Origin: an uncultured Verrucomicrobiota bacterium
GTDB taxonomy: Bacteria > Verrucomicrobiota > Kiritimatiellia > RFP12 > UBA1067
Assembly (NCBI GenBank): GCA_946610035.1
Contig: CAMOCC010000013.1
Coordinates: forward strand, 1 to 47,527
Reading direction: 5' to 3'
Length of the DNA: 47,527 nucleotides
A program made the position numbers and the translations under genes. The notes under the pieces were generated by a model, which did no database searches, was not told where the DNA came from, and saw only the letters and a program-made list of their open reading frames with translations. This document shows positions 1 to 47,527 of this stretch, in pieces (within the stretch, counting starts at the first letter, position 1; every line of letters begins with the position of its first letter).

Positions 1-57
1 GGCTGCGGCGTTGTTATCGGCGAACTCAATTATATTTCAAAGCACCGCAAGAAATGA
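1..57 (+). CDS. possible 3' end of an upstream gene (partial, ...GCGVVIGELNYISKHRKK*)
   Basis: Frame 1 is open from the window edge to TGA at 55-57; very short. Confidence 0.3.
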   Translation, partial: GCGVVIGELNYISKHRKK

Positions 58-113
58 TAGGGCGATGTAAGATTTCCACGTCAGGTGCGAGTATTGGATA
101 GGGAGGATGTGCT

Positions 114-593
114 GTGAAAAAGAGAATAGTGATCATAATCGGCTGCCTGATATTGTGCATCGCTTCGTTGGGCGGGTGCAGATATGGCGAGGTTGGGCGA
201 GAGGGGGGCGCATGCGACTCTGTTGTGAAGGATGCCGATGTTTTTGCACGGGATTTTGGGAATTTCCTCGATTGCTATGTGAACGAGGTCCGGGATGTCT
301 TTGGCGATAAGAACCTGGCGAGCTTCTTCGAGCCGGAGGGCGGCGGGTTCTACATGCTGACCACACGGGAATACAAGTCTGAATACAGGGTGGTTTATAC
401 CGACCAACGTACGTTCTTCAGCTATCGCTGCGGCAACATCACGCGGCAGGCCTTCGACGCGGCGCGTGGGGAAGGGCACTTCCTCGGCCTGCTCTGGGGC
501 GGATTCCCAGGCGCAGATGCGCCGAGCGTCGGGACGGAGAAGACGGAGTATGAGAGATGTAAGATTTCGCCGCTGGCGGCGAGTAAGGGATAG
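114..593 (+). pseudogene. truncated/chimeric relative of the DUF3298-like protein at 2025-2981
   Basis: Lipoprotein-like N-terminus (IASLGGC). 309-427 is nearly identical to 2511-2629, then homology stops abruptly at SYR and the rest is unrelated. Confidence 0.55.
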
Positions 594-614
594 AAAGGGC
601 ATCGAAAGAAGAGA

Positions 615-1244
615 ATGAAGAACGCATTGACAGTATTGGCCTCGACGGGAGTGTACGGAGCGGTGCTTGGCTGGTGGCGTTCGCCGCTGATGGCGGCGTA
701 TGTCGCGGCCAAGCTGCCGGTCGTATTCTTCGGCGCGATGCTGGCGGTAAGCGCATTCTGCTGGGTCGTCAGCCTCGCGCTGGACGCCGACATGCGCTAT
801 CGCGACGTCTTGTCCGCCGCGTCCGACGCGATGGCCACGGCCGGACGTATGCTTCTCGCCGCCGCTCCCGTAGTCCTGTTTTTCGTCGCGACCGCCGCGT
901 CGGACTCGGGTTCGCGCAACGAAATGCGATTTGCCCACTCCTGCATCATGCTCGTGCATATCGCGGTTCTCGCCTGCGCCGGGTCTTTCGGCGTGTGGCG
1001 CCTCCACGGGAGGCTTCTGCGCCACGCCTCCGCGAGATGCGGCGCGCGCGGGCTGATCGCGATATGGCTCGCCGCATTCGGCGTCGCCGGGTGCCAGCTC
1101 GGATGGATGATGCGTCCGATAGTCGGCAGTCCCAACATCTCCGTGGAGTTCGTGCGCGAGGACGCGCTGGACAGCAACTTTCTCGAATCCCTCTTCGGAC
1201 AGATAATCCCCCATTTCATAAACAAAGGAGCAGTGAGAAAATGA
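615..1244 (+). CDS. hypothetical multi-pass membrane protein
   Basis: Hydrophobic segments; ATGA overlap with the next ORF. Confidence 0.7.
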   Translation: MKNALTVLASTGVYGAVLGWWRSPLMAAYVAAKLPVVFFGAMLAVSAFCWVVSLALDADMRYRDVLSAASDAMATAGRMLLAAAPVVLFFVATAASDSGSRNEMRFAHSCIMLVHIAVLACAGSFGVWRLHGRLLRHASARCGARGLIAIWLAAFGVAGCQLGWMMRPIVGSPNISVEFVREDALDSNFLESLFGQIIPHFINKGAVRK

Positions 1245-1924
1245 GCACACAACAACAGGAAACAAAGGGCTGCGGGGTCTCCGCCATGCTGCGGAACCCG
1301 GGCGAGGTCGTGCAGCGCATCTGCGAGGGGAGCCCGCGGCAGTGCGCGGCGGACATGGCGAGGATGGCATTTGCGGCGGCATTCGGCTTCGGGCTGTTCG
1401 GATTCGTCGCGGGGCTGTTCGTCGGATGGCAGGTCGCGCTTTGGGACGCCGCCAAGGCGGTCGGAATCGTAGCGTTCTCGTTCTGCATCTGTCTGCCGAT
1501 GCTGCACGTCTTCTCGAACCTGGCGGGCTGCGCGCTGTCGTTCTGGCGCATCTGCGGCATGGGACTCCTCTGCCTTGCCACGCTTGGCTGCATTTTCGCG
1601 GCACTTGCGCCGATCCTGTGGCTGTTCGCCGTTTCCACGGAGTCTGCGGGGAGCATGGCGCTAATCTTCGTCGTCATGGCCGCAGGCGCGTGGTGCTTTG
1701 TGAGGGTGCCGATTGACGGCATCTGCAAGAAGGGTGCGATCCCGAACCGTCGCGTCCTTTGCGCGTGGGCGGTCGTCCTGTTCGTTGTAGCGCTTCAGAT
1801 GGTCACCGTGATGCGTCCGATGCTCTCCAGCCCCGAGGAGGGCCGCCTCCCGTCTGCTAAATGCTTCTTCCTGAAGCACTTCTCCCAGCTGTGGCTAAGC
1901 GGCCAGGACCTTGGCGATAGCTGA
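1241..1924 (+). CDS. hypothetical membrane protein, likely related to the preceding gene
   Basis: ATG at 1241 in frame with ORF 674..1924; the ORF-track upstream extension is out of frame with the real upstream gene. Shares an MRPM/I..SP motif with the preceding protein. Confidence 0.7.
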   Translation: MSTQQQETKGCGVSAMLRNPGEVVQRICEGSPRQCAADMARMAFAAAFGFGLFGFVAGLFVGWQVALWDAAKAVGIVAFSFCICLPMLHVFSNLAGCALSFWRICGMGLLCLATLGCIFAALAPILWLFAVSTESAGSMALIFVVMAAGAWCFVRVPIDGICKKGAIPNRRVLCAWAVVLFVVALQMVTVMRPMLSSPEEGRLPSAKCFFLKHFSQLWLSGQDLGDS

Positions 1925-2024
1925 TGCCTGTTCCGCCTCTAACAGCGTTCGGGTGTTATTCTAATGGAATTCTAGCGGCATTGCCAATGGGATTTTGGTA
2001 AAGGTTCAAAAGGAGAATGAAAAC

Positions 2025-2981
2025 ATGAAAATAGCAAAATGGCTGAAGTGGATTGTGTTGGCGACGGGCGTCGCCCTGTTTGCATTGCTGGGCTTTGCAT
2101 ATTATTGTCTGGCCGACGAATACTATGTGCTGCGTAGAAACCGCGACTTTGAGTTTGTCAGGCGAATGCTGGACTACGACGAGGGCGAGGAGTTCCAATG
2201 CCTGGGCATACGCAATTATCTCAATGACGATCCTCGCAAATCCTATTCCTGTATAAGCCTGCCTGATGGACAGACGGTTTTTATGCCATGCCTTGTTCAA
2301 GCTGGCGACAACATGTATGGCGGATATAAGGACGGCTATTACTATGCCGCAAAGCCTATGAACGGCGATTGGCAGATCCGGCGGCAACACGAGAATGCAT
2401 TGTTGCGCACAGGCATGCCGCCGCGTGCAAAGTCCGCAGATTCATTTGCGCAGGGCTTCGATGATTTCCTTGAACGCTATCTCGGCGAGGTGCGGGGGAT
2501 ATTTAACGACAAGAACCTGGCGAGCTACTTCGAGCCGGAGGGCGGCGAGTTCTACATGCTGACCACACGGGAATACAAGTCTGAATACAGGGTGGTTTAT
2601 ACCGACCAACGGACGTTCTTCAGCTATCGTGCGGAATGCTTCAGGTACACTGGTGGAGCGCATGGCGGCACGGTTGTCAAAGTCGGGACGATAGATGTGA
2701 GGACGGGGAAGCGGCTGACTACCGCCGACGTAATCCCGGAAGGCAAACGCGCTGAGGCGATTGCAAGGGTGCGAGAGGCCGTAATCGCCAAGATCGGCGG
2801 GGAAATGAATCTGCTGCCGACGGCAAACGAGGTGCTCGCCTCGCTTTCGGAGAATTTCTATGTCGGCAAGGATGGTCTGCACTTCGTTTTCGCAGAATAT
2901 TCTGTCGCGCCATACCATTATGCGCCGGAGTTATACGGTCCGCTCGAAATCGTGATCCCTGGGTATGGGATGTCGCGGTAG
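2025..2981 (+). CDS. DUF3298/RsiV-like domain protein with N-terminal membrane anchor
   Basis: AGGAG at 2011-2015 upstream of ATG 2025; C-terminus ...LHFVFAEYSVAPYHYAPELYGPLEIVIPGYG resembles DUF3298. Confidence 0.7.
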   Translation: MKIAKWLKWIVLATGVALFALLGFAYYCLADEYYVLRRNRDFEFVRRMLDYDEGEEFQCLGIRNYLNDDPRKSYSCISLPDGQTVFMPCLVQAGDNMYGGYKDGYYYAAKPMNGDWQIRRQHENALLRTGMPPRAKSADSFAQGFDDFLERYLGEVRGIFNDKNLASYFEPEGGEFYMLTTREYKSEYRVVYTDQRTFFSYRAECFRYTGGAHGGTVVKVGTIDVRTGKRLTTADVIPEGKRAEAIARVREAVIAKIGGEMNLLPTANEVLASLSENFYVGKDGLHFVFAEYSVAPYHYAPELYGPLEIVIPGYGMSR

Positions 2982-3205
2982 CGGCAGAAGGATGCGAGCT
3001 ACGGTGCGGAGGGCGGAGCGGGACGGGTTCTTCTTCGCATCGCGATTCGACAGCCTAAACTGTTTGCCGATGCCGTGCGCGAGGATTGCGCGGAGATGGT
3101 GTGAGCTTATCCTTTTGCTGAAAAGCAGTCGCAATCCGATGTGGCAAGGCAATCTCGCCCATGCCACATCTCCGGAGGAACCGGCCTTTGCATCGTCCGC
3201 GGGTG

Positions 3206-3245
3206 CTTTCAACCTTTCAACTTTTCAACTCTTCAACCTTTCAAC
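3206..3245. repeat. five tandem 8-bp units (NTTTCAAC / CTTTCAAC)
   Basis: CTTTCAAC CTTTCAAC TTTTCAAC TCTTCAAC CTTTCAAC read directly. Confidence 0.9.
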
Positions 3246-3256
3246 TTACTTTGTGT

Positions 3257-4702
3257 TCATGCATTACCTTGCCCGAGAAGCAGTTCGGCGGGAACAAGGT
3301 AGTCGAAGAAACCGTCTTCCTCTACGGAGAGGTCGAGTTCACCTGCATACACCAGCACAAGCTTTACCGAGCGGCTGCGCGGCAGCTTCAGCCGATTCAG
3401 CTTTTCCTGCATTTCGTCTTCGATGGCGGAGGTAATGCGGCGCTTTCGCTTGATCTCGATCACATATGTGCATTTCGGCAGCTGCACGAGGTAGTCGATC
3501 TGCACGCCCATGCCGGTCTTGCGCCCGCTCTTGAAATACGGCGCGGCAGAGACAACGCTTTTCCCCATCAATCCGATATGGGGTGCGAGGGACGGTATGT
3601 TGTTCAGCACGAGGTTCTCGAACTGCAGTCCCATGATCGCGTCCCAGCCGGGGAGTCGTTCCAGCGGGATGTACTTGTAGAACCCGTTGGCGATGGACTC
3701 CTTCCTTGGCAGAATGTAGCGGAGGTAGAACCTTGTGTAGTTGTCCTTCAGGCGGTAGCGGACTTCACGGACGCTTTTGCCGGTTATGGGATTGAGCCCC
3801 CTGGATCCGGCGATGAAGCCTGCTTCGACCAGTTCCGAAAGATTCTCGGAAAGGTGTCCGTTGGGGTCGCCGCCGAGCTCAGCCGCAAGCTCCGAGACAC
3901 TTGCTGGCCTTTCGGCGAGCATGGCGAGAATGCGCTTCTTGGCGGGAATCGATCCGCCGAATATGTCGTCGAAGATGCGGTCAAAGTCCTTGAAGAGATA
4001 TCCGTCGGGGTCGTAGCAGAGTCGGCGGATGTTCTCGTCTGGCGAAAGCGACGGGTCGATTTCGTTCAAGTACTTCGGGACTCCGCCGGTCACGGCGAGC
4101 ACGTCGAGGATGTCGCCTGTTGCCGTGCGGTTGGCTTTCCGCCCCCAGAAGCCGAGGCATTGGGCGGGGGTGAGTTCCGGCAGGGTGAAGTCAAGCGAGA
4201 TGCGTCCGACGTAGCCCTTGGACTTCTGGATGTTTCGGTTTATCCAGGCCGAGACGCTGCCGGCTACGATGAATATGAGCTTGTCCCGCCTGGAGAACTG
4301 GGTGTCCCAGGCTGTCTTCAGCAATGCGGCGAAAGAATCGTCGTATTTGCCCATCCATGAGATCTCGTCGAGGAACACAATGGTCCGGCCGCGGCCTTTC
4401 AGCGCATCGTCGAGGGCGTCGAACGCCTTGGCCCAGCAGTCAGCGTCCCGTCGCGGTACGCCGCATCGGCTCGACAGACGCTCGCAGAAGTTGTCGATCT
4501 GCCTCTGGTTCGTCATCTTGTCGTCGGGCGCGAGGCCGACGATCTCAATGAAGTCGCACTTTGAGCGCGCGGCGAATTCCTCGACAAGCGTAGACTTGCC
4601 GATTCTTCTGCGTCCTGCGACGACGACAAAAGAGCTCGTCGTCTTCCGCCACAAGGCGTCGAGCTTTTCAAGGTATGATTCCCTGCCGAAGAACTTTCTC
4701 AT
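3257..4702 (-). CDS. AAA ATPase (archaeal-type ATPase / DUF234-like family)
   Basis: Walker A GRRRIGKST; FLDEISW; C-terminal nuclease-like YVIEIKRKRR. Confidence 0.85.
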   Translation of the reverse strand: MRKFFGRESYLEKLDALWRKTTSSFVVVAGRRRIGKSTLVEEFAARSKCDFIEIVGLAPDDKMTNQRQIDNFCERLSSRCGVPRRDADCWAKAFDALDDALKGRGRTIVFLDEISWMGKYDDSFAALLKTAWDTQFSRRDKLIFIVAGSVSAWINRNIQKSKGYVGRISLDFTLPELTPAQCLGFWGRKANRTATGDILDVLAVTGGVPKYLNEIDPSLSPDENIRRLCYDPDGYLFKDFDRIFDDIFGGSIPAKKRILAMLAERPASVSELAAELGGDPNGHLSENLSELVEAGFIAGSRGLNPITGKSVREVRYRLKDNYTRFYLRYILPRKESIANGFYKYIPLERLPGWDAIMGLQFENLVLNNIPSLAPHIGLMGKSVVSAAPYFKSGRKTGMGVQIDYLVQLPKCTYVIEIKRKRRITSAIEDEMQEKLNRLKLPRSRSVKLVLVYAGELDLSVEEDGFFDYLVPAELLLGQGNA

Positions 4703-4727
4703 GGTGTCTGCTCCCTTTGACGAGGAT

Positions 4728-4733
4728 ATTATA
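4728..4733 (-). promoter_or_regulatory. -10 element (TATAAT) for the ATPase gene
   Basis: ATTATA on the + strand, 25 nt upstream of the start codon. Confidence 0.5.
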
Positions 4734-4753
4734 CCAAAATCGCGCCGACATTT

Positions 4754-4788
4754 GGGCGACTAAATTGCAAAATCGTATTTAGTCGCCC
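4754..4788. promoter_or_regulatory. perfect 12-bp inverted repeat upstream of the ATPase gene
   Basis: GGGCGACTAAAT - 11 nt - ATTTAGTCGCCC. Confidence 0.8.
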
Positions 4789-4868
4789 GTGAAAATTACG
4801 ATTCGTCGGCTGTCAGATTCCTGCGGCTCTCTCGTATACCACATTGACATTAGGCAGACATCCGGCTG

Positions 4869-4895
4869 AGAGAGCCCGGGCAGGCCTGCGGGCGG
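4869..4895. repeat. dispersed repeat family B, copy 1 (AGAGAGCCCGGGCAGGCCTGCGGGCGG)
   Basis: Same core at 6139-6163 and partial at 31995-32009. Confidence 0.7.
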
Positions 4896-4932
4896 AATTT
4901 TCCGCGATTTTTTCGTCCGCAGGTCTGATTTT

Positions 4933-5302
4933 TTGGTTCTTCAAAGAATTTAGTGGAACAGCATGCCTTTAAGAAATATAAACTCCGAGCGTTGGGGCTC
5001 CCGCTACCGCTCCGCAGCTTCGCACCACTCAACGACTTTGCATATGTCGATAGAAGTATTTGGGGATGCGACTGCGTCGCATAAATCGGCCGAAGGCCGC
5101 TCTAAACACTATGAATGGAGTCAATTGATCGTGGTTGAAAAGCGCGGAGCAGTGAAGCGGGAATGCGCCTGTCGCGGAGCGATCAGGTTGCCCGACGAGC
5201 AAAGCGAGGAGCCTTGCGAAGCAAGGTCGCAAGAGGTCGCGCGAGAACCCTAACCATCGGAGTTTTTACTCATGCTCTTCCACTAAAAATTCCGAAGAGC
5301 CA
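4933..5302. mobile_element. ~370-bp foldback/MITE-like element with imperfect terminal inverted repeats
   Basis: Left TTGGTTCTTC..GAATTT..AGTGGAACAGCATG..AAACTCCGA; reverse complement of right end TTGGCTCTTC.GAATTTTTAGTGGAAGAGCATG..AAACTCCGA. Confidence 0.55.
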
Positions 5303-5423
5303 ATTAATTAGTATTTCAAAAGACGAAACCGAGGCGAAGAACGGATGCTGAGTAAACCCATATAAACCCACTTGACGAACAATGGGTTTATGGTTTATAC
5401 TATGCGGTGAAAGGGAGAAAACG

Positions 5424-5585
5424 ATGTCGAGGGCGCTTTCGGACAAGGAGATAGGGCGTTATCGCGTGCTTTTTACGCAGCCGGGAATGCGCTACTGCTA
5501 GGCCGAGGCGCTTGTAAGGGCGATGATGAAGGACTCCTCCTTTTCAAAAGAGCCGCCTGCCGAGCAGGAGTATGTGACTGGATAG
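5424..5585 (+). pseudogene. gene remnant with an in-frame TAG
   Basis: MSRALSDKEIGRYRVLFTQPGMRYC*AEALVRAMMKDSSFSKEPPAEQEYVTG*; reading frame continues after TAG at 5499-5501. Confidence 0.4.
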
Positions 5586-5605
5586 AGGAGGCGCTGTCCG
5601 ATTTT

Positions 5606-5797
5606 ATGACGCATCGCGTTACACGCGAACATGTCGCCGACATTGCGAAGCATGGATTCATTCTGACTGGAGACTGCGCACGTTTGCCCGGCTTGGACAG
5701 GCGGCTTGCCGCGGCAATGGGCATACCCGTCCGCATCTATTCCGAGTGGGGCTGTGTCTCCGGCCTCTCCGATCCAGTCTGCGAGCTTGCGTCATAG
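5606..5797 (+). pseudogene. possible MreB-like C-terminal remnant
   Basis: ADIAKHGFILTGDCARLPGLDRRLAAAMGIPVRI resembles the MreB C-terminal motif (..GI.LTGGGALL.GLD..L...TG.PV). Confidence 0.45.
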
Positions 5798-5800
5798 ACG

Positions 5801-6090
5801 GGGCGGCTGGCGGTGGAACGCCAGCCCTACCGGTGCGGCGGGCGGAGCTGGAAGCTCCACCTCCTTGGGGCGGCGGAGAAGGGCGGTGGAACGCCAGCCC
5901 TACCGGTGCGGAGGGCGGAGCTGGAAGCTCCACCTTGGGGCGGCTGGCGGTGGAACGCCAGCCCTACCGGTGCGGAGGGCGGAGCGAGACGCTCCACATC
6001 TTGGGGCGGCGGAGAAGGGCGGTGGAACGCCAGCCCTACCGGTGCGGCGGGCGGAGCGAGACGCTCCACATCCTTGGGATGTGTCGGGGA
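5801..6090. repeat. four-copy array of a two-hairpin repeat (family A)
   Basis: Unit GGCTGGCGGTGGAACGCCAGCCCTACCGGTGCGG[C/A]GGGCGGAGCTGGAAGCTCCACC; copies near 5801, 5881, 5940 and 6016. Confidence 0.9.
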
Positions 6091-6138
6091 CGATAGCATG
6101 GTGAGGCAAGCATTGTCATTCGACAGATCCTCGGTTGA

Positions 6139-6163
6139 GAGAGCCCGGGCAGGCCTGCGGGCG
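6139..6163. repeat. dispersed repeat family B, copy 2
   Basis: AGAGCCCGGGCAGGCCTGCGGGCGG, matching 4871-4895. Confidence 0.7.
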
Positions 6164-6277
6164 GGTGTCGCAAAAGGATATTTCCTTTGACGGCAATAGC
6201 TAACAGACGACGAGCATATTTGATATTATATTTACAGGCTCGTACAACTCCATCCAATCCAAGGAACAGGAATCGAA

Positions 6278-7498
6278 ATGAACAGAACTTCAGCGGCTCT
6301 CGCACTTATCTGGCTGGCTTCGTCCGCAGCGGCAGGCGCCTCGCCTGATGTCGACATGGGCCCAATCGAGCGGAACGCGGAGATGCTGCTGCGTTCCATG
6401 CGCGAGAACGCCCGCTCTGCCGAAGCGGAAGGGCTTCCACGGCTATTTCCGCGCACGTTTGCCGACGGGAAGGTCGTTTTCGTAGATCGCGAGGACTGGT
6501 GCGCGGGGTTCTTCCCCGGGTCGCTCTGGTTCCTCTACGAGCTGACCGGCAAGGACGAGTGGCTTGCCGCGGCGAAGGAGACCACGATGATGCTGGAGAA
6601 GTCGCGGCATCTCAAACGGACCCATGACGTCGGATTCATCCTCGCCTCCAGCTTCGGCAACGGCTGGCGCATCGCGCGCGTCCCTGGATACGACGAAGTG
6701 CTGAAGGACGGAGCGTCCGCGCTCGCGACGCGCTTCTCGCCTGCGCACGGACTCGTCAAGAGCTGGGACTGGTGGGAGACTTCGCCCTACACGTTCCCAG
6801 TCATCATCGACAACATGATGAACCTGGATCTGCTTGAAATCGCCGCTTCGATAGGCGGCGACGAGTCCTTCCGCAAAATCGCCCGCACACACGCGGCGAC
6901 AGTCAGCCGCCGTCATTTCAGGCACGACGGGACGGTGTACCATGTCCTTGACTACGACGCTTCGAGGCCAATCGTCCGCGGCATATACGCCGGACAGGGC
7001 GAAAGCGTCGACGGTGCATGGGCGCGCGGGCAGGCGTGGGCACTGTACGGCTTCACGATGATGTATCGTCATTCGCGCGACAAGGCTTTTCTCTACCGCG
7101 CTGTGAAAAGCGCCGAGGCGTGGCTTTCCGCACCGGGCATGCCAGACGACGGCGTGCCGTACTGGGATTTCAAGGCGCTTGACATCCCCAATGCGCCGCG
7201 CGACGCTTCCGCCGCGGCATGCGCCGCGTCTGGTCTCGTTGACCTGTCCGGACTTGTCTTCGGCGGCGATTCGCTCCGTTACCGCGCCGCGGCTGAGAAG
7301 ATCGTCGCGTCCCTTTCGGGCCCTTCGTATCTTGCGCGGCCAGGCGAAGCCGGAGGGTTCATTCTGCGGCATTCAACCGGGAACGCTCCGGCAGCGCACG
7401 AAGTGGATGTGCCGCTGTCCTATGCGGACTACTACTACCTTGAGGCACTTTCGAGACTTCGCAAAATCGAAAACGGGAAAATGGAGGGGACACGATGA
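6278..7498 (+). CDS. exported unsaturated glucuronyl/rhamnogalacturonyl hydrolase (GH88/GH105-like)
   Basis: FFPGSLWFLYELTG, VDGAWARGQAWALYGFTMMYR, DASAAACAASGL motifs; signal peptide. Confidence 0.85.
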   Translation: MNRTSAALALIWLASSAAAGASPDVDMGPIERNAEMLLRSMRENARSAEAEGLPRLFPRTFADGKVVFVDREDWCAGFFPGSLWFLYELTGKDEWLAAAKETTMMLEKSRHLKRTHDVGFILASSFGNGWRIARVPGYDEVLKDGASALATRFSPAHGLVKSWDWWETSPYTFPVIIDNMMNLDLLEIAASIGGDESFRKIARTHAATVSRRHFRHDGTVYHVLDYDASRPIVRGIYAGQGESVDGAWARGQAWALYGFTMMYRHSRDKAFLYRAVKSAEAWLSAPGMPDDGVPYWDFKALDIPNAPRDASAAACAASGLVDLSGLVFGGDSLRYRAAAEKIVASLSGPSYLARPGEAGGFILRHSTGNAPAAHEVDVPLSYADYYYLEALSRLRKIENGKMEGTR

Positions 7499-10400
7499 AG
7501 CGTGTATTCATTCTGACGGCTGCCGCGGCGGCAGCAATGCTTGTTTGCGCCGAAACGCCGGTTCTTGCGCCGGGTGGCGTGGAGACCGTGAACGGGGCGG
7601 ACATATCGTTCGGAAGAGTCGGCGAAGCCAGGCTCAGGATATATACGCCCGAGTGGGACGGAGGAATCAGGTTCGTGCCGAGGAACGGAGACTCGTTCGA
7701 TCTCTCGGGTGCGAAATACCTCGCCATCGACGTGGAAAACCTCTCGCCCGACCGCCAGATGCGGCTCACGCTCCATGCGTCCGCCGGAGGCAAGGCGACT
7801 GATTCCGGAGACCACGCGAGCGCGAACTTCACGAAGAAGCGCTCGATCAACACAGGAATCGGGCTCAATCCTGGCGAGAAGGGAACGATGAAGCTCCTGC
7901 TGCCACATGCGGACATCTACAGGGCCCCTGAAGACGCGCGCGGACTCTACTACATCGACACCGCGCACATTTCGCCCCTCGAGCTGAAGGTGCAGTGGCC
8001 CTTCGAACAGCCTATGAAATACCTCGTCGACTGCCGACTGTCCAACCTAAGGCTGGAAGGCGAGCCCGACGTCTCGCGCAAGATCGACCCCGAGAAGTAC
8101 TGTCCGTTCGTCGACAAGTACGGACAGTTCAAGCACGTCGACTGGCCCTACAAGATGAAGGACGACAAGGTCCTTCCTAAGGACCTCGAACTGGAGCTGA
8201 AGGCTCTCAAGTCCGCGCCCGAGTCGTGGGACAGGTTCGGCGGCTGGAAGGACGGTCCGCATCTCAAGGCCACCGGACACTTCAGGACCGCGCGCGTCGG
8301 ACGAAGGTGGTTCCTCGTCACCCCAGAGGGAAGTCTCTTCTTCTCCCTCGGCATCGACGTGTCGCGCATTGAGACCGACATAGCCGACGGCAGCAAGCAT
8401 CCCGGCTGGTACGAATCGTACGACCCTTCGTCGCCGCGCATGGTGTTCACCGGCAAGACGCTCGAGAAGAAGTTCGGCAAAAAGGACTTCGCGCAGGAAT
8501 ACTACGACCTGATGCTGAAGCGGTTCGATTCGTGGGGAATCAACACGATAGGAAACTGGAGCGCTGGCGACCTCATGATGCTCGGACGCAAGCCGTACGT
8601 CATAAGCGTGCTTGAGAACGCGAAGGGCGTGAAAATGGTTTCCGGCAACGGAGTGCGCTTCTACGACACCGCCGATCCAGCATTCCCGGAGAAGATGAAG
8701 AGCGCTGTAAGAAAGCGCTTTGCGGAGGATCCCGCGCTTGCAAAGGCCGCGACCGACCCCATGTGCATCGGGTTCTTCATCGACAACGAGCTCAAGTTCC
8801 CCGGCGATCCTGAGCTCTTGGAGCCGTACTTCAGGACATGCCGCGAAATACTGAACGAGCTCGCTCCGAACAAGCTCTACCTCGGCTGCCGCTTCATCGG
8901 GTTCAGGCAGTCCAAGGAACTGTGGGCCGTTGCCGCCAAATACTGCGACGTCGTTACTGTCAACACGTACTCCAACGCGATATACAACATACCCGACGAC
9001 ATCTACGAGAAGGCGGCCGCCGAAAAGCCGCTCCTCGTCGGAGAGTTCCACTTCGGCTGCTTCGACCGCGGAATGTTCAAGGCGGGGCTGTGTCCCGTGT
9101 GGAGCCAGAAGGAGCGCGCGAGGTCGTTCACCCGCTTCGTGCAGGGCGCTCTCTGCAATCCGCGCGTCGTCGGCTGCCACTGGTTCCAGTACCGCGACCA
9201 GCCGCTGCTCGGACGCGGCGACGGCGAGGCGTACGAGATCGGGTTCGTCGATGTCTGCGACAGGCCGTATCCGGACCTCTGCCGCGCCGCGAGGAAGGTC
9301 GGAAAGCACATGTACGACTACCGTAGGCGCGGGAAGCTCGAGAACGAGATGGAAGTCCCAGTGAAGAAACTGCCGACGCCCCTCTCGGGACATCCGCGCC
9401 TCTGGAACGAATTCTCCCCCTCCGCCGAGGAGATGGAGGCTATTCGCCGCACTGCCGCCGAAGCGATGGCGCAGCCCGTGTCCGAGCGCGAAATGGAAGG
9501 CCGCAGGCTTCTCGGTACGGCCCGACTCGCACTTCGCCGCATACTCGCGCTCTCCGCTGTATACGTTGCTGACGGCGACAATGCCGCCGCAGAGCGCGCG
9601 ATTGCGGAGATGAAGGCCCTCGCCTCGTTCGACGACTGGAACACAGAGCACTTCCTTGACACGGCCGAGATTGCGTTCGCCATGGGAATGGGATACGACG
9701 CGCTCTACGGCGTCATGGATCCTGAGACGCGAGCGGAACTTGCACGCGCAGTCGAACGGTTCGCCGTGGACCCCGCGCTTTCTCCAAGCAGATACACGTG
9801 GTGGCGCGATTCGTCCGGCAACTGGAACCAGGTCTGCCATTCTGGCGTTGTTGTCGCCGCGCTTGCGTTTGCGGAATGGTTTCCGTCCAAGACGGAGATG
9901 CTGGTGGGCGAAGCTGTCGCTAACCTTCCTGCTGCGCTCGCCGTCTACGCGCCGAACGGCGCGTATCCCGAAGGCCCGAGCTACTGGGACTACGGAACGC
10001 AGTACACTTTTTTCCTGCTGGACGCGCTGCGCCGCGTCTACGGGACGGATTTCGGGCTAGGCGACGCCCCTGGATTCAAGGAGACGCGCCGCTTTCCTGA
10101 AATCGTCAGAGGGCCGTCCGGACTCTCCTTCAACTACGGGGACGGAAGGGCAAGCCCGCAGCAGACGCTGTCGAGCATCTATCTTCCCGCGCTCGTACTC
10201 GCAGGCGCATCGCGGTCCGCGGACGGATGGCGCGCTCCGGCGGTTTTCAGGGCTGACGGCGCGGTCCAGCTTTCCGTTCAGCGCAATGGCGACGGCACGG
10301 CGTTTGTCGGAGTGGTCGGAGGACCGGCCTCGCGCGGACACGGCCACATGGATGCCGGCTCGTTCGTCTACGACGCAGGCGCGAAGAGGTGGGTCGTCGA

Positions 10401-10926
10401 CCTTGGCATGGAGGAATACGCACGCGTGGAGGCGTTGGGAATTGACCTTTGGAACAGCGCGCAGGACGGCGGCAGGTGGCGCCTATACCGCCTGAACTCA
10501 CGCGGACACAACACGCTTTCCGAAAAAGGTTCGCTCCACAAGGTCGAAGCATCCGCGGTTTTGCAGTCCCTGACAGAGAGCGACGGCGCGTCGTCCGCCC
10601 TTTGGGACATGTCTGCGCTCTTTGGACGAAGCGTAACGCGCCTATTCGAGCTTGGCGCTGACGGGTCGCTGAAGCTCACGGACACGGTTGCGGAAGGGGA
10701 GCCGCTGGAGTTCACGTTCCACACTCCGGCGTCCGTCGAGAAGGACGGTCCGAATCTCGTCATGACGCTCGACGGCAGGCAGATGGTCGTCACGGCTTCG
10801 CCCGAAGTCGATTGGACCGTCGGCCCGACGCCTGTCGATCCTGCGGTTGATTCGCCGAATCCTGGCATAACGCGCGTTTCAGCCGAAGTGCGCGGGAAGG
10901 TCGAATTCACCTTTGTGCTGCGTTAA
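7495..10926 (+). CDS. fusion: GH50/agarase-like glycoside hydrolase + heparinase II/III-like polysaccharide lyase
   Basis: N-half VGRRWFLVTPEGSLFFSLGID, GFFIDNE, VGEFHFG; C-half YPEGPSYWDYGTQY, SRGHGHMDAGSFV, NSRGHNTL. Confidence 0.8.
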   Translation: MKRVFILTAAAAAAMLVCAETPVLAPGGVETVNGADISFGRVGEARLRIYTPEWDGGIRFVPRNGDSFDLSGAKYLAIDVENLSPDRQMRLTLHASAGGKATDSGDHASANFTKKRSINTGIGLNPGEKGTMKLLLPHADIYRAPEDARGLYYIDTAHISPLELKVQWPFEQPMKYLVDCRLSNLRLEGEPDVSRKIDPEKYCPFVDKYGQFKHVDWPYKMKDDKVLPKDLELELKALKSAPESWDRFGGWKDGPHLKATGHFRTARVGRRWFLVTPEGSLFFSLGIDVSRIETDIADGSKHPGWYESYDPSSPRMVFTGKTLEKKFGKKDFAQEYYDLMLKRFDSWGINTIGNWSAGDLMMLGRKPYVISVLENAKGVKMVSGNGVRFYDTADPAFPEKMKSAVRKRFAEDPALAKAATDPMCIGFFIDNELKFPGDPELLEPYFRTCREILNELAPNKLYLGCRFIGFRQSKELWAVAAKYCDVVTVNTYSNAIYNIPDDIYEKAAAEKPLLVGEFHFGCFDRGMFKAGLCPVWSQKERARSFTRFVQGALCNPRVVGCHWFQYRDQPLLGRGDGEAYEIGFVDVCDRPYPDLCRAARKVGKHMYDYRRRGKLENEMEVPVKKLPTPLSGHPRLWNEFSPSAEEMEAIRRTAAEAMAQPVSEREMEGRRLLGTARLALRRILALSAVYVADGDNAAAERAIAEMKALASFDDWNTEHFLDTAEIAFAMGMGYDALYGVMDPETRAELARAVERFAVDPALSPSRYTWWRDSSGNWNQVCHSGVVVAALAFAEWFPSKTEMLVGEAVANLPAALAVYAPNGAYPEGPSYWDYGTQYTFFLLDALRRVYGTDFGLGDAPGFKETRRFPEIVRGPSGLSFNYGDGRASPQQTLSSIYLPALVLAGASRSADGWRAPAVFRADGAVQLSVQRNGDGTAFVGVVGGPASRGHGHMDAGSFVYDAGAKRWVVDLGMEEYARVEALGIDLWNSAQDGGRWRLYRLNSRGHNTLSEKGSLHKVEASAVLQSLTESDGASSALWDMSALFGRSVTRLFELGADGSLKLTDTVAEGEPLEFTFHTPASVEKDGPNLVMTLDGRQMVVTASPEVDWTVGPTPVDPAVDSPNPGITRVSAEVRGKVEFTFVLR

Positions 10927-10956
10927 TTGTAATAGGGCAAAAAAAGGAATTGCAGA

Positions 10957-13503
10957 ATGAAGAAGGTAACTATGCTGGCCGCCGCTCTCGCAGCGACGCT
11001 TATCGCGCGCGCCGAGACGACGGTGATCGAGGCGGAGTCGTTCGAGGACTGGGGCGGCTGGGTCAACGACACCCAGTTCATGGACCAGATGGGCTCGCCG
11101 TATCTTCTCGCACACGGCATGGGCAAGCCCGTGGCCGACGCGAAGACGACGTTCGTCGCGAAGGGCGGAAAGTACAACGTCTGGGTGAGGACGAAGAACT
11201 GGACTAGTCCGTGGCATCCCGATGTCGGCGCGGGCACGTTCAAGCTTGTCGTCAACGGGAAGATGCTGCCGAACCTCCTCGGCGCGCAAGGCAAGGGCGA
11301 ATGGCTCTGGGTCAAGGCGGACGACGTGTCGCTTAAGAAGGGCAAGAACACGCTCGCGCTCCACGACCTAGACGGATTCGACGGACGCGTTGACGCGATC
11401 TGCTTTTCGACGAATCCGCAGCCGGCCAGCATTCTCAATGGACCGCGCCCTCCTTCGGTCATCGCCCAGCCCATACCTCTGCCCAAGTTCGACCTCTGCG
11501 TTGTTGGTGGCGGCATAGCGGGAATCTGCACTGCGGTTTCGGCTGCGCGACTCGGGCTTTCGGTTGCGCTCGTCCAAGACCGTCCCGTGCTCGGCGGAAA
11601 TAACTCGTCCGAGGTGCGCGTCCATCTCGGCGCGTACCAGAACCTGCCTCCCTACCCGAGGCTTGGCGACGTCCTTGCCGAGTTCGGTCCTAAGCGCGGC
11701 GGAAACGCCGAGAGCGCCGCGAACTACGAGGACGAGAGGAAGCTTGCGATAGTCAAGGCGGAGAAGAACATACGCCTCTTCCTCAACGAGCATGTGAACG
11801 GAGTTAAGACAAACGAAATGGGACGCATTCTATCTGTCCGCTCCATCAATACGAAGACTGGCGTTGCAACCAGGTTCGAGGCGACGAACTTCGTGGACTG
11901 CACGGGCGACGGAACGGTCGGGTATCTTGCAGGCGCGGACTTCCGCATGGGCCGCGAGGCGAAGGGCGAGACTGGCGAGCCGGACGCGCCCGAAAAGGCG
12001 GACATGGTCACGATGGGCGCGTCAGTCCAGTGGAATGCCGGAAAGGCGTCCGGCGACGCGGCGTTTCCGTTCAGGCCGTGGATGCTCAAGACGATCAACG
12101 AGGAGAATTGCTCTGCGCACCTCAAGGGCGACTGGTGGTGGGAGGCTGGACTCGGCCGCGACCAGATTGCGGAAGGCGAATACATTCGCGACTACGGGCT
12201 TCTCGTGGCATACTCGAACTGGGCGTTCGTCAAGAACTCTTATTCGAAGAAGGGAGACTTCGCTGACAAGGAGCTCAAGTGGGTCGCATACAACGCCGGA
12301 CGCCGCGAGTCGCGCCGGCTTCTCGGGGACTTCATCCTCGACCAGAACCACATCCGCAACAAAGATTTCCAGCCGGACGGAACGTGCGCAACGACATGGA
12401 CGATCGACCTTCACCTCCCGAAGTCGGCGGACGAATCGAAGTTCGAGGGCGAGCCGTACCAGTCCAACTCGCTCAACGAGAAGATATGGCCGTACCCCGT
12501 TCCCTACCGCTGCCTCTATTCGCGCAACGTGCCCAACCTCTTCATGGCCGGACGCGACATCTCCGTCACTCACGTGGCCCTCGGCACGACGCGGCTGATG
12601 CGCACGCATGGCATGATGGGCGAAGTCGTCGGCATGGCGGCGTCCATCTGCAAGAAGCACGGGTGCACTCCGCGCGACGTCTACACGTCGCACCTTGACG
12701 AGCTGAAGGCATTGATGACAAAAGGCGTGGGCGACGGGAAGAAGCATCCGCGGCAGGACTACAACGTGCAGGAGTCGCTGGATCCGGAGATCAAGGCGAA
12801 GCACGTCGAAAGCTCAAGACCCCTCGTGCCGGAGCTGAAGGTGCTCATGATCGGCAACAGCTTTTCGCGTCCCGTTGTGCGCACTCTTCCTGCGCTCGCA
12901 AAGTCCGCGGGTGTCAGGCTTGACATCGCAAGCCTCTACATCGGAGGGTGCTCGCTCGAACGCCACGCGAAGAACATCAGGAACGACGCAGCGGAGTACC
13001 TCATCGAGCGAAACAACGACGGCGAGCGCCTCAAAAAGGAGAAGGCGCGCATAGGAGAATGGCTTTCGATGGCGAAGTGGGACGTAGTAACCATCCAGCA
13101 GGCGAGCCATTTCAGCTGGCGTCCGGAGACGTTCGAGCCGTGGGGCGACGAAGTCATAGCCGAAATCCGCAGGCTTGCGCCGCAGGCCGAGATCGTCGTG
13201 CAGGAGACGTGGAGCTACAATGCCAATGACGGACGCCTGAAGAAAGGGCGGAAGGATTACTGGGGGTTTGGACAGGACGAGATGTACAGCCGCATACACA
13301 AGGCCGTCGGCTCGTTCGCGAAGAAGCGCGGCCTGCGCGTCATCCCCACCGGCGCGGCAATTCAGGCGGCCCGTGCGAAGGGCGGACCTGACGTCGTAGG
13401 AAACGGAGGCGACACAATCCACCTGAACAAGGCCGGCGAGAAGATACAGGCCGAGGTATGGCTCAAGACGCTGTTCGGAGCTGGCGTCGGCTCAGCCGAC
13501 TGA
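10957..13503 (+). CDS. three-part protein: CBM-like domain + FAD-dependent oxidoreductase + SGNH hydrolase (DUF4886-like)
   Basis: VVGGGIAGICTAVSAARLG and ..VLGGNNSSEVRVHLGA; C-terminal ELKVLMIGNSFSR ... GDTIHLNKAG. Confidence 0.8.
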   Translation: MKKVTMLAAALAATLIARAETTVIEAESFEDWGGWVNDTQFMDQMGSPYLLAHGMGKPVADAKTTFVAKGGKYNVWVRTKNWTSPWHPDVGAGTFKLVVNGKMLPNLLGAQGKGEWLWVKADDVSLKKGKNTLALHDLDGFDGRVDAICFSTNPQPASILNGPRPPSVIAQPIPLPKFDLCVVGGGIAGICTAVSAARLGLSVALVQDRPVLGGNNSSEVRVHLGAYQNLPPYPRLGDVLAEFGPKRGGNAESAANYEDERKLAIVKAEKNIRLFLNEHVNGVKTNEMGRILSVRSINTKTGVATRFEATNFVDCTGDGTVGYLAGADFRMGREAKGETGEPDAPEKADMVTMGASVQWNAGKASGDAAFPFRPWMLKTINEENCSAHLKGDWWWEAGLGRDQIAEGEYIRDYGLLVAYSNWAFVKNSYSKKGDFADKELKWVAYNAGRRESRRLLGDFILDQNHIRNKDFQPDGTCATTWTIDLHLPKSADESKFEGEPYQSNSLNEKIWPYPVPYRCLYSRNVPNLFMAGRDISVTHVALGTTRLMRTHGMMGEVVGMAASICKKHGCTPRDVYTSHLDELKALMTKGVGDGKKHPRQDYNVQESLDPEIKAKHVESSRPLVPELKVLMIGNSFSRPVVRTLPALAKSAGVRLDIASLYIGGCSLERHAKNIRNDAAEYLIERNNDGERLKKEKARIGEWLSMAKWDVVTIQQASHFSWRPETFEPWGDEVIAEIRRLAPQAEIVVQETWSYNANDGRLKKGRKDYWGFGQDEMYSRIHKAVGSFAKKRGLRVIPTGAAIQAARAKGGPDVVGNGGDTIHLNKAGEKIQAEVWLKTLFGAGVGSAD

Positions 13504-13520
13504 ACCTAAGCCTGATCACG

Positions 13521-14675
13521 TCATTTTTTGCCGTTGAGCAGACTGCGGCGCCACTGCGTCATAGACATGCCCATTCGCTTCTTGAAGTAGCGCTTGAGGT
13601 ACGTGTCGGAGTCCCACCCGCACATGTTCGCTATGGGGGCGAGCATCTGGTTCGGATTGGAGAGCATGTCCAGAACGCGCTGGAAGCGGCAGTCGAGAAT
13701 CTCCTCGAGGATGCTCTTGCCGGTCGCGCGCCTGAAGCGGCGCTCGGCGGCTCGGCGTACCGGGGAAATGCAGGCCACGACCTCAGCGGCCTTCAGCCCC
13801 TCGCACGCCTTCTGCCGTATCAGCTCGACGGCCTTCTCGACGGCCGGGTCGTTGACGAGAAGCCTTCTGGAGGATTGCCTGCGGACGATGTCCTTCGGCG
13901 CATACATGCGCTCTATGCGTCCGTTGCACCTTCCCGAAAGGATGTCGTCCAGAACGCGTACGCTCATGAACCCGCCCGCGAAGAAGTCCGGCTGGACGCT
14001 TGTGATAGCCGGCGCGATGTTCTCGCAGAGGCGCTCGCTGTTGTCGATGCTTACAAGCGCATAGTCGCCAGGCATCACTAGACCGGCGTGCCGGACGGAG
14101 CGGACGACAATGTCGGCCGACTCGTCGTTCGCGGCCAGGATCGAGCATGGACACTCCTGCGCTGACAGAAACGACGAAATGTCGGCCTGAGCCTTGAGCA
14201 GGTCCTCGCGTGACCAGCCGGCGGAAAACGTTCTGTAGGACACGCCGGACTGCTCCGCAAGCTCTGAAAAACGCTCCTGCCGCCTGATGGACCAGTCCAC
14301 CGAGGTGCACCACGGGATGAAGGCGTACGATTTCGGGCGTATGCGCGAAAGCTCCCTGAACGCAATGTCGACGCAGGCCGCCGAATCGTTCTTGACGGTA
14401 TGGACGATCCTCGGCGTCTGCCTTTCGTCGCAGTCGAGATAGACGAACGGCACCGAAGGATACTTCTCGGGGGCTATCTTCCCCAGTTCGTCGTCGCAGT
14501 CGACAATGCAGCCGTCCGGCTTGAAGAAGTCCATAAAGTCGACGAAAGAGCGCTTCGTGCGCTGCATCTCGACATCCTGGACGATCCAGCCAAGATCCTT
14601 GGCGGCAGCATACACGCCCGATAGCTTCTGTTCGATCGTGTCGACCTTCTCGTCTGTCAGAAAGAGTATTTTCAT
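13521..14675 (-). CDS. XylR-like transcriptional regulator (periplasmic-binding-like domain + AraC HTH)
   Basis: N-terminal LacI/PBP-like fold (ILAANDESADIVVRSVRHAGLVMPGDYALVSIDNS); C-terminal NMCGWDSDTYLKRYFKKRMGMSMTQWRR. Confidence 0.85.
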   Translation of the reverse strand: MKILFLTDEKVDTIEQKLSGVYAAAKDLGWIVQDVEMQRTKRSFVDFMDFFKPDGCIVDCDDELGKIAPEKYPSVPFVYLDCDERQTPRIVHTVKNDSAACVDIAFRELSRIRPKSYAFIPWCTSVDWSIRRQERFSELAEQSGVSYRTFSAGWSREDLLKAQADISSFLSAQECPCSILAANDESADIVVRSVRHAGLVMPGDYALVSIDNSERLCENIAPAITSVQPDFFAGGFMSVRVLDDILSGRCNGRIERMYAPKDIVRRQSSRRLLVNDPAVEKAVELIRQKACEGLKAAEVVACISPVRRAAERRFRRATGKSILEEILDCRFQRVLDMLSNPNQMLAPIANMCGWDSDTYLKRYFKKRMGMSMTQWRRSLLNGKK

Positions 14676-14686
14676 TTGTGTCTCAA

Positions 14687-14716
14687 ATTATAACATCCTC
14701 TGTCGCAAAAAGTCAA
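14687..14716 (-). promoter_or_regulatory. sigma70-like promoter TTGACT-18-TATAAT for the 13521..14675 regulator
   Basis: Minus strand: -35 at 14711-14716, -10 at 14687-14692. Confidence 0.6.
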
Positions 14717-14758
14717 TGTTTCGCCCATTGACGCCTACGGCAGTTCGGCAACCGGCAT

Positions 14759-15934
14759 TCAGGTGGCTGGGTCTGATGCGTTGGCGCTGCCTTGGTTCAG
14801 GCGGCGCCATTCGCGCATGGACATGCCGAAGCGCTGCTTGAACAGGCGCTTGAGGTAGATGTCGGAATCCCAGCCGCAAAGGTTCGCGATTGGCGCTATC
14901 GTCTGCGAGGGACGCTTCAGAAGCTCGATGACGTGTTCAAATCTTACGTCCGTGATCTCCTGGGTGATGCGCTTGCCAGTCGCATTCTTGAACTCTATCT
15001 CCGCTTGGCGCTCGGAAGTGCCGAAAGACATGACGACATCGGACGCCTTGAGTCCGTTGCAGGCCTCGCGCCGTATGAGGTCGAGTGCCGAAAGCACGCG
15101 CTTCGAATGCGCGTTGACTAGCCTCGTAGAAAGCCGCGAGGTAAGACCGAACGGATGGTAGACCTTCTTCTCTACCGGCATGCGCGGATTGTCGATCAGC
15201 TTGGCGAGCAGCGACATCGCAATGCGTCCGGCGTTGACGAAGCCTGGCCGGACACTTGAAAGCGAGGGCCTAAGGTTGTCGCAGACCACTGGATCGTCGT
15301 CTACGCCGACTATGAACATATCGCCGGGAATCCGTATCCCGTCCGTCGTGCAGATGTCGAGGACCGTCGCGGCAAAATCGTCGTTCGCGGCAAAAATGCC
15401 GCACGGACGCGGGAGCTCTGCCAGGAAGGGGCGAGACATCGTGGCGAGCATCGTCTTGTCGTAGAACGTCGACGTGTCGTTCATGACTGAAAAGGGTCGG
15501 TTCATTCGCTTGAGCAGTTCGCAGAACCTCTCCTGGCGTCTATAGCTCCATGCGATGTGCTTGTCCCAGCCGAGGAAGGCAAAGTGCTTGCAGCCTGTCT
15601 TGACCAGTTCGGCGACTGCAAGGTCCGCAATCTGCCTGTTGTCGCTGGAGACGGTGAAGGCGTGCGGCGACGATAACACGCTTTCGGAGGGATCAAGATG
15701 CACAAGCGGCACGTCGGCGTAGGCCGACGTGTCCGACATGTTGTTGCCGGAGTCGTCGAGAATGCATCCGGCCGGCGCCCAGTATCGAATAACCTTTTCG
15801 ATTGGATCCTCTATGCGCGAGGTTTCGATTTCCTCGATGTGGTAGCCGAGATGCGAGCAGACTTCGCGCGCCCCGGCGAGCTTGTGGACTCGCGAGCCTG
15901 AGAGCATGTCTATTATGAAAAGTATCGTCTTCAT
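14759..15934 (-). CDS. XylR-like transcriptional regulator, paralog of 13521..14675
   Basis: Same architecture; C-terminal NLCGWDSDIYLKRLFKQRFGMSMREWRR. Confidence 0.85.
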   Translation of the reverse strand: MKTILFIIDMLSGSRVHKLAGAREVCSHLGYHIEEIETSRIEDPIEKVIRYWAPAGCILDDSGNNMSDTSAYADVPLVHLDPSESVLSSPHAFTVSSDNRQIADLAVAELVKTGCKHFAFLGWDKHIAWSYRRQERFCELLKRMNRPFSVMNDTSTFYDKTMLATMSRPFLAELPRPCGIFAANDDFAATVLDICTTDGIRIPGDMFIVGVDDDPVVCDNLRPSLSSVRPGFVNAGRIAMSLLAKLIDNPRMPVEKKVYHPFGLTSRLSTRLVNAHSKRVLSALDLIRREACNGLKASDVVMSFGTSERQAEIEFKNATGKRITQEITDVRFEHVIELLKRPSQTIAPIANLCGWDSDIYLKRLFKQRFGMSMREWRRLNQGSANASDPAT

Positions 15935-15997
15935 CTGTCTTATCTTATTTATGCCAGTATTCTAGCACATGCAGTCTTCCATGCGCAAGCGGAAAAA

Positions 15998-16057
15998 TTC
16001 GGTTTTGGTTTGGTGATTGCTTCGGTTTTGGGAAGTTTTTCTTGAGCAAAGTATATT
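15998..16057 (+). promoter_or_regulatory. candidate activator-dependent promoter: direct repeats TTCGGTTTTGG (15998-16008, 16021-16031) plus TATATT (16052-16057)
   Basis: Same layout as 20496-20555. Confidence 0.65.
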
Positions 16058-16118
16058 AGAATGTATGATGTCAGAGGGAGATGAGGTGTCTCCCCTAAAA
16101 CGAAAAAGGAGAAAGGCG

Positions 16119-18674
16119 TTGAAGCAGGACATCATCAAGCGATCCTTTTTTGCGATGGCAGGAGCCATCGCGTTTTCCGCTACGGCTGCCGATTACTTCG
16201 TCAGCCCCGACGGCAGCAATGCCAACGCCGGCACGTCCGCAGGCGCACCATTTGCGACGATCGACAAGGCCGTTTCGTCCGCCCACGCCAACGACATTAT
16301 CCACGTCGCGCCCGGCGACTATTCAACGACGGCGCAGTGGGGTCCGAACCTCACCGCGCGCCTTGTCGGCGAAGGCTCGTCGCGATCGGACGTCGTGATC
16401 CGCTCCTCGGGGACGTACCGCACGCTGCGGATGGCCGCCGGCTCGCGCGTGGAGAACGTGACGATCATAGGCGAAGGAACCGGCAAGGCGGACAAGGGCG
16501 GCGCAATCGAGATGTACGGCGGGGTGCTTACGAACTGCACGATCAGCGGCGGCTATGCAGTCAACGGATCAAACGGCCCTGAAGGCGGCAACCTGTATGT
16601 CGCAGGATCTTCGCTCGTCGTCGACTGCGCAATCAGCGGAGGCAAGGCGTCCAGGCGGGGCGGCAACGTGTTCCTTGACGGCGGTACCGTTCGAGGCTGC
16701 ACGATTTCCGACGGGGTGATCACGTCAAACAACGGACGCGGCTCCAACGTTCATGTAAACGGAAACGCTCTTTTGTCGGGATGCCGCCTTGCCGGCGGAA
16801 CGAACAGCGCTTCATATAACGGCGGAAGCCTCTGCATGTACAACACGTCCGCCGTCGTCGAGAATTGCCTCGTGACGTCGAGTGGTTGCGGCGGTGTGCT
16901 TCTCGAGAGGACGGCAAACGTCTACAACTGCACAATCGTCGCGAACGAAAAATACGGCGTCTGGGCATGGTCCGCGTCGCAGCACGTCTTCAACACAGTC
17001 GTCTACGGCAACAAGAATGGCTCGAACGTCGCCGAGTGGAACGGGGACATGCCAAGCGGTTCGTCATGCGATTTCAGAAACTGCGCATTGTCGTCCAACA
17101 ACGGACGCTTTGCCGCCGGTTCGTATCCTGGCCTGGCGCTTATATCCAGTAGCTATGCATTTGTCGACTACACGCACGGCGTATATTCTCCGTCGTCCAA
17201 TGGCTCGCTTGAGGACGCTGGCACGCCCGACCCTCGCGGCGATGCAGCATCGCCATCGGACATCGCGGGGAACGCTCGCGTATGCGGGAATATCGACATC
17301 GGATGCTACGAGCGCGGGAAGCCCGAATTTGCGGTGCATATCGACGGAACGGTATACGGCGGCAGCTACGCTCCTGCATCAGTTGCATTTTCGCACTACG
17401 CCGAGAATTCCGCGTCGCCGGAGAAGGTGCGCTTCACGTATAACTTCGGCGACGGATCTGCGACGAGCACTACGGGCGAAGGGACGATTTCTCATTCGTA
17501 TGCAACTCCGGGCGTCTATACTGTCCGCGTAACTGCGACCAACCCTTGCGAAGACGACGAGGAAGACGTGGAGGTCGTCTATGCAGACCTTGTACGCGTC
17601 GGTTCGCAGACGATTTACGTAAATCCGAATTCCGGCGGCGGTTCGTTCCCGTACAACACCCCGCAGTCCGGCTATTCATCCCTCAAGACTGCCGTCGAGG
17701 ATGCCGTAGACGGACAGCAGCTGCTTCTCGCCTCAGGCGTACACTACACCGCAGATCAAATCCCTGTTGCAAAGGCGCTGACAATTCGCGGTCTTGGTGC
17801 TACGCCTGAGGCGGTTATTATTCGCAACACGACAACGACGCCGGATTCATACTACTACCGCACAATGGAGGTGGACAACGCCGGCGCGCGGATAGAGAAC
17901 GTCACGCTTGAGAACGGATGCGTGAAGAACCAGTTCGGCGGCAACCTGCGACTCGTACAAGGTGTCGTGTCCAACTGCGTCATCAGAGGCGGACGCGCGG
18001 TCGCCAACAACGGAAATGCAGGTGGAGGCGGAGTGGAGCTTGCCGGCGCCGCGACGCTTACGCACTGCGTCGTATCGAACAACCTTGTCCAGGGGACGTC
18101 CAACGGCGGCGCGTATGCCGGCGGGGCGGTCGCGGTTCAGTACAATGCGAAGAACGGACGCATCTCGAATTGCCTGATTGTCCGCAACACGTACACGACA
18201 AGCGGAAGCGTCAAGGCCGGCGCGGCGGGAATACGGTTCTGCGGAAGCAACGACAACACCCAGATCGAGAACAACACCATTGCTGGAAACGTCGTCGAGG
18301 GATCGCTTTCGGATGATTCGGCGGGCGTCCACTGCACGACATGGTACGGACGGCTTCGCAACAACATCATCGTCGGCAACTACGAGACGGGCAAGCAGCG
18401 ATACACGTCGATTAAAATGGACTATGCGCACGGCACGTACATTACCAACCTAACGGACGACGAATCAACGCCTACGCAGGTTTTCAGAAACTTCAACGCT
18501 GACGATTTCGACATCAAAGCGGGGTCGCTCGCCTACAACACCGGCACATTGAGCGGACTCGTCTTGACTCCTTCCGTCGACATCGCGGGAAATCCACGCT
18601 GCATGTTCAACGCGATTGATGTCGGTTGCTACGAATCATCACGCCGCGCAGGCTCGGTGCTTGCATTTCGCTAA
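16119..18674 (+). CDS. exported right-handed beta-helix repeat protein with PKD domain (TTG start)
   Basis: In-frame TTG at 16119 with AAGGAG at 16106-16111 gives LKQDIIKRSFFAMAGAIAFSATAADYFV, aligning with MKQLFSKRSLAAIAAS.. of 20612; repeated NCxIxGG coils; PKD (FTYNFGDG...YATPGVYTVRVTA). Confidence 0.8.
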   Translation: MKQDIIKRSFFAMAGAIAFSATAADYFVSPDGSNANAGTSAGAPFATIDKAVSSAHANDIIHVAPGDYSTTAQWGPNLTARLVGEGSSRSDVVIRSSGTYRTLRMAAGSRVENVTIIGEGTGKADKGGAIEMYGGVLTNCTISGGYAVNGSNGPEGGNLYVAGSSLVVDCAISGGKASRRGGNVFLDGGTVRGCTISDGVITSNNGRGSNVHVNGNALLSGCRLAGGTNSASYNGGSLCMYNTSAVVENCLVTSSGCGGVLLERTANVYNCTIVANEKYGVWAWSASQHVFNTVVYGNKNGSNVAEWNGDMPSGSSCDFRNCALSSNNGRFAAGSYPGLALISSSYAFVDYTHGVYSPSSNGSLEDAGTPDPRGDAASPSDIAGNARVCGNIDIGCYERGKPEFAVHIDGTVYGGSYAPASVAFSHYAENSASPEKVRFTYNFGDGSATSTTGEGTISHSYATPGVYTVRVTATNPCEDDEEDVEVVYADLVRVGSQTIYVNPNSGGGSFPYNTPQSGYSSLKTAVEDAVDGQQLLLASGVHYTADQIPVAKALTIRGLGATPEAVIIRNTTTTPDSYYYRTMEVDNAGARIENVTLENGCVKNQFGGNLRLVQGVVSNCVIRGGRAVANNGNAGGGGVELAGAATLTHCVVSNNLVQGTSNGGAYAGGAVAVQYNAKNGRISNCLIVRNTYTTSGSVKAGAAGIRFCGSNDNTQIENNTIAGNVVEGSLSDDSAGVHCTTWYGRLRNNIIVGNYETGKQRYTSIKMDYAHGTYITNLTDDESTPTQVFRNFNADDFDIKAGSLAYNTGTLSGLVLTPSVDIAGNPRCMFNAIDVGCYESSRRAGSVLAFR

Positions 18675-18691
18675 CTCCAAAACACATCCCA

Positions 18692-20473
18692 ATGAAAAGC
18701 AAAATAGCAGTCGCAGTTGCCGTCGCAGTCTCATTGCCGTCCTTCGCCGGCGAACTATCCCTTGCAAGCAACCGCGTTGAGGCAGTATGGAGCGGAAGGC
18801 TCACGTACGAATCCGACACGTCGCTCGTCCTAAAGAGCTCCAGTGCTGAATATTCGTCGGGCTTCCGGCTTCTGCCTCCCCCGGGGAAGACGTCCTTCGA
18901 CCTTTCTGCGGGAAGGTACATCGCAGTCGACATGGAGGGACTTGCAAACCACCAGCAGCGCATTTGTCTGCAGATCAAGGACGCAGGAGGGGAGGCATAC
19001 GTCGGCGCCGCGCTGAACGAAGGCGAGAAGGTGACGGTCAAGCTTCCGCTTCCGCACGACTTCATCTATTCGTCGCCATCGGGCGCGAAAGGCGTCCGTA
19101 CGATGGACACGCACCACATAACGAACATAGCGTTTATGGTGGTCTGGCCGTACGAGGGACAGTTCAACGGACTCATCCACTGCCGCATATCCAACATAAG
19201 GCTTTCGGGCACGCCTGACTACAAGCGTCACGTAGCGGAATCTGCATATCTTCCGTTTGTCGACCAATACGGACAGTTCAGGCATTCCTCGTGGAAGGGC
19301 AAGGTGATGACGGACGACGATCTCCGGGCGGAACTTACGCGCGAGGACGCGCAGCTCCAGAGTGCGCCTTCGTCGTGGGACCAGTACGGCGGCTGGGCGA
19401 ACGGTCCGCAGTTGACGGCGACAGGGCATTTCCGGACGCAGAAGGTCAACGGCAAGTGGTGGCTTGTTACGCCGTCTGGACATCTATTCTATTCGCTTGG
19501 CATCAATGTCATCAAAACCGACAGCGATGCGCCAAATGGCACGTTGCATCCAGACTGGTATGAAAGCGCCGCGAAGTCCGCGATGTCCTTTCCGACGTGG
19601 AACCTGCAGAAGAAGTTCAACAAGACCAATTTCAAGTCCGACTACTATCAGTTCGTCCTTCGCCGCCTGAATTCGTGGGGAATCAACACAATCGGCAACT
19701 GGTCCGACGGCGCGCTGACGAACCTTGGGCAAAAGCCATACGTAATGACGATTGTCTCGAAGCCGTCGGGGCTTCCATATTTGTCGGGTGGATTCTACAA
19801 CACGCTCGACAGCACCTTCGCGCAGAAGATGAAAAATGCGGTGGCGGCCGCTGTCGCAGTTAGCGGGTCGTCTGCCTCGATTGCCGTGAACGATCCGATG
19901 TGCATTGGATTTTTCATCGACAACGAATTGACATTCCCGAACGACAGCGCGTACTACGAGCCTTACTTCAAGGCGTGCAAGGAGGCGATTGCCGCGGTCG
20001 CGCCGAACAAGCTGTATCTCGGTTGCCGCTTCAAGGGGCTTCGCAACGGCGATGCGCTTTGGAACGCGGCGGCTGCCTGGTGCGACGTCGTTTCCGCGAA
20101 TTCGTACGTGAGCAGCGTCGCGGTCCATGCGCAGGGTTCATACGCCGCGCCTAACATTGACCGCCCGATAATGCACACGGAGTTCCACTACGGGACGCTT
20201 CAGCGCGGAATGTTCTCGGGCGGGCTTTGTCCCGTCAGCGACCAATGCGAGCGCGGACGCAGCTATCGTCGTGTCGTCGAGGGTGCGCTCAGGCATCCGC
20301 TGTTCGTCGGCTCGCATTGGTTCCAGTACCGCGACCAGCCGATCGTCGGACGCGGCGACGGCGAGAATTACCAGATTGGTTTCATCGACGTCTGCGACCG
20401 GGCGTATCCCCAGCTCACGTCTGCTGTCCGCAGTATCGCCGAGACGATGTACAATACGCGGTTCTCGAACTGA
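18692..20473 (+). CDS. exported GH50/agarase-like glycoside hydrolase
   Basis: MKSKIAVAVAVAVSLPSFAG signal; VNGKWWLVTPSGHLFYSLGIN, GFFIDNE, TEFHYG. Confidence 0.8.
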   Translation: MKSKIAVAVAVAVSLPSFAGELSLASNRVEAVWSGRLTYESDTSLVLKSSSAEYSSGFRLLPPPGKTSFDLSAGRYIAVDMEGLANHQQRICLQIKDAGGEAYVGAALNEGEKVTVKLPLPHDFIYSSPSGAKGVRTMDTHHITNIAFMVVWPYEGQFNGLIHCRISNIRLSGTPDYKRHVAESAYLPFVDQYGQFRHSSWKGKVMTDDDLRAELTREDAQLQSAPSSWDQYGGWANGPQLTATGHFRTQKVNGKWWLVTPSGHLFYSLGINVIKTDSDAPNGTLHPDWYESAAKSAMSFPTWNLQKKFNKTNFKSDYYQFVLRRLNSWGINTIGNWSDGALTNLGQKPYVMTIVSKPSGLPYLSGGFYNTLDSTFAQKMKNAVAAAVAVSGSSASIAVNDPMCIGFFIDNELTFPNDSAYYEPYFKACKEAIAAVAPNKLYLGCRFKGLRNGDALWNAAAAWCDVVSANSYVSSVAVHAQGSYAAPNIDRPIMHTEFHYGTLQRGMFSGGLCPVSDQCERGRSYRRVVEGALRHPLFVGSHWFQYRDQPIVGRGDGENYQIGFIDVCDRAYPQLTSAVRSIAETMYNTRFSN

Positions 20474-20495
20474 GGTGGACTCATGTCTTAGAATC

Positions 20496-20555
20496 TTCGG
20501 TTTTGGTTAACTCATTGCTTCGGTTTAGGTAAGTTATTGCCTCCTAGGCTATGAT
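20496..20555 (+). promoter_or_regulatory. candidate activator-dependent promoter: direct repeats TTCGGTTTTGG / TTCGGTTTAGG (20496-20506, 20519-20529) plus TATGAT (20550-20555)
   Basis: Same 23-bp repeat spacing and same distance to -10 as 15998-16057. Confidence 0.65.
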
Positions 20556-20611
20556 AAAATTTAAAATGTCAGCAGGGGACATTTCGTTCCCGCATAACAA
20601 GGAGGACAAAA

Positions 20612-23290
20612 ATGAAGCAGTTATTCAGCAAGCGATCACTCGCCGCCATCGCGGCATCCGTCGCGCTATGCGCAACAGCAACTGACTATTACGTCAATGC
20701 GACAACTGGTAATGACGACTTGAGCGAACATGACGGCCAGTCCTGGGAAGCCGCCTTTGCTACAATTGACTGCGCAGTAACTAACACAACCGAATCTACT
20801 GATATAATCCATGTCGCTGCTGGCACTTATCCTACAACAACCCAATGGGGACCCAATCTTAAGGCGAAGCTAATTGGCGAGGGTGCAACTCGCGACGACG
20901 TTATAATCCAATCTGCGGGAACATATCGCACGCTCCGCATGGCAGCGGGCTCGTGGCTCGAGAACGTCACGGTCGTAGGCGAAGGCACATATCAGGCCAA
21001 CAAGGGCGGCGCGATCGAGATGTCGGGCGGCACTGTCACGAACTGCGTCGTCCGCGACGGCACTGCAAAGAACGACTCTGGCAACACCGAGGGCGGAAAT
21101 CTCTATGTCAGCGGCTCGTCGCTCGTCGTGGACTGCGTCATTTCCGGCGGCCACGCCACTAAGCGCGGCGGAAACGTCTATCTCGACGCCGGCATGGTCC
21201 GCGACTGCACGATCACCGGCGGAATAAGCGACAACGTCGGCGGCAACGTCTACCAGTACCAGGGCACTCTCGCCAACTGTACGATTTCCGGAGGTACTTC
21301 TGTCAATGACGGCGGAAATGTTCGCATGAACGGCGGCGGTGTGATGCAGGATTGCGTAATATCAAGCGGAACAAACACGGCAACTTCAGGCGATAAGAAG
21401 GGTGCCAATGTTTATATTGATTCCACGGCTAAAATGTCACGCTGTCGTTTGACTGGAGGCGTTCATGAGTCATATAATGGCGGTAGCCTTTGCGTTTATA
21501 GTTCGACAGCAGTTGTTGAGGACTGCCTCGTAGAAGATAGCAATTGCGGTGGCGTTCTATTGGGTAGCGCTTCATATCTTTACAATTGCTCAATTGTGAA
21601 TAACCGTGAGTATGGTTGCTGGTCGTGGAATAAGGCACAACATCTCTTCAATGTGATCGTTTTTGGTAATGACAGTGAATGGAATGGTGAGCTCCCTATA
21701 AACCAGTCGGCTGAGATAGTGAGTTGTGCTTCGTCGGGTTCGTCGCGTCTCGTTACTGATGGCGATTTTAATGTTGTTTCTATTGGCACCACTGATTTTG
21801 CTGACTATGCAAATGGTGACTATACTCCTGCAAGCGAAGCGCTTATTGACGCCGGTACGTCTGATCCTCGTGGCGCAAGCGCGTCGACGACAGACCTTGC
21901 TGGAAATCCGCGTCTTAGCGGCACCGTTGACATTGGCTGCTACGAGTACCAGAAGACCGAGCTCGTAGTTCGCATTGACAGTGCAACGCCGTCGCCTGTG
22001 TACGCGCCTTCCGTTGTGACGTTCCAGCACACCGCAGAGAATTCTGAAACTCAGGTGACGTTCACCTATGACTTCGGCGACAATTCGGAAGAGGAGACAA
22101 CGGTTGAATCGTCCATAACCCACACCTATCAGAATCCTGGTGTCTATACCGTTACGATTACCGCGTCGAATGGACAGGATGAACCGGCCACGATGGTTTA
22201 TAACAATCATGTCCAGATTGCATCAACCACAATCTATGTTACGCCAGGCAATGGTTCTGGTACATTCCCCTACAACACACCTGAATCGGGTTTCGGCAAC
22301 TTCAAGTCTGCGGTTCAGTATGCGGCGGATGGCTACACTCTTCTCCTCGGTGAGGGCGTCCACGAAACTGTTGACCAGGTTTCGTTCAATAAGGCTCTGA
22401 CGATTCGCGGTCTTGGCGCAACTCCTGAAGCGGCGATTGTCCGTAACACCACGGAAACACCGAACATCTACTATCATCGCACGATGGAAGTTAATAACGC
22501 TAATGCGTGGGTTGAAAACATCACGATCGAGAACGGCTGCGTGAAGAACCAGTTCGGCGGCAACCTCCGACTCGTCACCGGCGTGGTGTCCAACTGCGTC
22601 ATCCGTGGCGGCCTGGCGGTGGCCGACAACGGAAACGCCGGCGGGGCTGGCGTTGAGCTTGCAGGCGCGGGGATCCTCACGCACTGCGTGATATCGAACA
22701 ACACGGTCCGGGGCTCGTCCAACAGCGGCAGCTACGCGGGCGGCGCGATAACCGTTCAGTACAACGCGAAGAACGGACGCGTATCCAACTGCCTTGTCGC
22801 GTACAACACCTACGAGACCTCGGGCGACGCTAAGGCCGGCGCGGCGGGAATCAGGTTCTGCGGCAGCAACGACAACACGGCGATAGAGAACTGCACGATT
22901 GTCGCTAATACTGTAGAAGGATCTCTTGCAGACGATTCGGCAGGCATCTACTGCACGACCTGGTACGGACGCCTCCGCAACAACATCATCGTCGGCAACT
23001 ATGAGACCGGCAAGAATAAGTATACTTCTATCAAGATGGATACTGGTCATGGAACGTATGTGAACTGCATTGATGATCCGCTCGCGTACTCAGTGTTCAA
23101 GAACTACGCCAATGGCGATTTCCGCCTGTCGCCGAATGGCGCTGCGTACAACAGGGGCACGACTGAAGGACTTGCGCTTCTTCCTGCGGTGGACCTTGGC
23201 GGCGGCGATCGCGTCAAGTTCTCAGACAAGATCGACATTGGCTGCTACGAGAGCCAGAACAGGCCGGGTTTCGTCATGGTGATGCGCTGA
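20612..23290 (+). CDS. exported right-handed beta-helix repeat protein with PKD domain
   Basis: SD AAGGAGG; NCxISGG coils; PKD FTYDFGDNSEEETT...YQNPGVYTVTITA; paralog of 16119..18674. Confidence 0.85.
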   Translation: MKQLFSKRSLAAIAASVALCATATDYYVNATTGNDDLSEHDGQSWEAAFATIDCAVTNTTESTDIIHVAAGTYPTTTQWGPNLKAKLIGEGATRDDVIIQSAGTYRTLRMAAGSWLENVTVVGEGTYQANKGGAIEMSGGTVTNCVVRDGTAKNDSGNTEGGNLYVSGSSLVVDCVISGGHATKRGGNVYLDAGMVRDCTITGGISDNVGGNVYQYQGTLANCTISGGTSVNDGGNVRMNGGGVMQDCVISSGTNTATSGDKKGANVYIDSTAKMSRCRLTGGVHESYNGGSLCVYSSTAVVEDCLVEDSNCGGVLLGSASYLYNCSIVNNREYGCWSWNKAQHLFNVIVFGNDSEWNGELPINQSAEIVSCASSGSSRLVTDGDFNVVSIGTTDFADYANGDYTPASEALIDAGTSDPRGASASTTDLAGNPRLSGTVDIGCYEYQKTELVVRIDSATPSPVYAPSVVTFQHTAENSETQVTFTYDFGDNSEEETTVESSITHTYQNPGVYTVTITASNGQDEPATMVYNNHVQIASTTIYVTPGNGSGTFPYNTPESGFGNFKSAVQYAADGYTLLLGEGVHETVDQVSFNKALTIRGLGATPEAAIVRNTTETPNIYYHRTMEVNNANAWVENITIENGCVKNQFGGNLRLVTGVVSNCVIRGGLAVADNGNAGGAGVELAGAGILTHCVISNNTVRGSSNSGSYAGGAITVQYNAKNGRVSNCLVAYNTYETSGDAKAGAAGIRFCGSNDNTAIENCTIVANTVEGSLADDSAGIYCTTWYGRLRNNIIVGNYETGKNKYTSIKMDTGHGTYVNCIDDPLAYSVFKNYANGDFRLSPNGAAYNRGTTEGLALLPAVDLGGGDRVKFSDKIDIGCYESQNRPGFVMVMR

Positions 23291-23314
23291 TAGCCCGAAG
23301 GAAAGGACTATTCA

Positions 23315-25165
23315 ATGCGTAAAATCTTCTTGATCGCGAGTCTGGCGCTGCTCGGCGGCGCGGGCGCATACGCGGTGACCCTCAGCGATTTCCATCCCGT
23401 CTACAAAGCGCAGATGGAGCGCGAAGGCGACAACGTCGTCCGCGTCAAGTTCCCGAGCGCCGAATGGGGCACCGGCATCAAGTGGGAGTCGAAGAAGGGC
23501 GCGGACTTCTCCAGCGCCAAGTGGCTCTCCGTCGATGTCGAGAACCTCTCGTCCAAGCGCCAGTCGCGCCTGACGATGCACGTCTCCGCAGGCGCGGCGG
23601 ACGGCGATTCGGGCGACCACGCCGTCGCGATCGAGAAGAAGAACAGGTCCGTCAACACTGGTGTCGGACTCAACCCTCACGAAAAGCGGACGATGCGCCT
23701 CCTCCTTACGCATCCCGCCATATACGGCGCGCCCGAAAACGGGCGCGGTCCGTATGTCATCGACACGTCCCACGTGACCTCCATCCACTTCCAGATGCAG
23801 TGGCCATACGAGGACGAAGTCGACGATCTCGCCGATCTGCGCATCTCGAACCTCCGCCTTGAAGGCGAAGTCGACGCTGCTCGGCACGTCGACCCCGACA
23901 AGTATTTCCCGTTCATCGACAAGTACGGACAGTTCGCCCACGCCGACTGGCGCTTCAAGGTGAAGGACGACGCGACGCTCAAGAAGGACCTTGCGGCCGA
24001 GCTTCAGCGCCTCAAGCCCGCGCCCGAAACATGGGATTCCTTCGGCGGCTGGAAGGACGGTCCGACGCTCAAGGCGACAGGCAGCTTCCGCACCGAGAAG
24101 GTCAACGGAAAGTGGTGGCTGGTGACTCCCGAAGGACACCTCTTCTTTTCCGTCGGACTCGACGTCACACGCACGATGACTGACATCACCGACGGCTCCA
24201 AGCACCCCGACTGGTACGAGACAAAGGTGCCGGCCGACGGCAAGATGCCTTTTACTCTCTGGAACCTAGAAAAGAAGTTCGGCAAGAAGGACTATGCCGA
24301 CGAATACTACGACTTCGTCTTGAAGCGCTTCGACTCGTGGGGACTCAACTCTATCGGCAACTGGAGCGCGCCCGAACTCTACCTCAAGTCCAGGAAACCA
24401 TACGCTCTCTCCGTCCTTGAGCGCGCAAAGGGCGTCAAGCGCATGACGAAGTTCCACCTTTACGACTTCTCCGACCCCAACTTCGAGCGCAACATGCGCG
24501 CCGCAATCCGCGAAAGATTTGCAAAGGAACCCGCGCTCGCGCACGCCGCAAAGGACCCGATGTGCATCGGCTTCTTCATCGACAACGAACTTCAGTTCCA
24601 CCGCTGGATCCCCGACGTCGGAGAAGGGCGCGCTGCGGCGTCCGTCGATCTCTACTTCCGCATCTGCCGCGAGGAGCTTAACCGCCTCGCGCCCGGCAAG
24701 CTCTACCTCGGCAGCCGCTTCGTCGGATTCCGCCAGCCCGGCATCCTCTGGCGCACTGCGGCGAAGTACTGTGACGTCATAACCGTCAACGCCTACGGCA
24801 ACTCGGTCTACAACATCTCCAAGAAGATCTTCCCGAAGGGCGTCGAAAAGCCGATCATGATCGGCGAGTTCCACTACGGCTGCTACGACCGCGGCATGTT
24901 CAAGCCAGGCCTTGCGCCGGTCTGCGACCAGCTGGAGCGCGCCCGCAGCTTCACGCGCTTCGTCGAGGGCTGCCTCCAGCATCCGCTCTTCGTCGGCTGC
25001 CACTGGTTCCAGTACCGCGACCAGCCTCTGCTCGGACGCGGCGACGGCGAGGCGTATCAGATCGGGTTCGTCGACGTCTGCGACAGGCCCTATCCGGAGC
25101 TGTGCCGCGCCGCGCGCAAGCTCGGCGGCGAGATCTACGAGAAGCGTTCCAAGGGCGTTTGGTAA
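23315..25165 (+). CDS. exported GH50/agarase-like glycoside hydrolase
   Basis: VNGKWWLVTPEGHLFFSVGLD, GFFIDNE, IGEFHYG; paralog of 18692..20473 and of the N-half of 7495..10926. Confidence 0.8.
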   Translation: MRKIFLIASLALLGGAGAYAVTLSDFHPVYKAQMEREGDNVVRVKFPSAEWGTGIKWESKKGADFSSAKWLSVDVENLSSKRQSRLTMHVSAGAADGDSGDHAVAIEKKNRSVNTGVGLNPHEKRTMRLLLTHPAIYGAPENGRGPYVIDTSHVTSIHFQMQWPYEDEVDDLADLRISNLRLEGEVDAARHVDPDKYFPFIDKYGQFAHADWRFKVKDDATLKKDLAAELQRLKPAPETWDSFGGWKDGPTLKATGSFRTEKVNGKWWLVTPEGHLFFSVGLDVTRTMTDITDGSKHPDWYETKVPADGKMPFTLWNLEKKFGKKDYADEYYDFVLKRFDSWGLNSIGNWSAPELYLKSRKPYALSVLERAKGVKRMTKFHLYDFSDPNFERNMRAAIRERFAKEPALAHAAKDPMCIGFFIDNELQFHRWIPDVGEGRAAASVDLYFRICREELNRLAPGKLYLGSRFVGFRQPGILWRTAAKYCDVITVNAYGNSVYNISKKIFPKGVEKPIMIGEFHYGCYDRGMFKPGLAPVCDQLERARSFTRFVEGCLQHPLFVGCHWFQYRDQPLLGRGDGEAYQIGFVDVCDRPYPELCRAARKLGGEIYEKRSKGVW

Positions 25166-25186
25166 GTATTCCAGGAGTATAGTAAT

Positions 25187-27376
25187 ATGTATTGCAGAAA
25201 ATTGATAACGGCAGTCTCAATTGCCGCGGCAGGGCTATCCGCTGCGGCGCTTACGGACGTGGAGATCGACGAACTCCTCTCGCGCATGACGCTGGAGGAG
25301 AAGGTCGGACAGATGGTCCAGGTCAGCTCCGGCGGCAAAAGTGCCGCGGAAGCCGAAGACGGAAGCGGACGCAAGATCGACGCTGTTCTTGCCGGACAAA
25401 TCCGCAATGGCGAGATTGGAAGCCTGCTTGGCGCGTGCGGAGTAAAGAACTTCAACGCCTTCCAGAAGATCGCCGTCGAGGAGTCGCGCCTTGGCATTCC
25501 ACTGATGGTCGGCCACGACATGATCCACGGCGTCTTCACCCAGCTCCCGATTCCGCTCGCGCTCAGCTGCGCGTGGGACGAGGAACTCTGGCGCAAGGGC
25601 GGCGAGCTGATAGCACGCGAGACTCCGCTCAAGGGCGCGAACTGGACCTTTACTCCGATGGTCGACATCTCGCGCGATCCCCGCTGGGGACGCATCGCCG
25701 AGAGCGCTGGACAGGACGCGCTCGTCGCATCGCGCATGAGCGCCGCGCTCGTCAGGGGCGTCCAGACGAAGGACGTCGCACATCCCATCGCCGCGTGCCT
25801 CAAGCACTTCGTCGGCTACGGCGCCGCGATGTCCGGACGCGACTACAACGAAGTCGAGATGAGCGAGTCGACGCTCAGGAACGTCTATCTTCCGCCTTTC
25901 GCTGCCGGCATCGACGCGGGCGCACTCACGGTCATGCCCGCGTTCCACACGTTCAACGGCGTGCCGTGCAGCGTAAACAAGTGGCTCCTCTCCGACATAC
26001 TTCGCGGCGAACTCGGCTTCAAGGGCATGACGATTTCCGACTACAACGCCGTTGGCGAGTGCGCCTGGCCTGACCACCATGGCGTTGCAGACGGAGACGA
26101 GTCCGTTTCCGCAATGGCCGTTGCCGCGGGGATGGATCAGGACATGATGGCGGAATCTTATATGAAGACGCTCGCCTCGGCCGTAAAGAAGGGCCTTGTC
26201 CCCGAAAAGGCAGTTGACGGCTGCGTCCGCAACATCCTCCGCGTGAAGAACGCCCTCGGACTCTTCGAAAAGCCCTACATCGACGAGGCCGCCGCAAAGG
26301 CGGGCGTCGACTGGAAGGCGGACGCTGCGCTTGCGCGCGAGGCCGCCGCCAGGTCGGCTGTCCTGCTCAAGAACAACGGCGCACTGCCGCTCAAGCCCGG
26401 GATTAAGGTCGCGCTTGTCGGACCTGGTGCTGACGATCTCTGGCACACCGTAGGCTGCTGGGCGACGTGGGCCGAGAACACGAGCAATCCGACGCTTGTC
26501 GACGGACTCAAGGCCGACGGCGTTGACTTCAAGTACGTCAAGGCCTACGGGTTCAGAGGCGGCAAGGTAGATGTTGCGGCAATACAGTCCGCCGCCGCCA
26601 GCGCAGATGTCGTCATCGCATGCTTCGGCGAGCAGGGACGCGACGCCGGCGAAAACAACAGCCGCATGGACCTGTCGCTTCCCAAGGTCCAGCTTGACGC
26701 AATCGACGCGATCAAGGCGACCGGCAAGCCGTTCGTCGCAGTGCTCATGAACGGAAGGCCGCTGGCCATCCCAGAGCTCGCCGAGGCTGCGGACGCGATA
26801 CTGGAGGCGTGGAACCCGGGCACCAGCGGAGGCTGGGGCATTGCGGACGTCCTCACAGGTCGCATTAACCCTTCGGGCCGCCTCACGACCGAGTTTCCAT
26901 ACGCTACGGGACAGTGTCCGCTTTACTACAACAAAACGCGCACGGGACGTCCGCACAAGGAAGGCGAACGCTGGACCACGCGCTATATCGACGGCCCCTA
27001 CGGCGCGCTTTATCCCTTCGGCTACGGCTTGACCTATACTACGTTCGAGTATTCGGACGAGAAGGTCGTAGTTGATGGAGACAAGCTCGTCTTCACGGCG
27101 AAGATACGCAACACTGGTTCGCGCGAAGGCGTAGAAACGGTTCAGGCGTACACGCGTCAGCTCGTCGCCGTCGAGTCGCGTCCAGTCCGCGAACTGCGCG
27201 GATGGAAGCGCGTGGCGCTCGCGCCAGGCGAGGAGTCCGTCGTCGCAATCGAAGTGCCGCTCGCGAACCTCGACTACTGGGCCGCCTCGCGCAAGGTCGC
27301 GGCCTCGGGCGAGTTCGAGGCTTGGATCGCCCCCGATTCCACAAAGGGCAGGAAACTTGGATTCGCGATTAAGTAA
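25187..27376 (+). CDS. GH3 beta-glucosidase-like glycoside hydrolase
   Basis: MTLEEKVGQM; KHFVGYGA; GFKGMTISDYNAVGE; FGYGLTYTTFEYS; fibronectin-III-like tail. Confidence 0.9.
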   Translation: MYCRKLITAVSIAAAGLSAAALTDVEIDELLSRMTLEEKVGQMVQVSSGGKSAAEAEDGSGRKIDAVLAGQIRNGEIGSLLGACGVKNFNAFQKIAVEESRLGIPLMVGHDMIHGVFTQLPIPLALSCAWDEELWRKGGELIARETPLKGANWTFTPMVDISRDPRWGRIAESAGQDALVASRMSAALVRGVQTKDVAHPIAACLKHFVGYGAAMSGRDYNEVEMSESTLRNVYLPPFAAGIDAGALTVMPAFHTFNGVPCSVNKWLLSDILRGELGFKGMTISDYNAVGECAWPDHHGVADGDESVSAMAVAAGMDQDMMAESYMKTLASAVKKGLVPEKAVDGCVRNILRVKNALGLFEKPYIDEAAAKAGVDWKADAALAREAAARSAVLLKNNGALPLKPGIKVALVGPGADDLWHTVGCWATWAENTSNPTLVDGLKADGVDFKYVKAYGFRGGKVDVAAIQSAAASADVVIACFGEQGRDAGENNSRMDLSLPKVQLDAIDAIKATGKPFVAVLMNGRPLAIPELAEAADAILEAWNPGTSGGWGIADVLTGRINPSGRLTTEFPYATGQCPLYYNKTRTGRPHKEGERWTTRYIDGPYGALYPFGYGLTYTTFEYSDEKVVVDGDKLVFTAKIRNTGSREGVETVQAYTRQLVAVESRPVRELRGWKRVALAPGEESVVAIEVPLANLDYWAASRKVAASGEFEAWIAPDSTKGRKLGFAIK

Positions 27377-27478
27377 GTAGTATCCGCAGGTGCCGTCATG
27401 TCAGCCGATGGCACCTGCGTGACCTTTGCAACTCGTGTCATTTTTAATATAATTTAACCAGCAGCAGGGAGGTACAAC

Positions 27479-30019
27479 ATGAGCACCAACACCGTTCGTT
27501 ACTTAGCGACCGCGTTAGCGGCTGCCACTGCATTATTAACTGTCCGCGCTACAGACTACTACGTTGGCGGCGAAAACGCGAGCGACGGTAATGATGGCTC
27601 TTCCGCCGCTCCTTTCGCGACAATTGACAAGGCGGTTATTACAGCAAGGAACGCAAATGATGTTATCCATGTCGCTGAAGGCCAATATGAAACATGCAAC
27701 CAAACCTATTTGGATTGGGATGCAAGCGAGCATTCTGACAATAACGATAAAATCGTTTGGTGGGGCCCAAAGCTTGTTTGCAAGTTGCTAGGAGAAGGCC
27801 AGTCACGAGATCGAGTCGTTTTGAAATCACGCGGACAGTATCGAACCCTTCGAATGGCGGAAAATGCTTGGGTGGAGAATGTTACTATTGTTGGGGAAGG
27901 CACATTTAAGGCGGACTTAGGCGGCTCCATAGAGATTAGTGGAGGTGTTCTAACCAACTGCATTGTACGAGGAGGGACATCCCGTGCGAAAGGGAATGTT
28001 TCTGGCGGAAACATATATGTCAACAATGTTAATGCTATTGTTGATGATTGTGAGATAATTGGGGGATGTGCAACTAATCGAGGTGGAAATGTATATTTAG
28101 ATAGAGGTATTGTTCGAAACTGCATAATACGAGATGGCATTTGCACAAATAATGTGGGGGGGAATGTCTATCAGTATCAAGGTATTATTTCAAACTGCGT
28201 CATTAGTGGTGGCGTTGCTGATAAGGACGGAGGAAATGTTCGTATGAATGGCAGCGGCATTATGGTCGACTGCGTAATTACTGATGGTAAAATAATTTCA
28301 ACCAGTGGTGATAAAAAAGGCGCAAATGTCTATATGGATTCCACATCTAAGATGTCTCGCTGCCACTTAAGAGGGGGCGTTCATGCGTCTTACGATGGTG
28401 GCAGTCTTTGCGTTTATAGTGCAGAAGTCGTTGTTGAGGATTGCATTATTGACGGTTCTAGTTGTGGCGGCGTTCTTCTTGGCTCGGCTGCTTCATTTTA
28501 TAACTGTTCAATCGTCGCAAATCAAAAATATGGAGTTTGGGCTTGGTCTGGGGCTAAAAACACCCATTTTTACAACACCGTTATCTATGGAAACAAGAAA
28601 TCGAATTCATCTAATGGAGACTGGAATGGAGATATGCCTACAATAAAAGATTCAGCAGTATTTGAGCATTGTGCAGTCACAAAATCTGAGTCTCGTTTTA
28701 GCAAAACACCGTATTCTTCGATTGTTTTATTAGATGGAGACGAAAGTTTTGTAGATTATGCCAATGGCATGTATTCGCCTGCATTGGGCAGCGCTTTGGT
28801 TGATGCGGGATGTAAAGATCCTCGCCAGGATAAGTCAACGACCGATTTGCACGGACATGCACGTGTCAATGGGGATGCCGTTGATATCGGATGCTATGAA
28901 TTGAAGCGTGTCTGCGTGAATGAGAATACAACAGGTGCAGTTGAACCATACGACACCCGTGAAACAGCATTGGCCACAATACAAGAAGCTCTTGCTGTTA
29001 CAGATGCAACGGTCATACAAGTCTATCCAGGCACCTATACAACTACAAGTCAGATGACGATTTCAAATCCCGTTCTCATAAGAGGCGTTCCATCAGGATC
29101 GGATGAGGTAATTGTCAAGAATACATCAACGGCTACTGGTTCCAATCCTTACTGCCGCGTATTTGAGTTGAATAATTCCGAGGTGAAGATAGAGAACCTC
29201 GTTTTGGAAAATGGACAGGTTTACAACCAAAACGGCGGCAATCTCCGAATCGCCGCTGGCGTTGCATCGAAATGTGTTATTCGCGGTGGACTCGTTTTCC
29301 CTAATCCTAATGTTAATGTAGACAACACCCTTGCGTCGGGGGCTGGTGTTGAGGTTTCTGGTAAAGGAGTCTTGACACATTGTGTTGTGACGAACAATGT
29401 TGTTAATGGAACGGCAAAGGACTCGAATTATGCGTATGCAGGTGGTGCAGTTTTTGTTCCGTATGGCGCTGCTCCGAAAATTAGCAACTGCCTTGTTGCG
29501 TTCAATACTTATGCTCCAACCGTTTCTTCTGTAGCTGGTTCTGCCGGTATACGATGCGGCGGATCAAACGAAACAGCTGTATTTGAGAATGTTACCGTTG
29601 TCTCAAATGTCGTGAATGGAACTATATCACCTAATTCGGCTGGAATGTATTGCACGTCATGGTCGACTACTGTCCGCAATTGCGTATTTGCGGGGAACTA
29701 TGTGACAGGCACTGATTCATTGTCTGCGGCATATTTCCAAAATCAAGGCCATATGAATGTCCGTAACTGCGCAATGGATGTCGTTGACACTCATTATACG
29801 TCTAATATTGTCCAAGGAACGCCTGATGATTTCTTCAAGGACTTTGCAAATGGGGACTTTAGGCCTCGTACCGGTGGCAAGCTCTACAACAAGGGCGCCA
29901 CGCCAAGCATTTCCACCTCTGTCGACCTGCTGGGGAATCCGCGTGCGTTTGGCAGGACGATTGATATCGGCTGCTATGAAAGTCAGGTTCGGCCTGGAGT
30001 CATAATGATCTTTTATTGA
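27479..30019 (+). CDS. exported right-handed beta-helix repeat protein, no PKD domain
   Basis: Paralog of 20612..23290 (GGNVYQYQG, SGDKKGANVYMDSTSKMSRC); goes from GCYELKR directly to the second helix block. Confidence 0.85.
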   Translation: MSTNTVRYLATALAAATALLTVRATDYYVGGENASDGNDGSSAAPFATIDKAVITARNANDVIHVAEGQYETCNQTYLDWDASEHSDNNDKIVWWGPKLVCKLLGEGQSRDRVVLKSRGQYRTLRMAENAWVENVTIVGEGTFKADLGGSIEISGGVLTNCIVRGGTSRAKGNVSGGNIYVNNVNAIVDDCEIIGGCATNRGGNVYLDRGIVRNCIIRDGICTNNVGGNVYQYQGIISNCVISGGVADKDGGNVRMNGSGIMVDCVITDGKIISTSGDKKGANVYMDSTSKMSRCHLRGGVHASYDGGSLCVYSAEVVVEDCIIDGSSCGGVLLGSAASFYNCSIVANQKYGVWAWSGAKNTHFYNTVIYGNKKSNSSNGDWNGDMPTIKDSAVFEHCAVTKSESRFSKTPYSSIVLLDGDESFVDYANGMYSPALGSALVDAGCKDPRQDKSTTDLHGHARVNGDAVDIGCYELKRVCVNENTTGAVEPYDTRETALATIQEALAVTDATVIQVYPGTYTTTSQMTISNPVLIRGVPSGSDEVIVKNTSTATGSNPYCRVFELNNSEVKIENLVLENGQVYNQNGGNLRIAAGVASKCVIRGGLVFPNPNVNVDNTLASGAGVEVSGKGVLTHCVVTNNVVNGTAKDSNYAYAGGAVFVPYGAAPKISNCLVAFNTYAPTVSSVAGSAGIRCGGSNETAVFENVTVVSNVVNGTISPNSAGMYCTSWSTTVRNCVFAGNYVTGTDSLSAAYFQNQGHMNVRNCAMDVVDTHYTSNIVQGTPDDFFKDFANGDFRPRTGGKLYNKGATPSISTSVDLLGNPRAFGRTIDIGCYESQVRPGVIMIFY

Positions 30020-30037
30020 TAGAAATTCACGGATATA

Positions 30038-31981
30038 ATGGAATCGAAATCGTATATGAGAGTAATCGCAACAACTCTAGCCGCTATTGCTTCGCTTAAC
30101 TTGATCGCGGCGGAAACTTCAGCTAGGTCTATTGTCTCGCTGTCCGGCAAGGGATGGATGTGCGACGGCGAGGAGGTCTGCATTCCGCATACGTGGAATT
30201 CGCTGGACGGAGCGGACGGCTCGCCGGAGGGTGACGCGCCGCCGGAGCGTGGAATGTCGATCGCCGCGGAATCGTATGTCCGCAAGGCGGCGCGCTATTC
30301 GCGTCCGCTTCCGAATCCCACAGCCGGACGTCGACAGTTCGTCCGCTTCGATGGCGTCTCCCGCGTGGCCGAGATCTACGTGAACGGGCAGTTCGCTGGG
30401 CGCCACGCCGGCGCGTTCACCGCGTTTGCGTTCGAGGTGACGCGGCTTCTGCAGCCGTCGGACAACGTGATGGAGGTTGTTGTCGACAACAGGTGGAATC
30501 CCGAAGTCGCCCCGCTGTCGGCGGACTACACGCTCTTCGGCGGAATCTACCGCGACGTGGAATGGATCGAGACGCCGCAGGTGTGCATCGACCCGGTGAC
30601 TGACGGCGCGTGCGGCGTGGAGGTGGACGCGAAGGCGGATGGTTCTGTGCACGCGCGGATACGGGTGCTCGGCGGACCAGACGAGGAGCGCGACTTCAGG
30701 ATCGAGAATCCCGAGCTCTGGTCGCCGGAGAATCCGAAGCTCTACGAGGAGACGTTCAGGATCGCAAGCGGAGACGAGGTGAAGGTGCGCTTCGGCTTCC
30801 GCACAGTCGAGTTCCGGGAGGACGGCTTCTACCTCAACGGCGTCAGGCGCAAGCTAAGGGGCGTAAACAGGCATCAGGACGCGGGGCTTTGCGGCTGGGC
30901 GGCGAAGCGCGAGGACGAGGATCGTGACTTCGCGCTGATCGCCGAAGTCGGCGCGGATGCTGTCCGTCTCGCGCACTATCCGCAGAGCCAACACGTCTAC
31001 GACATCTGCGACGAGAAGGGGATACTGGTGTGGAGCGAGGTTCCGGCGACGAACTGGCTCACGGACTCGCCCGAGTTCAGGTCCAACCTCGTCGCGCAGG
31101 CGCGCGAGATGGTCGCGCAGATGAGGAACCATCCGTGCGTATTCGCGTGGAGCGTCTTCAACGAGATATACAACGACGTTCCGCAGGAGATGGCGGAGGA
31201 GGGCTGGATGGAGCGTATGCTCGCGGAAGTGCGGGACGCCGTGAAGGCGGACGATCCGACGCGTCCAGTCGTCGCCGCGTCGGACCGGCCGGCGAAGCGC
31301 GCACTCAACGACATCCCAGAGCAACTTGCGTTCAACGCGTATCCTGGCTGGTACGGCGGCACGGCGATGGAGGAGGACTGCTCCAGCTGGTTCGCGGCAT
31401 CGAGGCGGAATATCCTCTGCATATCCGAGTATGGCGCGGGAGGAAATCCGTTCGAGCATCTCGATCCGCTGCCAGCGGGGCGGCTAGACCCGGGCGGGGC
31501 GATACACCCCGAGGAGACCCAGGTGAAGCTGCATGCGGCGGACCTGCGCGCTATCCAGGGCGAGCCGCGCCTGTGGGGTGCATTCATCTGGGCCATGTTC
31601 GACTTCGCCGCGGATGCGCGACGCGAAGGCGGCAAGAACGGCATAAACGACAAGGGACTTGTGACGCGCGACCGCGCGGTGAAGAAGGACGTGTTCTACT
31701 TCTACAAGGCCAACTGGTCGAAGGAGCCTGTGCTGCACGTCTGCTCGCAGCGTGCGGAGGAAACGGCGAACGCAACGTGCACGGTGGTCGGCTTCTGCAA
31801 CGCTGGTCCAGTAACGCTCGTCGTAAACGGAGAGGTCGTCGGCACGCAGTCGCCCGATTCGGTCAAGGTCGTCACCTGGTCCGACGTGCCGCTGCGCGAA
31901 GGGGAGAACGAGGTGGTGCTGAAGGCGTCCGACGGACTCTGCTCGCGCCGCATGATCCGTAGACGCCAGCTCACGTACTGA
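30038..31981 (+). CDS. GH2 beta-galactosidase-like glycoside hydrolase
   Basis: GVNRHQDAGLCGWA; AWSVFNEIYND; CISEYGAGG; FIWAMFDFA. Confidence 0.9.
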   Translation: MESKSYMRVIATTLAAIASLNLIAAETSARSIVSLSGKGWMCDGEEVCIPHTWNSLDGADGSPEGDAPPERGMSIAAESYVRKAARYSRPLPNPTAGRRQFVRFDGVSRVAEIYVNGQFAGRHAGAFTAFAFEVTRLLQPSDNVMEVVVDNRWNPEVAPLSADYTLFGGIYRDVEWIETPQVCIDPVTDGACGVEVDAKADGSVHARIRVLGGPDEERDFRIENPELWSPENPKLYEETFRIASGDEVKVRFGFRTVEFREDGFYLNGVRRKLRGVNRHQDAGLCGWAAKREDEDRDFALIAEVGADAVRLAHYPQSQHVYDICDEKGILVWSEVPATNWLTDSPEFRSNLVAQAREMVAQMRNHPCVFAWSVFNEIYNDVPQEMAEEGWMERMLAEVRDAVKADDPTRPVVAASDRPAKRALNDIPEQLAFNAYPGWYGGTAMEEDCSSWFAASRRNILCISEYGAGGNPFEHLDPLPAGRLDPGGAIHPEETQVKLHAADLRAIQGEPRLWGAFIWAMFDFAADARREGGKNGINDKGLVTRDRAVKKDVFYFYKANWSKEPVLHVCSQRAEETANATCTVVGFCNAGPVTLVVNGEVVGTQSPDSVKVVTWSDVPLREGENEVVLKASDGLCSRRMIRRRQLTY

Positions 31982-31994
31982 AAATTGTTGTGTA

Positions 31995-32020
31995 CAGGCC
32001 TGCGGGCGGGATTTTCCGCC
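31995..32020. repeat. dispersed repeat family B, partial copy 3
   Basis: CAGGCCTGCGGGCGGGATTTTCCGCC. Confidence 0.55.
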
Positions 32021-32140
32021 ATTACCGAAAGGACGCATGCGCCATTGACGCAGATACGCCAATGGTGTATTTAGTTATGTGAGGATGGTGTCAAAAGGTC
32101 TGCGTTTTCACTAACCTTTTGACATTGGTGGGTGGAGATA

Positions 32141-32220
32141 CGGCTGGCGGTGGAACGCCAGCCCTACCGGCGCGGCGGGCGGAGCTGGAAGCTCCACCTC
32201 CTCTTGGATGTGTCGGGGAG
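32141..32220. repeat. two-hairpin repeat (family A), single copy
   Basis: CGGCTGGCGGTGGAACGCCAGCCCTACCGGCGCGGCGGGCGGAGCTGGAAGCTCCACC, with trailing TTGGATGTGTCGGGGA as in 6075-6090. Confidence 0.85.
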
Positions 32221-32297
32221 GGCGATGGAACAACGACCCTACCATTTCTGCTGGGGTAGTTTTTGTCAAGTAGATACTCTTTTGTGGCTCAAAAATT

Positions 32298-32349
32298 GTC
32301 AAAAATCTTTATTTGCGGGTTGATTTTTTGACGTGGGATATGCTATAAT
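32298..32349 (+). promoter_or_regulatory. inverted repeat GTCAAAAATC..GATTTTTTGAC followed by TATAAT (32344-32349)
   Basis: Arms 32298-32307 and 32322-32332. Confidence 0.5.
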
Positions 32350-32371
32350 TTGCCGCGAAAGGCTAAAGTAT

Positions 32372-33730
32372 ATGATTTATCGCAAAATAATGGAGAGACT
32401 GGAAAGGTTCTATCAAGAGGCAGGCAGAACGGCGCTCCTCATTGATGGAGCCCGGCAGGTTGGCAAGACTTTCATTATCGAAGAATTTGGCCGAACGCAT
32501 TACGAATCGGTTGTGAAGATTGATTTCGTTAAGATGAAGAACGCTGCCAAGCTGTTTGAGGACGTGGAGGACGAGGGCGAGATTATATCCCGCATAAGCG
32601 CGTTTACATCCAAGCCGTTGATTGAGGGCAAGACGCTGATCTTCCTCGACGAAGTGCAGGAGTGTCCCGAGGCTGTCACCTACATCAAGTACCTTGTGCG
32701 TGACGATGGACGCTATCACTACATTCTCAGCGGATCGTTGCTTGGCGTCGAACTTAAGAACATAAGGTCGGTACCTGTTGGCGTTCTCGACGAGGAAACT
32801 ATGTATCCGCTCGACTTTGAGGAATTCGTGCTTGCGACCGGAGAAAAACCGGAACTCGTTGCGCAGGCGAAGTCCGCATGGGAGAATCGTAGTCCGTTGC
32901 CGAAGGTCTTGCACGACAGACTGAGAAAGCTGTTCCGCTTCTATCTTGTCGTTGGCGGAATGCCTGCGGTGGTACAGCGTTACCTCGACACCAGGGACAT
33001 GCGGCTTGTCATGGCGGAGCAGAAGAAGATACTTGTGGAGTATCGCAAGGACATTTCAAAGTACGACGAGGAGAATTCCATGCGCATAAGGGAGGTCTAC
33101 AAGAGGCTTGCCCCGGAGCTTAACAAGAAAAACAAGAGATTCTACGCGGATAGTGTCGCAGAGGCATCCAGATTTGACAGGCTGCATGACGAATTCGTCT
33201 GGCTGCGCGAAGCCGGTGTGGCAATTCCCGCATGCAATGTTGCAGAGCCCAAGGTGCCGTTGACGCTGTCGGAGAAGCATACGTTTTTTAAGCTCTTTGC
33301 CAATGATGTCGGGCTTCTCTCGGCCATGCTGATGGGTGGAATACAGATTCGTGTCCTTAACGGCGAGACGGACTTGAACTTCGGCGCCATCTACGAAAAT
33401 GCAGTCGCACAGGAGCTGACGGCGCACGGCTTTGCCGTAAGGTACTACAATTCAAGTGCCTTCGGGGAGGTTGATTTTCTCGTCGAGAAGGACTGCGCCG
33501 TTCTGCCGATCGAGGTAAAGAGCGGTAAGCACTACAAGCGTCACAGAGCACTGGACAAGCTTCTGGAATGCGATGAGTACGGGATTGAGTCGGCGATTGT
33601 GTTTGACGACGATGCGATGGAATCTGCCGGCAAAGTATACTATGCGCCAATCTACATGGTGATGTTCCTGCAGAAAGACTCGCTTCCGGCAACTATGATT
33701 TATGACGTCGGCAAGCCGCTGGAGTTGTGA
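32372..33730 (+). CDS. AAA ATPase with DUF4143-like C-terminal domain
   Basis: GARQVGKTFIIEEFG; IFLDEVQECPEA; EVDFLVEKDCAVLPIEVKSGKHYKRH. Confidence 0.9.
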   Translation: MIYRKIMERLERFYQEAGRTALLIDGARQVGKTFIIEEFGRTHYESVVKIDFVKMKNAAKLFEDVEDEGEIISRISAFTSKPLIEGKTLIFLDEVQECPEAVTYIKYLVRDDGRYHYILSGSLLGVELKNIRSVPVGVLDEETMYPLDFEEFVLATGEKPELVAQAKSAWENRSPLPKVLHDRLRKLFRFYLVVGGMPAVVQRYLDTRDMRLVMAEQKKILVEYRKDISKYDEENSMRIREVYKRLAPELNKKNKRFYADSVAEASRFDRLHDEFVWLREAGVAIPACNVAEPKVPLTLSEKHTFFKLFANDVGLLSAMLMGGIQIRVLNGETDLNFGAIYENAVAQELTAHGFAVRYYNSSAFGEVDFLVEKDCAVLPIEVKSGKHYKRHRALDKLLECDEYGIESAIVFDDDAMESAGKVYYAPIYMVMFLQKDSLPATMIYDVGKPLEL

Positions 33731-33799
33731 ATGCGCTTGAATCACTGTGTACATGTAGCGTGACTTGTCGGATTCGGACACATCCAACCACCTGTGCGG

Positions 33800-33861
33800 C
33801 GGGCGGCTGGCGGTGGGACGCCAGCCCTACCGGTGCGGAGGGCGGAGCTGGAAGCTCCACC
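33800..33861. repeat. two-hairpin repeat (family A), single copy
   Basis: GGCGGCTGGCGGTGGGACGCCAGCCCTACCGGTGCGGAGGGCGGAGCTGGAAGCTCCACC. Confidence 0.85.
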
Positions 33862-34017
33862 TTGGGTCAGCCATTATTGGTCCTATAGTCCGAGAAGTTT
33901 CTTGAAGGGCACGATGGCGTCGAAATATCCGCGTATGAGGGGGGGGCGGGCATGATTGCTACAGGCCGCCCTAAAAAGTGCACACTCGGCGCGGCGGATT
34001 TGATATAATATCCAAAT

Positions 34018-34293
34018 ATGCTAGCAGAGTTCTTCGAGTTTGCAATGCTTTTCGCGTTCGGCTTCTCGTGGCCGTTCGCGATAGCCAAGACGTACCGCGC
34101 CAAGCGCGTCGACGGCAAGTCGCCGCTATTCATGTGCATCGTCCTTGTCGGCTACATCTGCGGGATTGCGGCGCGGCTTGCGGACGCCCGTCCGGAGAAT
34201 GACTGGCTCGTCTGGGTCTACCTCCTCGACATGGCGCTCGTCTCGACCGACCTTTCGCTCTATTTCCACTACCTTAGGAAGAACCGCGCATGA
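34018..34293 (+). CDS. small membrane protein (PQ-loop-like, ~91 aa)
   Basis: Three predicted TM segments; SWPFAIAKTYRAKRVDGKSPLF; ATGA overlap with the next gene. Confidence 0.65.
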   Translation: MLAEFFEFAMLFAFGFSWPFAIAKTYRAKRVDGKSPLFMCIVLVGYICGIAARLADARPENDWLVWVYLLDMALVSTDLSLYFHYLRKNRA

Positions 34294-35639
34294 AGCTCTT
34301 CGTCGCCACCCACAACCAGCACAAGATCCGCGAAATCTCGCAGATCCTCCCCGACTTCGAGGTCGTCCCGGACGATCCCGAGGGAGTGGAAGAGAATGCG
34401 CCCGACTTCGCCGGAAACGCGCTCATAAAGGTCCGCGCCATCGCGGCGCGTCACAAGGGCGAGTGGTGCATGGCGGACGATTCGGGCCTGGAGGTGGAGG
34501 CCCTTGGCGGCGCACCCGGCGTTCATTCCGCGCGATACGCGGGCGAGCCGTGCGACACGCCAAGGAACAACGCGCTCCTCCTGAAGAACCTGGAGGGCGT
34601 AGAAAACCGCCGCGCAAGGTTCTCCTGCTGCTGTGCGCTCGTGGACCCCGAAGGGCGCGAGCACGTGGTCCAAGGGCACTGCCCCGGGCGTATCGCAAAG
34701 AAGGCCGCCGGCGTGGAGGGCTTCGGCTACGATCCGCTCTTCATCCCCGACGGCCACGACAAGTCCTTCGCCGAACTGTCCGCAGACGAGAAGAACGCCA
34801 TCTCCCATCGCGGACGCGCGCTTGCGAATGTAAAAAGCAAAATTGACAATGTAGTATTGGGGAGGCGTACTTCTCCCTGGCTCCAGCTCTTCCGCGTCGT
34901 AAACCTCCCGACCGTCCCGGGCGACGTGCTTGTCGGCGCGGCGGCGGTGATTGCATCCGTGCCCTCCGGCATCTGCGTCATGTCCGGCGTCGGAGGTCCG
35001 GAAGGTCCGTGGATCAAGCCGGTCGACAGCCTCCCCGCCGTTGGATGGGCGGCTCTCGCAAGCGTGTTTGTCTACATGTTCGGTCTCGCCCAGAACGACA
35101 TCTTCGGAGCCAAGACGGACCGTGCACGTCCGATTCCCGACGGGCGCATATCGATTGCCGCGGCATGGTCCGCAGCCTTGGCATGCCTGCTGGCGACGTC
35201 CGCGACAGGCTTTGCCGCCGGATTGCCCAGATCGTGGTGGACGGCGGTGCTGGCACTGGCGGTGACTGCAACGGCCTACAACAAGTTCAAGTGCTGGTGG
35301 ATGATGGGCCTGTGCCGCGCGCTCAACGTCATTTGCGGCGCGGCGGTTGTAAGCCCGCATTGGGGAGGCTACGACAATTTCAGGAGCATGGGCGTCGCCG
35401 TATTGTGGTGGCTTTACATTTCGCTTGTCACGCTCTATTCCGAGGGAGAGGAGGACGACCCAGCGAAGCGCCGCCGCGTCGGGTTGCTGGTTGGCGGCAT
35501 AGTCTACCTCCAGCTTGCGGCTCTGATCGTCCTCACCGTTTTGAATCCCGTCGTGAAGCCGCTCCTGATCGCCGGAGCCGTGCTGCTCGTCGTGCTCCGC
35601 CTTTTCAAACGAATCTTCCCGAAAGTGAGCGCGTCATGA
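34290..35639 (+). CDS. RdgB/HAM1 (XTP/dITP diphosphatase) fused to UbiA-like prenyltransferase
   Basis: N-half VATHNQHKIREI, ADDSGLEVEALGGAPGVHSARYAG, GFGYDPLF, SHRGRAL; C-half NDIFGAKTDRARPIPDGRIS (UbiA first Asp motif) and TM segments. Confidence 0.8.
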   Translation: MKLFVATHNQHKIREISQILPDFEVVPDDPEGVEENAPDFAGNALIKVRAIAARHKGEWCMADDSGLEVEALGGAPGVHSARYAGEPCDTPRNNALLLKNLEGVENRRARFSCCCALVDPEGREHVVQGHCPGRIAKKAAGVEGFGYDPLFIPDGHDKSFAELSADEKNAISHRGRALANVKSKIDNVVLGRRTSPWLQLFRVVNLPTVPGDVLVGAAAVIASVPSGICVMSGVGGPEGPWIKPVDSLPAVGWAALASVFVYMFGLAQNDIFGAKTDRARPIPDGRISIAAAWSAALACLLATSATGFAAGLPRSWWTAVLALAVTATAYNKFKCWWMMGLCRALNVICGAAVVSPHWGGYDNFRSMGVAVLWWLYISLVTLYSEGEEDDPAKRRRVGLLVGGIVYLQLAALIVLTVLNPVVKPLLIAGAVLLVVLRLFKRIFPKVSAS

Positions 35640-36793
35640 AGAAGCTGACCGTAGTCGCCGCCGGACTTGGATGGAAGCTCCTCGAGCGCCGCAAGGCGAC
35701 CGAGATGGCGGGGCTGAGGTTCCGTCCGGAGAAAAGCGTCTTCCCGGCCGTAACATGCGTTGCGCAGGCGACGCTCAGGACGGGGCTTCCGCCGTCCGAA
35801 CACGGCATGATGACGAACGGCTGCTGGTTCGACGACCTCGTGCGGCCCATGTTCTGGGAGCAGAGCGCGCGTCTCGTGAAGGGCAGGCGCGTATGGGCCG
35901 ACCGCCGCGCGTCGGGCGGGACGGTGGGGCTCTTCTTCTTCCAGCAGTCGATGGGCGAGGAGGCGGATGCGATAGTGACGCCCGCGCCGATCCACAAGCA
36001 CGGCGGCGGCATGGTGATGAGCTGCTATACGAAGCCGACGGATGCCGCGTCCGCGATCGAGAGGCGGCTCGGACGCTTCCCTCTGTGGCGCTACTGGGGG
36101 CCGCTATCCTCCGCGAAGGTCGGCCGCAGGTGCATCGACTGGTTCGAGGCGATGACGGACGAGACGGACGTGGACGAGGCGTACCTGTACCTTCCGACGC
36201 TCGACTACAAGGCGCAGAGGAACGGACCCGACTCGCCGCAGGACGTCGCCGCGTTCGCGGAGCTGCGCCGTCAGCTTGAACGTATCGCGGACATATGCCA
36301 GAGGCGCGGATGCGAACTTTCCGTCACGGGGGACTACGAGATAACGCCCGTGACCGCGGCGCCGTTCCGCCCCAACGTCGTCCTGCGCCGAGAAGGGCTC
36401 TTCAGGACGCGGACCGTTGGCGGCATGTCATACCCCGACTTCCACCAGTCGACGGCGTTCGCGCTCTGCGACCACGAAGTGTGCATCGTCTACGGCGAGC
36501 GGCGCGAGGAGGCGGCTAAGATCCTTCTTGCGACGGGCCTCTGCGAACGTCCTTCCGACGCCGACCGCGAACCGCCGAATGCCGGATGCGAGATACTACT
36601 CGCGAAGCCCGGTTCGTGGTGCGAGTACAAGTGGTGGACGGACAACCGCGAGGCGCCCGACTACGCGAGCCACGTGGACATACACAACAAGCCCGGATTC
36701 GATCCGACGGAACTCTTCTTCTTTGGCAGGGGGATAGTAAAGGGAACACACGGCCGCCGCTGCGCGGTCGCGACTACGGAGGACAATGCATGA
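35636..36793 (+). CDS. alkaline phosphatase / type I phosphodiesterase-nucleotide pyrophosphatase-like protein
   Basis: FPAVTCVAQATLRTGLPPSEHGMMTNGCWF; HVDIHNKPGFDPTELFF; ATG at 35636 overlaps the preceding stop. Confidence 0.7.
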   Translation: MKKLTVVAAGLGWKLLERRKATEMAGLRFRPEKSVFPAVTCVAQATLRTGLPPSEHGMMTNGCWFDDLVRPMFWEQSARLVKGRRVWADRRASGGTVGLFFFQQSMGEEADAIVTPAPIHKHGGGMVMSCYTKPTDAASAIERRLGRFPLWRYWGPLSSAKVGRRCIDWFEAMTDETDVDEAYLYLPTLDYKAQRNGPDSPQDVAAFAELRRQLERIADICQRRGCELSVTGDYEITPVTAAPFRPNVVLRREGLFRTRTVGGMSYPDFHQSTAFALCDHEVCIVYGERREEAAKILLATGLCERPSDADREPPNAGCEILLAKPGSWCEYKWWTDNREAPDYASHVDIHNKPGFDPTELFFFGRGIVKGTHGRRCAVATTEDNA

Positions 36794-37590
36794 AAGCGGA
36801 ACAGATAATCGTGCCACTTGCGGCATTCATCATCGGCGGAGCGCTGGGCGTGGCCCTCGCGCCCATGCCGACTGCGGAGCCTCAAAAGCCGGTCGAGAAG
36901 CGCGTGGAGAAGGGCGTCAAGCTCGAGCTCGAGGACCAGAGCGCGGCAGTCCTGCGCGCGCAGGTACAGGAGCTCAAGAAGCAAATCGCAGCGCTCAAGG
37001 CCGAGAAGGATGACGCCTCCGCTCAGGCGGAGGTCCAGGTCGCCGAGGAGGCGCGTCCCGAGCGCGAACGCCGCGGTGGCGGACGCGATGGATGGCGCGA
37101 ACGCATGGAGCGCATGAAGAAGGAGAACCCCGAGCAGTACGCTGCGATGACCAACGGCATTGCGCGCTGGCGCAGGAGCCGTCTTGAGGCCGCCCAGAAC
37201 AAGCTCGACTTCTTCGGGTCCATCGACATGTCCAAGATGTCCGACGAGGACCGCGAGCGCACCGAGAAGCTTCAGGACCTCCTGGTGAGGCGCGAGGAGC
37301 TGGAGTCCAAGATGAGCCCCGAAAGCGATGCGACGGACGATGAGCGCCGCCAGATGATGCGCGACATGTGGTCCATGGGCGGGGAGATCAACCAGCTGAA
37401 CGGACAGGTCCGCGAGGCCCTGTTCAGGCAGACGGTCGCGGAACTCGGTTTCGTCGGCGAGGAGGCGGATGCCGTGTCCGGCGCAATATCCGCGATCATC
37501 GAGATGACCAGCGACGGCGGAATGGGCGGCCCCGGCGGACCCGGCGGCGGGCGGGGCGGACCCGGCGGCGGACGCGGCAGGAGGCGCTGA
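36790..37590 (+). CDS. membrane-anchored coiled-coil protein with GPGG/RGG-rich C-terminal tail
   Basis: N-terminal TM; charged heptads; tail GGMGGPGGPGGGRGGPGGGRGRRR. Confidence 0.7.
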   Translation: MKAEQIIVPLAAFIIGGALGVALAPMPTAEPQKPVEKRVEKGVKLELEDQSAAVLRAQVQELKKQIAALKAEKDDASAQAEVQVAEEARPERERRGGGRDGWRERMERMKKENPEQYAAMTNGIARWRRSRLEAAQNKLDFFGSIDMSKMSDEDRERTEKLQDLLVRREELESKMSPESDATDDERRQMMRDMWSMGGEINQLNGQVREALFRQTVAELGFVGEEADAVSGAISAIIEMTSDGGMGGPGGPGGGRGGPGGGRGRRR

Positions 37591-37591
37591 G

Positions 37592-38587
37592 ATGAGGCGT
37601 ACCCTTGCAGTCGGGCACTTCCTCAACGCACCGTTCCGGGAGGCGTGCGCCCCGCATCTGGGGCGCATAAGGGAGGTCTTCTTCGCCTGGCCGGGGGTCC
37701 TGTCGTGCCGTCCCGCACCCGATTTCACCGAGGAGGTCCGCGCACGATTCCTCGCGGACCTCAAATGGAGCCGTGAGAACGGGATTCTCCTCGACACGCT
37801 GTTCAACTGCAATTGCTACGGCGACATGGCGATTTCGCCGGACCTTGCGGACTTCGTCGACAGGGTGCTGAAGGAGATGGACGGCGAGGGCCTCTACCCG
37901 GACATCGTGACCACGACGTCCCCGTTCATCGCGACGGTGCTGAGGCGCAGACACCCGTCCGTGAAGATTCGCCTCAGCGTCAACATGCGCATCCACGGCA
38001 CCCTGGGCTTCGAGCCTGTCATGGAGCTGTTCGACTCCTTCTACGCCTCGCGCGAACACCACAGGGACCTCGACTGGCTCGCCAAGCTGTCCGCCTGGGC
38101 GAGGGCGAACGGGAAGATACTCGGGATGCAGGCGAACTCCGGATGCCTCAGGCAGTGTCCCTTCCAGCAGTTCCACGACAACCTCCACGGGCACAACCGC
38201 ATAGCCCAGTCCAAGGTCGGCGAGTCGTTCGACTTCTCCGTCTTCCGGTGCAAGACGAACTACGAGCGCGGCAACTACGAGGACTTCCTGCGGGCGACGT
38301 GGATACGTCCGGAGGACCTGCCCCGCTACGAGGGCCTGGTGGATGTCGTGAAGCTCGCCACCAGGCGCCATCCGCACCCCGTGGAGGTGCTGAACGCATA
38401 CGCGACGTATTCGTACAGCGGGAACCTGGCGGACCTCATGGACCCCGCCCACAAGTTCCCGAAGTCCTTCGACAACAAGTCCTTCGACTCCAATCCGCTG
38501 TGGGACGCGGTCCGCGGCTGCAAATCAGCGAACGACTGCACGCACTGCGGCAAGTGCGCAAAGCTTCTTGAATCCGTCTTCGTCTAG
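37592..38587 (+). CDS. peptidase U32-like / Cys-rich protein
   Basis: GCLRQCPFQQFHDN; terminal CKSANDCTHCGKCAKLLE; TIM-barrel-like sequence. Confidence 0.65.
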   Translation: MRRTLAVGHFLNAPFREACAPHLGRIREVFFAWPGVLSCRPAPDFTEEVRARFLADLKWSRENGILLDTLFNCNCYGDMAISPDLADFVDRVLKEMDGEGLYPDIVTTTSPFIATVLRRRHPSVKIRLSVNMRIHGTLGFEPVMELFDSFYASREHHRDLDWLAKLSAWARANGKILGMQANSGCLRQCPFQQFHDNLHGHNRIAQSKVGESFDFSVFRCKTNYERGNYEDFLRATWIRPEDLPRYEGLVDVVKLATRRHPHPVEVLNAYATYSYSGNLADLMDPAHKFPKSFDNKSFDSNPLWDAVRGCKSANDCTHCGKCAKLLESVFV

Positions 38588-38655
38588 CATCCAGCCCCAG
38601 GAAACCGCTCTATCCATTTCATGACATTATTAAAATGAGGATTGGACGTCCAGAG

Positions 38656-39126
38656 TTCATGAGGAAGGGCTCGCTGGCCTTGGCGGCGGCGTTGCTGGCG
38701 TCGATCGGTTTCCCCGGGGCGGGGGAGTGTGCGCTCATACCCGCGCACGAGTGGAAGAAGATACGCGAGGTGGCGGTGAACTACGACCTGAGCGAGGAGT
38801 CCACGTGGCTGCTGGCCGCGATACGGCGGCACGAGAACGGACGCCCCGGGCTGGAGTTCGGCATAGGGGGGCCGATGAACTCGGGCCACCGCGCCCACCG
38901 CTACCAGGACGGCTACAAGTCCTTCTATATCCAGGCCATGTGGGCGGCGGGGACGGTGAAGCGACACTACAAGGGGGACATTACGGCGTTCGGGAAGCGC
39001 TACAATCCGGCGAATCCGCAGAAGTGGACGAACGGGGTCCTGTCGCTCATCCGCCGGCTCAAGAAGGAGAACAACAACCGACTCCCAGGCGACAAGCCGG
39101 CCAAGCGCGAGATTTTCTTCCCCTGA
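38656..39126 (+). CDS. exported lysozyme/transglycosylase-like hypothetical protein
   Basis: Signal peptide; AAIRRHENGRPGLEFGIGG...; KRYNPANPQKWTNGV. Start could also be 38635. Confidence 0.55.
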   Translation, partial: FMRKGSLALAAALLASIGFPGAGECALIPAHEWKKIREVAVNYDLSEESTWLLAAIRRHENGRPGLEFGIGGPMNSGHRAHRYQDGYKSFYIQAMWAAGTVKRHYKGDITAFGKRYNPANPQKWTNGVLSLIRRLKKENNNRLPGDKPAKREIFFP

Positions 39127-39170
39127 AATGCGCCCCGGCGGACGGTTTGCAAAATTGGTGAAGTTTGCCA

Positions 39171-39200
39171 TTGACAGCCAAGCCGTCGTTTTGATAGAAT
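39171..39200 (+). promoter_or_regulatory. sigma70-like promoter TTGACA-18-TAGAAT for tRNA-Met
   Basis: -35 at 39171-39176, -10 at 39195-39200, 33 nt before the tRNA. Confidence 0.7.
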
Positions 39201-39232
39201 ATGTCACTGTCGTGTCTCATTAGAGGCTCTTT

Positions 39233-39308
39233 GGCGAGGTAGCTCAGTCGGTAGAGCAAAGGACTCATAAGCCTTGGGTCGAGGGTTCGAACCCCTCCTT
39301 CGCCACCA
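39233..39308 (+). tRNA. tRNA-Met (CAT)
   Basis: GGCGAGG...CTCATAA...GGGTTCGAACCCC..CTTCGCCACCA; cloverleaf folds by eye. Confidence 0.95.
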
Positions 39309-39388
39309 ATCCAAAACAAAATAAAATACCCCCTTGCGCATTGGGAGCCGAATATGATATACTATGCAAGTTTTCCGTCGCGGAAGAT

Positions 39389-39464
39389 GCCACTTTAGCT
39401 CAGTAGGTAGAGCACATCCTTGGTAAGGATGAGGTCGTCGGTTCGATTCCGATAGGTGGCTCCA
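39389..39464 (+). tRNA. tRNA-Thr (GGT)
   Basis: GCCACTT...TTGGTAA...GGTTCGATTCC..AGGTGGCTCCA. Confidence 0.95.
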
Positions 39465-39512
39465 GCCGTGGCGGGGGCAAAGAAGACAAAAACAACTCAC
39501 AGGAGTAAAGAA

Positions 39513-40724
<1,212 letters not shown>

Positions 40725-40746
40725 CAAGACAGGTCTTCTGTGAGAT

Positions 40747-40784
40747 GCCTGCCCGTCAGGCCCGGCCGGAAGTGGCCGGCCGGG
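40747..40784 (+). promoter_or_regulatory. two adjacent GC-rich hairpins between tuf and rpmG
   Basis: GCCTG-CCCGT-CAGGC (40747-40761) and CCCGGCCGG-AAGTGG-CCGGCCGGG (40761-40784); no U-tract. Confidence 0.6.
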
Positions 40785-40838
40785 GCGGCGGGTGGGCTCG
40801 AATCTCATGAAGCGGAATGAACGAATTGAGGTAAAGAC

Positions 40839-40988
40839 ATGCGTGACCTCGCGATATTGGCCTGCGGTGAGTGCAAGCGTCGCAACTACACGACGACTCG
40901 CAACAAGAAGACGACGACGGAGCGTCTCGAGAAGGTGAAGTTCTGCCCGAGCTGCCGCAAGCGCACGACCCACAAGGAAACGAAGTAA
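40839..40988 (+). CDS. rpmG: 50S ribosomal protein L33 (four-Cys form)
   Basis: [49 protein letters not shown]; below the ORF-track length cutoff. Confidence 0.97.
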
Positions 40989-41006
40989 GGTCGTACCACT
41001 CCATTT

Positions 41007-41080
41007 AGGGTAGTAGCACAATGGCAGTGCAGCGGTCTCCAAAACCGCCTATGGGGGTTCGATTCCCTCCTACCCTGCCA
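41007..41080 (+). tRNA. tRNA-Trp (CCA)
   Basis: AGGGTAG...CTCCAAA...GGGTTCGATTCCC..CTACCCTGCCA. Confidence 0.95.
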
Positions 41081-41100
41081 ACAACTTACGAAGAGCGGAT

Positions 41101-41292
41101 ATGGACATCATAAAGAAGACAGGTGATTACATGAAGGGCGTGAGCGCCGAGACCAAGCGCGTCACCTGGCCCTCCGGTCGCGAACTCTGGGAGTCGACTC
41201 TCGTTGTAATCGCGTTCATCATCATTCTCTCGGCCGCCACGGGCGCCTGCGATTTCGTCGTCCACTTCGCTCTCAAGCTCATCAACAACTGA
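41101..41292 (+). CDS. secE: preprotein translocase subunit SecE
   Basis: GVSAETKRVTWPSGRELWESTLVVIAFIII; between tRNA-Trp and nusG. Confidence 0.95.
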   Translation: MDIIKKTGDYMKGVSAETKRVTWPSGRELWESTLVVIAFIIILSAATGACDFVVHFALKLINN

Positions 41293-41302
41293 GGTCGGGC
41301 AA

Positions 41303-41920
41303 ATGGAAAAGCAGTGGTTTGTGTTGCATACGCTTACGGGCCAGGAGAACAAGGCCCAGAAGTCGATTCTTGCGCGTGTCAAGCTCGAGCGCATGGAGGA
41401 CTACGTAGGCCGCTGCGAGATTCCGACCGAGCGCGTCACCGAGAAGAAGAACGGCAAGAAGCGCACGATTACGAAGAAGTTCTTCCCCGGCTACGTCCTC
41501 TGCGAACTCGCCCTCTACGACGAGGCCCGCGGAATCGACGAGAGCGGCAGGAAGGCGATATACGAGCGGACATGGCAGTTCCTGCGCGACACACCCGGTG
41601 TTATCGGGTTCGTGGGCGGTGACCGTCCGATGCCGCTCAAGAAGCAGGAAGTGGACGCGATCCTCTCCGACAAGCCGCACGGTGTGCAGGAGCTCGAGCG
41701 TCCCAAGATCGATTTCTCCGTCGACGAGGCGGTGAAGATAACCGACGGCGCGTTCATGGGTTTGACGGGCCAGGTTTCAATGGTGGATCCCGACAAGGGC
41801 AAACTCAAGGTCGAAGTGAACATCTTCAACCGCAAGGTCCAAGTCGACGCCGAGTACTGGCAGGTCGAGAAGGTCCCGATCGGGGACGTCTTCGAAGAGG
41901 CCAAGCAGGGCAAGGCGTAG
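41303..41920 (+). CDS. nusG: transcription termination/antitermination protein NusG
   Basis: WFVLHTLTGQENKAQKSI; FFPGYVL; PGVIGFVGG; KOW region. Confidence 0.98.
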   Translation: MEKQWFVLHTLTGQENKAQKSILARVKLERMEDYVGRCEIPTERVTEKKNGKKRTITKKFFPGYVLCELALYDEARGIDESGRKAIYERTWQFLRDTPGVIGFVGGDRPMPLKKQEVDAILSDKPHGVQELERPKIDFSVDEAVKITDGAFMGLTGQVSMVDPDKGKLKVEVNIFNRKVQVDAEYWQVEKVPIGDVFEEAKQGKA

Positions 41921-41987
41921 GGTTGCTTCCCCGCTACCACCGGACATGGATCTCCGGGAGGGGTTGCGCAAATGAAGGCAAAGGACA

Positions 41988-42413
41988 ATGGCTAAGAAAG
42001 TCACTGGAGTCGTCAAGCTCCAGATTCCGGCCGGCGCTGCGAATCCCGCACCGCCCGTCGGTCCGGCCCTTGGTTCTGCTGGTGTCAACATCATGCAGTT
42101 CTGCAAGGAGTTCAACGCGAAGACGGCGAAGGACGCCGGTCTCGTCATCCCCGTGATCATCACGGTCTACCAGGACCGCAGCTTCTCGCTGCAGTTCAAG
42201 TCGCCGCCTGCGTCGGTGCTCCTCAAGAAGGAGGCCGGTCTCGCCAAGGGCAGCGGCGTTCCCAACAAGAACAAGGTCGGCAAGGTCACCAAGGCCCAGC
42301 TCCTCAAGATCGTCGAGATGAAGAAGGCCGACCTCAACACCGAGGATCCGGAGCAGGCTGTCAAGATGATCGCCGGCACGGCTCGCAACATGGGAATCGA
42401 GGTGGTTGAATGA
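41988..42413 (+). CDS. rplK: 50S ribosomal protein L11
   Basis: [38 protein letters not shown]. Confidence 0.99.
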
Positions 42414-43102
42414 AGCACGGCAAGAAGTACAGGAGCGCGCTGAAGAAGGCGCCCCAGAAGCCCGTCAGCATCGAAGAGGCCGTCAAGTTCGTCAAGGCGA
42501 ACGCCGGCGCGAAGTTCGACGAGACGGTCGACGTCTATTTCCATCTCGGCAAGGAGCTCACCAAGGGCGACACCGCCGTCCGCGGCATCGTCAAGCTCCC
42601 GAACGGCTCGGGCAAGTCCGTCAAGGTCGCCGTCTTCGCAGGCGGCGATGCGGCTGAGGCCGCCAAGCAGGCCGGTGCCGACTTCGTCGGAATGGCCGAC
42701 CTGGTCGAGAAGGTCACCAAGGAGGGCTGGTGCGATTTCGACGTCGCGATCGCGACTGTCGAGGCGATGAAGGAAGTCCGCAAGTGCGCCCGCGTCCTCG
42801 GTCCCCGCGGCCTCATGCCCAACCCGAAGACGGGCACGGTCACGGACGACACCGCAACCGCCGTCAAGGAGGCGAAGGGCGGCAAGGTCGATTTCCGCAT
42901 GGACAAGACCGGCAACCTCAGCGTCGTCGCGGGCAAGCGCTCGTTCGATGCCGACAAGCTCGTCGAGAACGTGAAGGCCGTGATCTCCGCCGTGCAGGCC
43001 GCGAAGCCCGCCACGGTGAAGGGCGTCTTCATCAAGTCCGTGACAATCTCCTCCACGATGGGCGTCGGCGTGCCCGTGATCGCCGCGGCTGATGCCGAAT
43101 AA
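42410..43102 (+). CDS. rplA: 50S ribosomal protein L1
   Basis: [21 protein letters not shown] overlap with rplK. Confidence 0.99.
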
Positions 43103-43120
43103 CACGAGGGGGATATCGAA

Positions 43121-43657
43121 ATGAGAATTGAGAAGATTGCGATTCTTAACGAAGTCGTCGAGCGCGTCAAGGACTCGGACTACTGCTTCATCGTCAACCA
43201 CGGCGGCGTGACCGTCGCGCAGATGGCGAAGCTCCGTTCCGACCTCCGCAAGGTCGACAGCCGCCTCCTCGTCGTCAAGAACACCTATCTCGCGAAGGTC
43301 GCGAAGGAGAAGGGCTGGAGCGACGAGGTGAACGCGATGCTCTCGGGCAATACCGCGATCGTCACCGGTCACGGCGAACCTACGGCGGTCGCGAAGGCTA
43401 TAATGGAGTTCGTCAAGGCCTCCGCCGGCAGGGCGTCCGTCAAGGGCGCCGACTACGACAACAAGATCGTGGACGCGGCGATGGTCGAGGCGCTCTCCAA
43501 GATCCCCGGCAAGAACGAGCTGCGTGCGACGCTCCTCATGCTCCTCAAGGAGCCTGCGACCCGTCTCGCGCGCGTTCTCTCCGAGAAGGCCAAGAAGGGC
43601 GGCGAAGCCGCTCCTGCTGCCGAGGCGCCCGCCGCCGAGGCTTCCGCACAGGCGTAA
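43121..43657 (+). CDS. rplJ: 50S ribosomal protein L10
   Basis: Position between rplA and rplL; VTVAQMAKLRSDLRKVDSRLLVVKNTYLAKVA. Confidence 0.97.
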   Translation: MRIEKIAILNEVVERVKDSDYCFIVNHGGVTVAQMAKLRSDLRKVDSRLLVVKNTYLAKVAKEKGWSDEVNAMLSGNTAIVTGHGEPTAVAKAIMEFVKASAGRASVKGADYDNKIVDAAMVEALSKIPGKNELRATLLMLLKEPATRLARVLSEKAKKGGEAAPAAEAPAAEASAQA

Positions 43658-43718
43658 CGACAAAACTTTCCTTCAGATGAAAAACGCTGAAGGTTGAACT
43701 AAAAAGGAAACAAAGAAA

Positions 43719-44084
43719 ATGACAAACGAAGAAATCATCAAGGAACTCTCGGGCAAGACCGTTCTCGAGATCAACGAGCTCGTCAAGGCCCTCGAAGAGG
43801 CGTGGGGCGTCTCCGCCGCCGCCGCTGTCGCAGTCGCCGCTCCCGGAGCCGGTGCCGCCGCAGCCGAGGAGAAGACCGAGTTCGACGTCATCCTCAAGGC
43901 CGCCGGTGCGAACAAGATCGCGGTCATCAAGGAGATCCGCGCGATTACGGGCCTCGGCCTCAAGGACGCCAAGGACATGGTCGACGGCGCTCCCAAGAAG
44001 GTCAAGGAAGCCATCGCGAAGGACGAGGCCGAGAAGATCGCCGAGCAGCTCAAGAAGGCCGGCGCCGAGGTCGAGGTCAAGTAA
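43719..44084 (+). CDS. rplL: 50S ribosomal protein L7/L12
   Basis: [48 protein letters not shown]. Confidence 0.99.
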
Positions 44085-44104
44085 TCACGACTTGCTTCAA
44101 GGTC

Positions 44105-44141
44105 AAAAAGGCTGCGGTTCAACACCGCAGCCTTTTTTTTT
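44105..44141 (+). terminator. rho-independent terminator after rplL
   Basis: AAAAAGGCTGCGGT-TCAAC-ACCGCAGCCTTTTTTTTT. Confidence 0.95.
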
Positions 44142-44556
44142 GAAAAAGGGGCTGCCGGACGGGTTCGAGCACTGGATAGCCAAGTTCACTCCGCCAGAAT
44201 ATCCGTACAGGGGACGATGCGAATACGAAATCATGCAGAAGGCAAGGGCCGCTGGAATCGAGACGAGCGAATGCCGTCTGTTCGAGCTTGATGGAATTGA
44301 ACACTTCATGACGAAAAGGTTCGACCGCGACGGACAGAAACGCCATCATGTGCAGACGCTCGCCGCCATTGCGCATCTTCCGACGGGCATGGGGGCGGAG
44401 GTCTGCTCGTACGACAACATATTTTCCGTAATCGACGATCTCGGACTCGGCTACGAGTCGAAGATAACGTACGACGATCTACTTGCCGTCGCGGACCGCT
44501 TCGCGATCGGCACGGCGCAGCGCGTGCTGCGCGAGGTCAAGTCGGCGCTGGCCTAA
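44142..44556 (+). pseudogene. HipA-like remnant lacking the catalytic core
   Basis: WIAKFTPPE...RCEYEIMQKARAAGIETSECRLFE...HFMTKRFDRDGQKRHHVQTLAAIAHL then directly to C-terminal YDDLLAVADRFAIGTAQRVLREVKSALA. Confidence 0.75.
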
Positions 44557-44598
44557 GAAGCGGTTATGAAAACAGGCGCGCCGCGGCTGACATCGGAC

Positions 44599-44620
44599 GT
44601 GTCTCTGAGGTGTCTCTGAG
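44599..44620. repeat. two tandem 11-bp units GTGTCTCTGAG
   Basis: Direct reading. Confidence 0.8.
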
Positions 44621-44710
44621 GTGTCCTTCGCGCCGAAGAAATGATATACTATTGGAGTTATGCGCGCCTGCGCGCCGATTTAAAAACCCAATGGAGATAA
44701 GGAGACGGAC

Positions 44711-45712
44711 ATGAAAACACTCGCAAACATAGGAGGGAGAAAACGAATGAAAGCAGCGATGAGCATTCTTGCCGCGCTTGTCTGCGCGGCCGCCTGTGCA
44801 GAGACGCCGTCCAGCGCCAATGAAACGAAGCAGGGAAGGGTGCAGACCATGAACAGGATCGACGGACTGCTGTCCGCGTCAAAGGCGTTCTTCCTCGCCA
44901 CGGTGGACGGAGACCAGCCGAAGCTGCGTCCGCTCGGCGCGCACCATGTCGTTGACGGCAAGGTGTGGTTCGGCGTCGGCGAGTTCAAGAACGTCTACCG
45001 TCAGCTTGCCGCGAATCCGAAGTGCGAGCTGGTCGCACTGCAGCCGGAGGGCGGCAAGTGGCTGCGCTGGACCGGACGCGCCGATTTCGCCGACGGCGCG
45101 GCGCGCGAACGACTTGAAGAGGTGTTCCTGAAGGCATCGCCGTTTTTGCGGAATATCTACGACAAGTCGCCAGGCAAGCGCATGATGTGCTTTACGCTTG
45201 CCGATTCCCGCGCCGAACTCATCCCCATGATGCCGCCCGGCGAAGTGCTGCTGGACGATACGGACGGAGGTGCGATAGGAGGAAAGGCGAAGCCGGCGGA
45301 GCGCAACCGTGAGGCGATGCGCCTCTTCGAGAAGTGCATCAACACGAACGACTTGGAGTTGGGCCGCAAACTCATCGCGGAAACGGCGGCGTTCAAGACG
45401 CCCGTCTCGCCCACGCCGCTCTACGGCGCGGAAGGGTATTTGAGCGTAGTCAGCCTCATGCGGAAGAGCTTTCCGGACGTGCAGTGGAAGCTTGTCGACA
45501 TGGTGGCGGACGAGAAGACGGTCGCCGTCCAGTGGGAATGCTCCGGCACGTTCAACGGCGAAGCGCCGTTCGCCGGGCTTCAGCCGAACGGACGCAGGTT
45601 CACGGCCACGGTCATGAACTTCTACTCGTTCGACGCCGACGGCAAAATCTGCAAGGACGTCGCCGCAACTGGCATTGCGGGCATCCTGCAAGGCATCGGC
45701 GCGCTTCCATGA
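44711..45712 (+). CDS. exported PNPOx-like flavin-binding split-barrel + SnoaL-like domain protein
   Basis: AFFLATVDGDQPKLRPLGAHHVVDGKVWFG (PNPOx-like); C-terminal SFPDVQWKLVDMVADEKTVAVQWECSGTFNGEAPFAGLQPNGRRF (SnoaL-like); signal peptide. Confidence 0.75.
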   Translation: MKTLANIGGRKRMKAAMSILAALVCAAACAETPSSANETKQGRVQTMNRIDGLLSASKAFFLATVDGDQPKLRPLGAHHVVDGKVWFGVGEFKNVYRQLAANPKCELVALQPEGGKWLRWTGRADFADGAARERLEEVFLKASPFLRNIYDKSPGKRMMCFTLADSRAELIPMMPPGEVLLDDTDGGAIGGKAKPAERNREAMRLFEKCINTNDLELGRKLIAETAAFKTPVSPTPLYGAEGYLSVVSLMRKSFPDVQWKLVDMVADEKTVAVQWECSGTFNGEAPFAGLQPNGRRFTATVMNFYSFDADGKICKDVAATGIAGILQGIGALP

Positions 45713-46173
45713 AAGCCATACTCTACGCATTTCTGGCGGCGGTTTTCTGCGCCATCAACATCCCGGCATCAAAGGTGCTGCTACGGGATGTCGGGCCAAC
45801 CACCATGGCCGCGCTTCTCTACCTCGGCGCGGCGAAAACGAGCGCCTACTATGCCGTTGCGCCGTTCGTGGGGGCGTTGCTCTCGTTCGTCGTGCTGAAG
45901 GAGGGCTTGTCGTGGATGTATCTTGCGGCGCTGGGCGTGATGGTCGCGGGGGCGGCGCTTGTCGTGGTCGATACGCTCGTGCGGCACCACACCCATCCGC
46001 ACCAGCACACCTTCACGCATTTCCACGGCGGCTACGTCCACACGCATACGATCACGCACATCCACGGACACGATCATCTCGGAGTGGACGGCACACACAC
46101 CCACCGGCATTCCTCCGCCGTACTTGAACTAGAACTTGTTGATTATAATCATAAAAAGGAAGCAATGATATGA
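45709..46173 (+). CDS. shortened EamA/DMT-family protein with His-rich tail
   Basis: First-helix AILYAFLAAVFCAINIPASKVLL joined to last-helix AKTSAYYAVAPFVGALLSFVVLKEGLSW; HHHTHPHQHTFTHFHGGYVHTHTITHIHGHDH. ATG 45709 overlaps the previous stop. Confidence 0.65.
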   Translation: MKAILYAFLAAVFCAINIPASKVLLRDVGPTTMAALLYLGAAKTSAYYAVAPFVGALLSFVVLKEGLSWMYLAALGVMVAGAALVVVDTLVRHHTHPHQHTFTHFHGGYVHTHTITHIHGHDHLGVDGTHTHRHSSAVLELELVDYNHKKEAMI

Positions 46174-46625
46174 ACAAAAGGGAATTCATCAAGACCATCT
46201 GCTCGGTCGCAGGTGCGGCGATGCTCACGGGATGCGTTTCCTGTGGCGTGGCAAACCGGCAAAACAAAGGGCAAGGAGAGAATAACATGTTCGTGGTAAG
46301 AATCGCCGAAATCGAGGTTCATCCCGAATGGCTGGAGGCGTACCTCGCAGCCGCCGGGACGGTCGGGGCCGAATCGGTTGCGAAGGAGCCGGGCGTCATC
46401 TGCATCTTCCCGATGCAGAAGAAGGAGTCGCCGACGTCCATCCGCATCGTCGAGATATACCGCAGCGAAGAGGCGTACAAGGCGCACCTTGCGACGCCGC
46501 ACTTCCGTAAATACAAGGAAGGTACGCCCCACATGATCAAGTCGCTTGAACTCGTGCCCATGCAGCCGCTTGATCCTGAACATGCGGACGGCATTTTCAA
46601 GAAGTGGCTGCTGAAATGCCCTTAA
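46170..46625 (+). CDS. antibiotic biosynthesis monooxygenase (ABM)-like lipoprotein
   Basis: MNKREFIKTICSVAGAAMLTGC; FVVRIAEIEVHPEWLEAYLAA...EEAYKAHLATPHFRKYKEG. Confidence 0.8.
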   Translation: MNKREFIKTICSVAGAAMLTGCVSCGVANRQNKGQGENNMFVVRIAEIEVHPEWLEAYLAAAGTVGAESVAKEPGVICIFPMQKKESPTSIRIVEIYRSEEAYKAHLATPHFRKYKEGTPHMIKSLELVPMQPLDPEHADGIFKKWLLKCP

Positions 46626-46667
46626 TTCCGCTTACATCGAATGGTGGGGATATGGTATAATGTTTCC

Positions 46668-47327
46668 ATGGAAAAGATGTATATAACACGGCGGCGCTTC
46701 ATGGAAGGCGCGTGCGCCGCCGCGGTCCTTGCGGCCGCGGGGTGTTCTGACGGCGCAAATGAAAACATCAACTCAAAGAATGAGGGCGAAGGCATGGAAT
46801 TCAACGAACTGATCGAGGTGCGCAGGAGTGTGCGCAGATACGCGAAGAGCGAGATTTCGAAGGACGAGATGGAGAAGATCGTCACGGACGCGCTCAATGC
46901 GCCGAGCTGGAAGAACAGCGAGACAACGCGCTATTACGCGGCGATCGGCGACGAGGCGAAGAACCGTCTCTGGAAGGAGGCGCTTCCCACCTTCAACGCT
47001 GCGAACTCCGCCGATGCCGCCGCGCTCGTCGCGGTGACGTTCGTGCCGGGAGAAAGCGGCTTCATGGGAAGCGAGCCCGCCGACGACCTCGGCAACATGT
47101 GGGGCGCCTACGACTGCGGCCTCGCCTCGTCGTACTTCATCCTCGCGGCGAAAAACCACGGCTGGGACACGCTCATCATGGGAATCCGCGACACAGCCAA
47201 GGTCAAGGCGATCCTCGGCATTCCCGCCGGCGAGACCCTCATGTCCGTCATCGCCGTCGGCAAGGCCGCGGTAAAGCCCATCAAGGTTCCGCGCAAGCCC
47301 GTCGCCGACGTGCTGAAGACGGCCTAA
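46668..47327 (+). CDS. nitroreductase-family lipoprotein
   Basis: TRRRFMEGACAAAVLAAAGC (Tat-like + lipobox); FNELIEVRRSVRRYAKSEISKDEMEKIVTDALNAPSWKNSET. Confidence 0.85.
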   Translation: MEKMYITRRRFMEGACAAAVLAAAGCSDGANENINSKNEGEGMEFNELIEVRRSVRRYAKSEISKDEMEKIVTDALNAPSWKNSETTRYYAAIGDEAKNRLWKEALPTFNAANSADAAALVAVTFVPGESGFMGSEPADDLGNMWGAYDCGLASSYFILAAKNHGWDTLIMGIRDTAKVKAILGIPAGETLMSVIAVGKAAVKPIKVPRKPVADVLKTA

Positions 47328-47387
47328 GGGTCTGAACTAATTAAGGTAGCCTCCGATTCCGCCAAGCGACATATAGTCTCTTCGCCA

Positions 47388-47416
47388 TTGACATAATTGT
47401 GATAATTAGATACAAT
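47388..47416 (+). promoter_or_regulatory. sigma70 promoter TTGACA-17-TACAAT
   Basis: -35 47388-47393, -10 47411-47416. Confidence 0.75.
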
Positions 47417-47448
47417 ATCGTACATCTATTGTCATAAAAAGGATAGTT

Positions 47449-47527
47449 GTGAAGGATGATATTGTAGCCAGGATGATGGAGGAAGTCGGCGATTCGATTC
47501 GCAGACTTCGCCTTCAGCGTAATTTGT
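47449..47527 (+). CDS. 5' end of a possible XRE-family regulator (partial)
   Basis: GTG start: VKDDIVARMMEEVGDSIRRLRLQRNL..., runs off the window. Confidence 0.45.
   Translation, partial: MKDDIVARMMEEVGDSIRRLRLQRNL

Follow-up and report, generated by a model that had tools for sequence, protein, structure and literature searches.

A conserved direct-repeat pair as the very probable operator of a XylR-like regulator at two polysaccharide-degrading operons of an uncultured rumen bacterium

In an uncultured bacterium from the rumen, two operons for polysaccharide degradation bear the same pair of short repeats, and this pair is very probably the landing site of a sugar-sensing regulator encoded next door. 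Both pairs had been pointed out in an earlier note on this DNA and reading the sequence directly confirmed that they are present, each with a distance of 23 bp from start to start (Table 1). In the window, i.e., the whole stretch of 47,527 nucleotides that was analyzed, there are four exact half-site copies, and these are exactly the members of pairs A and B. The paired pattern with up to three mismatches occurs twice in the metagenome-assembled genome (3.03 Mb), as pair A and pair B, and a reversed-pattern control yielded no match in the whole genome at the same tolerance. The genome-wide scan thus did not reveal a motif that is widespread without relation to carbohydrate genes. The motif had also been reported as absent upstream of 6278, 27479 and 30038, and this proved correct. 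A search for direct repeats upstream of 27479 and in the gap between the two regulator genes r1 and r2 gave nothing convincing, and the gene at 27479 has an ordinary-looking promoter (TTGCAA-16-TATAAT). Single half-sites were also tried as a means of finding operators and were discarded as uninformative, because their number (21 in the window with up to two mismatches vs. 17.9 expected) is at chance level.

Table 1. Positions of regulator genes, operons and predicted promoter elements in the window
Feature	Position	Strand	Description
Regulator r2	13521..14675	-	Second XylR-like regulator, 36% identical to r1
Regulator r1	14759..15934	-	Peripla_BP_3 sensor and AraC-type HTH_18; XylR-like; divergent from pair A
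Candidate own extended -10 of r1	15959..15964	-	TGC TAGAAT; 33 bp from half-site 1
Half-site 1, operator A	15998..16008	+	TTCGGTTTTGG; conserved across 14 aligned promoters
Half-site 2, operator A	16021..16031	+	TTCGGTTTTGG; 23 bp after half-site 1
Corrected -10, promoter A	16057..16062	+	TAGAAT, no TGn; spaced 25 bp from half-site 2, like its counterparts in relatives
Operon A, gene 1	16119..18674	+	Beta-helix-like/PKD protein; signal-like N-terminus; TTG start
Operon A, gene 2	18626..20473	+	GH50-like (beta-agarase-like); 43% identical to 23315-25165
Half-site 1, operator B	20496..20506	+	TTCGGTTTTGG
Half-site 2, operator B	20519..20529	+	TTCGGTTTAGG
Extended -10, promoter B	20552..20560	+	TGA TAAAAT; no mismatches to family promoter pattern
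-10 hexamer, promoter B	20555..20560	+	TAAAAT
Operon B, gene 1	20612..23290	+	Beta-helix-like/PKD protein; 55% identical to 16119-18674
Operon B, gene 2	23315..25165	+	GH50-like; matches Aga50D 4BQ2 (GH50 beta-agarase), E 2e-70
Operon B, probably last gene	25187..27376	+	GH3; same order in G054
Tentative r2-type operator and -10, before 6278 operon	6167..6222	+	GTCGCAAAAGG / GACGGCAATAG, 22 bp apart, then TGA TATTAT

The regulator r1 combines an N-terminal periplasmic-binding-protein-like sensor domain (Peripla_BP_3, E 1.8e-25) with a C-terminal AraC-type double helix-turn-helix (HTH_18, E 6.8e-13, and also HTH_AraC), and resembles the solved XylR structures 4FE4/4FE7 across both domains (residues 46-381/391, E 2e-31). 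The neighboring enzymes are GH50-like, GH3 and GH2 proteins, a set that does not suggest a xylose operon. A regulator with 99% identity to r1 is present in Lentisphaerae bacterium SIG88, and the more distant matches stem from Kiritimatiellae or Verrucomicrobia, several of them from ruminant guts.

We consider it highly probable that r1 uses each TTCGGTTTTGG pair as its operator, for ligand-controlled activation by a dimer on the direct repeat. The sites with their spacing, the revised -10 boxes, the surrounding genes and the conservation were observed directly; binding of r1, its arrangement as a dimer, activation rather than repression and the ligand are what we infer from sequence. An r1 dimer would occupy the two directly repeated half-sites with one AraC-type DNA-binding domain each, and the LacI-type sensor would bind a ligand, which is presumably a sugar or oligosaccharide derived from the target glycan. 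In ligand-bound r1, the promoter-proximal subunit would contact RNA polymerase at a target promoter that has a -10 box, often an extended one, and no -35 box, and in this way both operons, 16119-20473 and 20612 onwards, would be turned on. As operator A resides in the divergent gap, r1 may act on its own gene too. A likely extended -10 box of r1 is found on the minus strand and r1 orthologues feature an extended -10 at a similar distance on the r1 side, so that self-regulation of r1 is possible.

Conservation across genomes speaks for r1 as the owner of the pair. In 13 genomes the pair resides in the divergent gap beside an r1 orthologue (44-99% identity), and the gene on the other side is usually of the beta-helix type. 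A search of 96 relatives with up to two mismatches recovered the pair in nine genomes, every one from the same genus, and most matches were located beside the best r1 orthologues. In G054, G014, G050, G004, G008, G011, G003 and G032 it occupies the intergenic region that separates r1 from the divergent operon, always with 23 bp spacing, and G098 is a further genome with the pair in the gap of the r1 orthologue. Every genome of the genus that encodes an r1-type regulator, 11 in total, contains the pair, as opposed to three weak matches among the 50 others (Fisher p 9e-10); the 11 include G045, in which the pair and an r1-type gene fragment are found at the termini of two separate contigs. Ownership by r1 was then tested out of sample by scanning 288 genomes of the class, and the three hits beyond the genus (G170, G306, G307) are all located beside a 53% identical r1 orthologue. 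In G170 and G306, the two cases in which the other side is readable, the pair faces a beta-helix gene. The weak matches in G017, G049, G052 and G032:C6 were set aside as background, the genomes having no r1-like gene or the match being poor.

Where the first gene downstream is readable, it encodes a beta-helix or a GH50-containing protein after 17 of 18 pairs. These 17 comprise G098:C1:19101, whose truncated downstream gene was counted in because it has the same N-terminus as the GH50-containing G003 gene. The only exception is found in G045 (L066, G045:C148), where the pair is located at a contig end and the downstream gene encodes a protein of 1009 aa unrelated to beta-helix or GH50 proteins. 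A further r1-type pair is present at a contig end in G014:C194 (L065 6338-6475). G000, G003, G032 and G098 each contain two or three such operons; control of more than one operon by a single regulator therefore appears to be common.

The earlier note had proposed the motif as an activator-type operator for one or both regulators, and the conservation across species and genera strongly supports this for r1 and not for r2. That the pair is the operator of r2, or of both proteins, appears improbable to us, even if r2 adjoins, has the same domains and shares 36% identity, such that its helix-turn-helix could read a related site: The best r2 orthologues (56% identity in G009, 58% in G020) occur in genomes without the pair and are themselves preceded by gaps with GTCGCAAATGG-type sites, and a close r2 is missing from most of the genomes that do bear the pair. 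The tentative r2-type operator upstream of 6278 reaches a weak family-model score of 19.4, and this at a spacing of 22 instead of 23 bp. It could also be argued that the beta-helix/GH50 module was duplicated in tandem and that the motif was merely inherited and has no function. The modules are indeed paralogous, with 55% and 43% protein identity, and yet this explanation is hardly credible. The half-sites are 91-100% identical, whereas identity amounts to 25% in the 60 bp upstream and to 45% in the stretch to the -10 box, and the pair was kept where the regulator has diverged to 44-53% identity and most of the promoter has changed. Furthermore, both pairs persist in G054, 355 bp apart, although the first beta-helix/GH50 module is lost there except for a fragment covering residues 528-613 of the first beta-helix protein (G054:C70, L056 11255-11760), an arrangement that may be an assembly error.

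The promoters downstream of the pairs have a common architecture. As -10 boxes, the earlier note had suggested TATATT (16052-16057) and TATGAT (20550-20555), which do start after 20-bp gaps, but the conserved -10 box lies 5 bp further downstream in both cases. In relatives, site 2 and the -10 box are separated by 24-25 bp and the latter usually reads TGnTAnAnT. In the near-identical genome G054 the TATATT box reads TTTATT and TAGAAT is kept. Among 14 aligned r1-type promoters, the half-sites make up the best-conserved columns: When aligned on the half-sites, information content is 1.70 bits per column in half-site 1 and 1.66 in half-site 2, while the spacer reaches 0.81 and the preceding 30 bp reach 0.22. 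Relative to the transcription start, half-site 1 is predicted at about -71 to -61 and half-site 2 at about -48 to -38. A recognizable -35 box had been stated to be lacking, and promoters A and B indeed contain no TTGACA-like hexamer. The sites had further been described as overlapping the -35 region; with the corrected -10 box, site 2 abuts the hexamer rather than overlapping it. Thus, the promoters feature two directly repeated half-sites held at a constant distance of about two helical turns (23 bp in all r1 promoters identified), and a proximal half-site that abuts a weak or absent -35 box.

LacI-type sensors are common in repressors and operator A is situated between divergent promoters, which both lend something to the notion that r1 acts chiefly as a repressor, or represses in the ligand-free and activates in the ligand-bound state, as does AraC at araBAD. 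We nevertheless regard such a role as unlikely, since site 2 immediately precedes the RNA polymerase at a promoter devoid of a -35 box, where activators act, since the distance to the -10 box is held at 24-25 bp and since the scan of the 3.03-Mb genome showed no additional distant pair that could serve looping. The predicted 5' untranslated regions (16069-16118 and 20567-20611) are short and start with TGTCAG, common to both operons. Each contains a hairpin of 6-7 bp just before the ribosome-binding site (-11.9 and -10.9 kcal/mol), with differing stems (GGGAGAT...GTCTCCC vs. GGGGAC...GTTCCC). Two G014 promoters retain TGTCRGCAGGGGAC.

Activation by r1 from the repeat pair would have several parallels in known systems. 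E. coli XylR is the nearest characterized relative and, like r1, consists of a LacI/GalR-type sensor followed by an AraC-type DNA-binding domain, with similarity over most of the length, and the E. coli xylA/xylF control region is divergent like that of operator A. In the E. coli xylA-xylF gap, whose geometry we computed from the genome sequence itself, candidate repeats of both promoters are 21 bp apart, as opposed to strictly 23 bp here; in this A-rich sequence, a score of 9/12 is likewise reached at spacings of 20, 25 and 27 bp. Half-site sequence and targets (beta-helix, GH50-like, GH3) differ from those of E. coli XylR as well. XylRA, encoded in the beta-1,3-xylan locus of Vibrio sp. EA2, is a XylR-type activator that acts on several promoters of one polysaccharide locus via two direct repeats resembling XylR sites, as shown by EMSA; according to its authors, E. 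coli XylR uses direct repeats as well (PMC12125979). XylRA differs from r1 by AT-rich half-sites, xylose as the ligand and a different phylum. At araBAD, AraC likewise occupies tandem half-sites, I1-I2, the proximal one next to the -35 box, with I2 at -51 to -35 (PMC11434276) compared with about -48 to -38 here. AraC has an unrelated arabinose-binding sensor domain, and a looping site like that of AraC was not found in our genome scan. In the open-licence literature searched, we found no published XylR operators of Kiritimatiellae or Verrucomicrobia. What differs from known direct-repeat XylR sites is the 23-bp spacing and a spelling that varies by paralogue.

Rumen Kiritimatiellae contain many XylR-like regulators per genome. 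The upstream gaps of 118 such regulators from these genomes were collected, of which 97 were left at 85% identity. A profile-free count of direct repeats (at least 9/11 identical positions, spacings 12 to 45) found a repeat at exactly 23 bp in 30 of the 97 gaps and in 0-4 at every other spacing. Upon exclusion of the r1 clade, 24 of 90 non-redundant sisters still had a repeat at 23 bp, and other spacings had a mean of 0.97 and a maximum of 4. In a leave-one-out profile scan, 53 of 95 regulators exceeded the 99% shuffle level at spacing 23, with high scores also at 22 and 24 because the half-site profile tolerates a slip of 1 bp; the profile-free count is therefore the cleaner evidence. A differently spelled pair in the same 23-bp layout is hence present in a quarter to a half of the sister regulators. 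The sister half-sites vary by regulator, align to T-K-C-G-S-W-W-W-N-G-G and mostly read TTCGCAAAnGG. An extended -10 box, which was not used in the alignment, becomes apparent 33-41 bp downstream of where site 2 begins, at around 36 bp.

Half-site spelling is CGGTTT for r1-type regulators and mostly CGCAAA for the others. Recognition helix 1 contains S/T-E-R in all r1-type regulators checked and S-R-R in most others, and regulators with R at this position mostly have other half-sites. This fits the E/R residue as a candidate specificity residue, in a contrast that is confounded by ancestry because it coincides with one clade. On balance, we lean towards the view that the XylR-like regulators of rumen Kiritimatiellae follow one rigid promoter grammar in which the half-site spelling is particular to each regulator and dictated by its recognition helices, and that they may thus constitute a sizeable collection of mutually insulated sugar switches with regulons readable from sequence. 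The paralogous sensor-operator pairs are seemingly distinct from each other, and with a fixed layout beside the regulator gene each orphan regulator offers a testable regulon prediction in organisms that are uncultivable.

Elsewhere in the locus, one protein (7495-10926, 1143 aa) appears to be a fusion in which the N-terminal half (residues ~15-613) is related to the GH50-like proteins and the C-terminal part matches Hepar_II_III_C. In another (10957-13503, 848 aa), an FAD_oxidored domain is fused to DUF4886. The beta-helix protein 20612-23290 is 78% identical to its counterpart in G054 (L056 11726-14461) and the neighboring genes share 97-99%, suggestive of rapid change or recombination in the second beta-helix gene.
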